The position numbers were made by a program, and so were the translations under genes. From positions 1 to 54,647 of the forward strand of contig SVEQ01000017.1 in NCBI GenBank assembly GCA_015057325.1: DNA of 54,647 nucleotides. The letters run 5' to 3'. Position 1 is the stretch's first letter. Every line of letters starts with the position of its first letter. Shown here piece by piece: positions 1 through 54,647 of this stretch. Origin of the DNA: Lachnospiraceae bacterium. Its GTDB lineage: Bacteria; Bacillota; Clostridia; Lachnospirales; Lachnospiraceae. The notes below the pieces were generated by a model, which saw only the letters and a list, made by a program, of their open reading frames with translations, searched no databases and was not told the origin of the DNA.

Positions 1-125
1 GCGTCCGTTTTGAAAATGTATATAACAGTTAATTAGACACAGGATATGCATACATCTGATAATCTATACGCGTCCGTTAAGAATAAAAGTGCATTAAACA
101 GCAATAGAGAGAAAGGAAGAAGAAT

Positions 126-890
126 ATGACAAGAATTATAATGCATGGCTGCAACGGTCATATGGGTCAGGTGATTACAGGACTTGTAAAAGACGATCCG
201 GATGCGGAAATTGTTGCGGGAATTGATATAGTAGATAATAAAGATAACGGATATCCGGTATTTACAGATATCTTTGCATGTGATGTTGAAGCGGATGTAA
301 TAATCGATTTTGCGGCTGCTGTTGCAGTTGACAATCTGCTTAAATACAGCACCGAGAAGAATATTCCGGTTGTTCTTTGTACAACAGGACTTACAGATGC
401 ACAGCTTGCTCTTGTTAAGGAAACAAGTGCTAAGGTTGCAATACTTAAGTCGGCTAATATGTCACTTGGTATCAACACACTTATGAAACTTCTCAAGGAT
501 GCAGCCAAAGTGTTTGGCCCTGCCGGATTTGATATTGAGGTTGTTGAGCAGCATCACAGACTTAAGAAGGACGCACCGAGCGGTACTGCACTTGCACTTG
601 CTGACTCGGTAAATGAAGCCCTTAACAACGAGTATGAGTATGTGTATGACAGAAGTAAGCGTTCAGAGCAACGCCCTGACAAAGAGATTGGTTTATCGGC
701 AGTCCGCGGTGGAACAATCGTAGGTGTTCATGATGTAATCTTTGCAGGAACTGACGAGGTTATAACATTTAACCATACTGCTTATTCTAAGTCAGTATTT
801 GCCAAGGGTGCCATAGAGGCAGGCAAGTTCCTTGCAGGAAAGCCCGCCGGAATGTACGATATGGCAGATGTTATCGCTGCAAAACAGTGA
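126..890 (+). CDS. dapB: 4-hydroxy-tetrahydrodipicolinate reductase
   Basis: Reduces 4-hydroxy-tetrahydrodipicolinate with NAD(P)H in the diaminopimelate/lysine pathway; cytosolic. The 254 residues match the usual family length. The N-terminus has the nucleotide-binding glycine motif GCNGHMG, and the catalytic signature EQHHRLKKDAPSGTA lies near residues 140-155, with the catalytic His pair, Lys and the PSGT substrate loop. A purine-rich ribosome site (gaaaggaaga) sits just before the ATG. The upstream 125 bases hold no gene, only two copies of gcgtccgtt (1-9 and 70-78). A dapA partner upstream is possible but lies outside the window. Identification is firm. Confidence 0.97.
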   Translation: MTRIIMHGCNGHMGQVITGLVKDDPDAEIVAGIDIVDNKDNGYPVFTDIFACDVEADVIIDFAAAVAVDNLLKYSTEKNIPVVLCTTGLTDAQLALVKETSAKVAILKSANMSLGINTLMKLLKDAAKVFGPAGFDIEVVEQHHRLKKDAPSGTALALADSVNEALNNEYEYVYDRSKRSEQRPDKEIGLSAVRGGTIVGVHDVIFAGTDEVITFNHTAYSKSVFAKGAIEAGKFLAGKPAGMYDMADVIAAKQ

Positions 891-894
891 TTGC

Positions 895-1548
895 TTACAT
901 AGAAGCAAGAAAAGCTTTGACAACGTCATATATCCTTTTGTGTCCTGCATCACTTGGATGAAGACCGTCAGGATTATATGTACTTTGAAGAATCGGAAGC
1001 TCGGGCTGCATGCCGCTTGTTTCATATAAATCTATAACGGGAAGTGCATAGTAAGCGGCAACTTCCTTGATAATATTAACATAGTCTTTTAATGTTCCGA
1101 CATTGCGTATTCCAAAACCGTTAATGTCATCATTTTCACCGAGACGGTGAAGAGGTGTCATAACGATAATACGTGATGCCGGATATTTTTCTATAAGGGC
1201 GGTATAAAGGTTGTGAAGTGCACCGTAGAAAGTATCATCTGTTCTGTCGCTCATGTGACCAAGCGGTGCATCGCCGTGTCCGTGGTCATTTGTTCCACCA
1301 AATACAAGCACGATATCTGCATCGTTTGCCATACCGGCAACTCTTTTTCCAAAATACTCATCATATTTTGCCTCTTCTGACGGAACACGCTGCTTAGCTA
1401 TTCTCGTTCCACCAATTCCGTACGCATTTACAGTTGCACCATCAATCGTCTCAAAATACTTCCAATATATGTGGTTCTCATCCGAAGCACCTGTTCCTTC
1501 TGTAATGCTGTCGCCTAAAATATTAATTGTTTTTCCACTAAGATTCAT
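895..1548 (-). CDS. SGNH/GDSL-family esterase or lipase
   Basis: Predicted hydrolase of the SGNH fold, 217 residues. Visible blocks are GDSITEG near residue 12 (nucleophile Ser), GGTND (block III Asn) and DGLHPSDAGHKR near the C-terminus (catalytic Asp and His). No signal peptide is seen, so it is probably cytosolic. Likely substrates are acyl or acetyl esters, but the specificity cannot be read from sequence. The start is supported by GGAGG eight bases upstream. It converges on dapB with only four bases between the two stop codons. Confidence 0.88.
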   Translation of the reverse strand: MNLSGKTINILGDSITEGTGASDENHIYWKYFETIDGATVNAYGIGGTRIAKQRVPSEEAKYDEYFGKRVAGMANDADIVLVFGGTNDHGHGDAPLGHMSDRTDDTFYGALHNLYTALIEKYPASRIIVMTPLHRLGENDDINGFGIRNVGTLKDYVNIIKEVAAYYALPVIDLYETSGMQPELPILQSTYNPDGLHPSDAGHKRIYDVVKAFLASM

Positions 1549-1609
1549 TCATTTTACCTCCTGATAGTTTTTGTGGCTTTTTATTCATTATTATATCGCA
1601 ATTTGTGTC

Positions 1610-1749
1610 TGCGACAAACTACTATGGTTCTTATAAGCAGACCGTTTATGACCGCCGGTACTTAGCGAATGCGATGCATGAGGTTAGTACCGCTGCGTGA
1701 ATAATCGAGCGAGAGCGTGTCTGCGTTAAGACCATAGTAGTTTGTCGCA
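1610..1749. repeat. 140-bp nested palindromic element (MITE-like or structured RNA)
   Basis: The 327-base gap between the esterase and nadE holds this element. The outer arms 1610-1628 and 1731-1749 are perfect 19-base inverted copies (tgcgacaaactactatggt). Inside lie further paired arms: gcagac 1637-1642 with gtctgc 1719-1724, and cggtact 1656-1662 with agtaccg 1686-1692. The whole could fold into one long imperfect hairpin. No reading frame is present. Its size and symmetry fit a miniature inverted-repeat element or intergenic palindrome; it is less like a terminator because no T-tract follows. Confidence 0.75.
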
Positions 1750-1875
1750 ACGAAAAAAGCAATATCAATTTCTCTTTAATTAGAGTTAAGAATGTGCTAA
1801 ACTACTTGATGAAAGATCTGGCAAATTAGAAAAATTATATATACATGAAAGAAGGAAGAACGGAGGACGTATCGT

Positions 1876-3786
1876 ATGAAGGACGGTTTTATCAAGGTTG
1901 CAGCAGCAACACCAAGTCTTAAGGTTGCAGACTGTGATTATAACAAAGAGCAGATAATTAAGCTAATCAATGAAGGAAATGATGCAGGGGTTAAGCTTCT
2001 TGTATTTCCTGAACTTTGCATTACGGGATATACTTGTGGTGAGTTATTTCTGCAGGAGCTTTTGCTTCGAGAAGCCGAAAATACATTGTCTGACATATTA
2101 TCACAGACAGAAGATATAGATATGATATTTGTTCTCGGTATTCCTCTTATGGTTGGAAATAGCCTTTATAACGTTGCCGTATTCTGTAAAAAGGGGGATA
2201 TCCTCATGGCGGTTCCGAAGGTATTTCTTCCAAATCATCAGGAGTTTTACGAAGCAAGATTTTTTGCAAGCGGCAATTCCGACCCAATAGTAATAACCCT
2301 TTGCGGTCAGAGAGTAATATTTGGAACAGACCAGATATTGGTACATGAAGATATGCCGGAGTTTTCGATAGCAGGAGAAATCTGCGAGGATATGTGGGTG
2401 GCAAACTCTCCGTCACAAAGTCATGCGATGAGTGGTGCAACAATTATCTGTAATCCTTCTGCAAGTGATGAGATTGCAACCAAGGCTACCTACAGAAGAA
2501 AACTTATATCCGTTCAGTCGGCAAAACTTATAGCAGGATATATCTATGCGGATGCAGGCTGTGATGAGTCAACACAGGACCTTGTATATGCAGGCCATAA
2601 CCTCATTGCGGAAAATGGTAGAATACTTGCCGAGTCTGACAAGTTTACTTATGGTCTTACAATTACAGAGCTTGATGTCAAGAGACTTGCGGCAGAGCGA
2701 AGAAGACATACAACTTTTGAAAATCATATAAATGATGAGCGCTTCTACGAGTATGTTACATTCTCAATGGATATCGAAGATACAAAGTTAACAAGAACAT
2801 TTTCGAAGACACCTTTCGTTCCGTCTGATGATGCAAAGAAGACTGAACGTTGTGAGGAGATTATCACATTACAGGCAATGGGACTTAGAAAGAGACTTGC
2901 GCACACAGGCTGTAAGACTTGCGTTATCGGTCTTTCGGGTGGCCTTGATTCAACCCTTGCACTTCTTGTTACGGTTAAGGCTTATGACATTCTAGGTTAC
3001 GACCACAAGGGAATTCTTGCGGTTACAATGCCAGGCTTTGGTACGACGGACAGAACCTATCAGAATGCGCTAAACCTTGCAAAATCACTCGGTACAACAA
3101 TTAAAGAAATCTCGATTGTTGATTCGGTCAGACAGCATTTTAAGGATATCGGACAGGATGAAAATGTCCATGACATAACTTACGAAAACTCGCAGGCAAG
3201 AGAAAGAACCCAGATTCTCATGGATCTTGCTAACATGAATAACGGACTTGTAATCGGAACAGGCGATATGTCCGAGCTTGCTCTTGGCTGGGCGACCTAT
3301 AACGGTGACCACATGTCTATGTATGGTGTAAATGTTTCCATTCCAAAGACATTGGTTCGTTATTTGGTAAGATGGTACGCAGACCATACCGGTGACAGCA
3401 CAGCAAAGGTACTTTATGATGTACTTGATACACCTGTAAGTCCTGAACTTCTTCCACCGGAAAATGGTGAGATTGCGCAGAAGACAGAAGATATTGTCGG
3501 ACCGTATGAGCTTCATGATTTCTTCTTATACTATATGATTCGTTTCGGTTATTCACCGAAGAAGATTCTTCGTATAGCAGAGAATGTCTTTGAGGGTGAG
3601 TATGATAACGAAACAATCCTTAAATGGATGAAAGTATTCTATAGAAGATTCTTCTCACAGCAATTTAAACGTTCATGTATACCGGACGGTCCTAAAGTTG
3701 GTACGGTTTCGCTTTCGCCAAGAGGTGATCTTCGTATGCCAAGTGATGCCTGTGGTGCACTTTGGCTAAAAGAACTGGATAATTAA
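1876..3786 (+). CDS. nadE: NAD+ synthase, glutamine-hydrolysing
   Basis: Makes NAD+ from nicotinic acid adenine dinucleotide, using ammonia released from glutamine. The 636 residues carry two domains. An N-terminal nitrilase-type amidase has Glu in FPELCITGY, Lys in VPKVFLPN and Cys in EICEDMW. A C-terminal ATP-dependent synthetase has the P-loop-like GLSGGLDST near residues 352-360. The domain order and length match the two-domain bacterial enzymes. The start is set by cggagg ten bases before the ATG. It appears to be a single-gene unit downstream of the palindromic element. Confidence 0.97.
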   Translation: MKDGFIKVAAATPSLKVADCDYNKEQIIKLINEGNDAGVKLLVFPELCITGYTCGELFLQELLLREAENTLSDILSQTEDIDMIFVLGIPLMVGNSLYNVAVFCKKGDILMAVPKVFLPNHQEFYEARFFASGNSDPIVITLCGQRVIFGTDQILVHEDMPEFSIAGEICEDMWVANSPSQSHAMSGATIICNPSASDEIATKATYRRKLISVQSAKLIAGYIYADAGCDESTQDLVYAGHNLIAENGRILAESDKFTYGLTITELDVKRLAAERRRHTTFENHINDERFYEYVTFSMDIEDTKLTRTFSKTPFVPSDDAKKTERCEEIITLQAMGLRKRLAHTGCKTCVIGLSGGLDSTLALLVTVKAYDILGYDHKGILAVTMPGFGTTDRTYQNALNLAKSLGTTIKEISIVDSVRQHFKDIGQDENVHDITYENSQARERTQILMDLANMNNGLVIGTGDMSELALGWATYNGDHMSMYGVNVSIPKTLVRYLVRWYADHTGDSTAKVLYDVLDTPVSPELLPPENGEIAQKTEDIVGPYELHDFFLYYMIRFGYSPKKILRIAENVFEGEYDNETILKWMKVFYRRFFSQQFKRSCIPDGPKVGTVSLSPRGDLRMPSDACGALWLKELDN

Positions 3787-3855
3787 GCATTTATTAAGTA
3801 ATATATTAAGAATTTGTGAAATAGGTTCAAAAAATCTTTTCATTTTGTATATGTG

Positions 3856-3864
3856 TGATATAAT
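3856..3864 (+). promoter_or_regulatory. extended -10 promoter for the ABC export operon
   Basis: TGaTATAAT is a perfect extended -10 element in the gap after nadE. No good -35 is seen 17 bases upstream, which is typical of extended -10 promoters. An 8-bp hairpin (aatgctcg with cgggcatt, near 3865-3890) follows in the predicted leader. Confidence 0.5.
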
Positions 3865-3934
3865 AATGCTCGTTGGCACGCGGGCATTTTATGTCACATA
3901 TTTTGTGTCTACAACAAATAAAGGATGTGTTTTA

Positions 3935-4666
3935 GTGGCAGATGTTGTGATTGAAGTCAAAGATTTATATAAGTTTTTTGAAGTTGGTTCGTCCAAGGTT
4001 CATGCTCTTGACGGAGTTGATTTCAAAGTATATGAAGGCGAGTTCTGTGCGATAGTCGGAACTTCGGGTTCAGGTAAGTCGACACTTCTTAACATGCTTG
4101 CCGGTCTTGAAAAGCCGACAAGAGGAGAGGTCATTATCGACGGTCATCACATTGAGAAGATGAATGAGAAAAAACTCGTTAAGTTTCGTCGGGATAATGT
4201 CGGATTCATATTTCAATCATTTAATCTGCTTGGAACTATGACCGCACTGGAAAATGTTGCCATGCCACTATCATTTAGGGGTATGAGCAAGGAGATAAGA
4301 CTTAAGCGTGCGATGAAGATGCTTAAACTTGTTGGGCTTAAGGAGCATGCAATGCACAAGCCCAATCAGATGTCGGGTGGACAGCAGCAGCGTGTCGGTA
4401 TGGCAAGAGCACTTGTCGTTAATCCGAAGATTATGTTTGCGGATGAGCCTACGGGTAACCTTGATTCGAAGACCTCAAAGGCTATGATGAAACTTATGCG
4501 AGAGGTTGTTAACAAGCATCATAAGACACTTGTCATGGTAACGCATGATGACAGTTTGGCGGCTATAGCCGATAGAGTTATAAGAATAGTAGACGGAAAG
4601 ATAGTTAAGATAGAAGATCATCGTCAAATGGATGAATTGCAGGAGGATAAGGGAAATGAAGAATAA
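3935..4666 (+). CDS. ABC transporter ATP-binding protein (LolD/MacB class)
   Basis: Energises an export or membrane-extrusion ABC complex together with the permease at 6477. The 243 residues include Walker [11 protein letters not shown]-loop FQSFNLL, signature MSGGQQQR, Walker B IMFADEP and the switch His in VTHDD. I place the start at GTG 3935, because aaaggatg lies eight bases upstream and the protein then begins like its family; an upstream extension to 3845 lacks a ribosome site and crosses the promoter. It overlaps the next gene by 11 bases, so the two are translationally coupled. The substrate is unknown. Confidence 0.92.
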
Positions 4667-6473
4667 GTTTGGTGTATTAAGAAGAATGACAGCGGCATTT
4701 ATGGCGTTCCTTCTTGGGTTTGGAATGTTGTTTGGCGGCAATGGACTCTCAACTGTTCATGCTACGTCAGGAGATACTTCGACTCAAACAACAGGAACAA
4801 GTAATAATCAGAATAGCACCGAAAATACCAATATTGATCCGAATGGAACACTTGGTAAGAATTCGGATGTGGGTGTTGAACTTACAAAGTCAATCAAGGG
4901 TGTATCAGGTAAGGATGTTACTATTTCCTTCAAAATCAAATCCAATAATACTACAACTATCAAGCTTAAAAGTGTTTATCCTGTAATTGATAACATGTTC
5001 CCATTTGAGACAAGCGGAGATGCTTATAAGATTATTCCTGCAACTGATGAAGCAACACAGGCAGCAATTGATGCTGAGTTTACGCTTAAGGCAAGATCTG
5101 ATCTTGAAGATGGATATCAAAGTGTGCGTTTTATTGGTGAGTACACTAAGTTTGCAGCAGATGGTACGGCTACAGACTACTATGTAATTAAGACAATCAA
5201 TATTTATTTTTCACATCAGGAGGAAACAACAGAGTCTTCAAGTAGCTCGAGCAAATCAAGTAAGTCAAGCAAATCAAGTAGCAGTTCAAGTTCGTCAAGT
5301 TCATCCTCTTCATCAAGTTCCTATGATGATGACGATGATGATGACAGCAGTAGTGGTTCGTATTCAAGTTTCTCGGGTGGTGGTTCTTCATCGGATGGAG
5401 AAGCAGAGGCACCAAAACTTATTATAGAGGGATTTGAAACCAATCCTGAAAAGGTTATGGCAGGACAGAGCTTTAAGATGAAGATTCATGTTAAGAATTC
5501 TTCTAAGACAACTTCTGTATGTAACGGTAAGTTTCTTATTGGTGATGAGTCCGGCAATTTCCTTCCGACATCAGGTTCTAATGCAGTTTATGTAGAAAAG
5601 ATTGAACCGGATAAGACCGGTGATTTAGAGATAGAATTAAAGACATCTGCAGACCTTGCACAGAAGAATTATCGTTTGATTATCAAGGGCGATTTTGACG
5701 ATGGAAAAGGCAATAACTTCTCTGCAAGTGAGAGTGTGTATTTGCAGGTTAATCAGGAAATAAAACTTAATGTTACAGAGGCAACGATGACACCTGAATC
5801 TATAGGAATCGGTTCTTCGGGAAGCCTTACATTTACTATTAATAATGCAAGTAGTGCAGGAGTGTATAACGTAAGCGTTACTGCAAAGGATGATGCAGTA
5901 TCCTCTGCTGATTCATTTGTTGGTAATATAGCTGCCAATTCGTCAGCTTATGCAACTCTTGAAGTTACAGGTCAGGCAGATAATTCTGACAGGGGTACGA
6001 TTAAGGTTGTTATCACTTATGAAGACGCTGACGGTACCAAGGCAGAGTTAGAACAGGATGTAACCTGTCATGTCGGTCAGGATGCATTTTCTGAAGACAG
6101 TTTTGAAGATGATATGGACTGGGAGGACGAAGAAGAAGAAGGTATTCCTTGGTGGGTATGGCTTATTATTGGATTGGTAGTTCTTGCTGTAATAGTAACT
6201 ATAGTTGTTATTGTCCTTAAGAAGAGAAAGAAGAAACTTGCGGAACTTATGGAAGATGAGGATGATGATTCCTTTGAAGATGAATTGTTGGCTGACGAGG
6301 AAGCATTTTCCGATGAGGCACAATCTGACGAAGATAAGCAGCCTGCAGATGAGGAACAGCCTGTAGAAGAGGAAGATTTTTCTGAAGAAGAAAAGGTTGA
6401 AGAGTTTAAGCAGGATGAAGAGGAAATCTACGAGGGAGAGGTTGAGGACGATTCTCACAGAGAGGATGATTAA
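4656..6473 (+). CDS. secreted, membrane-anchored accessory protein of the ABC operon
   Basis: 605 residues. An N-terminal signal peptide (hydrophobic core around FMAFLLGFGMLF) is followed by an extracellular region, a run of about 30 Ser with Lys, an Asp run, then two Ig-like beta-rich segments (about residues 250-480). One membrane helix (WVWLIIGLVVLAVIVTIVV) is followed by KKRKKK and a very acidic cytosolic tail. The segments resemble the S-layer-like or CARDB-type modules that accompany FtsX/MacB systems in Clostridia. AGGAGG at 4641-4646 fixes the ATG inside the end of the ATPase gene. A role as substrate-binding or adaptor subunit is inferred from gene order only. Confidence 0.8.
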   Translation: MKNKFGVLRRMTAAFMAFLLGFGMLFGGNGLSTVHATSGDTSTQTTGTSNNQNSTENTNIDPNGTLGKNSDVGVELTKSIKGVSGKDVTISFKIKSNNTTTIKLKSVYPVIDNMFPFETSGDAYKIIPATDEATQAAIDAEFTLKARSDLEDGYQSVRFIGEYTKFAADGTATDYYVIKTINIYFSHQEETTESSSSSSKSSKSSKSSSSSSSSSSSSSSSSYDDDDDDDSSSGSYSSFSGGGSSSDGEAEAPKLIIEGFETNPEKVMAGQSFKMKIHVKNSSKTTSVCNGKFLIGDESGNFLPTSGSNAVYVEKIEPDKTGDLEIELKTSADLAQKNYRLIIKGDFDDGKGNNFSASESVYLQVNQEIKLNVTEATMTPESIGIGSSGSLTFTINNASSAGVYNVSVTAKDDAVSSADSFVGNIAANSSAYATLEVTGQADNSDRGTIKVVITYEDADGTKAELEQDVTCHVGQDAFSEDSFEDDMDWEDEEEEGIPWWVWLIIGLVVLAVIVTIVVIVLKKRKKKLAELMEDEDDDSFEDELLADEEAFSDEAQSDEDKQPADEEQPVEEEDFSEEEKVEEFKQDEEEIYEGEVEDDSHREDD

Positions 6474-6476
6474 TAA

Positions 6477-8099
6477 ATGAGGTTTTCTGACATATTAAGT
6501 ATGAGTCTTACCAATCTGTGGCGACGAAAAATCAGAACCTTTCTAACTGTACTTGGAGTTATAATAGGAACGGCCTCGATTGTTGTCATGTTGTCTCTTG
6601 GTTTGGGACTTAAAGAAGCGATGCTTGCACAGGTCAGTACAGCGGGAGGGCTTACTGAGATTACCGTAACCTCGGAAGCTGATTACGGCGAAGGCGAACT
6701 GTTGCTGGATGACTCGACGATAGAAAAGTTTTTGGAAATTGATAACGTCAAAAGTGTAGAACCGCAGATGAGTTATACGTTGTCTATGATAACAGGCAAG
6801 TATGAGGCGGAAGATGTCACGATAATTGGAGTAACTCAGGATTTTCTAAAGAAGATAGATTTAGAGGAAGGCAAGATTCCCGAAACAAAAACTGACGGTT
6901 CACTTTCATTGATATTCGGTAATCAGGTGCTGGGTGAGTCCTTCTATGAGAGTGCAACAGGTGTCTATCCTTATTGGGAAAGAGAAGAATTGCCGGATGT
7001 TGATTTGTTAAAGGCGGCAATATTTGGCGGAATTATGAAGGACGAAGAGGCAGAGGAAGAAACAGAGACTGACACAACGCCAGCTGTAGCTAACGATGTA
7101 GATCCTGCATTTGCTGATGTAGAGAATGATTTTGAGGGTGATTTTTCGGATGACACGTTCTCTTCGGATAGCTTCGACAGTTCAAGCAATTCGGAGTCTT
7201 CGTCGTTAAATGATACGGAAGAACCAACCACACAATCTACGGATACTACGGAACAGAGTGGTGTTCCGGGATTTGAAGGTGATGCGCAAAACTTCGATAG
7301 CTTTAATACGGATTCTGATTATAATGGTGGTTCGGTGACGATTTTTACATCCGATGTTAAGAGAGTTCCAATCAAGGCTGTTGGAATCACAGCCGCTGAG
7401 GAATCGGATTACACAGATTACTCATATAACTGCTATGCAGATATGGATACGCTTAAGGCATTTATCCATAAGAATTACTCGTTAAATGATATCGTACCGG
7501 AACAACCCGTTGGAAAGAACGGTAAACCGTACAAGGATCTTAAGTATTCTCAATTAACTGTTAATGTTGACGGTTCCGATAATGTAGAGGATGTCTTAGA
7601 GACCATTCAGGATATGGGATATCGTGGAGAGGCCAACAAGGAATGGCTTGAGGAAATCGAGAAAGAGTTCATGATTATTGAAGCGGTACTTGGTGGAATC
7701 GGAGCGGTTGCAATGCTTGTTGCGGCAATCAGTATTGCCAATACAATGACAATGTCAACTTACGAGAGAACCAAGGAAATCGGTATTATGAAGGTGCTTG
7801 GCTGCAGTCTCGGTAATATACGTTCGATGTTCCTTTCGGAAGCAGCATTTATCGGTTTCTTAGGTGGAGTTGCCGGTTGCGTGTTAAGTTTTATAATATC
7901 AATTATTCTTAACCGATTCCTAGCCCCGACGATTATGGAAGAGTATGGATACGGTGAGAATATGAACATATCGGTTATTCCGTTCTGGCTTGTACTTCTT
8001 GCAATTGTATTTGCAACGGTTATCGGTATGGTGGCAGGCTTCTTCCCTGCACAACGTGCCACGAAGTTAAGCCCTCTTGCGGCAATACGTAATGAATAA
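6477..8099 (+). CDS. ABC transporter permease, FtsX/MacB family
   Basis: 540 residues. The N-terminus has the MacB-type start (SLTNLWRRKIRTFLTVLGVIIG) with the first membrane helix. A large extracytoplasmic domain follows, then three C-terminal helices around residues 400-530 (AVLGGIGAVAMLVAAISIAN, then FLGGVAGCVLSFIISII and the last before AQRATKLSPLAAIRNE). The family-typical ERTKEIGIMKVLG sequence is present. An acidic Ser/Thr/Asp-rich insert (about residues 185-285) makes it longer than usual. It starts three bases after the accessory gene stop. With the two preceding genes it forms a complete exporter of unknown substrate. Confidence 0.93.
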   Translation: MRFSDILSMSLTNLWRRKIRTFLTVLGVIIGTASIVVMLSLGLGLKEAMLAQVSTAGGLTEITVTSEADYGEGELLLDDSTIEKFLEIDNVKSVEPQMSYTLSMITGKYEAEDVTIIGVTQDFLKKIDLEEGKIPETKTDGSLSLIFGNQVLGESFYESATGVYPYWEREELPDVDLLKAAIFGGIMKDEEAEEETETDTTPAVANDVDPAFADVENDFEGDFSDDTFSSDSFDSSSNSESSSLNDTEEPTTQSTDTTEQSGVPGFEGDAQNFDSFNTDSDYNGGSVTIFTSDVKRVPIKAVGITAAEESDYTDYSYNCYADMDTLKAFIHKNYSLNDIVPEQPVGKNGKPYKDLKYSQLTVNVDGSDNVEDVLETIQDMGYRGEANKEWLEEIEKEFMIIEAVLGGIGAVAMLVAAISIANTMTMSTYERTKEIGIMKVLGCSLGNIRSMFLSEAAFIGFLGGVAGCVLSFIISIILNRFLAPTIMEEYGYGENMNISVIPFWLVLLAIVFATVIGMVAGFFPAQRATKLSPLAAIRNE

Positions 8100-8103
8100 A
8101 ATT

Positions 8104-8155
8104 AGAGCCTTTGAAGCATGTGATTATATTATCGCATCGCTCAAAGGCTCTTTTA
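8104..8155. terminator. bidirectional terminator
   Basis: An 11-bp perfect stem (agagcctttga 8104-8114 with tcaaaggctct 8141-8151) is followed by T-rich sequence. It sits between converging genes and can serve the ABC operon and the minus-strand EF-hand gene. Confidence 0.8.
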
Positions 8156-8180
8156 TTATAAAAAGGGCGTTTTATAATAT

Positions 8181-9308
8181 CTAAGCGGTTTTTGTGTCTT
8201 TGTGTGCAAAATCAATTTGCTGAATAAGTCCTGCGGCACCTGTTGATTCGTGCAAGAAGAAGCCGCTCTGCCTTACAACTGCACGCGTTGAGTTGTCGTC
8301 AAGACTTGTGTGGGAAAACGGAGTTTGAAGGGCACCTAAATATATTGCACCGATGTCGGAGGCTAAAAGTCCTGAAAGGACATCTTTGCCTGTCGCATCT
8401 TTGCGCCATACTTTGAGCTTGTCAAACACTGAATCATTTTCATCAATGAAGCCGTTGCCGTCCTCATCATACTCTGCAAGCTCTGCAAAACCGTTACCTG
8501 TTGTTGCGCCAAACAATTCTTTGCCGTTGTCGATGCGGCCGTTACCGTCTTTGTCCAATGCAAGAAATGCATTGCCGGCAGAAAGTGAAGAAATCTCTTC
8601 TTCGATACCGTCACCATCCAAATCAAAGAACCATTGCTGGTCACTTATAGTTTCCGGTACATCATCGAGATTGATTACCAAAGGATCGGTAAGCATAAAC
8701 GGTACGCCCTGCGATATTTCGGATACTGTTTCGGTAAATGATCTTCCCATTGCAAGTGACATATTAAAATCAATAGTTCTGCCGTCTGCGGTTTTAACCG
8801 ACCCCACCGTATTAAAAGAAGTATATTCAACCTCTGATACGGTAAATGTTGTTTCCTGTCTTGTCCACAGTGTTCCCGGTTGTCCAATGTGGGTAGTTAA
8901 GTCAAGGACAGACTTATCCTCGGGATTCTTATAGGAATGGCCAAGCAACTGTTGCTTGATGCGCTCCATAAGCTCTTCAATCTGCTTAATTAACTGTTCA
9001 TGCAGATCCTGGATTGTTGTCCTTACACTTGTTATCCCGTTCGTTCCCATATAAAAGTTTGAATATAAGTCCGAACCAAGATATGATATTTCTTCATCAA
9101 AATCTGATGAGGGTTCGTAGCTGTCTTGATTGCTACGATTAGTGTTGCCGGTATAGCTTTGAAATCTCATATAGTTAGAGGCAAAGCTACCGTAAGCTAC
9201 GGTTGCCGGTTCCTTCGGCGTAGAGTAAGACATCGTCCGTGATGCCTGCGTAGTGTTTTCTTGGAACCTTCCGGAACCCATGAAAACGGTGCTTGAGTCA
9301 ATCTTCAT
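8181..9308 (-). CDS. EF-hand/calcium-binding-repeat protein of unknown function
   Basis: 375 residues with three Ca-binding loop signatures in the C-terminal half: DLDGDGIEEE, DKDGNGRIDNG (followed by KELFG) and DEDGNGFIDEND. This arrangement is known from calcium-binding modules of proteins annotated as hemolysin-type or type I-secreted in other bacteria. No N-terminal signal peptide is present; the start MKIDSSTVFMGSG is polar. I choose ATG 9308 because gaaagga lies about 12 bases upstream, whereas the GTG at 9317 is only a few bases from it. The gene stands alone between two plus-strand operons. Secretion and function are unknown. Confidence 0.72.
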   Translation of the reverse strand: MKIDSSTVFMGSGRFQENTTQASRTMSYSTPKEPATVAYGSFASNYMRFQSYTGNTNRSNQDSYEPSSDFDEEISYLGSDLYSNFYMGTNGITSVRTTIQDLHEQLIKQIEELMERIKQQLLGHSYKNPEDKSVLDLTTHIGQPGTLWTRQETTFTVSEVEYTSFNTVGSVKTADGRTIDFNMSLAMGRSFTETVSEISQGVPFMLTDPLVINLDDVPETISDQQWFFDLDGDGIEEEISSLSAGNAFLALDKDGNGRIDNGKELFGATTGNGFAELAEYDEDGNGFIDENDSVFDKLKVWRKDATGKDVLSGLLASDIGAIYLGALQTPFSHTSLDDNSTRAVVRQSGFFLHESTGAAGLIQQIDFAHKDTKTA

Positions 9309-9403
9309 ACGTCTCACTCATCCTTTCAATTAGATTCCAGTCTAACCTGATATATATTTCGGAAAAAATTTCCTGAAAAATATAGTAGTTTTTACCAAAT
9401 ATT

Positions 9404-9432
9404 TTGACAGTTTTATGTCATTATGTTAAAAT
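9404..9432 (+). promoter_or_regulatory. sigma-A-type promoter for the HD-GYP gene
   Basis: TTGACA (9404-9409), a 17-base spacer and TAAAAT (9427-9432), about 50 bases before the HD-GYP start. It probably also drives the downstream hybrid kinase and second HD-GYP gene, since these follow with gaps of 15 and 6 bases. Confidence 0.7.
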
Positions 9433-9480
9433 TAATTCTGTATATTTAATGGCTTTATTGACCAAAATGGGGGTACGGGA

Positions 9481-11616
9481 ATGAAAAAGCATTCAAAAAA
9501 AACTATGAGTAATTCAGCCAGATACTGCCTGCTTATTTCGGTGGGTGTTACTGTTAATATATTGTTGGCTTTACTTATGAAAGGCGTTGGGTTACCTTTG
9601 TTTTTGGATACTGTAGGAACTATCGCTGTATCAGCGGTAGGCGGCTGGTTCCCGGGAATATTGACAGCAATAGCAACCAATCTATTGTGTACAAGTTTCG
9701 ATTATAATGCAGTTTATTTCAGTTTTATCAATGCACTTGTTGCAATCTTTACTTACATATACGTAAGGAAATACTCTTTTAAGAATATAATAAAAACAAT
9801 TACGTTTGTTGTTATACTGGCGGTTTTTGTCGGTTTGTTAAGTTCGCTTATTCATTGGTATGTGCTTGGTGGAGCGCACAATACCATTATTGATGAGACA
9901 GCCAAAAGCTTGCAGGCGACAACCGGATGGGGACCGTATGCATCGTTTTGTGCGGTATATATGATTCTCAATCTTATAGACAAAGGCTTTGCGGTTTTGG
10001 TCGCAGCAGTAATAATGGCGGTTGTACCCCAAAAGGTGCTTTCAAATATTGGTCAGCAAAGCTGGATGCAGAAACCGCTTTCTCATTCGGAGGTTATGTC
10101 CATAAGGAAATGGTCCGAGTCTGTTGGTATGTCAATGCGTACACGAATTATATTAACAATAGTTGCGATATCCTACGTGTTGATAATTGTCACGGAGTGT
10201 ATTGCGGTTAATTTGTATTTTGAGCACGAGAGACAGGAAAAGACGGAGATAGCGTGGGATGCTGTTAAGTTCGCGGCGGATGTCGTGGATGCTGATAAAG
10301 TTGAGGATTATCTTAAGTATGGCAGAAATGTTCCCGGGTATGATGATACAGAAGCGCTTCTTTATAAGATTCGACAGAATGCAAAAGGCGTTAAATATAT
10401 GTATATTACGCAGGTCAGAGATGACGGTTGTTATTTCGTATTTGATTTGGATTCACCGGATCAGGAGGGTTACAAACCCGGAGAAAAAGCAGAATTTGAA
10501 GAAGCTTTTTTTCCATATGTCGAGGACCTTTTGGAAGGCAAGCAGATAGAACCTGTAGAGTCTGATGATTTGTCAGGATGGGTGCTTACGGTATATTATC
10601 CGATTAAAAATAAAGACGGGAAATGCGTGTGTTACGCGGGAGCCGACGTTTCTCTTGATTATTTGAGTTCGTATATGAAGAGGTTTCTGGCTCGATCCAT
10701 GCTTATTCTCACCGGCTTTTGTATATTGGTAATTGCTTTTGGATTGTGGATTACGGAAATGTACACGACATATCCGTTAAGTTCAATTGCAAAATGTTTG
10801 GATGATTTTGATGAAACCAATGATGACCAGGAATATCTGGAAGCTAATGTAAAAAAACTTCGCAGTTTGGATATTCATACTGATGATGAAGTTGAGCAGC
10901 TGTACAAATCTATTTGTCAAATGACTCTTAACCAGTCAGAGCAAATGAGAAACATACGTAGATTATCCGAATCGACAGCCAACATGCAGGACGGTCTTAT
11001 TATAACAATGGCAGATATGGTCGAGAATCGTGACTCTGATACAGGTGCACACATTCAGAAAACGGCGGCGTATGTTAAGATTATTGTAGAGGGACTCAAG
11101 AATAAAGGATACTATCCGGAGAAGATTACACCTAAGTTTATGTCGGATGTAGTAAGGTCGGCACCTCTTCATGACGTCGGCAAGATTAATATACCGGACG
11201 GTATTCTTAACAAGCCCGGCAAGCTTACTGATGAAGAATATGAAATAATGAAGACTCACACGATTGCAGGTAAGAGGATTATGGAGAATGCCATAAGTAC
11301 CGTTAAGGGTGAGAATTACTTAAAAGAAGCTAGAAACATGGCGGCATATCATCATGAACGCTTTGACGGAAAGGGATACCCGGAGGGGTTGCATGGTGAA
11401 GTTATACCATTGTCTGCACGTATTATGGCGGTTGCGGATGTATTTGATGCTCTTTCATCACCGCGTGTTTATAAGCCGGCATTTCCGCTTGAAAAAGCAC
11501 TGGGAATTATCAAAGAGGGTTCAGGTACTCAGTTTGATCCGAAATGTGTGGAAGTATTCATTGAAGCTTTGCCTGAGGTTAAAGTTATTCTTAAAAAATA
11601 CAACGAAGAATTATAG
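9481..11616 (+). CDS. membrane HD-GYP c-di-GMP phosphodiesterase
   Basis: 711 residues. The first ~190 form several membrane helices. A further helix at about 217-238, an extracytoplasmic sensor-like region (~240-395) and another helix (SMLILTGFCILVIAFGLWI) lead to a HAMP-like linker. The C-terminal HD-GYP domain is complete: PLHDVGKINIPD with the HD pair near residue 564, and HHERFDGKGYPEGL near 624. Proteins with this motif set hydrolyse c-di-GMP to GMP. A small-molecule sensor role for the outer region is inferred. It is first in a probable operon with the hybrid kinase and a second HD-GYP protein. Confidence 0.92.
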   Translation: MKKHSKKTMSNSARYCLLISVGVTVNILLALLMKGVGLPLFLDTVGTIAVSAVGGWFPGILTAIATNLLCTSFDYNAVYFSFINALVAIFTYIYVRKYSFKNIIKTITFVVILAVFVGLLSSLIHWYVLGGAHNTIIDETAKSLQATTGWGPYASFCAVYMILNLIDKGFAVLVAAVIMAVVPQKVLSNIGQQSWMQKPLSHSEVMSIRKWSESVGMSMRTRIILTIVAISYVLIIVTECIAVNLYFEHERQEKTEIAWDAVKFAADVVDADKVEDYLKYGRNVPGYDDTEALLYKIRQNAKGVKYMYITQVRDDGCYFVFDLDSPDQEGYKPGEKAEFEEAFFPYVEDLLEGKQIEPVESDDLSGWVLTVYYPIKNKDGKCVCYAGADVSLDYLSSYMKRFLARSMLILTGFCILVIAFGLWITEMYTTYPLSSIAKCLDDFDETNDDQEYLEANVKKLRSLDIHTDDEVEQLYKSICQMTLNQSEQMRNIRRLSESTANMQDGLIITMADMVENRDSDTGAHIQKTAAYVKIIVEGLKNKGYYPEKITPKFMSDVVRSAPLHDVGKINIPDGILNKPGKLTDEEYEIMKTHTIAGKRIMENAISTVKGENYLKEARNMAAYHHERFDGKGYPEGLHGEVIPLSARIMAVADVFDALSSPRVYKPAFPLEKALGIIKEGSGTQFDPKCVEVFIEALPEVKVILKKYNEEL

Positions 11617-11631
11617 GGGGTGTGCGTGTTA

Positions 11632-14600
11632 ATGGTGAACAAGAAAGTTGTTACAGCCGTATTGACGGTTATGTTTGCTTTGTCTTTAATTTCATATAAC
11701 GCGAATACTTCTTTTGCAGCCGGAGAAAAAACAACTATTGGCGGAGGATACGCGGTAACAGGTCAGATAGAAGGGGTTGGTTATGCATCTGAGTTGTACG
11801 ACGCGACGAATGGATTGCCTACATCTGATGCTAATTATATTCTTGGTGCAAGTAACGGTTACATTTACATAGGTGGCTATAGCGGAATTATGCGCTATGA
11901 TGGTACTGAGTTTAAGAAACTTACTTTAGATGGTCTTACAAGTGGTAGAGGACTTTTCGAAGATAAGTTGGGTAGAATATGGGTAGGTACCAACGATAAC
12001 GGTGTTGTAGTAATTGACGGTAATGAGAGCAAACATTTTACTTACAAAGACGGGTTGCCTTCTTCTTCCATAAGAGTATTTGCTGAAGATAACAATGGTA
12101 ATGTATATATTGGAACGACAGCGGGTGTTTGTTATGTCGATTTGAATATGTCACTTACCGTAATAGATGATGAGAGAATCAATGAAGAACGCGTATTAAA
12201 ACTGGAGTCTGATGTAAACGGAATAATATACGGGCAAACAAAGAACGGTAATGTTTTTTCAATAAAAGACAAAAAAGTATCAGCCTTTTACAGTAGCAGT
12301 GATTTGGGAATGGAGACCATCACAACTTTTCTTGTCGACAAGGATAAGGCCGGTGTTGTGTATTTATGTACGGAAGGCGAAGATGTATATCATGGACTTT
12401 TTGGTAAGAAAGCATCAGACCTTGAGAAAATATTGGTTGCGCCTATTTCGAATGTGCACTGGGCAACCTATGCCTGTGATAGAGTGTGGTTCGCATCAAC
12501 AACGGCTGTAGGTTATCTGGATGAGGATAAGAATTTTGTTGAAGTTCAGAATTTGCCGATGGATAGCGCAATTGAAATGATGACTGCAGATTATCAGGGT
12601 AATATGTGGTTTGCTTCTTCAACTCAAGGTGTCATGAAGATTGTAACTAACAATTTTGTTAATATAACACAGAAGAGTGGTCTGCCTGAAGAGGTTGTCA
12701 ATGCGACATGTTTATATGACGGACTTCTGTATATAGGTACAGATAACGGTGTTCGTGTTGTTGATGACAATAATTATACATTGGAGAACAAGCTCACGAA
12801 GTTTATCGGTGATTCAAGAATACGTTCATTTTATTCGGATAGCCATGGCAATATCTGGGTTGCTACATTTACCAACGATGTAGGTCTTGTGCGTTACAAT
12901 AAGAACGGAACAATAACGCAGTTTACCGTAGATGATGGCATGCCAAGTAACGAAGTAAGGTGTCTGATCGAGTTAAAGGACGGTACGATATGTGCAGGTA
13001 CCAATGGTGGAGTTGTATTCATCAAAGACAATAAAATTGTCCGTACGGTCGGCTCGGAAGAAGGCCTTAAGGATACGGTTATATTGACGGTTGCTGAAAA
13101 AACAACAGGTGAAATACTTGCCGGTTCCGATGGAGATGGAATATATGTTATAAAAGACAATGGAATAGAACGATTTGGTAGGGATGAAGGACTTACAAGT
13201 GATGTCATAATGCGAATTAAACGAGATGATAAAAGAGATATGTATTGGATCGTGACATCCAATTCTATTCAGTATATCCAAAACGATTTAATAAAAGAAG
13301 TGACAACGTTCCCTAATAATAACAACTATGACCTATATTTTGATAACAGTGATAATATGTGGATACTGTCTTCATATGGAATATACACACTCAAAGCAGA
13401 TGATATGTACTATGATAAGGTCAGCGATTACAGACTTTATGCTATTGCAAACGGTCTGACCAGTACACCTACTTCCAATTCTTATAGTGCCTTGTCTGAT
13501 GATGGTGATTTGTATGTATCCGGAAGATCGGGAGTGTGTAAGGTTAATATTGATCATTTCTTTAGCGGCAAAATGACGGTTAAAGTAGATATCAGTTCTG
13601 TGTACTGTGGTGATACGGAGATTCTTGCCAACAAAGCAGGTATCTATGAAATACCTTCTTCGGATGGACGTATCAAGATATCGGCAGCAGTGCTGGATTA
13701 CACTCTTGTCAACCCTACTGTTCGTGTATATATAGAGGGAAAAGAAAAAGAAGGTATCAACTTAAAAAGAAGTCAGCTTACACCACTTGAATATACCGGA
13801 CTCAAATATGGTAATTACAAACTGCACATACAGGTTTTTGAGAATGATGAGAAGACAGAGATGCTTAATGAAGTATTTGTCTTTAACAAGCAACCTCGCA
13901 TGTATGAGCTTATTGCGTTTAAAATTATGATATTTATCCTTGTGGCTGCGATTGCCGGCATTGTTGTATGGCGAGTAATGAAAACAACGGTTATAAGGAA
14001 ACAATATGCTGAAATAAAACAGGCAAGAGATGAGGCGGAGCGCGCCAATACAGCAAAGACAAGATTCCTTGCTAATATGTCACATGAAATAAGAACGCCT
14101 ATCAATACTATTATGGGTATGGACGAAATGATTCTTCGTGAAGACGCAACGGATGTTCCGAAGGGATATTTTATGTCCATGGTTAATTATGCTTTGGATA
14201 TTCAGAATGCGTCAGAGACACTTCTTGGACTTATCAACGACCTTTTGGATATGTCCAAAATTGAGTCCGGAAAGATGCATCTTGTAGAGCAGGAATATGA
14301 CGTTGTTGAATTACTGCGCTCAATTGTTACCATGATAAGAGTCAGAAGTACCGAAAAGGAATTGATTTTTGATGTCAATGTCGATGAGATAATTCCTCGT
14401 CGTATGTATGGTGATGCGGGTAAGATAAAACAGATAGTACTTAATCTTTTGACGAATGCCGTTAAGTACACCGAAAAGGGTGGATTTTCACTTAACCTTT
14501 CTCTTTTGGAGAGACAGGATGATGATTTGCTGATTAGCTTTTCTGTTAAGGATACAGGAATAGGTGTCAAAGAGGAGGATATGGATAAACTCTTTACGGC

Positions 14601-15855
14601 ATATGAGCGTCTTGATGAGGAGAAGAACAGTGGAATACAGGGAACCGGACTCGGACTTGATATATCCAGACGTTTTGCCGAGCTTATGGGCGGAAGTCTT
14701 GTGTGTGAGAGCGTATACGGAAAGGGTTCAGAGTTCATTCTTACCATTAATCAGAAAATTGTAGATGCAACACCAATAGGAATTTTTAAGGAGCATGATG
14801 AAGGACTTACAAAGGGTCCTTACGTTCCGCTTTTTGTTGCACCGGATGCAGATGTTTTGGTTGTGGATGACACACCGATGAACCTCACGGTTATCAAGGG
14901 ATTGCTTAAAGCAACCAAGATTTTTGTGACGACTGCATCAAGCGGAGAGGAATGTCTTGAGAAGATTAAAGAGACGAAGTTTAATATTGTATTGCTCGAT
15001 CATATGATGCCGGGAATGGACGGACTTGAAACGGTTGCCGAGATTAGAAAGGATTTTCCGGATCTTCCGGTTTATGCACTTACCGCAAATGCAACGGTAG
15101 GCGAGGAGTTTTATGTATCCAAAGGCTTTAACGGATATCTGTCAAAACCTATCGACAGTGAAATGCTTGAGCGTACAATCCTTAAGCATCTTCCTGAGGA
15201 AATGGTACAGAAACCTGAAGCTACTGCGCAGGTGTCGGATATGACAGAGATTCCCGAAGATAAGATGTGGATTTATGAAACTGATGGAATTAATGTTGAC
15301 GAGGGTATCAAGAACTCGGGCGGTATATCACAATTCTTGTTCTCACTTGGAATGTTCCATGATACGATAGACGGCAACATCAAGGTGATTTCGGATGCGT
15401 ATGACAATGATGATATAAGGCTTTATACAATCAAGGTTCATGCGCTTAAGAGTTCGGCAAGATTTGTCGGAGCAATGAAGCTTTCAGAACTTGCGGAACA
15501 ATTAGAAGATGCCGGCAACAAAGAAAATACCGAGTTCATTAAGGCTAATAATGATGAGCTTTTAAGTATGTATATGTCATTCAAAGATAAGCTTGAGCGA
15601 ATTGTAGATAACAGCGATGAGCAGACAGATGACAGGGAAGAGATTCCGAAAGAAGAATTGACGGATGCATATAACGCATTTAAGGATCTTATTCCGCAGA
15701 TGGATTATGATTCCGTGGAAATGATTTTAGACCAGTTAAAGGAATACAAACTTCCAAAAGAGGATGCCGACATTATGGCTGAACTTGAGAAGAAATTAAA
15801 GACTTTCGATTGGGACGGAATGGAAGAAATGATAAACAATGTGCAAAGGAGTTGA
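11632..15855 (+). CDS. Reg_prop hybrid sensor histidine kinase (HK-REC-HPt)
   Basis: 1407 residues with a complete phosphorelay in one chain. A signal peptide is followed by two-component-regulator propeller repeats (recurring GLPSSSIRVFAED, GNIWVAT and GLTSDVIM-type units, about residues 45-650) and a Y_Y_Y-like segment. A membrane helix lies near 759-783. HisKA has NMSHEIRTP with His 818. The ATPase domain has NLLTNAVKY and GTGLGLDI. A receiver has Asp 1123 in LDHMMPGMDG, and an HPt domain has His 1270 in VHALKSSARF. The start is ATG 11632, nine bases after aggggg; GTG 11620 is too close to it. No DNA-binding domain is present, so output is via phosphotransfer. The ligand may be a glycan, as for many propeller sensors, but this is inference. 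Confidence 0.93.
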   Translation: MVNKKVVTAVLTVMFALSLISYNANTSFAAGEKTTIGGGYAVTGQIEGVGYASELYDATNGLPTSDANYILGASNGYIYIGGYSGIMRYDGTEFKKLTLDGLTSGRGLFEDKLGRIWVGTNDNGVVVIDGNESKHFTYKDGLPSSSIRVFAEDNNGNVYIGTTAGVCYVDLNMSLTVIDDERINEERVLKLESDVNGIIYGQTKNGNVFSIKDKKVSAFYSSSDLGMETITTFLVDKDKAGVVYLCTEGEDVYHGLFGKKASDLEKILVAPISNVHWATYACDRVWFASTTAVGYLDEDKNFVEVQNLPMDSAIEMMTADYQGNMWFASSTQGVMKIVTNNFVNITQKSGLPEEVVNATCLYDGLLYIGTDNGVRVVDDNNYTLENKLTKFIGDSRIRSFYSDSHGNIWVATFTNDVGLVRYNKNGTITQFTVDDGMPSNEVRCLIELKDGTICAGTNGGVVFIKDNKIVRTVGSEEGLKDTVILTVAEKTTGEILAGSDGDGIYVIKDNGIERFGRDEGLTSDVIMRIKRDDKRDMYWIVTSNSIQYIQNDLIKEVTTFPNNNNYDLYFDNSDNMWILSSYGIYTLKADDMYYDKVSDYRLYAIANGLTSTPTSNSYSALSDDGDLYVSGRSGVCKVNIDHFFSGKMTVKVDISSVYCGDTEILANKAGIYEIPSSDGRIKISAAVLDYTLVNPTVRVYIEGKEKEGINLKRSQLTPLEYTGLKYGNYKLHIQVFENDEKTEMLNEVFVFNKQPRMYELIAFKIMIFILVAAIAGIVVWRVMKTTVIRKQYAEIKQARDEAERANTAKTRFLANMSHEIRTPINTIMGMDEMILREDATDVPKGYFMSMVNYALDIQNASETLLGLINDLLDMSKIESGKMHLVEQEYDVVELLRSIVTMIRVRSTEKELIFDVNVDEIIPRRMYGDAGKIKQIVLNLLTNAVKYTEKGGFSLNLSLLERQDDDLLISFSVKDTGIGVKEEDMDKLFTAYERLDEEKNSGIQGTGLGLDISRRFAELMGGSLVCESVYGKGSEFILTINQKIVDATPIGIFKEHDEGLTKGPYVPLFVAPDADVLVVDDTPMNLTVIKGLLKATKIFVTTASSGEECLEKIKETKFNIVLLDHMMPGMDGLETVAEIRKDFPDLPVYALTANATVGEEFYVSKGFNGYLSKPIDSEMLERTILKHLPEEMVQKPEATAQVSDMTEIPEDKMWIYETDGINVDEGIKNSGGISQFLFSLGMFHDTIDGNIKVISDAYDNDDIRLYTIKVHALKSSARFVGAMKLSELAEQLEDAGNKENTEFIKANNDELLSMYMSFKDKLERIVDNSDEQTDDREEIPKEELTDAYNAFKDLIPQMDYDSVEMILDQLKEYKLPKEDADIMAELEKKLKTFDWDGMEEMINNVQRS

Positions 15856-15861
15856 TAATAT

Positions 15862-18213
15862 ATGTTTGAATTGATTAGAGAAAACCAATTAAATATTATG
15901 TTGCTTCTTTGCGGAGCGTGTGCCGCCATTACATTGCTTTTGGTAATTACAAGATTTATATCAAATAGCAGGAAGAACGTATTGATTTTAATGGAAGTAA
16001 TTGCTTTCTTCCTGTTATGGTTTGACAGACTGGCATACATTTATTCCGGTGTGGAAACAAAAAAAGGCTATAACATGGTAAGGGTGAGCAATTTTGCTGT
16101 CTTCTTTCTTACATCAGCGATAGTTTGTGGATTTAACATGTATCTTATTGACTGGTTGAAACATGAAGGTGGAATGAAAGAGACACCTGGAAGACTTAAG
16201 TTTGTAGCGATAGTGTCTACTCTTGGAATGTTGCTTTCGATTGTATCAGCATTTACAGGCTTGTATTACTATTTTGACAGTGCTAACCGTTATCATAGAG
16301 GAAGCGGTTTCCTTATTGCATATATCATTCCGGTTGTCTGTCCGATTGTTCAATACACCGTTATTCTTCAGAAACGCAAGCTGTTTAGCAGAATAATATA
16401 TGTATCCTTGAACTTGTATATATTTGTTCCGATTGTATGCGGAATAGTACAGATATTTGCATATGGTATTTCCATAGTTAACATGTCTATGGTGCTCGTG
16501 TCCATTTTCTTATACATTTTCACATACATCGATATCAATGATGAGGTGGAACGTGTACATGAGTCGGAAATGGATGACATGAAACAGGAACAGAATAACA
16601 TGAGAAGGCTTTTCGACCAGACGGCAACCGCCTTTGTTAAAGCAGTTGAGAGAAAGGATGATTTTGCAAAGGGACATTCTGAACGTGTTGCTACGTACGC
16701 AAGAAGAATTGCCGAGATTTATGGTAAAAATGAAGAAGAATGTGAAAGAGTGTATTATGCTGCACTGCTTCATGATGTCGGAATTATAGGAGTTCCTGAC
16801 AACGTTATCAAAAATGAGGCCAATCCCGATAAATGGGATTACGAAGTAATCCGAAAGAAACCTGAAATTGGTAGAGAAATACTTTCCGATATTACAGAGT
16901 ATCCATACCTTAGTCAGGCTGCTTATTACAGTCATGAAAGATATAACGGAACAGGATATCCGGAAGGATTATCGGGAAAAGATATTCCGGAGATTGCAAG
17001 AATCGTTGCGGTTGCGGATGCATTTGCGACCATGACAAGTAAGAAAAGATATCGTGATGCCAAGCCTGAGTTTGTTGCAAGAGAAACATTTGTCAAAGGC
17101 GCAGGGGAGGAGTTTGACCCTGAGTTTGCAAAAATAATGGTCAAAATAATTGATGCAGATTCGGACGATAAGCAGAATGAAGAATTATTATCGGTTCCGG
17201 AAGAATTACATTGTAATGAATACAGAGATGCGATTACGCCGGGTATAGAAATAGACCGTGAGAAGGTTAAAATAACTTTCGATTGCGAACCGTCCAAAGA
17301 AGCTAAGTACAGTGCACCGTCAATTATTTTGTTTGAGTCGTTTGATAAACGAGTTCATAATAATGCAAAGACGATTGCGGCATACTATTATCTTGAATAT
17401 GCAGAAGCATGGTTTGATAATAATGTTATAGATACTGCCGCAAGAAAAATAGAGGTTACAAAGTCAGAGGAAAAAGAAGACTCTAACAACTCGCACTATG
17501 AGATTGTTGCTGCAAGATACGAGGATCATTTAAGACTTCGTATGACAAGTCCGACACACATGAAAGAAATGATTGTTGCACTTCCAAGCGGTTCAAAAGG
17601 AGCTTATATTGGACTTACAGGTGAACATTGTGATATAACTAATATAAATGTTGAGCAAACCGGCGAGTGCGTGGGCACATATGATATTCCGCGAATTGCT
17701 GATGAGATAAGCTATATTGACCGTATTGAATCTGATGTTAAAAATATTCAGATTGACAGAACACGTTCGGCGACGACTATGGGAATCGAGATTGAAGATA
17801 AACTTCAGATTAACTTCCATACAATGAGTCTGCCGGATTCGAAGTTCGTTTGGCATTGTCCGTACATTGTAATTTTTTACTCCGATAATCAGACGGTTGG
17901 AGGCCCGAATTACCGTGAGTACGCGCTCATTAAGTTAAACGGCGAAAATGAAGTTAAAGGTAATTATGCCGAGAACAGATTTGTCATGAAGAGAAAAGAT
18001 TCATTCCCAGGCTGGGAAGAATGGAAGGCTGTCAATCAGAAGGGAATGGAGTGCGAGGTTGTTATAGAAAGAAGCGGTAATCGTGTTGTTACCCATACAG
18101 AGAATCTTGGTATCGAAATCGAGAATACAACTACGATTAGTGAGCTTATGGATAATGTGTATGTTGCGCTCACCGGTGATCAGTGTGCATTAACTGATAT
18201 AAGACTTAAATAA
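15862..18213 (+). CDS. membrane HD-GYP protein with duplicated C-terminal domain
   Basis: 783 residues. About seven membrane helices occupy residues 1-225, followed by a short coiled linker and an HD-GYP domain (LLHDVGIIGVPD with HD at 304-305; HERYNGTGYPEGL near 358). The usual HDVGKI Lys is Ile here, while HD and GYP motifs are intact. The last 320 residues hold two related beta-rich units, 461-598 and 641-783. They begin GIEIDREKVKITF and GIEIEDKLQINF and end GLTGEHCDITNINVE and ALTGDQCALTDIRLK. I cannot name this domain. AAGGAG lies nine bases before the ATG and the hybrid kinase stop is six bases upstream, so the genes are likely co-transcribed. Confidence 0.88.
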   Translation: MFELIRENQLNIMLLLCGACAAITLLLVITRFISNSRKNVLILMEVIAFFLLWFDRLAYIYSGVETKKGYNMVRVSNFAVFFLTSAIVCGFNMYLIDWLKHEGGMKETPGRLKFVAIVSTLGMLLSIVSAFTGLYYYFDSANRYHRGSGFLIAYIIPVVCPIVQYTVILQKRKLFSRIIYVSLNLYIFVPIVCGIVQIFAYGISIVNMSMVLVSIFLYIFTYIDINDEVERVHESEMDDMKQEQNNMRRLFDQTATAFVKAVERKDDFAKGHSERVATYARRIAEIYGKNEEECERVYYAALLHDVGIIGVPDNVIKNEANPDKWDYEVIRKKPEIGREILSDITEYPYLSQAAYYSHERYNGTGYPEGLSGKDIPEIARIVAVADAFATMTSKKRYRDAKPEFVARETFVKGAGEEFDPEFAKIMVKIIDADSDDKQNEELLSVPEELHCNEYRDAITPGIEIDREKVKITFDCEPSKEAKYSAPSIILFESFDKRVHNNAKTIAAYYYLEYAEAWFDNNVIDTAARKIEVTKSEEKEDSNNSHYEIVAARYEDHLRLRMTSPTHMKEMIVALPSGSKGAYIGLTGEHCDITNINVEQTGECVGTYDIPRIADEISYIDRIESDVKNIQIDRTRSATTMGIEIEDKLQINFHTMSLPDSKFVWHCPYIVIFYSDNQTVGGPNYREYALIKLNGENEVKGNYAENRFVMKRKDSFPGWEEWKAVNQKGMECEVVIERSGNRVVTHTENLGIEIENTTTISELMDNVYVALTGDQCALTDIRLK

Positions 18214-18245
18214 TTACAGCATAAAAGGAAAAGAAAGGCAAAACA

Positions 18246-20594
18246 ATGTTTCTTGATGAATTAAAAGTTGGCGAAAGTGCAATAGTTAAAAATGTTGGAG
18301 GACATGGTGCACTTCGCCAACATTTCCTTGATATGGGAATTATTCCCGGTACCAAAATCACAACAATTAAGTTTGCTCCGATGGGAGATCCTGTAGAGAT
18401 TAAGCTTCATGATTATGAGCTGACGCTTCGAATTGCTGAGGCTGGTCAGATCGAAGTTGACAAGTCTCTTGTTAAGGAACAGGAAGAACCGAAAAATGTT
18501 AAACAAGAGGAGAAAAAGAGTCACAGTGAACATCCCGGACTTGGTGAGGGCGGTAGGTTTCACCCGAAGGGAAGCGGTAACCCGTTACCGGACAACGAGC
18601 AGATTACTTTTGCACTTGTCGGTAATCAGAACAGCGGCAAGACAACACTTTTTAATCAGCTTACAGGAAGCAGACAACATGTCGGCAATTTCCCGGGTGT
18701 AACAGTTGATAGAAAAGACGGGGTTATCAAAGGACACCCGAATACATTGGTAACCGATCTTCCGGGTATCTATTCGATGTCACCTTACAGTAACGAAGAG
18801 GTGGTGTCACGTAATTTTGTTTTAAATGAAAAACCTAAGGGTATTATCAATATCGTTGACGCAACCAATATTGAGAGGAACTTATATCTTACAATGCAGC
18901 TTTTGGAAATGAATATTCCAATGGTAGTTGCTCTTAATATGATGGATGAAGTGCGCGAAAACGGCGGCTCTATAGACGTCAACAAGATGGAGCAAATGTT
19001 GGGAGTTCCTGTAGTTCCTATTTCCGCTGCTAAGAATCAGGGTGTTGACGAGCTTGTTGAACATGCGCTTCATGTTGCCTATTATCAGGAAAAACCGCTT
19101 CGTCAGGATTTTTGTGATGAAAGCAAAGATGGTGGTGCAGTACACAGATGTCTTCATGCTGTAATTCATTTAATTGAAGACCATGCCAAAGCGGCAGGTA
19201 TTCCGGTTCGTTTTGCAGGCTCCAAAGTAATAGAGGGCGATGAACTGATATTAAAACCGTTAGGGCTTGAGGATAACGAAGTTGAAACAATTGAACATAT
19301 TGTTTTGCAAATGGAAAAAGAGCGCGGACTTGATAAAAATGCCGCAATTGCAGATATGCGTTTTGCATTTATCGAGAAGGTGTGCAGAGATTGCGTCCAC
19401 AAAATGGGCGAGAGCAAGGAACGTATTAGGAGTGAGAAAATCGACAGGATTTTAACCGGAAAGTATACAGCAATCCCTGCATTTTTCGGAATAATGTTTG
19501 TAGTGTTCTTTTTGACATTTAATGTAATTGGAGCATTTTTACAAGGTGTGTTGGAAAGCGGCATAGGAGTACTAAGTGGCTGGGTTGAGAACCTTATGGT
19601 ACATGCCGGCGTTAATGATGTGCTTAAGAATCTTGTGATTAATGGAATATTTGAGGGTGTGGGAAGTGTGTTATCCTTCCTGCCTATCATTGTAGTAATG
19701 TTCTTCTTTTTGTCACTTCTTGAGGATAGCGGTTACATTGCAAGAGTTGCGTTTGTAATGGATAAGTCGCTTAGAAAGATAGGTCTTTCGGGAAGAAGCA
19801 TTGTGCCAATGCTTATAGGTTTTGGGTGCACCGTTCCTGCGGTTATGGCGACGCGTACTATGCCGAGTGAACGCGACAGAAGAATGACTATATTGCTTAC
19901 ACCGTTTATGAGTTGCTCGGCAAAGCTTCCGATATACGCATTTTTTGTAAGTGTATTCTTCCCTAAGCAGGGAGGTTTTGTGATGATAGCTTTGTATGTT
20001 CTTGGCATTGTTATGGGAATTATTGCGGCACTTTTGTATAAGAAGACGTTGTTTCGCGGTGAGGCGGTTCCTTTTGTAATGGAGCTTCCAAACTATCGTA
20101 TGCCGGGGGCAAAAAATGTTATAAGACTTTTGTGGGAGAAGTCAAAGGATTTCTTACAAAAGGCATTTACGGTTATACTTCTTGCGACAATTTGTGTCTG
20201 GGTATGCAGAAGCTTTGATGTTCATTTTAATCCGGTAATAAATGAAGCAGACAGTATTCTTGCGGTTCTCTCAAAAGGTTTCGAACCGATATTAAGACCT
20301 ATTGGTCTTGGCGATTGGAGAATATGCAGTGCGCTCATAACAGGATTTATTGCAAAAGAGAGTGTTGTATCGACTTTGCTTTTGTTGTTTAGTGATGGCG
20401 TAGAGACGGCACTTACCACTCTTTCGGCAGTTACACTTTTAGTGTTTTCACTGCTCTATACTCCTTGTGTGGCAGCGGTTGCTTCGGTCAAAAGAGAACT
20501 TGGAGCCAAGTGGGCAATAGCGGTTGTCATATGGCAATGTGCGGTTGCATGGATTGTAGCATTTATCGTGTATCATATTGGTTTGATGCTATAA
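18246..20594 (+). CDS. feoB: FeoA-FeoB fusion, ferrous iron transporter
   Basis: 782 residues. Residues 1-75 are a FeoA SH3-like domain (LRQHFLDMGIIPGTKIT). A charged linker leads to the FeoB GTPase with G1 GNQNSGKTT near 125, G3 DLPG and G4 NMMD, then the membrane domain with paired gate motifs (FGCTVPAVMATR and FMSCSAKLPIYA). It imports Fe2+ across the membrane. FeoA and FeoB are normally separate genes; the fusion is a known minority arrangement. It starts 32 bases after the second HD-GYP gene and may be read through from that operon; no Fur box is obvious in the short gap. Confidence 0.95.
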   Translation: MFLDELKVGESAIVKNVGGHGALRQHFLDMGIIPGTKITTIKFAPMGDPVEIKLHDYELTLRIAEAGQIEVDKSLVKEQEEPKNVKQEEKKSHSEHPGLGEGGRFHPKGSGNPLPDNEQITFALVGNQNSGKTTLFNQLTGSRQHVGNFPGVTVDRKDGVIKGHPNTLVTDLPGIYSMSPYSNEEVVSRNFVLNEKPKGIINIVDATNIERNLYLTMQLLEMNIPMVVALNMMDEVRENGGSIDVNKMEQMLGVPVVPISAAKNQGVDELVEHALHVAYYQEKPLRQDFCDESKDGGAVHRCLHAVIHLIEDHAKAAGIPVRFAGSKVIEGDELILKPLGLEDNEVETIEHIVLQMEKERGLDKNAAIADMRFAFIEKVCRDCVHKMGESKERIRSEKIDRILTGKYTAIPAFFGIMFVVFFLTFNVIGAFLQGVLESGIGVLSGWVENLMVHAGVNDVLKNLVINGIFEGVGSVLSFLPIIVVMFFFLSLLEDSGYIARVAFVMDKSLRKIGLSGRSIVPMLIGFGCTVPAVMATRTMPSERDRRMTILLTPFMSCSAKLPIYAFFVSVFFPKQGGFVMIALYVLGIVMGIIAALLYKKTLFRGEAVPFVMELPNYRMPGAKNVIRLLWEKSKDFLQKAFTVILLATICVWVCRSFDVHFNPVINEADSILAVLSKGFEPILRPIGLGDWRICSALITGFIAKESVVSTLLLLFSDGVETALTTLSAVTLLVFSLLYTPCVAAVASVKRELGAKWAIAVVIWQCAVAWIVAFIVYHIGLML

Positions 20595-20602
20595 AAAAAC
20601 AC

Positions 20603-20630
20603 TTGTTTATATTGTAAAAAATGGTAATAT
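20603..20630 (+). promoter_or_regulatory. possible promoter for the GGDEF-DUF342 genes
   Basis: TTGTTT at 20603-20608, then after 16 bases the extended -10 TGgTAATAT at 20622-20630. The AT-rich gap has no obvious terminator, so read-through from feoB is also possible. Confidence 0.4.
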
Positions 20631-20664
20631 ATAACTATAAGAAACGTGTTGATAGGAGCGCAAT

Positions 20665-21735
20665 ATGTGGTTAGTTAATTTTATCAACAAAGACGTTGTT
20701 GCACAGAACGAGAATAAGCGCAGCATGGTTGCTTTGAGGATATTGTACATGGTTTTGTTTGTTGCTTTTGCAGCAGATGTTTTGGCATTTGGAGTGGATG
20801 CCTTTAATGTATTTCCATATAGAGTTTTTGGCTTCTTTGCCGTTAATATAGTGCTTTTTGCATTAACCTACAATACGAGAACAAGAACATCGGTAATAAT
20901 GTTTGTGTTTTATGTTTTTGCATGGACTTTGGCGATGATTCCCTGCTTTGGATGGAGTGCGGGAATGCAGAATTATTATATCATAATTTTGATGTTATGC
21001 TTTTTTGCAGTACCCGGAAAACCTGCGTATAAGTTCGTGTTAGCGTCGATTGTTCTTGTTGCAAGAATTGCAACGATAGGAATATATGGAGGCGTTAAAC
21101 CGATTGCTGAGATAGCATCAATTCAGGATAAGATATTGCAGATTAGTAACATTTCTGCCGTATATATAGCAATTATATTGATATCATACATTTACAGTCA
21201 TGATGAAAATGAAGCTGAAGGTAAGCTTATGAAGTACAACGACAAGCTTAAGAAAGAGGCGGGTACGGATCAATTGACTGGACTTGTCAACAGAAGAAGA
21301 GCGCTCGAATATTTGCAGGAACTTCGAGATGCTAGTTTTTCAAGTTTTATAAGTATTGCTATGGGTGATATTGACTTCTTCAAGAAGGTTAATGATACAT
21401 ATGGCCATGACGCAGGAGATGAAGTGCTTAAGTCGGTAGCTAATACAATGAAGGAAGTCTGCGGCTCAAAAGGACTTGTATCGCGCTGGGGTGGAGAAGA
21501 GTTTTTGATAATATTTGTAGATGTCAACGGTGATGATGCATTTATTGATATGGAGAAATTAAGACGCGAGATTTCTAAGAGGACAATAGTTGTAGGTGAG
21601 CAGAAAATCAATATAACCATGACGATTGGACTTACGGAATACAATATCAAAAAGAACATTGAGAATGCTATCAAAGAAGCAGACGAGAAATTATATCTTG
21701 GTAAGACGAACGGAAGAAATCAGGTAGTATACTAA
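20665..21735 (+). CDS. membrane diguanylate cyclase (GGDEF)
   Basis: 356 residues. About six membrane helices fill residues 25-180, followed by a short helical linker and a GGDEF domain beginning DQLTGLVNRRRALEYL. The active site is WGGEEF near residue 275, an accepted variant of GGDEF, and the metal-binding GDIDFFKKVNDTYGHDAGD is intact. It should make c-di-GMP from two GTP. The inhibitory I-site RxxD expected just before the active site is absent (CGSKGLVSRWGGEEF), so product feedback through that site is unlikely. The DUF342 gene begins 34 bases downstream. Confidence 0.93.
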   Translation: MWLVNFINKDVVAQNENKRSMVALRILYMVLFVAFAADVLAFGVDAFNVFPYRVFGFFAVNIVLFALTYNTRTRTSVIMFVFYVFAWTLAMIPCFGWSAGMQNYYIIILMLCFFAVPGKPAYKFVLASIVLVARIATIGIYGGVKPIAEIASIQDKILQISNISAVYIAIILISYIYSHDENEAEGKLMKYNDKLKKEAGTDQLTGLVNRRRALEYLQELRDASFSSFISIAMGDIDFFKKVNDTYGHDAGDEVLKSVANTMKEVCGSKGLVSRWGGEEFLIIFVDVNGDDAFIDMEKLRREISKRTIVVGEQKINITMTIGLTEYNIKKNIENAIKEADEKLYLGKTNGRNQVVY

Positions 21736-21769
21736 ACATGAGTTTTCACCTTGATCGGAGGTTGTTACT

Positions 21770-23185
21770 ATGGAGAACAAGCAACAGACAGATCCAATCA
21801 GCGAAAATCCAATTAAGATATTTATATCCGAAGATAAGATGAATGCTTATCTTTTCCTTGCAATTCCTCAGGAAGGACAGGAAGCATACAAAGAGTCGGA
21901 GATTTATGACGCAATTGCCGCAGCGGGAGTTAAGGGGCAGGTTAATAAGGATGTCATTAGTCAGATGCTTTCCTCGGGATGGTATGGAAGTAAGAGACTT
22001 ATATGTGAGGGCATACCGGTTAGAGACGGTGTCGACGGATATTTTGAGTATTTCTTTCATCAGAAGGATGAGAAGAGCGGTAAACCGCGCGTGTTAGACG
22101 ACGGTTCTGTTGATTATACAAGTGTTAATACGGTTGGTACCGTATCAGAGGGTGACCTTATTGCAATCTATCATCCGGCAATTCCCGGACATTTTGGATA
22201 TACGGTTACGGGCGAATTATTAAAGCCTAAGATTCCCAAAGGTTATCCGGTGCCGCAGCTTAACGGTTGTCGATATGATGAGAGTACATACTCTTATTAC
22301 GCAACAATAGATGGTAAGGTTGAGGCTACCAATACGAAGCTTCAGGTAACCCAGACGTTACAGATTAACAAGAACATTAATGTTGCTTTTGGTAGCATTT
22401 ACTTCATGGGTGATGTTGAAATATATGGTGACGTGGATTCGGGCGTTGAAATAACTGCAAGTGGTTCTGTAACAATAGGCGGAAGTGTTCAGGGCGCAAG
22501 TATTATGGCAGGTGAGAGTATCACGATTAGAGGCGGAATACTTGGTGATGACAATACGCGTATTTCCTGCGGTGGAGACTTAGAAGCACGTTTCATGCAG
22601 TATGTCAATGTTGTTGCGGGTGGCAATGTTACGGCTAAGTCAATTCTTGACTGTAATGTTCGTGCAGGAGGAATGGTGTTGATTGAAGATACCAACGGAC
22701 TTATATCGGGCGGTTTCATTTACAGCACCAAGGGTATTGACGGACAGGCGTTTGGTAATAAACGTTCGGTTAAGACTATACTTTCTGCCGGAAAGAACAA
22801 TAAGATATTGGCTGATAAAGTGGAGTTTCCAAGGCTTATACAGGAACTTGATTTGAAGCTTACGGGAATTAACAGTCGCGAGATTCAGTTAGACAGAGAA
22901 GCCAAGAAGGATCCCACCAAAAAGAAATCCAATATGCTTCATATAATTAGACAGAACAAGGCAAGAATATTGGCTGAGAAGAAACAATTAGAGGCTGTAT
23001 ATGCAGCATATGACAACATGAATAATTCGGCAAACGCCAGGACAATAATAAAGGGTAGGAAGTTCTTCCCGGGTGTTATTGTTGAAATCGACAACAAAGA
23101 CTATTCAATAGATTTTGAAATGATACTTGTTTCATTCAGGAATAATGAAGAAGGGATTTCCTATGTTCAGGAGAGTGATGAATGA
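21770..23185 (+). CDS. DUF342/FapA family protein
   Basis: 471 residues. The N-terminal half has the family look (EGDLIAIYHPAIPGHFGYTV, then GYPVPQLNGCRYDE). A right-handed beta-helix-like stretch of GSVTIGGSVQGASIMAGES-type repeats follows (about residues 205-330), then a C-terminal helical region rich in Lys, consistent with coiled coil. DUF342 proteins are called flagellar assembly protein A in some genomes, and their biochemical role is poorly known. It is placed behind a GGDEF gene, and its stop overlaps the next start as ATGA. A role in c-di-GMP-linked surface functions is inference from context. Confidence 0.82.
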   Translation: MENKQQTDPISENPIKIFISEDKMNAYLFLAIPQEGQEAYKESEIYDAIAAAGVKGQVNKDVISQMLSSGWYGSKRLICEGIPVRDGVDGYFEYFFHQKDEKSGKPRVLDDGSVDYTSVNTVGTVSEGDLIAIYHPAIPGHFGYTVTGELLKPKIPKGYPVPQLNGCRYDESTYSYYATIDGKVEATNTKLQVTQTLQINKNINVAFGSIYFMGDVEIYGDVDSGVEITASGSVTIGGSVQGASIMAGESITIRGGILGDDNTRISCGGDLEARFMQYVNVVAGGNVTAKSILDCNVRAGGMVLIEDTNGLISGGFIYSTKGIDGQAFGNKRSVKTILSAGKNNKILADKVEFPRLIQELDLKLTGINSREIQLDREAKKDPTKKKSNMLHIIRQNKARILAEKKQLEAVYAAYDNMNNSANARTIIKGRKFFPGVIVEIDNKDYSIDFEMILVSFRNNEEGISYVQESDE

Positions 23186-24690
23186 TGCAGGAAAAGCAAC
23201 ACTATTACATCGCAATAGATTTAAAGTCCTTTTACGCTTCGGTAGAGTGTAGGGAACGCAAACGTAATCCGCTTACCACCAATCTGGTGGTGGCGGATTT
23301 TTCGAGAACGGAGAAAACAATTTGTCTTGCAGTGACGCCCTCGCTTAAGGCTTTCGGGATACCCGGAAGAGCGAGGCTCTTTGAGGTTGTGCAGAAAGTA
23401 AAACAGGTTAATGCCTCAAGAAGAACGAATGCACCGGGTGGAGAGTTTAGTGGCAAATCAGATGATGCAATAGAGCTTGAGAATAACCCGGAGCTGGAGC
23501 TTGATTATATCGTTGCGCCTCCGAGAATGGCGCTTTACATGGAATACAGCACACGCATTTATAATATCTATTTAAAATACATTGCGCCCGAGGATATACA
23601 TGTATATTCCGTTGATGAGGTGTTTATTGATGTGACGGATTATCTTAACACGTATAAGATGTCACCAAGGCAGCTTGCAAGCAAAATGATTAAAGAAGTG
23701 CTTGATGAGACGGGTATAACGGCAACAGCGGGAATCGGAACGAATATGTATCTTTGTAAAATTGCTATGGATATTGTGGCAAAACATATTCCTGCTGATA
23801 AGGACGGAGTGCGTATCGCCAAGCTTGATGAGCTAAGGTACAGACAGCTTTTGTGGGAGCATAAGCCGATTACGGATTTCTGGCGAGTTGGAGGCGGTAT
23901 CGCAAGAAAGCTTGCAAAGTACGGAATGTACACAATGGGGGACGTCGCGAGATGTTCCATTGGAAAGCCTTCGGATTTTCATAATGAAGAGCTTTTGTAT
24001 AAGCTTTTTGGTGTAAATGCTGAGCTTTTAATTGATCATGCATGGGGCTATGAGCCTTGTACGATAGAATATATCAAGGCATACAAACCTGAGAATAACA
24101 GCTTGGGTTCAGGACAGGTGCTGCAAAACCCATACGAGTTTGATAAGGCAAGAATTGTAATTCGTGAAATGACCGAGGCGTTGGTGCTTGATTTGGTTGA
24201 TAAGAGACTGGTTACAGATCAGCTTGTAATTACTGTCGGTTATGATATTGAGAATTTAACCAAAGATAATATTCGCAATTCTTATACGGGAGAGGTTACG
24301 GTTGACAGGTACGGAAGAAGTGTGCCTAAGAGTGCACATGGAACAACCAATCTTAACAGTCACTCTTCGTCAACGGAAGAGATTGTTAACGCGGTTATAG
24401 GACTTTTTGATAACATTGTTGATGAAAGACTCCTTATAAGAAGAATGTATGTGACGGCTAATCATGTAATAACGGAAAGTGCAGCGAATAAGAATAAGTA
24501 TGAACAGTTATCCTTATTTGATATGGATAATGAAAGAACGATTGATAAAGATGATGAGAGGAATATCCAGGAGGCGGTTTTATCAATACAGAAAAAGTAT
24601 GGTAAAAACGCATTACTAAAAGGGGTAAGCCTTATGGACGGTGCAACAGCAATGTCAAGGAATAAACAGATTGGAGGACACAAGGCATGA
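23182..24690 (+). CDS. Y-family DNA polymerase (UmuC/DinB-like)
   Basis: 502 residues. Translesion polymerase signatures are AIDLKSFYASVECRER near residues 10-26 (first metal-binding Asp and the steric-gate region) and YSVDEVFIDVTDY near 142-154 (catalytic Asp-Glu). GIGTNMYLCKIAMD and a helix-hairpin-helix-like WRVGGGIARKLAKYGMYTMGD follow. The C-terminal little-finger region is present, so the enzyme looks intact. It overlaps the upstream stop (ATGA, also an ATG three bases later) and the downstream start, so it is the middle gene of a coupled set. It is of the class that pairs with YolD in Firmicutes, often SOS-induced; no LexA box is visible because the gene is internal to a transcript. 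Confidence 0.93.
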   Translation: MMQEKQHYYIAIDLKSFYASVECRERKRNPLTTNLVVADFSRTEKTICLAVTPSLKAFGIPGRARLFEVVQKVKQVNASRRTNAPGGEFSGKSDDAIELENNPELELDYIVAPPRMALYMEYSTRIYNIYLKYIAPEDIHVYSVDEVFIDVTDYLNTYKMSPRQLASKMIKEVLDETGITATAGIGTNMYLCKIAMDIVAKHIPADKDGVRIAKLDELRYRQLLWEHKPITDFWRVGGGIARKLAKYGMYTMGDVARCSIGKPSDFHNEELLYKLFGVNAELLIDHAWGYEPCTIEYIKAYKPENNSLGSGQVLQNPYEFDKARIVIREMTEALVLDLVDKRLVTDQLVITVGYDIENLTKDNIRNSYTGEVTVDRYGRSVPKSAHGTTNLNSHSSSTEEIVNAVIGLFDNIVDERLLIRRMYVTANHVITESAANKNKYEQLSLFDMDNERTIDKDDERNIQEAVLSIQKKYGKNALLKGVSLMDGATAMSRNKQIGGHKA

Positions 24691-25109
24691 GTGCATATGA
24701 CGATATAATTAATCTGCCACATCCAACATCGGCCAATCATCCGCGCATGAGTATGCATAACCGTGCAGCTCAATTTGCGCCTTTTGCGGCACTTACCGGT
24801 TATGAGGATGCAATCGACGAGGAAGGAAGACTAACCGAGGACAAGATTGAATTGGATGAACAAAGACGGGAAGTGTTGGATGAGAAGATCAGATTGTTGA
24901 TGGATCATCGTGATATGAAGCCTGATGTTAAGATTACTTATTATGTGCCTGACAAGAGGAAAGAAGGAGGGGCATATAATGAATATGAGGGTGTCATCAA
25001 AAAGATTGATGTTACAAAACATATAGTGGTTTTTGAGGACGGATTTGAACTGTTGGTCGAGAATTTGTTTGATATAGAAAGTTCAATATTTAATGGGATA
25101 TTTGATTAA
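24687..25109 (+). CDS. YolD-like protein
   Basis: 140 residues, no signal peptide. The N-terminal RMSMHNRAAQFAPFAALTGYEDAI is the hallmark of YolD-like proteins. The C-terminal half (DVKITYYVPDKRKEGGAY, then IDVTKHIVVFEDG) resembles the small WYL/Sm-like beta fold proposed for this family. YolD-like genes are regularly found beside UmuC-type polymerases, as here, where ATGA overlap implies translational coupling. A role as polymerase accessory factor is proposed for the family but not established. Confidence 0.85.
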   Translation: MSAYDDIINLPHPTSANHPRMSMHNRAAQFAPFAALTGYEDAIDEEGRLTEDKIELDEQRREVLDEKIRLLMDHRDMKPDVKITYYVPDKRKEGGAYNEYEGVIKKIDVTKHIVVFEDGFELLVENLFDIESSIFNGIFD

Positions 25110-25126
25110 GTTTTCAGAAAATTTCA

Positions 25127-25155
25127 TTGACATTTAGAAAAAATAGTGATAAAAT
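25127..25155 (+). promoter_or_regulatory. promoter driving the c-di-GMP riboswitch leader
   Basis: Consensus TTGACA (25127-25132), a 17-base spacer and TAAAAT (25150-25155), preceded by TGa as in an extended -10. Transcription would start near 25162, just before the aptamer. Confidence 0.8.
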
Positions 25156-25164
25156 ACATTATAA

Positions 25165-25275
25165 GTTGAATATATGGGCAAAGCAAGGGAAACTTTGTGA
25201 CGCAAAGCTATAGGGCCTTTAACATGGCAGCCAGTTGCTTTTCTGATAGACATCAGAAGATTTACAAGATTTAGA
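25165..25275 (+). ncRNA. c-di-GMP-I (GEMM-I) riboswitch
   Basis: The sequence shows the conserved GEMM-I core in order: GGGCAAAGC (25176-25184), a short hairpin with GAAA tetraloop (25189-25192), GACGCAAAGC (25199-25208), a second hairpin containing GGGCC, and the ATGGCAGCCAGTTGC segment (25224-25238) that carries the tetraloop receptor and ligand-binding side. A tctgat/atcaga hairpin and an intrinsic terminator follow. Bases 25171-25180 can pair with 25281-25290 in ten contiguous pairs, competing with the terminator stem. The controlled gene is probably the amidase at 25638, or the intervening RNA. Confidence 0.88.
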
Positions 25276-25277
25276 AG

Positions 25278-25313
25278 CATTGCTCATATAACAATTTGAG
25301 TGGTGTTTTTTTT
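25278..25313 (+). terminator. riboswitch terminator
   Basis: A 9-bp stem (cattgctca 25278-25286 with tgagtggtg 25297-25305, some G-U pairs) is followed by eight T. Its left arm overlaps the segment that can pair with the start of the aptamer. Confidence 0.75.
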
Positions 25314-25324
25314 GTTATACATGT

Positions 25325-25465
25325 GGGGTGTGTTCTCTGATTTTTGAATCCGCAAGTGGCATTAAGTGTCACGAACGGAAAAGTGTGTGTCGAATCGGTC
25401 GGGCGTTAAAAAGGTTTCTCTCAAATAGTTATAATGCCCGATAAAACATAATTCCCCTTTACAAG
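25325..25465 (+). ncRNA. candidate structured RNA of unknown class
   Basis: Between the riboswitch terminator and a second strong terminator there is no reading frame, but there are several pairings. These are tggca/tgtca (25357-25361 with 25367-25371) inside ccg/cgg (25350-25352 with 25376-25378), and a 9-bp stem tcgggcgtt/aatgcccga (25399-25407 with 25433-25441) closing a 25-base loop. I do not recognise a known riboswitch or housekeeping RNA. It could be a second regulatory leader element for the amidase or an independent small RNA. From 25503 to the amidase start nothing further is evident except AT-rich leader. Confidence 0.4.
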
Positions 25466-25502
25466 ACCGTCATGCTGCATTTTGTGCAGTATGGCGGTTT
25501 TT
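25466..25502 (+). terminator. strong intrinsic terminator
   Basis: A 14-bp stem (accgtcatgctgca 25466-25479 with tgcagtatggcggt 25485-25498) with loop ttttg is followed by a T run. It ends the candidate structured RNA or attenuates the amidase transcript. Confidence 0.85.
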
Positions 25503-25637
25503 CCGTGCGTTAGATTAAAAGATGTGATAAGATAACGAAAAAGAGATAACGAGAAAACATATGTTTTGAGGTTGCGGGAATGAATAAAGTGCTTTTCGGA
25601 ATATATATAAACATAGGGTAATTGGAGATTGTTTGTT

Positions 25638-26894
25638 ATGAGTAGATTGCGTTTTGCATTTTTAATTGCATGTTTGGTTTTGGTGGCTTTTATACCTGTT
25701 AAGGTTAAGGCAAGTTCGCAGGAGAAAACTATAGTTATTGCACTTGACCCCGGACATGGCGGAGAGGAAAATGGTGCAGATTATTACGGCGAGAAAGAAA
25801 AGGACGTTAACCTACAGATTGCTAAGTATGTCAAAGAGGGGCTTTTGCAGTATGACAATGTTGAGGTGTTTTTGACGCGAGAAGATGACACGGAACTTAA
25901 TTTGCAGGAAAGAGCAGACAGAGCCGCATCTGCAGGTGCTGACATGTTTATAAGTCTTCACTGTAATGCGAGTGCCACACATCAAAGTAACGGTGCATCA
26001 GTCTATATAAGTACCGGAGAGGCTAATAGGAAAAGGCTTATGGATTTTGCCGATTACTTCCTGGGAGAGTTTGAAGCCATAGGTCTTAGAAATGCGGGAA
26101 CATTTGCCAGGGTAACCCAGATGGGCTACAGAAGAAATGACGGAAGCTTTCAGGATTACTATGGTGTGCTTCGACATGCCTACAACAATGGAATGCCGGC
26201 ACTCTTGGTAGAGCATTGTTTTATGGATTGTCCTACGGATTGGGAGTTTGTAAGAAGTGATGAAGGGATTAGACAGCTTGCCGCTTGCGATGTGAATGCG
26301 ATAGCAGCCTACTATGGATTAAAGAATCGTGACGGCAACATTTACGAAGGAAAGCATGCTAAGGTGTATGGTGCGACTTCAAAGGGCGTTGGAATGAACT
26401 GCTACGATGCTCCAAAGCTTACGAGGATTGAACTTATGGAATATGATGGTAAAACTCCGTCGATGGCAAAGTATAAGGTAAGTGTAGAGGACAAAGTTGG
26501 CGTAAGTTCGATATATCTTGTGTATAAGAACTCTTCCGGCAACAGCGTTACCGTAAGTCTAATGATAGATGAACCTCTAAAAACAGGAAGTTACGAGCTT
26601 ATGGCTTATATTCCGGATGGTTTAGAACTAAGTAACCACACTCTTTCGTATGTCGGTCTTTATAACAAAGCAGGGTATGACGCAGGTTATAACTATTCAG
26701 GTGGAAGACTTGTCGGATTTGGTAAGTGTGACTGGCTAAATGAGTTTGGCTATGGCGGCTCTGCCAATCTTTCTGTCAGCAGCGAAGGGGTGCTGTCTAG
26801 GACATATATAAAGAAACTCGATTGCCAGATAAAACTTGGCATAAAAAGAAGACAGGACGTATATCCTGTCTCCCTGATTAATTCTATTAATTAG
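25638..26894 (+). CDS. secreted N-acetylmuramoyl-L-alanine amidase (Amidase_3)
   Basis: 418 residues. The signal peptide (RLRFAFLIACLVLVAFIPVKVKA) is cleaved near residue 26. The Amidase_3 zinc-enzyme domain follows, with ALDPGHGGEENGA, the second ligand region, FISLHCNAS and the catalytic Glu in LLVEHCFMD. It cuts the bond between MurNAc and the stem peptide of peptidoglycan. The C-terminal ~170 residues form a beta-rich extension (VSVEDKVGVSSIYLVYKN) of unknown role, perhaps wall binding. ATG 25638 is preferred over TTG 25629 by spacing from ggag. It lies downstream of the c-di-GMP riboswitch and converges with the PilZ gene, the stop codons overlapping. Confidence 0.9.
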   Translation: MSRLRFAFLIACLVLVAFIPVKVKASSQEKTIVIALDPGHGGEENGADYYGEKEKDVNLQIAKYVKEGLLQYDNVEVFLTREDDTELNLQERADRAASAGADMFISLHCNASATHQSNGASVYISTGEANRKRLMDFADYFLGEFEAIGLRNAGTFARVTQMGYRRNDGSFQDYYGVLRHAYNNGMPALLVEHCFMDCPTDWEFVRSDEGIRQLAACDVNAIAAYYGLKNRDGNIYEGKHAKVYGATSKGVGMNCYDAPKLTRIELMEYDGKTPSMAKYKVSVEDKVGVSSIYLVYKNSSGNSVTVSLMIDEPLKTGSYELMAYIPDGLELSNHTLSYVGLYNKAGYDAGYNYSGGRLVGFGKCDWLNEFGYGGSANLSVSSEGVLSRTYIKKLDCQIKLGIKRRQDVYPVSLINSIN

Positions 26895-27259
26895 TGGTGG
26901 CTTTCTTCTTCGTGCTCAACCAACTTCTCATAGTCATCAAAAATATAATTGAAAATGCCGGCAAGACCAACGAACTCACAACCATATCTGTAATTGCCGT
27001 CTTCTAACTCGGTTACGTTAAGAATCTTAACAACGGTAAGGATCTTCTGCTCAGAAGATTCCATAACTATTGTTGCGTTGAAATAGTAACCTTCAGGAAG
27101 GTATGTAGTTGTTGTAAAACCGATACCTGCCTTGCTGATATCAAATACATGGATCTCAGCATCAAGACCGCTGATTTTGTTATTATCCTGTTTGAATACT
27201 TCAGATACTTCAAGATTCAATTGAATAGGAAGTCTTTTGTATCTACGCTTTTCACTCAT
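26891..27259 (-). CDS. PilZ-domain c-di-GMP receptor
   Basis: 122 residues forming a single PilZ domain. The N-terminal binding motif RRYKRLP (RxxxR type) and DISKAGIGF (D/NxSxxG type) are both present, so c-di-GMP binding is expected. The rest is the PilZ beta-barrel (YYFNATIVMESSEQKILTVV, YRYGCEFVGL). I choose ATG 27259 because GGAGGG lies six bases upstream; the longer frame from 27280 would place that site inside the gene. The C-terminal HEEESHH tail is His-rich. It is monocistronic and transcribed towards the amidase. Confidence 0.9.
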   Translation of the reverse strand: MSEKRRYKRLPIQLNLEVSEVFKQDNNKISGLDAEIHVFDISKAGIGFTTTTYLPEGYYFNATIVMESSEQKILTVVKILNVTELEDGNYRYGCEFVGLAGIFNYIFDDYEKLVEHEEESHH

Positions 27260-27370
27260 AATGTGCCCTCCAATCGTCATTTATAATATCGATTTGAAAT
27301 ACGCTATTAAGTCATACGCATATATTGTAACATAAGCCTTTCAAAATAACAAATAAAATCGCTTTTTCAT

Positions 27371-27399
27371 TTGACAATTTGTCCCAAAACAGTTACTAT
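27371..27399 (+). promoter_or_regulatory. sigma-A-type promoter for purB
   Basis: TTGACA (27371-27376), a 17-base spacer and TACTAT (27394-27399). It lies in the 213-base gap divergent from the PilZ gene. I see no guanine-riboswitch core in the leader. Confidence 0.65.
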
Positions 27400-27493
27400 T
27401 TTTATTGAGTGTATAACCATACAGTAACTTCGCAGGCACCATTTAAATAAATGTGCGTGCGGTTAAAATATGAATAATTTTTTAGGAGGCACT

Positions 27494-28942
27494 ATGAAGG
27501 ATAAATACGTAAGCCCATTATCAGAAAGATACGCAAGTAAGGAGATGCAGTACATTTTCTCTCCTGATATGAAGTTTAAGACATGGAGAAAGCTTTGGAT
27601 TGCATTGGCAGAGACAGAGAAGGAATTGGGTCTCTCAGAGAACGGTAACCCGGTTATCACTGATGAACAGATAGAAGAACTTAAGGCATTTGCTAATGAT
27701 ATTAATTACGATGTTGCCAAGAAGAGAGAGAAGATTGTACGTCATGATGTAATGAGCCACGTATATGCATACGGTAAGCAGTGTCCTGCAGCAGCGGGAA
27801 TCATACACTTAGGTGCAACAAGCTGCTACGTTGGAGATAATACAGATGTCATTATTATGACAGAAGCCATGAAACTTGTTAGAAAGAAACTTATCAATGT
27901 TATCAACGAACTTTCCAAGTTTGCTATGGAGTATAAGGATCTTCCTACTTTGGCATTTACACATTTCCAGCCTGCACAGCCTACAACAGTTGGTAAGCGT
28001 GCAACTTTGTGGATGGAAGAACTTATGCTCGACTTATCAGACCTCGATTACATGATAAGCCAGCAGAAGTTACTTGGATGTAAGGGAACAACAGGAACAC
28101 AGGCAAGTTTCCTGGAGCTCTTTAACGGTGATCATGAGACAGTAAGAAAGATTGACGGAATGATTGCTGAGAAGATGGGATTTACCGATTGCTATCCTGT
28201 ATCGGGACAGACTTACTCACGTAAGGTAGATACAAGAGTACTTAACGTTCTTTCGGGAATTGCACAGAGTGCTCACAAGTTCTCAAATGATATCCGTTTG
28301 CTTCAGCATTTAAAAGAGGTTGAAGAACCGTTTGAGAAGAACCAGATTGGTTCATCAGCTATGGCATATAAGAGAAATCCGATGCGTTCAGAGAGAATCG
28401 CTTCACTTGCTAATTATGTTATGGTAGATGCACTTAATCCTGCAATCGTTGCAGCAACACAGTGGTTTGAGAGAACACTTGATGATTCGGCAAACAAGAG
28501 AATTTCCGTACCGGAAGCATTTCTTGCAATAGACGGAATACTTGATTTGTATTTGAACGTAGTAGATGGTCTTGTTGTTTACGATAAGGTTATTTACCAG
28601 AGATTCATGAAGGAGATTCCTTTCATGGCAACTGAGAACATCATGATGGATGCCGTTAAACGTGGCGGTGACCGTCAGGAGTTACATGAGAAGATAAGAG
28701 AGCATTCAATGGCAGCCGGAATGGTTGTTAAGAAAGAGGGTAAGGAGAACGATTTGGTAGACAGAATCGCTAATGACCCGGCATTTGGAATGACTAAGGA
28801 AATGATTCAGGAAGTATTGGATCCTAAGAACTTTGTAGGACGTGCGCCACAGCAGACAGAAGAGTTTGTTAATGAGGTAGTTAAGCCGGTATTGGATGCC
28901 AACAGCGCACTTCTTGGATTGACAGCAGAAATTAATGTATAA
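27494..28942 (+). CDS. purB: adenylosuccinate lyase
   Basis: Acts twice in purine synthesis, cleaving SAICAR and adenylosuccinate with release of fumarate. The 482 residues include TSCYVGDNTD, the catalytic-His region (LPTLAFTHFQPAQPTTVGKR) and the fumarase/lyase superfamily signature GSSAMAYKRNP near residue 290. AGGAGG at 27485-27490 fixes the ATG; a longer frame starting at 27470 would include the ribosome site. No other purine genes are nearby. Citrate synthase follows after 17 bases and is probably co-transcribed. Confidence 0.97.
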   Translation: MKDKYVSPLSERYASKEMQYIFSPDMKFKTWRKLWIALAETEKELGLSENGNPVITDEQIEELKAFANDINYDVAKKREKIVRHDVMSHVYAYGKQCPAAAGIIHLGATSCYVGDNTDVIIMTEAMKLVRKKLINVINELSKFAMEYKDLPTLAFTHFQPAQPTTVGKRATLWMEELMLDLSDLDYMISQQKLLGCKGTTGTQASFLELFNGDHETVRKIDGMIAEKMGFTDCYPVSGQTYSRKVDTRVLNVLSGIAQSAHKFSNDIRLLQHLKEVEEPFEKNQIGSSAMAYKRNPMRSERIASLANYVMVDALNPAIVAATQWFERTLDDSANKRISVPEAFLAIDGILDLYLNVVDGLVVYDKVIYQRFMKEIPFMATENIMMDAVKRGGDRQELHEKIREHSMAAGMVVKKEGKENDLVDRIANDPAFGMTKEMIQEVLDPKNFVGRAPQQTEEFVNEVVKPVLDANSALLGLTAEINV

Positions 28943-28959
28943 CAGGAAAGGGTGATTGT

Positions 28960-30345
28960 GTGAATAACAACCACAGAGAGAGAATAAATGATTATTCAAG
29001 AGTAACTGATGAAATAAAAGGACTTTCAGAACTTTGTCTTGAGAATCTTAAGATTGATCAGGATTTGTATTCTAAGTATGAGGTTAAGCGTGGTCTTCGT
29101 GACCTTGACGGCAAGGGTGTTTTGACAGGACTTACTGAGATTTCGAAAATCCAGTCGTACATTGTAGAAGACAATGATATGATACCTTGCGAAGGTAAGC
29201 TTTACTATCATGGTGTTGATGTAGAAGATATCGTTGCAGGCTTCATGGAAGAAAAGAGATTCGGATTTGAAGAGACAGTATATCTTTTGTTGTTTGGAAA
29301 ACTTCCTTCAAAAGATGAGCTTAAAATGGTGTCTGATATATTGGCGGATTACAGAACCTCATTGCCGACACATTTTGTAAGAGATATTATTCTTAAGGCA
29401 CCAAGTAAGGACATGATGAATACACTTCAGAGAAGTGTTCTCACATTATATGCTTATGATGAGAAGGCAGATGACATATCAATTCCGAACGTGTTAAGAC
29501 AGTGCTTACAGCTTATATCGGTTGTTCCGCTTCTTTCAGTATATGGTTATCAGGCATACAGTCATTATCATGATGGCAACAGTTTGTTTATACATACACC
29601 GAGAAAGGATTTGTCGACAGCAGAGAATATTCTTCATTTGCTTCGACCTGACAGTAAGTATAGTGAGTTAGAGGCAAGAATACTTGACCTTGCACTCGTT
29701 ATTCATGCAGAGCATGGTGGTGGTAACAACTCAACATTTACAACTCATGTTGTAACATCATCAGGAACAGATACATATTCTTCAATGGCAGCTTCTCTTG
29801 GTTCCCTCAAAGGTCCTAAGCATGGTGGTGCCAACATCAAGGTTACCAAGATGTTTGAGGAGATGAAGAGTGAAGTTTCCGATTGGAATGATGATGAAGA
29901 GATTAAGGTATATCTGAAGAAATTGCTTCATAAGGAAGCATTTGATAAAGCAGGCCTTATATATGGTATGGGACATGCGGTTTACTCGATATCAGATCCG
30001 AGAGCCAAGGTTTTCAAGGGCTTTGTTGAGAAGCTTTCAATTGAGAAGGGCTACCAGGATGAGTATCAGTTATATGCTAATGTGGAAAGACTTGCACCTG
30101 AAGTAATCGCAGAAGAGAGAAAGATATACAAGGGCGTTAGTGCTAATGTCGACTTCTATTCGGGCTTTGTGTATCAGATGCTTGGACTTCCGAGTGAATT
30201 GTTTACTCCGCTTTTTGCTGTTGCGAGAATGGCAGGTTGGAGTGCACATAGAATTGAAGAGTTGATTAATCAAGGTAAGATTATTCGTCCGGCTTATAAG
30301 GCGGTTAAGAAGAATCAAACATATATCCCTATGGATGAGAGATAA
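28960..30345 (+). CDS. gltA: citrate synthase
   Basis: Condenses oxaloacetate and acetyl-CoA to citrate; cytosolic. The 461 residues include the Si-type signature LGSLKGPKHGGANIKVTKM, the active-site His regions (VIHAEHGGGNNS and MGHAVYSISDPRA) and the catalytic Asp region (NVDFYSGFVYQMLG). It is slightly long because of a ~60-residue N-terminal extension (YSRVTDEIKGLSELC). The start is GTG 28960, with gaaaggg upstream. In a fermenting Clostridia member it likely serves glutamate synthesis rather than a full cycle; that is inference. It ends in a terminator shared with the opposing kinase gene. Confidence 0.95.
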   Translation: MNNNHRERINDYSRVTDEIKGLSELCLENLKIDQDLYSKYEVKRGLRDLDGKGVLTGLTEISKIQSYIVEDNDMIPCEGKLYYHGVDVEDIVAGFMEEKRFGFEETVYLLLFGKLPSKDELKMVSDILADYRTSLPTHFVRDIILKAPSKDMMNTLQRSVLTLYAYDEKADDISIPNVLRQCLQLISVVPLLSVYGYQAYSHYHDGNSLFIHTPRKDLSTAENILHLLRPDSKYSELEARILDLALVIHAEHGGGNNSTFTTHVVTSSGTDTYSSMAASLGSLKGPKHGGANIKVTKMFEEMKSEVSDWNDDEEIKVYLKKLLHKEAFDKAGLIYGMGHAVYSISDPRAKVFKGFVEKLSIEKGYQDEYQLYANVERLAPEVIAEERKIYKGVSANVDFYSGFVYQMLGLPSELFTPLFAVARMAGWSAHRIEELINQGKIIRPAYKAVKKNQTYIPMDER

Positions 30346-30347
30346 GA

Positions 30348-30378
30348 AACAGCGGAGAATTACTTCTCCGCTGTTTTT
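30348..30378. terminator. bidirectional terminator between gltA and the kinase
   Basis: A perfect 12-bp stem (aacagcggagaa 30348-30359 with ttctccgctgtt 30364-30375) has loop ttac, flanked by T runs. The minus-strand kinase stop codon (30360-30362) lies in the loop, so one arm is coding sequence. Confidence 0.88.
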
Positions 30379-31616
30379 ATGCTTACAGTAAATGTTGTTA
30401 TTCCGTCGGCGCAATCGACGCCGATTTTTCCTTTGTGATTCGTTACTATTGTTTTGGCTATTGAAAGCCCCAAACCGAAATGTCCGCTTGCACGATGTCT
30501 TGATTCATCGGCACGATAGAATCTTTCAAACAGCTTCTCCCTTTCTTCTTCGGGAATTTCTTTTCCTGTGTTTGCTACAGTAAGATGTACATGGTGAGGT
30601 GTTTTCCATAATTTGACATTTATCTTTCCACCCTTGTCGGTGTGGGTGATTGCATTATCAATGAGTATTGCGACTACCTGTCCGATTTGCTCTTTTACGC
30701 CGTTTAGAGTGATGTCCGGTGTAATGTCTTCATAATCCATTATGATGCCCTTTTCAAACGCCACGCTCTCCATTGGAAGGACTCTTTCAAGAACGGCATT
30801 GCTCATGTCAAAATCATTTTTGGTAATCTCTTCGTAAGGAGTCTGCTCAAGATGTGTGAGTGTAAGCAGTGATGTGACAAGTTGATGCATACGGTCGCAT
30901 TCATCTTTGATGTATGAAAGCTGCTTATTCTCTCCTATTGAATCCTCCAACAACTCGCTGTTTGAAAGGATTACGGTAATAGGTGTTTTTAATTCGTGAC
31001 TGGCATCGGATATGAATTGCTTTTGCTTGTTAAATGCTTCCTCGACGGGTCTTACAAGCCAGCCTGATAAAAAGTACGATATCAATGCAAATATGAAAAT
31101 TGCAAGTATGCATGCGATAATGGAAATAATTAAAAGATTCTTTCCTGTACGTACTGCTGATGAGTGGTCGATAAATACTATCGTAATCTCGTCACCGTTT
31201 TCTCGCATCATGTACCGAAGCTGATCTATCGTTCCTTCCTTTTTATCTGCGGTTAAAATCTTCTCGCAATATGCAGTGATATCTTCATCTGTATAACTGT
31301 CGGATAAAGTGTTGTCAATCGACTTTAATTCCTTATCTTTTGTATAGCGAACCGTTATATGGTGAGCAACTGCCAACGCCATTCCCTTATCTGTGGGGAA
31401 GGAGGGAGGTGCGTTATCGGGTTTGTCACCCGGCATCATACCCGGCATGTTTCCGGGCCCGGTTTCTTTCTGCATAAGGATATTGAGACTTTCGTTAGCC
31501 ATGTTGCGGCTGCCACCGTGCATTCCCAAGTTGATGGCGATGATTATGGCAATAAATGTCGCAGAAAGCAACAGCATAAGTATTATCATAATTCTCTTAC
31601 GTAATTGCTTGGTCAT
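30360..31616 (-). CDS. sensor histidine kinase
   Basis: 418 residues. A membrane helix lies near residues 9-30, followed by an extracytoplasmic loop to ~170 that begins with a Met/Pro/Gly-rich stretch (GPGNMPGMMPGDKPDNAPP). A second helix is near 160-185. HisKA has SDASHELKTPI; the ATPase domain has the N box LIDNAITHTD and G boxes HFGLGLSIAKTI. It phosphorylates the response regulator encoded 28 bases upstream. The sensor type is not a named family; the Met-rich stretch hints at metal sensing. An AAGGAG-type site precedes the ATG. Confidence 0.93.
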   Translation of the reverse strand: MTKQLRKRIMIILMLLLSATFIAIIIAINLGMHGGSRNMANESLNILMQKETGPGNMPGMMPGDKPDNAPPSFPTDKGMALAVAHHITVRYTKDKELKSIDNTLSDSYTDEDITAYCEKILTADKKEGTIDQLRYMMRENGDEITIVFIDHSSAVRTGKNLLIISIIACILAIFIFALISYFLSGWLVRPVEEAFNKQKQFISDASHELKTPITVILSNSELLEDSIGENKQLSYIKDECDRMHQLVTSLLTLTHLEQTPYEEITKNDFDMSNAVLERVLPMESVAFEKGIIMDYEDITPDITLNGVKEQIGQVVAILIDNAITHTDKGGKINVKLWKTPHHVHLTVANTGKEIPEEEREKLFERFYRADESRHRASGHFGLGLSIAKTIVTNHKGKIGVDCADGITTFTVSIKTAEK

Positions 31617-31644
31617 AGTAATCTCCTTTATATAAGGTTAACAT

Positions 31645-32322
31645 TTACACGAGTTTGTAGCCTAACTTTCTTACTGTCTGTATTTGTGTTTCTGCTTTGA
31701 TAAATGAAAGCTTTTTTCTTAAGAAGGATATATATACCTCGACGTTGTTGTATTCGGCATCGGTATCATATCCCCAAATCTTTTCTATAATCTGTTCGCG
31801 GCTTATAATCTGTCCTCCGTTTCGAAGCAGATATTCCATAAGCTGATATTCCTTGCCGTTAAGAGCAATGCTACTTCCGGAAGTTCTGCAGTATAACTCG
31901 TTGCCACCTTGTTGCATGTAGATGTCGCCGAATGCGACCTCGGTAGGTGCTTCTGAGTCTGTTGACTGTCTTCTTGTAAGCGCACGCAGTCTTGCGAAAA
32001 GTTCTTCCCTATGGAACGGTTTTGTAAGGTAGTCGTCAGCACCAAGATCAAATCCTGTCACCTTGTCGTTTATCTCTGACTTTGCTGTAAGCATAAGTAC
32101 AGGTACGTGGATGTCCTGACTTCTTAACTCCTTAAGTATTTCAAGTCCGCTCATTTTCGGTAACATTATATCCAATATTATTGCGTCATAAACATCGGAT
32201 AGAGCATAATCAAGCCCTTCTTCCCCGTCAGCGGCATGATCTACTATATAATGCTCTGCTTTTAATGAAGAGCAAAGCGCTTCTGCAAAACCCTGCTCAT
32301 CTTCTACTAATAGAATTCTCAT
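31645..32322 (-). CDS. OmpR/PhoB-family response regulator
   Basis: 225 residues. The receiver domain has ILLVEDEQGF, acceptor Asp in LDIMLPKMSG, and LTAKSE and LTKPF switch residues. A winged-helix DNA-binding domain ends with EVYISFLRKKL and VRKLGYKL. I take ATG 32322 because GGAGGG is seven bases upstream and the receiver then begins canonically; the frame could extend to 32337. It is transcribed divergently from the adaptor/ABC operon, which it probably regulates. Confidence 0.94.
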   Translation of the reverse strand: MRILLVEDEQGFAEALCSSLKAEHYIVDHAADGEEGLDYALSDVYDAIILDIMLPKMSGLEILKELRSQDIHVPVLMLTAKSEINDKVTGFDLGADDYLTKPFHREELFARLRALTRRQSTDSEAPTEVAFGDIYMQQGGNELYCRTSGSSIALNGKEYQLMEYLLRNGGQIISREQIIEKIWGYDTDAEYNNVEVYISFLRKKLSFIKAETQIQTVRKLGYKLV

Positions 32323-32408
32323 TTTTAATCCCTCCAATTAAACCCTATAGATAATTATAATTTAGAAATGTTCTAAAAACAATATACCAACGAAATCTTA
32401 AATTAATA

Positions 32409-32424
32409 TTGAAATATTTTTCAA
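32409..32424. promoter_or_regulatory. candidate operator palindrome in the divergent gap
   Basis: TTGAAA-tatt-TTTCAA is a perfect 6-bp inverted repeat midway between the response regulator and the adaptor operon, a plausible binding site for either. No binding evidence. Confidence 0.3.
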
Positions 32425-32507
32425 CGTTTTTTTAAGGTTTCGTGGTTAACATGACAGACAAATGAAAAAGTCCGATGTGTTAAGCATTGAAGAATGGAGG
32501 AAATATC

Positions 32508-34532
32508 ATGAAGAAAACTCAAAATGAAAAGACAAAAAAACTTAAAAGCAAAAAGCCAAAAAGGATATTGGCCTTCACGGTTGCATTAGTTCTTGTGGTT
32601 GCGACAGTTGGAGGTGCGATAAGCAAAAAGAACAAGAGCAAAGCCGAAGAAACAAAAGTAATGAATGTTACTGTAGAAAAAGGAAGTCTTAAGGAAAGCG
32701 TATCCGGAACAGGAACCATTTCTTATGCAGATACTACTGATATAGAAGTTATGTCGGATCTTGAGATTATATCAGTGCTGGTAAGCGAAGGTGATACCGT
32801 ATCGGAAGGAGACCTTCTCGCAACAGTTGATGAAAGCTCACTTGCGGTTTGTATCGCCGAGGTTGAGGATGAGATCAGTTCGGTAGATTCAACAATAACT
32901 TCTGAACTTTCAAGCAGCACTACAAAGTATATCAAAGCAGGCGTATCCGGAACCGTTCTTGAAATATACGGAAAAGAAGGCGACGATGTTGCCGATGTGA
33001 TGGTTGAGCATGGCGCAGTAATGACTGTTCAAAATGGAGACGAGACAATCAAGGTTGTTGGAAGTGAAGGAACAATCAGTTCGGTAAATGTTTCCGAAGG
33101 TAGCACAGTTAGCGCATCAACTAAGGTAATGACACTTGATTCTGATTCACAGTCAAGCGATTATGTATCAGCTGTTAAGGAAAGAGAAGAACTTGTATCA
33201 ATTCTTGATACATTACTTTCTATAAAGAAAAATGGTGGAATTACAGCAACTGTTTCAGGTATGGTGGAAAGTGTTAATACATCCGAAAGTGAGACTACTG
33301 TTTCACAGGCAGATGCTGCAACTGTTGCAAGTGACGATGACAATGCAACAGAAGTTGCAGAGGCTTCAAGTGAAAATGTTAATCAGGATGTGGCAGAGAG
33401 TGATAACACATCAGAAAATGATACAGAAATTGAAAGCAACGTGCTTTACACAATCAAGCAGGATACAACAGCATATCTTACTTCAGGAAGTGTATCATCA
33501 TCAGGAACAACAGTTGGTGAGGGTGATGCTTCATCAGAGACACCTTCCGTAACGGGAAGTGAGCAGACTTCAGGAGAAAGTTCTGCACCGGCAGCACCAT
33601 CTACAACAATAGACAGCTCTACAACAACAGATGGCGCAACAACCACAACGCAAGCATCTACAGATGCCACTGCAAGTACAGAAACCACGACAGAAGCAGC
33701 AAAGCAGACAACAACAGAAACTACAACAGATACATCATTTGATCCTACAAAGGCATCATCTGATAAATCTTCAGATAAGAGTACAAGTAATTCACAGATG
33801 CCAAGTGTAAGTATGGGCGGTTCAACACCAAGTGTTGGCAGTTCACAATCGGCAACAGTAAGCACAGCTACAACTACAAGCACATCATCAGCTATTAGCA
33901 CAAAGGTAGCATTTACGATAGCAAACGGTGACAAAATGAAGGTTACAATGAATGTTGATGAGCTTGATATTATGACAATGCAAGTCGGACTTTCAGCTGA
34001 AATTACATTAGATGCTGTAACAGGAAAAACTTTCACAGGAGAAATAACTTTTGTGAGTGCAACAGCGAGTTCAAGCAACGGATCATCACAGTATCCTGTA
34101 GAGATTACATTTGACAAGAGCGACGAAATGCTTTCGGGAATGAACGCATCGGTTGAAGTTATTATCAATGAAGTAAATGATGTTTTGACGATTCCGTTAG
34201 TCGCAGTGACTGACGAAGGAAGAAGCAGTTATGTTTATACAGAATATAATGAATCCACAGGAGAACTTAGTGGTAAGACAGAAGTAACACTTGGTATGTC
34301 TGATGAGAGTAGTGTAGAGGTTACAGAAGGACTTTCTGAGGGCGACACCATTTACTATGAGGTTCAAAGTGATAGCTCTAACGATAAGAGCAGCAAGGGT
34401 GGTATGAATATGCCGGGTGACATGTCAATGCCTTCGGAAATGCCGTCATTTGACTTTAACGGAAATCCTCCGTCAGGTGGCAACTTCCCTTCAGGCGGAC
34501 CTTCCGGCGATTTTAAGTCAAAGAGTAATTAA
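32508..34532 (+). CDS. MacA/HlyD-type export adaptor with long Ser/Thr insert
   Basis: 674 residues. An N-terminal signal anchor (AFTVALVLVVATVGGAI) is followed by several biotinyl-lipoyl-like half motifs (VSEGDTVSEGDLLATVDE, VSEGSTVSASTKVM). The beta-barrel and membrane-proximal domains (MNVDELDIMTMQVGLSAEITL, VLTIPLVAVTDEGRSSYVY) match adaptor proteins. About 200 residues between them (roughly 250-465) are Ser/Thr/Ala/Glu-rich low complexity. The C-terminus is Met/Pro/Gly-rich (GGMNMPGDMSMPSEMPSF). GGAGG precedes ATG 32508. It links an ABC pump to the cell exterior, partnered by the next two genes. Confidence 0.88.
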   Translation: MKKTQNEKTKKLKSKKPKRILAFTVALVLVVATVGGAISKKNKSKAEETKVMNVTVEKGSLKESVSGTGTISYADTTDIEVMSDLEIISVLVSEGDTVSEGDLLATVDESSLAVCIAEVEDEISSVDSTITSELSSSTTKYIKAGVSGTVLEIYGKEGDDVADVMVEHGAVMTVQNGDETIKVVGSEGTISSVNVSEGSTVSASTKVMTLDSDSQSSDYVSAVKEREELVSILDTLLSIKKNGGITATVSGMVESVNTSESETTVSQADAATVASDDDNATEVAEASSENVNQDVAESDNTSENDTEIESNVLYTIKQDTTAYLTSGSVSSSGTTVGEGDASSETPSVTGSEQTSGESSAPAAPSTTIDSSTTTDGATTTTQASTDATASTETTTEAAKQTTTETTTDTSFDPTKASSDKSSDKSTSNSQMPSVSMGGSTPSVGSSQSATVSTATTTSTSSAISTKVAFTIANGDKMKVTMNVDELDIMTMQVGLSAEITLDAVTGKTFTGEITFVSATASSSNGSSQYPVEITFDKSDEMLSGMNASVEVIINEVNDVLTIPLVAVTDEGRSSYVYTEYNESTGELSGKTEVTLGMSDESSVEVTEGLSEGDTIYYEVQSDSSNDKSSKGGMNMPGDMSMPSEMPSFDFNGNPPSGGNFPSGGPSGDFKSKSN

Positions 34533-34548
34533 GAAGAAGGTGACGCTT

Positions 34549-35226
34549 ATGATAGTACTTGATAATCTTTGTAAAAATTATGAGATCGGTGATGATGTGG
34601 TTCATGCGCTTGACCACGCAAGCCTTCATATCGAGGATGGTGAGTTTGTTAGCATAATTGGACCTTCCGGAAGCGGTAAATCGACGCTTATGAATGTTAT
34701 AGGCTGTCTTGATGTGGCAGACGAGGGCGATTACTATTTAGATGGCATGTCCATTGATGATTATGATGGTGACGAACTTGCAAGAATCCGTAATCAGAAA
34801 ATCGGTTTTGTATTTCAAAACTTTAATTTGTTAAATAGACTTTCCGCTAAGGAGAATATCGAACTTCCGCTTGTGTATCAGCAGCTTCCGAAGGAAGAGA
34901 GGAAGTCCCGTGTCGAAGAGGCGTTAAAGCGCGTACAACTATATGAAAGAAGAGAACACAGACCTATGGAATTATCAGGCGGTCAGCAGCAAAGAGTTGC
35001 AATCGCGAGAGCCCTGGTTACAAGACCGTCGATGATATTAGCAGACGAGCCGACCGGTAACCTCGACAGCAAGACCGGTGACGAGATAATGAAATTATTC
35101 CACGAACTGCACGCTCAAGGCAACACGATAGTACTCATCACTCATGATGAAAAGGTTGCTGACCAGGCAGAAAGAAAGATAAGAATATTAGACGGCAAAG
35201 TATATGATGTGGAAAAGGGGGCATAA
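34549..35226 (+). CDS. ABC transporter ATP-binding protein (MacB type)
   Basis: 225 residues. Walker A is GPSGSGKST, Q-loop FQNFNLL, signature LSGGQQQR, Walker B ILADEP and the switch His is in ITHDE. The ATG at 34549, preceded by gaagaaggtg, gives a family-typical N-terminus (MIVLDNLCKNYEIGDDVVHAL); the longer upstream frame only overlaps the adaptor gene. It lies 16 bases after the adaptor gene and 5 before the permease gene, forming a tripartite export operon, probably for a peptide or antimicrobial. Substrate is not known. Confidence 0.95.
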   Translation: MIVLDNLCKNYEIGDDVVHALDHASLHIEDGEFVSIIGPSGSGKSTLMNVIGCLDVADEGDYYLDGMSIDDYDGDELARIRNQKIGFVFQNFNLLNRLSAKENIELPLVYQQLPKEERKSRVEEALKRVQLYERREHRPMELSGGQQQRVAIARALVTRPSMILADEPTGNLDSKTGDEIMKLFHELHAQGNTIVLITHDEKVADQAERKIRILDGKVYDVEKGA

Positions 35227-35231
35227 GAGTT

Positions 35232-36410
35232 ATGGTTTTACAATCAATTAAAATGGCATTAGACTCTGTTTTGTCAAACAAGATGCGTTCCTTTCTCACA
35301 ATGCTTGGAATGATAATCGGTGTAATGTCTTTAGTTGTACTTGTTTCGATTGTAAATGGTGCAACGAAAAGCGTTACGGATTCCATTGCCAATATCGGAA
35401 CAAATATGCTTACTGTAACTATTCAGGATGACAAGGATAATCCTATGACGCTTGAAGAAGCAGAGGCGTTAGAGGATAACGAATCCGTTCAGTATGTGGC
35501 ACCTTACAGCAGAGGAAGTGCTACAGCGAAGTATGAGAGAACCAGTGAAGATATAAGCTTATACGGCACAACGGCTGCCTACTATGATATCAAGGGACTT
35601 AAGCTTGCAAGCGGACGTTTCCTTAAAAATGCAGACGTATCCGGAAGCACATATGTAGCGGTAATTAATCAGACTGCAGCCGAAGAACTCTTTGGACAGA
35701 CGCAGGTCGTTGGAGAAACTATTTCGCTTAACGGTTATCATTTTACGGTAATCGGAGTTCTTGAGGAGGAAGACAGTACAACAGGTAACACCTCTGACAG
35801 ACTTGAGGCGTATATACCGTTTACCGTACTTTCCAAAATATCGGGAAGCAGCAGAAACGTCGAGACCTTCTATCTTTCATCAGCAGATGAAGAGAGCATG
35901 GACGAGGTCGAGACGGAGATTACGAGTCTTATGTACAAGAGATTTTCGTACGATTCGGACGCATTTTCCGTAACCAATTCTTCTACAATCATGGAGACCA
36001 TGAGTAGTGTAAATGATACCATGAAGTGGATGCTTGGTGGCATCGCTGCAATATCATTGCTTGTCGGTGGTATCGGAATTATGAATATAATGCTTGTTTC
36101 GGTAACTGAAAGAACCAAAGAGATTGGTATAAGAAAGGCAATCGGTGCCAGAAAGAAAATTATCTTGATGCAGTTTCTTATAGAGGCGTTGCTTATAAGT
36201 GTTATTGGATGCCTTATAGGAATCGGATTATCTGGCGTGGTCGTTGTAGGAATTAACACGCTGATGACTTCCGTATCTGCAAGCATATCGTTAGATGTGG
36301 TGCTTATCGCAATGGGATTTTCCGCATTTATCGGTGTGGTATTTGGAATGTATCCGGCATACAAGGCGGCCAACAAGCCACCTATCGAAGCCTTAAGATA
36401 CACTAATTAA
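35232..36410 (+). CDS. MacB-like ABC permease
   Basis: 392 residues. An N-terminal helix (MRSFLTMLGMIIGVMSLVVLV) is followed by the MacB periplasmic-core-like domain (residues ~45-250) and three C-terminal helices with the conserved SVTERTKEIGIRKAIGA. The end AANKPPIEALRYTN is typical of the family. Length is standard, without the acidic insert seen in the permease at 6477. It pairs with the ATPase five bases upstream. Confidence 0.95.
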   Translation: MVLQSIKMALDSVLSNKMRSFLTMLGMIIGVMSLVVLVSIVNGATKSVTDSIANIGTNMLTVTIQDDKDNPMTLEEAEALEDNESVQYVAPYSRGSATAKYERTSEDISLYGTTAAYYDIKGLKLASGRFLKNADVSGSTYVAVINQTAAEELFGQTQVVGETISLNGYHFTVIGVLEEEDSTTGNTSDRLEAYIPFTVLSKISGSSRNVETFYLSSADEESMDEVETEITSLMYKRFSYDSDAFSVTNSSTIMETMSSVNDTMKWMLGGIAAISLLVGGIGIMNIMLVSVTERTKEIGIRKAIGARKKIILMQFLIEALLISVIGCLIGIGLSGVVVVGINTLMTSVSASISLDVVLIAMGFSAFIGVVFGMYPAYKAANKPPIEALRYTN

Positions 36411-36464
36411 TGATAGTAACCCGCGGGTAAAAAGTGATTGATGACGTATATCCTCTCCGCCCTT

Positions 36465-37475
36465 TTAATAAATGATATCGTCAAAATCGTCGTTGATCAC
36501 TGTGCCTACGGGTTCATTTTTTGTAAAAATGCGTCTGTAGAAAGTAACAGTAATTACGAAGAATACGATTAGTGAAACAATCAGAGATTCCAGATGTAAT
36601 GGTGCTATATTTGAAAATGATAAAGGCATGCGATATGATTCTTCGGATATAATGTTAAGCAGCTCTTCCGGAGCGTATTCGGTATCGGGGTAGTGGTAAG
36701 GGAAATCATTTTTTCCTTTTAAGAAATATGTGTAGACGACCTTGTCGCCTTTTGCGTCATCCCATGTTGCATCGTAGTTGTACCATACGCCATCAACCTG
36801 TACAATATTCCATGCGTGAAGTTCCTTGTGGTTGTCATCTCCGGCATAGCCGACAATGATTCGACAGGGGATTTTCATGTATGCAAAAATTGCATAGGAA
36901 GCCATTGCATATCCTTGACAGACCATAACGTTATCACGAAAACCTTCTACATCAGTGTAGTTGGTTTTCTTTTTGCTGTGGTCGTATTCAACACGTTTGA
37001 TTATGTAGTCGTGAACGGCTTTGACACTTTCGAAATCAGAGTCCTTTTTTAAACTCTTTGCTAATTTTTCAATTTCCGTTAGATATTCCTGGCGGCGCTC
37101 TTTGACTACGTTATATTGAAACTCAACATTTAAATTCTGTTTGGTGTTTTCAAACCATGAAACCCGCCAACTATCAATACAATAATAAGTGTAGCAACCG
37201 GACAACATCGGCTCTTCAGGGTTATAGTGGCGTTTGAAGTTCTGGCTGATTGAGTCTGCGTTGGTTGCTATTTTACGAACTTCATCGGATGTAATGTGGT
37301 AAGAACATTGTTGTTTGCCGGAAATTATCTGACGGCTTAGTGCGGTAAAGAATTCATCCGTTGTCCGAACCGTATTATCGTAGGCATCAGCCCTGCAGTG
37401 AGTGGGCGTTACACAAACGAGACTTACGATTACCGCTGTTATTATTAAGATATAATGAACAAAGCGTTTTTTCAT
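36465..37475 (-). CDS. secreted transglutaminase-like protein
   Basis: 336 residues. A signal peptide (YILIITAVIVSLVCVTPTHCRA) is followed by a transglutaminase-core domain with a plausible Cys-His-Asp triad: VMVCQGYAMASYAIF, HAWNIVQVDGVWYNYDATWDD. A C-terminal membrane helix (LIVSLIVFFVITVTFY) and a short acidic tail suggest it is held at the membrane. In bacteria such domains act as peptidases or cross-linking enzymes on surface proteins or wall peptides. ATG 37475 follows aaggag; the upstream extension to 37523 is unsupported. It converges on the MacB-like operon. Confidence 0.85.
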   Translation of the reverse strand: MKKRFVHYILIITAVIVSLVCVTPTHCRADAYDNTVRTTDEFFTALSRQIISGKQQCSYHITSDEVRKIATNADSISQNFKRHYNPEEPMLSGCYTYYCIDSWRVSWFENTKQNLNVEFQYNVVKERRQEYLTEIEKLAKSLKKDSDFESVKAVHDYIIKRVEYDHSKKKTNYTDVEGFRDNVMVCQGYAMASYAIFAYMKIPCRIIVGYAGDDNHKELHAWNIVQVDGVWYNYDATWDDAKGDKVVYTYFLKGKNDFPYHYPDTEYAPEELLNIISEESYRMPLSFSNIAPLHLESLIVSLIVFFVITVTFYRRIFTKNEPVGTVINDDFDDIIY

Positions 37476-37610
37476 ATATAACTCCTTGTGTGCGTTTTTG
37501 GTTGCATGGTCTGATTGTAACATTTTGTGATTAATATGGGAAGAAAGAATTGATGAACCATTCTTTTTTTACAGCATATAATATATAGAGCAACTGTGGA
37601 GGCGGGAGAT

Positions 37611-38141
37611 ATGGCTTATCCCACAATAGTAATTGATGCAGGTCATGGTGGTTTTGATAATGGAGCGTCGGATAATGGCAGACTTGAAAAGGATGATAAT
37701 TTAAGACTTGCCCTTGCGGTGGGTAATATTTTGGAAGCAGACGGTTATCCGGTGATTTACACAAGGACAACGGATATATATCAGCGCCCTATTGATAAGG
37801 CAAATATAGCCAATGATAGCGGGGCTGATTTTTTTGTATCATTTCATAGAAACTCAAGTCCCGAAAGAAACACATATAGTGGTGTGCAGACGCTTGTTTA
37901 TTCTGATGAAGGAGTTAAGGCGGCACTTGCAAGAAATATTAACAACGAGCTTAACAAGGTTGGTTTTGCGAATCTTGGTGTTCCGGAAAGACAAAATCTC
38001 GTTGTCCTAAAAAGGACAAAAATGCCTGCCGTTTTAATTGAGACAGGATTTATTAATACCGATGCGGATAATTATTTGTTTGACGAGCGATTTGATGATA
38101 TAGCAAGAGCCATTGCAAATGGAATAGAAATGACGATATAG
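37611..38141 (+). CDS. N-acetylmuramoyl-L-alanine amidase (Amidase_3, no signal peptide)
   Basis: 176 residues, essentially the catalytic domain alone. It has IDAGHGGFDNGA, Glu in GRLEKDDNLRLAL, FFVSFHRNSS and catalytic Glu in VLIETGFINTDAD. No signal peptide or wall-binding domain is present, unlike the amidase at 25638. Family members of this form include cytosolic lysis enzymes and spore mother-cell amidases; which applies here is unclear. The start is ATG 37611 with gcgggag upstream. TATAAT at 37577-37582 may be its -10. Confidence 0.88.
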   Translation: MAYPTIVIDAGHGGFDNGASDNGRLEKDDNLRLALAVGNILEADGYPVIYTRTTDIYQRPIDKANIANDSGADFFVSFHRNSSPERNTYSGVQTLVYSDEGVKAALARNINNELNKVGFANLGVPERQNLVVLKRTKMPAVLIETGFINTDADNYLFDERFDDIARAIANGIEMTI

Positions 38142-38195
38142 AGTTAATTATTAAGAGAAAATTCATTTTTTAGATATAGATTTTTTCAAAAACTG

Positions 38196-38204
38196 TGGTA
38201 TACT
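38196..38204 (+). promoter_or_regulatory. extended -10 promoter for the deacetylase gene
   Basis: TGgTATACT, about 70 bases before the start codon; no clear -35 is visible. Confidence 0.45.
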
Positions 38205-38273
38205 AGGATTTGCAAATGGTTTACATAATTTTTACGCTGCATTGCAGATTTATATATAGAGGATTGAAGACAA

Positions 38274-39149
38274 ATGAATATACATACTTTTTTAGAGAAG
38301 GCAAAACGCCTTTCCGGCAAAGGTTATTTGATATATATTGTAGGAGTAAGTGTGCTCTGTATAATGTTATCGCAGTTTAGTGCAAAGAGTCATTTTCGTG
38401 CATGGGTACACAAGATACTTAATAAAGAAACTATTAACAAAGCAGTTGAATATGAGGCAAATGAAGAAGTAGATTATGGTCAGTTTCTGACGTTCTACAG
38501 GTACAGCAGTTTTGATGCCTGTAACCCTGACGAGGTTGATGTTAATGCGCCTATGATAGCGTTGACCTTTGATGACGGACCTTCGGAGAAAGCAACAGAG
38601 AGAATACTGCAGGTATTAAGAGATAATTATTCTCATGCAACATTTTTCGTTGTAGGTAAGCAATCGGATAAATATCCTGAACTTATTCAGGCTATTGCAT
38701 CAAGTGGTTGTGAGATTGGTAACCACACGTATGACCATAAAAATCTTACGGATTTAAATGTTGAAGAAATAGGACAGCAGATTGATGATGTCAGCAGAAG
38801 TGTCAAATCAGCATGTGGAAGTGATCCGACAGTGATTAGACCACCGTATGGTGCATATGATGACGAAGTTATGAGTCTGCTTGATAAGCCTGTGATTTTA
38901 TGGGATTTGGATACGGAGGACTGGAGCAGCCGTAATGCTCAAACAATATGCGATAAGGTTATGGCAGAAGTCAAGGATGGAGATATTGTGCTTATGCACG
39001 ACATTTACGAATCTACGGCAGAGGCTGTAGAACTGTTGATACCCAAATTAAAACAGAAAGGATATCGTGTTGTTTCTGTAAGCGAGCTTGCCAAATACAA
39101 AGGCAAACAATTAGAACTTGGAACTGCTTACGGTAAGATAAAACAGTGA
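38274..39149 (+). CDS. polysaccharide deacetylase (NodB homology)
   Basis: 291 residues. A single N-terminal membrane helix (YLIYIVGVSVLCIML) anchors it facing outward. The NodB domain begins near residue 93 with motif 1 TFDDGP, metal-binding HTYDHKN, RPPYGAYD, WDLDTEDW and IVLMHDIYEST, so all five motifs are intact. It removes acetyl groups from peptidoglycan GlcNAc/MurNAc or another surface glycan. It lies between an amidase and a GH13 enzyme, each with its own promoter. Confidence 0.93.
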   Translation: MNIHTFLEKAKRLSGKGYLIYIVGVSVLCIMLSQFSAKSHFRAWVHKILNKETINKAVEYEANEEVDYGQFLTFYRYSSFDACNPDEVDVNAPMIALTFDDGPSEKATERILQVLRDNYSHATFFVVGKQSDKYPELIQAIASSGCEIGNHTYDHKNLTDLNVEEIGQQIDDVSRSVKSACGSDPTVIRPPYGAYDDEVMSLLDKPVILWDLDTEDWSSRNAQTICDKVMAEVKDGDIVLMHDIYESTAEAVELLIPKLKQKGYRVVSVSELAKYKGKQLELGTAYGKIKQ

Positions 39150-39153
39150 TAAT

Positions 39154-39182
39154 TTGCCCAATTTTCATAGATGTGGTATAAT
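39154..39182 (+). promoter_or_regulatory. promoter for the GH13 gene
   Basis: TTGCCC (39154-39159), a 17-base spacer and TATAAT (39177-39182) preceded by TGg, an extended -10. Confidence 0.65.
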
Positions 39183-39280
39183 GTTTAAGTCATTTACACA
39201 AGCGATTGTGTAAGACAACATTGTATCACATTTATTTTTTGTTGAAGTAATGCTGATACAGAACAAGGAGGATTGGTTAC

Positions 39281-40591
39281 ATGTGGGCATACGAAAGCGT
39301 TTTTTATCAAATATATCCATTGGGATTTTGCGGTGCACCGTTTGAAAATGACGGACAACAACAGTCGCGTATTCTTAAGGTGATTGACTGGATTCCTCAT
39401 ATCAAGAAACTTGGTGCCAATGCAATATATTTCTCACCGGTTTTTGAATCGGATACTCATGGATACAACACAAGAGATTATACAAAGATAGACTGCAGAC
39501 TCGGGACAAACGAAGACTTCAAGAAGGTATGCGATGAACTTCACAAGGAAGGCATTAAGGTTGTTCTTGACGGAGTATTCAACCATGTCGGAAGAGGCTT
39601 CTTTGCATTTCAGGATGTGCTTCAAAAGAGATGGGATTCACCATACAAGGATTGGTTTCATATAAGCTTTGACGGCAACTCCAATTACAATGACGGTCTT
39701 TGGTATGAAGGTTGGGAAGGCAATTTTGACCTTGTTAAGCTCAACCTCAGAAATGAAGATGTTATTCAGCACATTCTGTCAGCGGTTAAGGGTTGGATAG
39801 AAGAGTTTGATATTGATGGATTAAGACTTGATGTTGCATATTGTCTTGACCATGATTTCTTAAGAAGACTCAGAGGACATTGCGACGGACTTAAGCAAGA
39901 TTTCTTCCTTGTGGGAGAGACACTTCATGGTGATTATAATCAGTGGATGAATGATGCAATGTGCCATTCGGTTACTAATTATGAGTGCTACAAAGGATTG
40001 TTTTCAAGCTTTAATTGCATGAATATGTTTGAGATATGTCATTCGCTTGCAAGACAGTTCGGGCCTGAACAGTGGACACTTTATAAAGGTAAGCATATGT
40101 TGTCGTTTGTAGACAATCATGACGTTACGAGAATTGCAAGTAATCTTAATAATGAAAAGCATCTTCCTGTTATATACGGTGTATGTTTCGGTATGCCGGG
40201 AATACCTTGTGTATATTACGGAAGTGAATGGGGTGCTAAGGCACACAAGAACGAGGGTGATCCTGCACTTCGTGCTTGCTTTGATAAGCCTGAGTTTAAC
40301 GAGCTTTCAGAGTTTATATCCAAACTTGCAGAGGCTAAGAAGAACAGCAAGGCTCTTAATTACGGTAACTATAGGAATGTAGTTCTTACAAATCATCAGT
40401 GCATATTTGAACGGGCTTGTGATGATGAGAGAGTTCTTGTTGCAATCAATGCATCCGACCAGCCATATACTGCTCACTTTGATGCAGGCTGCGGTATGGC
40501 GACAGATTTGATAACCGGCGAAAAACATGACTTTGGAGGCGGTAGTGAACTTCCACCATATTCAGTTGCTTATTGGTTGATGGAAAGATAA
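39281..40591 (+). CDS. glycoside hydrolase family 13 (alpha-amylase-like)
   Basis: 436 residues, a compact single-domain-plus-cap GH13 enzyme without signal peptide, therefore cytosolic. Conserved regions are DGVFNHVG, GLRLDVAYC (nucleophile Asp near 183), VGETLHGDY (acid/base Glu near 213) and SFVDNHDVTR (near 277). It probably acts on alpha-glucans or maltodextrins; the exact specificity (amylase, cyclomaltodextrinase or oligoglucosidase) cannot be decided. AAGGAGG is placed well before the ATG. Confidence 0.93.
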   Translation: MWAYESVFYQIYPLGFCGAPFENDGQQQSRILKVIDWIPHIKKLGANAIYFSPVFESDTHGYNTRDYTKIDCRLGTNEDFKKVCDELHKEGIKVVLDGVFNHVGRGFFAFQDVLQKRWDSPYKDWFHISFDGNSNYNDGLWYEGWEGNFDLVKLNLRNEDVIQHILSAVKGWIEEFDIDGLRLDVAYCLDHDFLRRLRGHCDGLKQDFFLVGETLHGDYNQWMNDAMCHSVTNYECYKGLFSSFNCMNMFEICHSLARQFGPEQWTLYKGKHMLSFVDNHDVTRIASNLNNEKHLPVIYGVCFGMPGIPCVYYGSEWGAKAHKNEGDPALRACFDKPEFNELSEFISKLAEAKKNSKALNYGNYRNVVLTNHQCIFERACDDERVLVAINASDQPYTAHFDAGCGMATDLITGEKHDFGGGSELPPYSVAYWLMER

Positions 40592-40632
40592 TATTAACTG
40601 TGGTTAAAATGATAAATGTGAGGTGAGATGAC

Positions 40633-40920
40633 TTGTTTGAGAAAAAAGATATTATATTTAGTGAGACTTTGGGTGTATGCAAAGTACACGAAGTGACCAA
40701 GCTTGCTGCAAAGAATGGAGAACCTATACCGTATTACGGATTGCGTTCTGTTTTCGACAACAAGAAAGTCTCTTATATTCCAATTGAAAAGCACAAGGTT
40801 TTGTTAAGAGAACTGATAAGTGTTGAGGAGGCGAGGCGTCTTAAGGACAACAGCGCACCTGAGGATTTGTCAGAACTTCAAAGACAAGAGATAGAATATG
40901 TTTTATCTAATGCAAAATAA
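40633..40920 (+). CDS. CarD-like small protein
   Basis: 95 residues, starting at TTG with aggtgag upstream. The sequence FEKKDIIFSETLGVCKVHEVTKL, then YYGLRSVFDNKKVSYIPIE resembles the RNA-polymerase-interacting (RID/Tudor-like) domain of CarD and TRCF. The helical DNA-binding half of full CarD is reduced to about 30 residues (ISVEEARRL, LSELQRQEIEYVL). A role in tuning transcription initiation is plausible but inferred. It is flanked by related AT-rich segments at 40590 and 40931. Confidence 0.6.
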   Translation: MFEKKDIIFSETLGVCKVHEVTKLAAKNGEPIPYYGLRSVFDNKKVSYIPIEKHKVLLRELISVEEARRLKDNSAPEDLSELQRQEIEYVLSNAK

Positions 40921-40922
40921 TA

Positions 40923-40962
40923 AAAAGCGTAATATTAACTTTGGTTAATATTGCGCTTTTGT
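40923..40962. terminator. bidirectional terminator
   Basis: A 17-bp stem (40923-40939 with 40944-40960; aaaagcg at the base, one G-U pair) with a four-base loop, between the converging CarD-like and dut genes. Confidence 0.88.
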
Positions 40963-40965
40963 GTT

Positions 40966-41406
40966 TTACTTTCTTCCGGTTGATCCGAAGCCGCCCTCGC
41001 CTCTTACGGTATCTGAAAGCTCATCGGTTTCTTCGAAGGCTGCTGTAAGGAATGGTGCGATAACAAGCTGCGCGATTCTCTCAGCAGGCTCAATTGTTTT
41101 AACTTCGTTGCTATGGTTGTGAAGTGCCACCATAACTTCGCCTCTGTAGTCTGCATCGACGACACCAACTTTGTTGGCAGGTGCAAGACCTTTTTTTGTT
41201 GCAAGCCCGCTTCTTGCATATATAAGTCCGGCATATCCTACAGGTATTTCCATTGCAAGTCCGGTAGGAATTAACTTTGTTTCTCCGGGATTGAAGGAAA
41301 CCACATCATCTATACATGCATACAGGTCAGCGCCTGCTGCAAACTCTGAACCATATGTCGGTAATACTGCCTTGTCATTTAACTTCTTAACTGCTACTTT
41401 CTGCAT
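40966..41406 (-). CDS. dut: dUTP diphosphatase
   Basis: Hydrolyses dUTP to dUMP and pyrophosphate, keeping uracil out of DNA. 146 residues, the usual trimeric dUTPase size. Motifs are AAGADLYA (1), YARSGLATKKG (2), GVVDADYRGEVMV (3), the RIAQLVI strand and the C-terminal arm RGEGGFGSTG (5). ATG 41406 follows agagga at good spacing; the longer frame to 41451 runs into nrdG. It lies 19 bases downstream of nrdG, forming a nucleotide-metabolism pair. Confidence 0.96.
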   Translation of the reverse strand: MQKVAVKKLNDKAVLPTYGSEFAAGADLYACIDDVVSFNPGETKLIPTGLAMEIPVGYAGLIYARSGLATKKGLAPANKVGVVDADYRGEVMVALHNHSNEVKTIEPAERIAQLVIAPFLTAAFEETDELSDTVRGEGGFGSTGRK

Positions 41407-41425
41407 TGCTGTATCCTCTTTCGTA

Positions 41426-41965
41426 TTAATTTGAAAAATCTTTCGTGTCATCCCACAGAATGACTTTGCCTGCTTCTAACGACTCGGGAACTCTTATGAT
41501 ACGTTGGTTAGAAGAACCGCGGAATCTAAGAGATAAGTTTTTCTTGTCCTGTTTAAACTCGCCGTCAACCAAAACATCAATGCATGAAAGCATCTCGTAT
41601 GTCTCTGACCATTTCTTTGCCATGTCACCAAGAAGATCTTTCTCAAAGTCATATCCTGTATAGCACCAAATGTCCTTGTTGGGATAACGATCCTTAATTT
41701 CTTTAAGAAGTGGAAGAACACCTAATTGATTCTTGTATTCAAAAGGTTCTCCACCAAGTAGTGTAAATCCTTTTATGTAGGATGGCTGTAAAGCCTCTAA
41801 TATTTCGTTGATTACATCGCTGTCAAACGGTTTGCCGTATTCAAAATCCCATGTTTCGGGATTAAAGCATCCCGGGCAATGATGTGTGCAACCGCTTACA
41901 AATAAGCTGACACGTACTCCGGGTCCGTCGGCAACGTCATATTTTTTGATAGTTGCGTAGTTCAT
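41426..41965 (-). CDS. nrdG: anaerobic ribonucleotide reductase activating protein
   Basis: 179-residue radical-SAM enzyme that installs the glycyl radical on NrdD. The CxxxCxxC cluster motif is in SGCTHHCPGCF near residue 25, followed by GFTLLGGEPF (SAM-binding) and DIWCYTGYDFE. AAGGAG precedes the ATG. It lies downstream of nrdD on the same strand, but a strong terminator (42134-42177) separates the two, so it may rely on read-through or a promoter in 41990-42130. I could not assign that promoter. Confidence 0.96.
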   Translation of the reverse strand: MNYATIKKYDVADGPGVRVSLFVSGCTHHCPGCFNPETWDFEYGKPFDSDVINEILEALQPSYIKGFTLLGGEPFEYKNQLGVLPLLKEIKDRYPNKDIWCYTGYDFEKDLLGDMAKKWSETYEMLSCIDVLVDGEFKQDKKNLSLRFRGSSNQRIIRVPESLEAGKVILWDDTKDFSN

Positions 41966-42133
41966 GATTACATCTCCTTTTTACAACGAACAGAATTTTA
42001 ACACATTTTATTTTTGAAATCAATTCCTACTTTTGGAGGTGGGATTCTTAAGAAAATCCTAAGCTGTTTCTTACAAACCTTAAGAGTATCTTTCTAATCG
42101 TGTAACAACTCTCGTGAATGAGAATCGATAAAA

Positions 42134-42177
42134 AACTCCGGTTATGAAACTTACTCATAACCGGAGTTGATTTTTTT
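42134..42177. terminator. bidirectional terminator after nrdD
   Basis: A 14-bp stem (aactccggttatga 42134-42147 with tcataaccggagtt 42155-42168) is flanked by T runs in both orientations. Confidence 0.85.
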
Positions 42178-42187
42178 AACACATAGA

Positions 42188-44314
42188 TTACAGATGCAAT
42201 ACTCTTGCCTTAATCTCTTTTGTCTTTCCTACGTTCCAGAAGTTCTCACCGAGATATCCGCAAGTTCTTCTTGTAACGTTCATCTTAGCGTGGTCTTTGT
42301 TACCACACTGTGGACATTCCCACTCGTTGTCATCATTTATCATAATCTCACCGTCGTAACCACACTCGTGGCAGTAGTCTGACTTAGTGTTGAACTCGGC
42401 ATACTGAATGTTATCATAAATGAATCTAACAACCTCAGCAAGTGCATCAAGGTTATTGCGCATATTAGGAATCTCTACGTATGAGATAGCACCGCCGGAA
42501 GAAATCTTCTGGAACTGGCTCTCAAAACGGAACTTACTAAATGCATCGATGCTTTCTCTTACATCTACATGGTAAGAGTTAGTGTAGTAACCCTTGTCTG
42601 TAACATCAGGAATGCTTCCGAATCTCTCAAGGTCGATTCTTGCAAAACGGTAGCACAAGCTTTCTGCAGGGCTTCCGTAAAGACCAAATCCTATACCGGT
42701 CTCAGCTTTCCATCTATCAGTTGCTGCACGTAATCTGTTCATTACGCGAAGTGCAAACTCAGAACCCGCAGGTGTAGTGTGGCTAACACCCTTCATAAGC
42801 TTGGTTACTTCATACAAACCAATATATCCGAGTGAGATTGTTGAGTAACCGTCAAGCAAAAGCTTATCAATCTTCTCACCCTTCTCAAGACGTGCAATCG
42901 CACCATACTGCCAATGAACAGGACTTACGTCAGAAGTAATTCCCATAAGTGCATTATGACGGCACATCAAAGCTTCGTAACAAAGCTCAAGTCTTTCTTC
43001 CAAAAGGCTCCAGAACTTCTCCTCATCACCTGCTGCGATAATACCAATCTGAGGAAGGTTAAGACTTACAACACCCTGGTTGAAACGTCCCTCAAACTTG
43101 TACTCGCCGTTCTCATCCTTCCATGGTGTTAAGAAGCTTCTGCATCCCATGCATGAGAATACGTTTCCTTCGTAGTTCTCGCGCATCTTCTTGGCTGAAA
43201 TGTAGTCAGGATAGAGACGCTTAGCTGAACATTTAACGGCAAGTTCTGTTATATAATCGTACTCGCCACCCTTTAAGCAGTTATGCTCATCAAGCACGTA
43301 AATGAGCTTAGGGAAAGCAGGAGTAACGTAAACGCCCTTCTCGTTCTTGATGCCCTCAAGTCTCTGGCGAAGAATCTCCTCAACGATCATTGCGTTCTCT
43401 TTGAGATACTCATCGTCCTTATCAAGGTTAAGGAACAAGGTTACAAATGGTGACTGTCCGTTAGTAGTCATCAATGTGTTAATCTGATACTGTATTGTCT
43501 GAACGCCTGAACGAAGCTCATCCTGAAGTCTGTCATCAACCATCTTATCGATTACTTCTTCAGATACAAGATCACCGAACTCAGCGGTTACTTTAGCTTT
43601 GAACTTCTCGCGTGATTTGCGAAGGTATTTGCCAAGGTGACGAACGTCAACCGACTGTCCGCCGTACTGGCTGCTGGCAACTGCTGCGATAACCTGAGTC
43701 ATTACCGTACATGCCACCTGGAAACTCTTAGGACTTTCGATAAGCTTGCCGTTCATAACAGTTCCGTTGTCCAACATATCTTTAATGTTGATGAGACAGC
43801 AGTTAAATATTGGCTGAAGGAAGTAGTCTGCATCATGGAAATGCAACACGCCTTCCTCGTGTGCTTTGGAAATCTTCTCAGGGAGAAGGATTCTCTTTGT
43901 AAGATCCTTTGATACCTCGCCGGCAATCAAATCTCTCTGAGTTGAAGCAACAGTTGCGTTCTTGTTAGAGTTCTCCTCCATAACGTCTTTGTTGCGGTTC
44001 TGTATAAGGCTTAAGATTGAGTCGTCAGTAGTGTTGGCTTTTCTGACAAGCTCTCTTGAGTATCTGTAAATGATGTAAGTTTTTGCAAGAACAAACTTCT
44101 TCTCGTCCATAAGCTTCTGCTCGATAATGTCCTGAATATCTTCTACAAGCATTCTCGAACGGTTCTTGCTCTCGATACATGTGATGATGTACTCGATTGT
44201 TTCATCTGTAACTTTCTCCGCAGGTTCTACCTCCAGGTTGGCTTTCTGGATAGCAACCTTAATCTTATTGCGGTCGTATGAGACTGTCGTTCCGTCTCTT
44301 TTGATAACTTTCAT
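42188..44314 (-). CDS. nrdD: anaerobic ribonucleoside-triphosphate reductase (class III)
   Basis: Reduces ribonucleoside triphosphates to deoxy forms without oxygen. 708 residues. An N-terminal ATP-cone (MKVIKRDGTTVSYDRNKI) provides allosteric control. The catalytic barrel includes CMGCRSFLTPW. A C-terminal zinc site has Cys pairs CHECG and CPQCG, followed by the glycyl-radical loop RRTCGYLGENFW. ATG 44314 follows AAGGAG; the frame extends to 44449 but without a ribosome site, through a ccccaacatcctgggg hairpin. Upstream tandem boxes suggest NrdR control. Confidence 0.97.
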   Translation of the reverse strand: MKVIKRDGTTVSYDRNKIKVAIQKANLEVEPAEKVTDETIEYIITCIESKNRSRMLVEDIQDIIEQKLMDEKKFVLAKTYIIYRYSRELVRKANTTDDSILSLIQNRNKDVMEENSNKNATVASTQRDLIAGEVSKDLTKRILLPEKISKAHEEGVLHFHDADYFLQPIFNCCLINIKDMLDNGTVMNGKLIESPKSFQVACTVMTQVIAAVASSQYGGQSVDVRHLGKYLRKSREKFKAKVTAEFGDLVSEEVIDKMVDDRLQDELRSGVQTIQYQINTLMTTNGQSPFVTLFLNLDKDDEYLKENAMIVEEILRQRLEGIKNEKGVYVTPAFPKLIYVLDEHNCLKGGEYDYITELAVKCSAKRLYPDYISAKKMRENYEGNVFSCMGCRSFLTPWKDENGEYKFEGRFNQGVVSLNLPQIGIIAAGDEEKFWSLLEERLELCYEALMCRHNALMGITSDVSPVHWQYGAIARLEKGEKIDKLLLDGYSTISLGYIGLYEVTKLMKGVSHTTPAGSEFALRVMNRLRAATDRWKAETGIGFGLYGSPAESLCYRFARIDLERFGSIPDVTDKGYYTNSYHVDVRESIDAFSKFRFESQFQKISSGGAISYVEIPNMRNNLDALAEVVRFIYDNIQYAEFNTKSDYCHECGYDGEIMINDDNEWECPQCGNKDHAKMNVTRRTCGYLGENFWNVGKTKEIKARVLHL

Positions 44315-44389
44315 AGTGGTACTCCTTATACATTTATTATATAACCCCCAACATCCTGGGGTGATTTTGCGTGAAACAGACTCATTATA

Positions 44390-44436
44390 ACACTCTATGT
44401 TGATATTGTAAATAATAAAAACACAATATAATGTAT
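44390..44436. promoter_or_regulatory. putative tandem NrdR boxes upstream of nrdD
   Basis: Two AT-rich 16-mers, acactctatgttgata (44390-44405) and acacaatataatgtat (44421-44436), resemble the NrdR palindrome (about acaCwATATwGtgt). They start exactly 31 bases apart, three helical turns, as is usual for paired NrdR boxes. The second is the better match. Confidence 0.45.
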
Positions 44437-44531
44437 TATTTTGTGGCATGGTCGCTAAATGTTGCTATTACGTTATTTTGGGTATTTTTTGTGAACTTTT
44501 ATAATAGGTACTTTCTTTTTTATTTTATTTG

Positions 44532-44540
44532 TGATATAAC
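44532..44540 (+). promoter_or_regulatory. extended -10 promoter for the lipoprotein gene
   Basis: TGaTATAAC, about 50 bases before the start codon; the -35 region is only T-rich. Confidence 0.4.
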
Positions 44541-44591
44541 GTAATAAGTGCGTTTTGACGCGATACTATTATATGGAAGGAATTTTGAAAA

Positions 44592-45770
44592 ATGAAGAAA
44601 CAAAGAATTGGTGCAATCATTCTTGCAGGTGCGATGGTACTTAGTATGACCGGATGCGGCAACAATAAGGCAAAGTCTTATTCAAAATATGTTGAACTCG
44701 GCGAGTACAAGGGAATTGAATATACAAAGGAAGTAGCAGAAGTTACTGACGACGATATTCAGTCAAAACTTGATTCATTTGTAAATGGTCTTAAAACAAA
44801 GGAAGAAGTTACAGATCGCGCTGTGGAAGATGGCGATATCGTCAATATAGATTATGTAGGAACAATGGACGGCGAAGAGTTTGAGGGCGGTTCGTCAGAA
44901 GGTTATGATCTTACAATCGGTTCGGGATCATTTATCGATGGATTCGAGACAGGACTTATCGGACATAAGAAGGGTGAAGAAGTTTCTTTAGATCTTAAGT
45001 TCCCGGATGAGTATGCTAACGATCCTGATAAAGCAGGTAAGGACGTTAACTTCAAGGTTACAATCAACACAATTTCAGTTGAGAATACACCTGAACTTAC
45101 AGATGCCTTAGTTAAGGAAAATACAGAGTACGACACAATCGATGCTTACAAGGATTCAATCCGCAAGGAACTTGAAGAGCAGAATCAGACCAATGCAGAC
45201 AATAATGCCAAATCAGACGTATTTGATAAGGTAGTTAAGAATAGTAAGATTACAGGATATGACGAGGAAGAAGTTAAGAAACTTATAGATGATGAGTTCA
45301 AGAACTTCAAGCAGACAGCAGAGAGTTATGCAAGCTACGGATATTCTTACGAGGATGTTCTTTCAATGAACGGTTACACTTCAGAGGATTCTTTGAAGGA
45401 AGGAATCACTAATTACGTAAAAGAGTATCTTAATCAGAAGATGGTTCTTTTCGTTCTTGCAGATAAGGAAGGAATCAAAGTAACTGATGAGGAGATAGAG
45501 AAGGAAGTCAAGACTGTAATGGATACTTACTCAATCAAGAGTGAGGAGGAAGTGTATAACTATTACGGAGAGGATTACTTCCAGGTTAAACTTCTTACAG
45601 ATAAGGTTATGAAGTTCCTTATGGAGAATGCAAAGCAGGTTGAGAGCACAGAGGCTGATACAGAGGAGACTTCAGAGGATTCTTCTGAGGAAGCTACAGA
45701 GGAAGAGACAACAGAGGCTGCTTCAAGCGAAGAAGATACAGAAGAGGAAACAACAGAGGCTGCTGAATAA
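44592..45770 (+). CDS. trigger-factor-like lipoprotein with FKBP peptidyl-prolyl isomerase domain
   Basis: 392 residues. A lipoprotein signal (MVLSMTGCGNN, lipidated Cys near 22) replaces the ribosome-binding N-domain of cytosolic trigger factor. An FKBP-type domain follows (DGDIVNIDYVGTMDGEEF, then FIDGFETGLIGHKKGEE), then the helical chaperone arms (residues ~190-350) and an acidic Glu/Thr/Ser-rich tail. It probably helps fold secreted proteins outside the membrane, much like PrsA. Ribosome site ggaagg upstream. It is followed by greA, which has its own promoter. Confidence 0.85.
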   Translation: MKKQRIGAIILAGAMVLSMTGCGNNKAKSYSKYVELGEYKGIEYTKEVAEVTDDDIQSKLDSFVNGLKTKEEVTDRAVEDGDIVNIDYVGTMDGEEFEGGSSEGYDLTIGSGSFIDGFETGLIGHKKGEEVSLDLKFPDEYANDPDKAGKDVNFKVTINTISVENTPELTDALVKENTEYDTIDAYKDSIRKELEEQNQTNADNNAKSDVFDKVVKNSKITGYDEEEVKKLIDDEFKNFKQTAESYASYGYSYEDVLSMNGYTSEDSLKEGITNYVKEYLNQKMVLFVLADKEGIKVTDEEIEKEVKTVMDTYSIKSEEEVYNYYGEDYFQVKLLTDKVMKFLMENAKQVESTEADTEETSEDSSEEATEEETTEAASSEEDTEEETTEAAE

Positions 45771-45777
45771 TTATTTT

Positions 45778-45806
45778 TTGACAGTCAATATTGGTTGTTG
45801 TATAAT
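45778..45806 (+). promoter_or_regulatory. consensus promoter for greA
   Basis: TTGACA (45778-45783), a 17-base spacer and TATAAT (45801-45806): a full consensus promoter 38 bases before the greA start. Confidence 0.85.
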
Positions 45807-45843
45807 AAGTTTCATTATAATAAAGTATGGAAGGGCGAGTCAG

Positions 45844-46329
45844 ATGGCAGAGAAGAAAAATCTTTTGACAGACAAAGGTCTCAAGAAATTAGAGGATGAG
45901 TTACAGGAGTTACGAGTTGTTAAACGTAAAGAAGTTGCTCAGAAGATTAAGGAAGCAAGAGAGCAGGGAGACTTATCCGAGAACGCAGAGTATGATGCAG
46001 CTAAGGACGAGCAGAAGGATATAGAGGCAAGAATTGAAGAACTTGAGTCAATTCTTAAAAATGTTGAGGTCATTTATTCAGACGAAGTTGACAGTGAGAA
46101 AGTTAATGTTGGATGTGCAGTAACAGTTAAGAGACTTGAAAGCGGTAACGTTGAGAAGTTCAAACTTGTAGGTTCAACAGAGGCAGACTTCCTTAACAAC
46201 AAAATATCCAATGAGTCACCAATCGGTTCAGCTCTTATGGGTTCTAAGGTTGGCGAGATTGTGGAAGTTGAGACACCAAGCGGAACATTCCAGATTGAGA
46301 TATTGGAAATCAGCTTAGATGATGAATAA
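45844..46329 (+). CDS. greA: transcription elongation factor GreA
   Basis: 161 residues, standard length. The N-terminal coiled coil (LTDKGLKKLEDELQEL) carries the acidic tip motif EQGDLSENAEYDAAKDEQ. The C-terminal FKBP-like domain has GSALMGSKVGEIVEVETPSG. It rescues backtracked RNA polymerase by stimulating transcript cleavage. The true ATG is 45844 after gaagggcga; a longer frame upstream is an overlap with the lipoprotein tail. Gene order greA-lysS is common in Firmicutes. Confidence 0.97.
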   Translation: MAEKKNLLTDKGLKKLEDELQELRVVKRKEVAQKIKEAREQGDLSENAEYDAAKDEQKDIEARIEELESILKNVEVIYSDEVDSEKVNVGCAVTVKRLESGNVEKFKLVGSTEADFLNNKISNESPIGSALMGSKVGEIVEVETPSGTFQIEILEISLDDE

Positions 46330-46341
46330 TATGTAATAATC

Positions 46342-46375
46342 AAGGGGAATTGTCGGTGGGCTGTTCCCCTTTTTT
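46342..46375 (+). terminator. greA terminator
   Basis: Stem aaggggaa (46342-46349) with ttcccctt (46364-46371), then a T run. Confidence 0.8.
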
Positions 46376-46469
46376 AATCAATTATATGATGGGTCTGTTT
46401 ATGTAAGCAGTATAATATCACAGGGATATACAAATAACAGAATAATATGATAAAAAAGGAGAATAAATC

Positions 46470-48074
46470 GTGGGAGATAATAAGAATCAACAGCAGGAAC
46501 CGGATATCAATCAGCTTAGAAAGGTTAGAAGAGAGAAGCTTGCTGACCTTCAGGCAGCGGGAAAGGATCCTTTCGTAATTACAAAGTATGATGTAACACA
46601 TCACACAACAGAGTGTGCAGAAGAATATAACAAATTAGAGGCAGAGCTTCTTGCAGGCAGAGAGCCTGTAGATGTATCAGGGCTTCCTGAGGAAGAAGCA
46701 AGACCACTTCGTAAGAAAGATTATGAAGAGCGCAGAGAGATTATGGATGCTAAGCCTATCGAGGTTAGTGTTGCAGGTCGTCTTATGAGCAAGCGTGTAA
46801 TGGGTAAGGCAGCATTTGCCAACATTCAGGACAAGCTTGGCAATGTTCAGTTGTATGTTTCAAGAGACGGAATCGGTGAAGATAATTACGCTGATTTTAA
46901 GAAGTTTGATATCGGTGATATCGTAGGTGTTAAGGGCTTTGTTTTCAGAACCATGACAGGCGAGATTTCCATTCATGCTCATGAAGTTACATTGCTTACA
47001 AAGTCTTTGCAGATACTTCCGGAGAAGTTCCATGGACTTAAGGACGTAGATATGAGATACCGTCAGCGTTACGTTGACCTTATTATGAGTCCTGATGTTA
47101 AAGATACATTTATCAAGAGATCACAGATTATCAGCACGATTCGTAAGTTCCTTGATGCTAAGGGATTTATGGAGGTTGAGACACCTATGCTTGTAAGTAA
47201 TGCCGGTGGTGCGGCTGCTCGTCCTTTCGAGACACATTTTAACGCACTTGATGAGGACTTGAAGCTTCGTATTTCACTTGAGCTTTATCTTAAGAGACTT
47301 ATCGTTGGTGGTCTTGAGAGAGTATATGAGATTGGTCGTGTATTCCGTAACGAGGGACTTGATACAAGACACAATCCTGAGTTTACTTTGATGGAGCTTT
47401 ATCAGGCTTACACTGATTACAACGGAATGATGGATCTTACTGAGGAAATGTACCGTTATGTTGCACAGGAAGTTCTTGGAACAACCAAGATTTCTTATAA
47501 CGGAATCGAGATGGATCTTGGTAAGCCGTTCGAGAGAATTACAATGGTTGACGCTGTTAAGAAATATGCAGGTGTTGACTGGAATGAAGTTAAAGATACA
47601 GAGGCAGCTAAGAAGCTTGCTGATGAGAAGAATATCGAGTACGAAGATCATCACAAGAAGGGTGATATCCTTAACCTCTTCTTCGAGGAGTTCGTTGAGG
47701 AGCATCTTATCCAGCCTACATTTGTTATGGATCATCCGATCGAGATTTCTCCTCTTACTAAGAAGAAACCGGAGAATCCTGAGTACGTTGAGCGTTTCGA
47801 GATGTTCATGAATGGTTGGGAGATGTGTAATGCATATTCCGAGTTAAATGATCCCATCGACCAGAGAGAACGTTTTGCTGAGCAGGATAAACTTGCTGAC
47901 GCAGGTGATGAGGAAGCTAACCACACAGATGAGGACTTCTTAAATGCTCTTGAAATCGGTATGCCACCTACAGGCGGTATCGGATACGGTATCGACAGAC
48001 TTTGTATGTTGCTTACTGATAGTGCAGCGATTAGAGATGTGTTGTTGTTCCCGACAATGAAGTCATTGAGCTGA
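46470..48074 (+). CDS. lysS: lysyl-tRNA synthetase, class II
   Basis: Charges tRNA-Lys. 534 residues. An N-terminal OB-fold anticodon-binding domain ([22 protein letters not shown]) is followed by class II motif 1 ([15 protein letters not shown]), motif 2 ([15 protein letters not shown]) and motif 3 ([12 protein letters not shown]). It is slightly longer than the common ~500 residues because of a polar N-terminal extension. The start is GTG 46470 with aaaggag upstream. It ends in a strong terminator and is the last clearly core gene before the atypical segment. Confidence 0.97.
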
Positions 48075-48091
48075 GAAAAACCAGTGTTTAT

Positions 48092-48149
48092 GCGGGTATG
48101 AGTTTACAGGATTCCTATGCACAGGAAGTAAACTCGTACCCGCTTTTTT
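48092..48149 (+). terminator. lysS terminator
   Basis: A 16-bp stem (48092-48107 with 48128-48143, one G-U pair), an inner ttcct/aggaa stem, then six T. Confidence 0.9.
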
Positions 48150-48260
48150 GTTTTTGTTGATGTTAATTACAAGCGTTAGAGGAAAGAATCTTTATCTGTA
48201 TGGCGAAACATTGTATATTGCACCGTACCTGATGAAATAACCAGGAAGTGAGGTTGAAAT

Positions 48261-48488
48261 ATGGCAGAGAAAAAATCAGGAAGCAGGGTGACAATAAGCG
48301 GTTTGGAGAGTTATTTTTCGGAGAAGTTGGAAGTTAACAATCAACTCGGAAGTCTCTTGACAATAGAACCACATACTGATACACTCTGTATCAGTTTAAG
48401 GGCGTTTGCGTCATTTTTTTGTGTGCAATATGGAGAGGGAATAGGTAGCTTAAGATGTGGACATCAGCTAGAGGAGAAGAAACGATAG
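48261..48488 (+). CDS. small hypothetical protein, possibly a degenerate fragment
   Basis: 75 residues beginning MAEKKSGSRVTISGLESYF, with gaagtgagg upstream of the ATG. The first ~33 residues look like coding sequence; the rest (LCISLRAFASFFCVQY) has an unusual Cys/Phe content suggesting loss of frame. I do not recognise a family. It lies in the 526-base gap between lysS and the surface protein gene, which otherwise holds only the terminator and the small frame at 48455. Confidence 0.3.
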   Translation: MAEKKSGSRVTISGLESYFSEKLEVNNQLGSLLTIEPHTDTLCISLRAFASFFCVQYGEGIGSLRCGHQLEEKKR

Positions 48489-48568
48489 AGGCGAGGCGGA
48501 GAGAGCTGCTGGAAAAGGGGTTTGAGCTTTTTTTCGACGAAAACCATCAAGACCGTCCCCATGATTGA
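48455..48568 (+). pseudogene. 37-codon remnant resembling a TetR regulator N-terminus
   Basis: The frame reads MWTSARGEETIEARRRELL then EKGFELFFDEN before stopping at 48566-48568. The spacing of EARRRELLEKGFELF recalls helix 1 of TetR/AcrR DNA-binding domains, but no helix-turn-helix follows. It overlaps the end of the preceding small frame. Likely a truncated leftover in a decayed segment; chance similarity is possible. Confidence 0.25.
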
Positions 48569-48600
48569 AGTAGTTAACAAATGTAGGAGGAAAGCGATAT

Positions 48601-51600
48601 ATGAAAACAAAAAAGATTAGCAAAAGGATCATCTCTCTCATCCTGATTTTTGCGATGGTGCTGGGAGCAGTGCCGCTGCCCTTTACGCCGGGGACTATGG
48701 TGGCGTATGCGGACGATAGTGTGGCATACATCGATGCCGATGGGAAGACGAAGACCATAAGCGATTACACCGTCCTCACGGGGGAAGAGCAAGAGATCGG
48801 GAAGGGCGACACTGAGAAGTGGTACGTCGTAAACAGTGATATTCACTTCGACGAACCTCTCGTTTTAAAAGGCAATGTGAATATCATCCTCGTGGACGGA
48901 AAAAACGTGACTTTCGGATCCGAAAACAACCGCATAGGTAGTAGTTACTGTATTTTAAGTGGGTATGATAACTTGTCGACCGGCAAACCACATCTGTATG
49001 ATCTTAAAATATTTGGGCAGGCCGGTGGCACAGGTGCATTGACGATTTATGAAGAATCGAAAAAGAATTACGAAACCGAGCCCGAATCCGTATCCATCTA
49101 TGTTGACGAGTATTACCAGTATGGAGGCAAGGTTACTATAGATAATACCGGTAATTATGGTAATTGTTTAAATACATATACGAGTTTCAACCTGAATAAA
49201 GGCAATTTATCGCTTATTTCTGCCGGTAAGTATGCAATAAACGCAGAGATAGCCACTATCACCAATGCAAAAGTCACTGCCAAAGCGACCGGAGAGAACG
49301 GCTGCGCAATAAAAAGCAAGTATAACATCGGCATCACCAACAGCGAAGTGACTGCTGAAGCCACCGGAGCAGGCGGCTGCGCAATTTATACCAGTGATGC
49401 CGGGATCAACATCACCGACAGCAAGGTGACCGCTACGGGAGAAGGCGGGATCAAGACCTACACCGGGAATAACGCAGGATTTGTTAAGCTGTCGCTTTCG
49501 GGTTCGGATCATTTTGTTCAGGCCAGCAACTACGTTGCGAATATAGTATACGTAATGGCCGGAAAACACCTCACAGATAACACCGGCAATCTTTACGGTG
49601 GCAGAGAGATCACAGCCCTGACTTCCGGCCAGGTCACCGCCATCGCCGGCAAGAAGCTTGTCCCCGCCTATGGGGTCGGGACAGACAATATGCTCCACGG
49701 CACCATAACGGCATCCCCCAATGCTTTTAGTAAGGATGCTTTCGGCAATCTCTCCGATGCAGGCAGGACTGTTACGCTGACGATAACCCCGGAAGCGAGC
49801 TATACCCTTTCCTCGCTGACAGTCACGAAAGCGGGCGGCGGTACAGTTGATATCAGTGGTTCCGGAAACACGCGAACCTTTACCATGCCTGCCGAAAGTG
49901 TCTTGGTCAGTGCAATGTTCGAGCAGCCGGCTGTCGCCTACCTGGATGCAAGCGGGACGGAGCAATCCTGTACCTCCTACACGGCACTCACCGGCGGCGA
50001 GGCGACCACACTTGCGGCCGGCTGGTACGTTGTGCAGAAGAATACATGCGCCACATATACCGGCAGACTCACATTAGACGGCAATGTAAATCTTATTCTC
50101 GAAGACGGCGCAAAGCTGCTTGTCGGCGAGGAAAACAGCCCGGTCTCCGGCAGGGGTATCAATAGCAATACAAATACCCTCAACCAAGGTTACGGATATA
50201 ACCTTACCATCTACGGTCAGAGCACGGACAAAAATACCGCCGGAACTCTGTATGTTTATAGTAATAACAGCTCGGACGAAGAATATAGCGGTATTAAACT
50301 GGAACAGAATAGCGTTCTCACCCTGAACGGCGGCAATGTGGAGGTCCACCGCACCGGCAATAAAGGCTACGGAATCTACAGCTACGATTTTGTCATGAAC
50401 GGCGGTGATCTGCAGGTTAATAGTAAAAATGAAGCCGGCATCTATGTGTACAATGGTATTACCATAAACGGCGGCACTCTCAGCACCAGCGGCGGCAGCA
50501 CGGGACATGGCCTTCGTGCCGAAAACGGCAGTATCACCATAAACGGCGGCAGCGTCACCGCCATCGTAAAGGACCCCGGCAGTATGAAGCATTCTCCTGC
50601 CATCATCACAGCGAAGGGCTCTCAAAGCATTATCATAAATGGCGGCAAGGTAACGGCAAATACCGGTATCCAAGCCAACGGAGGCAGTATTATTCTTGGG
50701 TTTTCCGATGCTGACGACAGTATCGAGGCAGAATCTTATTCTACCATGTCGGGGGGGGACATCAGGGTCGCAGAGGGTAAATGCTTCTGTATCGCAGGTA
50801 ACGAAACGAAAGTATACAGTGGCACGCTGACGAGCGACCAGCTGACTGCCATAGCGAATAAGAAACTCTATCCCGCTTACGGTGTCTTCATCGGGACTGT
50901 CAGGAATGGCACGGTGTCCGCGTCCTGTGAGGCCTTCGCCATGACGGATTTTGACAGTGCATACAAAAACGTTACCCTGACGGTGACGCCTGATACGGGT
51001 TTCACCATCGGCAGTGTGATCTATAACGACGGCAGTGACCACACAATTACGCCGGTGAATGGGGAATATAGCTTTACGATGCCGGCAAGGGACGTGAACG
51101 TTACGGTTACGTTCCTGAAATCTCTTGACTACAGCGATATCACGATCGACTCCATCGCCGATCAGACCTACACGGGCAGCACTATCACGCCGGCTGTCAT
51201 AGTTAAAGATGGCGACACGACACTGGAGCAGGGAACGGACTATACGGTTTCGTACAGCAATAACATCAATGCGGGCAAAGCTGCAGTTACGATCACAGGC
51301 CAGGGCAGTTACAGCGGCGAGATAACGAGGAACTTTACGATCACGCAGAAGGCCGTCACCATCACAGCGAATGACCAGAGCATAGAGCTGGGCGCTTCCA
51401 TTGCGACGGGTACGGATAAGGTAAGCGTTACAGGCGAAGGTCTTGTGAGCGGACATAGGCTCAGTGCAGTAACGCTGAGCACCGAAAACCCGGGAACCGT
51501 CGTGGGTGAGTATGTCGACGCGATCGTACCAAGCGCGGCAAAGATCATGAGCGGTATGACAGATGTGACGGCCAACTATGCCATTACCTATGTAAACGGC

Positions 51601-53913
51601 AAGCTGAGCGTTACTAAGATCAAGGCGAGGGTCACGAACCTTCCGAAAGAAAAAACAGGTTTTGTATACGACGGAGAGACTCATGAACTGATCACGGCAG
51701 GGGAAGCAGATACAGGCATGGAGTACGCTTTGGGAGAAAATGCCACCACTGCGCCGACCGGCGGTTACAGCGAGAACGTTCCGAATGCAGCGGATGCCAA
51801 AAACTATTACGTCTGGTATCGTGCCAAAGCGGATGACAACCATGAAGCAGGTGATGCGGATGTGCTGACCGTAAAGATCGCCAAGGCCAATCCTTCTATA
51901 GCAACGAGACCGACAGCTTCGCCGATCAGCTATGGCCAGACGCTGGCGAACAGTAATCTGACAAATGGCGCGGCAAAGCTTGGTGAAATGCCTGTAGCAG
52001 GTAGCTTTGCATGGAGCGATGAAACGATCGCCCCTGTGGTATCGAACAGCAATACTACTACATATACGGTAATCTTTACCCCCACGGACAGTGCTAATAT
52101 CAACGAGACGAGCTGTGAGCTGACACTGACGGTGAATAAGGCGGATATCCCGGCTGAAAAGATCACTCCTCCGACAGCAAATTCACTGACCTATACCGGC
52201 TCTGCCCAGGAGCTGATCAATCCCGGTGCAGTTTCCGATGGCCTGGGCACCATGAAGTATGCTTTTGCAAAGGTTTTGGATACGGATAACCCTCCGGCGG
52301 CCCCTACGGAGGAGGCGGCTTATAACAGCTCCGTTCCCACAGCCATAAAGGGCGGAGAATATTATGTCTGGTATATGGTAAAGGGGGATGCGAACCATAA
52401 GGATAAGACACCTGCCTCTGTAAAGGTGACCATCTCGAAGGAACACATTAAATCAGAGATAATGAAGACGATTGAGGTTCAGGCCGGCAGCGATGTGCCT
52501 GTTTCTGTAAATCTCAAAGCATATCTGGGAGAGAATGCGAGTACGAGTGAGATAACGACGGGGGAGAACCAGACGGGTACACTTACGTTTTCCGATGTAG
52601 CAATGGGTTTAGATAAGTATACATTGTCATTCAAAGTTACATCCGAGCCAGGAGGATGCGGCAGTATTATCCTTAGGGCTCAGACAGAGAATCATCAGAC
52701 GTACTGTCTGACAATTCCTGTTGAAGCGAAGGCAATCACTACCGAGGTGAAACTGGAAGAGGCTCCGGGGGTGGACTCGGCAGTTGAGGGCGTTGTGGTC
52801 AGCGGACTGGATACATATACGGACGAACAGAGTGGAACGACAGTAAAAGTCGAACTGGATGTAAAGACTGAAAGTGAAGAATCTGTGAATCCTACAGTTG
52901 CGGCAAATATCACAAGTGCAATCGCGCAGATCTTCTCCAGCGTGGAAAGCACACTGGTTAAAAAGGAATACCTGGATATTTCGGTCAAAAAAAACGTAGG
53001 AGAAGGAAATGCCGAGACGGTTAGCGATGTGGGGCGGCCAATAGAGCTCGCCGTAAAATACGATCTGAGCGGTAAGTTCAATCCGGTTGTATTAAGAGAA
53101 CATGGCGGAGCGGTCAGAGCTTTTGAGGCGCTTGCGGAAAAGCCCTCGCAGGAAGACTTTCGGGATGCTACTTTCTATGTTGACCGGACGACGTGGATCA
53201 TATATATCTACACGGAGTTCTTTTCAACCTATTCCATTGCCTATGCGACGACGGCATCCTATACGGTGAAGTTTGATGCACAGGGCGGAAGCGCTGTGGA
53301 TGACCGTATTGTGACAGAGGGCGGAACGATTGGGACGCTCCCGGACAGTACGAGGAGTGGCTATACCCTTGTGGGGTGGTTTACGAAAACTACCGGTGGG
53401 ACAAAACTGACTACATCCACGGTGATCAACGCAGATACTATCTATTATGCACAATGGAAGCAGAACAGCTCCGGCGGCGGAACGCCGGCAAAGACAAGCG
53501 ATTCTGGTTCAGAAATAGATTCGGGTGCCAATAATGAATCAAATTCTAGTGAGGATGGTACTACAGAAGATAGTACAGATTCAAATAATAGTACTGCGGT
53601 TGTTTCTAATGTCAAAACACCTTCAAAGGTGAAGATTAAGTCAGCAAAGAATAACAAAAAGAAGACTGTTACGGTTAAATGGAAAAAGATCAATGGAGTA
53701 AAGGAATATGAAGTTCAGTATGCGCTCAATAAGAAGTTTTCTAAGGGGAAGAAAACGAAAGTAGTAAAATCCTCCCAAAAATCATCTCTTTCCATAAAGA
53801 AGCTTAAGAAGGGTAAGACCTATTATGTCAGAGTCAGAGCCTATGCTTTAGATGGAAATAAAAAGGTATATGGAGCCTGGAGCAGTAAAAAGAAGATCAC
53901 AATTAAGAAATGA
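48601..53913 (+). CDS. large multidomain cell-surface protein
   Basis: 1770 residues. A signal peptide (LILIFAMVLGAVPLPF) is followed by two tandem ~400-residue modules (about 39-444 and 445-840). Each opens VAYIDADG/VAYLDASG, has NVNIILVDG/NVNLILEDG, then beta-helix-like INGG repeats, and closes with FTMPAESV/FTMPARDV. Next come MBG/YDG-type Ig-like repeats (IADQTYTGSTITPAV and others, ~845-1290), a poorly defined region, an InlB_B repeat (VKFDAQGGSAVDDRIVTEGG to YYAQWK), a Ser/Asn linker and a C-terminal Lys-rich fibronectin III domain (TVKWKKINGVKEYEVQY). No LPXTG is seen. AGGAGG sets the ATG. Adhesion or glycan contact is likely. GC is higher than neighbours until the linker. Confidence 0.85.
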   Translation: MKTKKISKRIISLILIFAMVLGAVPLPFTPGTMVAYADDSVAYIDADGKTKTISDYTVLTGEEQEIGKGDTEKWYVVNSDIHFDEPLVLKGNVNIILVDGKNVTFGSENNRIGSSYCILSGYDNLSTGKPHLYDLKIFGQAGGTGALTIYEESKKNYETEPESVSIYVDEYYQYGGKVTIDNTGNYGNCLNTYTSFNLNKGNLSLISAGKYAINAEIATITNAKVTAKATGENGCAIKSKYNIGITNSEVTAEATGAGGCAIYTSDAGINITDSKVTATGEGGIKTYTGNNAGFVKLSLSGSDHFVQASNYVANIVYVMAGKHLTDNTGNLYGGREITALTSGQVTAIAGKKLVPAYGVGTDNMLHGTITASPNAFSKDAFGNLSDAGRTVTLTITPEASYTLSSLTVTKAGGGTVDISGSGNTRTFTMPAESVLVSAMFEQPAVAYLDASGTEQSCTSYTALTGGEATTLAAGWYVVQKNTCATYTGRLTLDGNVNLILEDGAKLLVGEENSPVSGRGINSNTNTLNQGYGYNLTIYGQSTDKNTAGTLYVYSNNSSDEEYSGIKLEQNSVLTLNGGNVEVHRTGNKGYGIYSYDFVMNGGDLQVNSKNEAGIYVYNGITINGGTLSTSGGSTGHGLRAENGSITINGGSVTAIVKDPGSMKHSPAIITAKGSQSIIINGGKVTANTGIQANGGSIILGFSDADDSIEAESYSTMSGGDIRVAEGKCFCIAGNETKVYSGTLTSDQLTAIANKKLYPAYGVFIGTVRNGTVSASCEAFAMTDFDSAYKNVTLTVTPDTGFTIGSVIYNDGSDHTITPVNGEYSFTMPARDVNVTVTFLKSLDYSDITIDSIADQTYTGSTITPAVIVKDGDTTLEQGTDYTVSYSNNINAGKAAVTITGQGSYSGEITRNFTITQKAVTITANDQSIELGASIATGTDKVSVTGEGLVSGHRLSAVTLSTENPGTVVGEYVDAIVPSAAKIMSGMTDVTANYAITYVNGKLSVTKIKARVTNLPKEKTGFVYDGETHELITAGEADTGMEYALGENATTAPTGGYSENVPNAADAKNYYVWYRAKADDNHEAGDADVLTVKIAKANPSIATRPTASPISYGQTLANSNLTNGAAKLGEMPVAGSFAWSDETIAPVVSNSNTTTYTVIFTPTDSANINETSCELTLTVNKADIPAEKITPPTANSLTYTGSAQELINPGAVSDGLGTMKYAFAKVLDTDNPPAAPTEEAAYNSSVPTAIKGGEYYVWYMVKGDANHKDKTPASVKVTISKEHIKSEIMKTIEVQAGSDVPVSVNLKAYLGENASTSEITTGENQTGTLTFSDVAMGLDKYTLSFKVTSEPGGCGSIILRAQTENHQTYCLTIPVEAKAITTEVKLEEAPGVDSAVEGVVVSGLDTYTDEQSGTTVKVELDVKTESEESVNPTVAANITSAIAQIFSSVESTLVKKEYLDISVKKNVGEGNAETVSDVGRPIELAVKYDLSGKFNPVVLREHGGAVRAFEALAEKPSQEDFRDATFYVDRTTWIIYIYTEFFSTYSIAYATTASYTVKFDAQGGSAVDDRIVTEGGTIGTLPDSTRSGYTLVGWFTKTTGGTKLTTSTVINADTIYYAQWKQNSSGGGTPAKTSDSGSEIDSGANNESNSSEDGTTEDSTDSNNSTAVVSNVKTPSKVKIKSAKNNKKKTVTVKWKKINGVKEYEVQYALNKKFSKGKKTKVVKSSQKSSLSIKKLKKGKTYYVRVRAYALDGNKKVYGAWSSKKKITIKK

Positions 53914-54012
53914 TTTTTGATTCTCCCGCCCCCCTGGGAGTCGGGAAGGGGCACGGGGTAGGAATGGTACCTGACCCTCTCAAAGCTTTAAACTGAATAC
54001 AATCTAACTAAA

Positions 54013-54058
54013 GAGACTTCGAATCTTGCAAAAATGCAGGATCCGGGGTCTTTTTTTT
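54013..54058 (+). terminator. terminator after the surface protein gene
   Basis: A 16-position stem with one mismatch (54015-54030 with 54035-54050), loop aaaa, then eight T. Confidence 0.82.
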
Positions 54059-54109
54059 ATGGTATCAAAATGTACACATTTAGGAACTCACAGAAAGGAG
54101 AACATTTTT

Positions 54110-54253
54110 ATGAAACGTTATGGTTATCACAGAACAAGTACGAGAGAGCAGCATCTGGAGCTAATCATCACAGAAGTTGACCGCCTTGGTAGAAACAAGA
54201 AGGAGACATTAGCTGATAAGTCAGAATGGGCTAATGAAAATGGAAAGTTTTAA
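54110..54253 (+). pseudogene. serine recombinase/resolvase with in-frame internal deletion
   Basis: 47 residues. The start MKRYGYHRTSTREQHLE is the N-terminus of a resolvase-type serine recombinase (catalytic Ser in RTSTREQ). It runs directly into IITEVDRLGRNKKETL, the DRLGRN motif that lies roughly 50-60 residues further on in intact proteins, then ENGKF and a stop. The intervening catalytic core and the DNA-binding domain are missing. A good ribosome site (gaaaggag) is retained. I read this as a deletion relic; expression of a mini-protein is possible. Confidence 0.75.
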
Positions 54254-54301
54254 TGTAACCATTGCAAATATAACTGCTTCGAAGTAAAATAGTGACAGGA
54301 G

Positions 54302-54336
54302 GGCGCAAATCGTCCAGTGGACGATTGTTCTGCGCC
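54302..54336 (+). repeat. strong hairpin before the Rrf2 remnant
   Basis: aatcgtcc/ggacgatt (54308-54315 with 54319-54326, loop agt) lies inside ggcgca/tgcgcc (54302-54307 with 54331-54336). No T-tract follows, so it is not a terminator; it may be a leader structure or part of a mobile element. Confidence 0.5.
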
Positions 54337-54363
54337 GACCGAAATGGAATGGAGAGAATAAAA

Positions 54364-54558
54364 ATGCAGATATCAAGCAGATTTACGGTTGCACTTCATA
54401 TTTTTACATGCGTGGATACGTTTAAAGATGAACACAAGGTAACGAGCGATTTTCTTGCATCCAGTATTAATACCAATCCTGTCATTATCAGAAAGATACT
54501 TACTCAGCTTAAGAATGCAGGAACTGCTGGCAAAAGAAGCTTAACAATGAGACTCTGA
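54364..54558 (+). pseudogene. truncated Rrf2-family transcriptional regulator
   Basis: 64 residues. MQISSRFTVALHIFTCVDTF and VTSDFLASSINTNPVIIRKI match the Rrf2 winged-helix N-terminal half. After QLKNAG the family sequence stops and an unrelated tail (TAGKRSLTMRL) ends within a terminator. Intact members have about 130-150 residues with a C-terminal dimer/cluster region, missing here. Upstream tggagag is a usable ribosome site. Likely disrupted by a deletion near 54525. Confidence 0.7.
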
Positions 54559-54582
54559 GGTGTTTACTTCAGAGTCTTTTTT
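54550..54582 (+). terminator. terminator after the Rrf2 remnant
   Basis: Stem agactctgagg (54550-54560) with cttcagagtct (54567-54577), then T run. The remnant's stop codon lies inside the left arm. Confidence 0.82.
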
Positions 54583-54597
54583 AGAAGGATGTGGAAT

Positions 54598-54647
54598 ATG
54601 GAAACTAAGGCTAAAAAATCAACACAGGAAGAACGTCTTGATTATCT
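54598..54647 (+). CDS. start of an unidentified gene, cut by the window edge
   Basis: An ATG with agaagga eight bases upstream opens a frame METKAKKSTQEERLDYL that continues past the window. Too short to identify. Confidence 0.5.
   Translation, partial: METKAKKSTQEERLDY

Follow-up and report, generated by a model that had tools for sequence, protein, structure and literature searches.

A c-di-GMP-I riboswitch, most likely an off-switch, that appears to have lost its target gene in a Lachnospiraceae genome

The DNA analysed here, referred to as the window, is a stretch of 54,647 nucleotides from a Lachnospiraceae bacterium, and all coordinates are positions in it. On its plus strand, the genes for a Y-family DNA polymerase and a 140-aa ORF without a Pfam match (together 23182-25109, assigned by Pfam and synteny; the ORF is presumably YolD-like) precede a leader made up of a sigma-70-type promoter, a c-di-GMP-I (GEMM-I) aptamer, a nine-pair hairpin just 3' of the aptamer (UUUUCUGAU / AUCAGAAGA, 25239-25260, from folding) and a predicted intrinsic terminator. 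Where a regulated gene would be expected there are only a short unmatched stretch and the last codons of an ORF, followed by a second strong hairpin and, at 25638-26894, a syntenic gene for an N-acetylmuramoyl-L-alanine amidase (Amidase_3, PF01520, 1.2e-36). The neighbourhood is c-di-GMP-related as judged by Pfam, with an HD-domain (HD_5) protein at 15862-18213, a GGDEF protein at 20665-21735, a FapA-like protein at 21770-23185 and, on the minus strand, a PilZ-domain protein at 26891-27280.

The aptamer was located with the Rfam covariance model RF01051, which matched 25167-25242 at 57.1 bits (E 1.3e-8, gathering score 35) over model positions 1-87 of 87, with no truncation; no other Rfam match in the window reached its gathering score. 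The earlier note on this DNA had recognised a GEMM-I c-di-GMP aptamer from the letters alone, and the covariance search bears this out. The GNRA tetraloop, GGCA and GACGCAAAG of the family are all present, the alignment showing GGGCAAAG, a GAAA loop and GACGCAAAG. The G before CA (25178; presumably G20 in Vc2 numbering) is taken by us to mark a c-di-GMP type rather than a cGAMP type. The ligand is thus probably c-di-GMP, in keeping with the GGDEF, HD and PilZ genes of the window.

The leader was compared with those of relatives. Seven leaders were used: that of the window, its five best non-self matches from a DNA search of 60 relatives (G004, G006, G003:C103, G024 and G012), and one from another genus of the family, G027, which was chosen after its pairing had been seen and is therefore not an independent test. 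The next-best match, G003:C17, was left out as its contig ends two bases past the aptamer. The aptamers of the five best-matching leaders score much as that of the window does (G004, 60.1 bits; G003:C103, 57.2; G024, 57.0; G012, 56.6; G006, 52.7). The promoter at 25127-25155 (TTGACA, 17 nt, TAAAAT) agrees with the consensus at 11 of 12 positions; its TTGAC is invariant across the seven aligned leaders, with a TAAAAT-like hexamer at the equivalent place. It is this conservation that supports it, since promoter-like sites in the region, four against a shuffle mean of 3.7, are no more numerous than in shuffles. Given the position of the promoter, the transcript should start a few bases 5' of the aptamer.

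The 5' strand of the aptamer at 25171-25181 (UAUAUGGGCAA; here P) can form 11 contiguous pairs, one of them G-U, with 25280-25290 (UUGCUCAUAUA; here T). The earlier note had described this helix as ten pairs joining 25171-25180 to 25281-25290; the helix stands, extended by one pair, and P includes the conserved GGCA bases of the aptamer, as had been remarked. The terminator occupies 25273-25313, with a stem of 25273-25286 and 25297-25310 and a U-run at 25306-25313, so that the left arm noted before (25278-25286) is real and reaches further 5', and the bases it shares with the long pairing number seven (25280-25286) instead of six. Having these seven bases in common, the terminator and the long pairing exclude each other. 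The pairing also takes up 25178-25179, which the Rfam model pairs within the aptamer; this agrees with the suggestion that it may exclude the ligand-binding fold, and on the same ground its reading as the closing stem of the aptamer, from which an on-switch would have followed, was rejected. Against a closing stem, too, the 3' strand of the aptamer (25233-25242) ends 38 nt before T. The terminator starts 30 nt past the end of the aptamer, and the full-length fold holds both aptamer and terminator. The terminator region (25250-25316) folds with a z of -2.8, and three of 200 shuffles folded equally well. A consensus terminator scan of 24600-25800, with its loop limit of 8, found none, missing both this terminator, whose loop is 10, and the hairpin at 25463-25501. 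The predicted structures are those of a transcriptional riboswitch, a hairpin with a U-run and a mutually exclusive antiterminator.

In all seven leaders, the sequence around GGGCA can pair with the left arm of the terminator in a helix of 9-15 pairs, which is kept although the spacer between the aptamer and the left arm aligns poorly. In G024, the longer spacer led to a misaligned terminator in the seven-leader alignment, and the helix was placed directly. Position -5, counted from the first G, is paired as U-A in two leaders, those of the window and G004, and as A-U in four (G024, G012, G006 and G003); in G027, two neighbouring pairs swap G-C and G-U, and pairs -4 and -5 are broken. The covariation in the P:T helix is real but modest, amounting to about one two-sided change that may have been a single event. 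In G003, the right arm of the terminator (AUAAUAUGGGCU) resembles the 5' strand of its own aptamer (AAAAUAUGGGCA), which is to be expected if both compete for one left arm. At the place of the hairpin 3' of the aptamer, the best helix has 5-9 pairs across the seven leaders.

The strength of the pairing was assessed against shuffled and foreign sequences. When P of the window was confronted with shuffled downstream sequence, 212 of 5000 shuffles reached 11 pairs and 8 of 5000 reached the duplex energy; two further set-ups gave 14/400 and 3/100. On the sequence of the window alone the pairing is thus suggestive, only moderately beyond chance; what makes it convincing is the comparison, in which G027 and the five closest leader matches all keep 9-15 pairs. 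Shuffled spacers reached the helix length of their own leader in 14 of 400 trials for the window, 0 for G004, 7 for G024, 9 for G012, 4 for G006, 54 for G003 and 26 for G027, the last two leaders not being outstanding by helix length.

Beyond this group the signal fades. Among 72 riboswitches (the 74 of 90 aptamers with a detected terminator, minus two rows anchored on GACA), the mean energy of P with its own terminator was -5.97 kcal/mol, a value reached in 23 of 2000 permutations of the terminators and only slightly better than their average of about -5.54; 14 own pairs were at -8.5 kcal/mol or better (permuted mean 7.0, maximum 17). In this test, shuffling terminators between near relatives makes the permuted values higher than they should be. 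In a second test, of 85 aptamers (those anchored on GGCA among the 90 found by motif in the loci taken, which are part of all matches), nine had at most 5 of 100 shuffles as good, with about four expected; five of the nine belong to the group of the window, G027 falling outside the nine and G012 being left out because its aptamer misses the search motif. Six less similar aptamers from this and nearby genomes, each with a detected terminator (G000:C7, G003:C8, G003:C11, G029:C34, G033:C28 and G027:C42:12145), pair with it weakly, at -2.7 to -6.7 kcal/mol. The P:T platform would thus belong to the group of the window, and as a general design of the family it is not established by these comparisons. 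The only other RF01051 match reported in the genome of the window, G000:C7:223423-223498, stands before an ORF longer than 1637 aa, in which Listeria-Bacteroides repeats and a chitobiase C-terminal domain were identified; the riboswitch lacks the long pairing (100 of 100 shuffles as good). In several family members, two or three RF01051 aptamers lie close together (for example in G309:C7, G309:C14, G131:C10 and G310:C26), the loci with such clusters including L128, L130, L132 and L152.

The direction of the switch was approached by folding successively longer transcripts. Up to an end at 25282, the fold in which the aptamer is held lies within 1 kcal/mol of the whole ensemble. At ends from 25284 to 25306 the long pairing is favoured, at 25290 by 6.5 kcal/mol (ensemble -36.6, long pairing -36.4, aptamer pairs held -29.9), and from 25310 on the aptamer together with the terminator beats it by 1.5-2.7 kcal/mol, all in energies that ignore tertiary contacts and kinetics. 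The same course is predicted for all seven leaders, the probability of the long pairing being 1.00 once T has emerged and 0.00-0.35 at the U-run, where the basal G-C pair of the aptamer has a probability of 0.20-0.86 (0.77 in the window, 0.20 in G006). Since aptamer and terminator can coexist and only the long pairing excludes both, the switch is most likely an off-switch, in which the ligand favours termination; the folding order likewise predicts termination if a ligand has stabilised the aptamer by the time the long pairing could form. Of the two directions left standing by the earlier note, it is thus the off-switch that is favoured, by the anatomy, by the folding of the growing transcript and by analogy with the class I switches of C. 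difficile (PMC9262584, PMC6366702), of which the seven functional ones are all described as off-switches, with a caution against extrapolation to other species (PMC6366702). For the cell, the direction is read from these models.

The course of events that we propose is as follows. As the polymerase leaves the promoter, the aptamer would fold first. If c-di-GMP is bound, the 5' strand (25171-25181) would be held in the aptamer, leaving T with the right arm of the terminator as its sole partner, and transcription would stop at about 25313. With no ligand, T would draw the 5' strand out of the aptamer, the terminator would be blocked and the polymerase would pass. In the relatives, read-through would then reach a gene for a transglutaminase/fn3-like protein, while in the window it should give only a non-coding RNA of about 340 nt, ending at the hairpin 25463-25501.

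Two other readings of the pairing were weighed. An on-switch, in which the ligand prevents the terminator from forming, has precedents in the GEMM-I class, namely Bc2 and Bc4 of B. thuringiensis (PMC4933901, PMC4759541) and pilM of Geobacter (PMC9262584), and 28 of the 74 riboswitches whose terminator was detected have its hairpin starting 61-75 nt past the GGCA motif, that is, within or beside the 3' strand of the aptamer, as would be expected of an on-switch. With Bc2 and Bc4 being on-switches and the genes downstream of Bc1, also of class I, hardly responding to c-di-GMP (PMC11218506), behaviour is not transferable by family; what counts at this locus is that the terminator begins well clear of the aptamer, so that the two do not compete, and that the long pairing, by its use of 25178-25179, is no closing stem. 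We therefore consider an on-switch very unlikely. It could also be argued that the long pairing arises by chance when the fixed GGGCA meets a terminator arm, as GGGCA pairs easily with UGCUC or UGCCC and an 11-pair helix somewhere in the 155-nt leader arose in 332 of 1000 dinucleotide shuffles. Against this, the pairing runs on past GGGCA and persists in the five closest leaders despite their poorly aligned spacers, and only one of 71 foreign terminators pairs with P of the window as well as its own does (-12.9 kcal/mol); chance is accordingly given very little weight, and an off-switch built on the long pairing remains our reading.

The gene that this switch would have controlled became apparent from a DNA search with 25110-25628, which in G004 matched the leader and, 1.6 kb further on, another part of the query. 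BLASTN blocks between the window and G004 stop at 25312 and resume at 25381, so that 68 bp in the window (25313-25380) stand in place of 1577 bp in which the regulated gene lies almost entire. Nothing else in 26 genomes of the genus matches 25310-25382 significantly, the best hit being 17 nt at E 0.066. Between the two matched parts, G004 has a gene of 545 aa from a GTG, or 535 aa from an ATG behind a plausible ribosome-binding site, with a transglutaminase core and an fn3 domain (Pfam) and a hydrophobic start from which the protein is probably secreted. What remains in the window is the last 15 codons and the stop (25381-25428), reading KCVSNRSGVKKVSLK, as compared with KCVSDWSGVKKVSLK at the end of the G004 gene, with in-frame stops just 5' of the remnant. 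From the terminator to 25628, before the amidase gene, there is no ORF of at least 90 aa; counting both strands, 25300-25640 has eight short ones, of 18-38 aa. The ORF directly after the terminator that would mark a cis-regulator is thus missing in the window. In the genome of the window, the matches to the G004 protein are no more than domain-level (best E 1.2e-14, in the fn3 part). Between 25320 and 25460, a further structured element or riboswitch was also sought. The idea was rejected because the Rfam matches are at chance level and far under their gathering scores (best 17.4 bits against 208, E 0.19) and because 25381-25428 belongs to the end of the lost gene.

Homologues of the G004 gene stand behind the riboswitch in G004, G012, G024, G003, G006 and G027. 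The Pfam transglutaminase core is above cut-off in G004, G024, G003 and G027 and below it in G012 (19.2 vs 23 bits), and the G006 gene is cut by a contig end, its first 226 aa lacking a Pfam match and being 54% identical to G004 over 136 aa. Within the genus, 6 of 26 genomes (G004, G012, G013, G024, G003 and G006) match at E 2.4e-45 or better, and in the remaining 20, that of the window included, no match goes beyond E 1.6e-23; among the sequences compared, the window is unusual in retaining the leader and the tail of the gene. The order polymerase, 140-aa ORF, riboswitch, transglutaminase, amidase, PilZ is complete in G004, G012 and G024. The locus L079 (RUG847) has transglutaminase, amidase and PilZ, and G003 and G013:C64 have transglutaminase and PilZ, the stretch compared showing no match to the amidase. 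In G003 (L054), the transglutaminase-like gene is split into overlapping ORFs (378-911 and 878-2251), which may reflect recurring decay of the target or a frameshift in the assembly. Over 21143-32749, the window and G004 (L078) share perfect runs, the longest of 325 bp, next to 50-nt stretches that are only 46-80% identical, a mosaic that suggests recombination between lineages. The stretch 25381-25537 matches G004 at 96%, and because of the mosaic a recent transfer is not pressed as its explanation.

The absence of the gene is most simply explained by a deletion in the lineage of the window, as read from a single assembly. That single assembly, and the presence of the gene in the sister genome G004, might instead speak for an assembly error. 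A collapse should join the flanks cleanly, and the junction carries 68 bp of unmatched sequence; it is internal to one of 24 contigs, in an assembly that is 99.3% complete, the assembly has no comparable copy of the gene elsewhere, and the gene is patchy in the genus in any case. We regard an error as highly improbable. A somewhat less remote alternative, though still a very unlikely one, is that the riboswitch controls the amidase gene by read-through, this being the next gene on the same strand, a plausible c-di-GMP target and part of a window rich in c-di-GMP genes. Between the two stands the hairpin 25463-25501, with 18 pairs and a U-rich 3' arm (-26.7 kcal/mol, z -6.0, 0 of 200 shuffles as good), which we take to be an intrinsic terminator and whose equivalent in G004 follows the transglutaminase gene and precedes the amidase gene. 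As this hairpin intervenes, a c-di-GMP leader for the amidase is judged unlikely; G012 and G024 likewise have the order riboswitch, transglutaminase, amidase, and the amidase gene is probably beyond the control of the riboswitch. Just before it, 25544-25610 has 74-75% matches at four places in G003 and two in G024 and is single-copy in the genome of the window. The leader might, finally, survive as an RNA in its own right that depends on c-di-GMP and serves as a ligand sink or acts in trans, since promoter and switch seem intact and the aptamer has lost nothing in score; it would then yield an RNA of about 150 nt at high c-di-GMP and one of about 340 nt at low c-di-GMP, and we attach very little probability to it. 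The undiminished aptamer score means that the deletion is recent or that the RNA is of some use, and we favour a recent deletion. Taken together, the window probably holds a c-di-GMP-I off-switch riboswitch that is now without a target, orphaned and presumably with no remaining function.

The direction that the earlier note had left open is thereby settled as far as sequence allows. A well-scoring riboswitch need not have a target, and an annotation of the amidase as c-di-GMP-controlled would probably be wrong. An intact switch beside a deleted gene also offers a start for asking how fast useless riboswitches decay.

Among described systems, the closest in design is Cd1, the flgB leader of C. 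difficile, a c-di-GMP-I off-switch whose terminator and aptamer do not overlap (PMC9262584, PMC6366702). Both have a GEMM-I aptamer followed by a hairpin and a distal terminator able to coexist with the aptamer, and in both (in the window by prediction) the antiterminator destroys ligand binding and the choice is made within a stretch of transcript lengths. They differ in the strand used, as far as the published description of Cd1 allows the comparison: its antiterminator is formed by T, A and H, A being the 3' strand of the aptamer (PMC9262584), whereas in the group of the window T pairs with P. An A:T antiterminator was tried and rejected for the window, where the best match of 7 pairs (25236-25242 with 25273-25279) is not kept in the other six leaders; these have 4-6 A:T pairs at no constant place, as against 9-15 P:T pairs across the group. 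Cd1, moreover, retains its genes, and the window switch does not. The 5'-strand antiterminator would be a detail of platform design and not a new kind of switch; the literature searched gave no description of it, and it may be known already. Set beside the 3' strand of Cd1, this naturally varied set of leaders would allow a clean comparison for co-transcriptional switching.

With Bc2 and Bc3-5 of B. thuringiensis, the window shares the aptamer class and an intrinsic terminator (PMC4933901, PMC4759541). The terminator of Bc4 is described as built from the 3' side of the aptamer, taking nucleotides of the binding site, P1 and P3, so that the ligand turns transcription on, whereas that of the window lies outside the aptamer (PMC4759541). 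Tandem c-di-GMP-I riboswitches before transglutaminase-like genes (COG1305) have already been reported in Bacillota (PMC12452182); aptamer class and kind of target gene match those seen here, but the loci studied here have a single aptamer, and in the window the target is deleted. Class I riboswitches without gene regulation are likewise on record in C. difficile (PMC6366702). In those reported cases the downstream genes are present and unresponsive to c-di-GMP, while in the window the gene itself is gone and only its tail is left.
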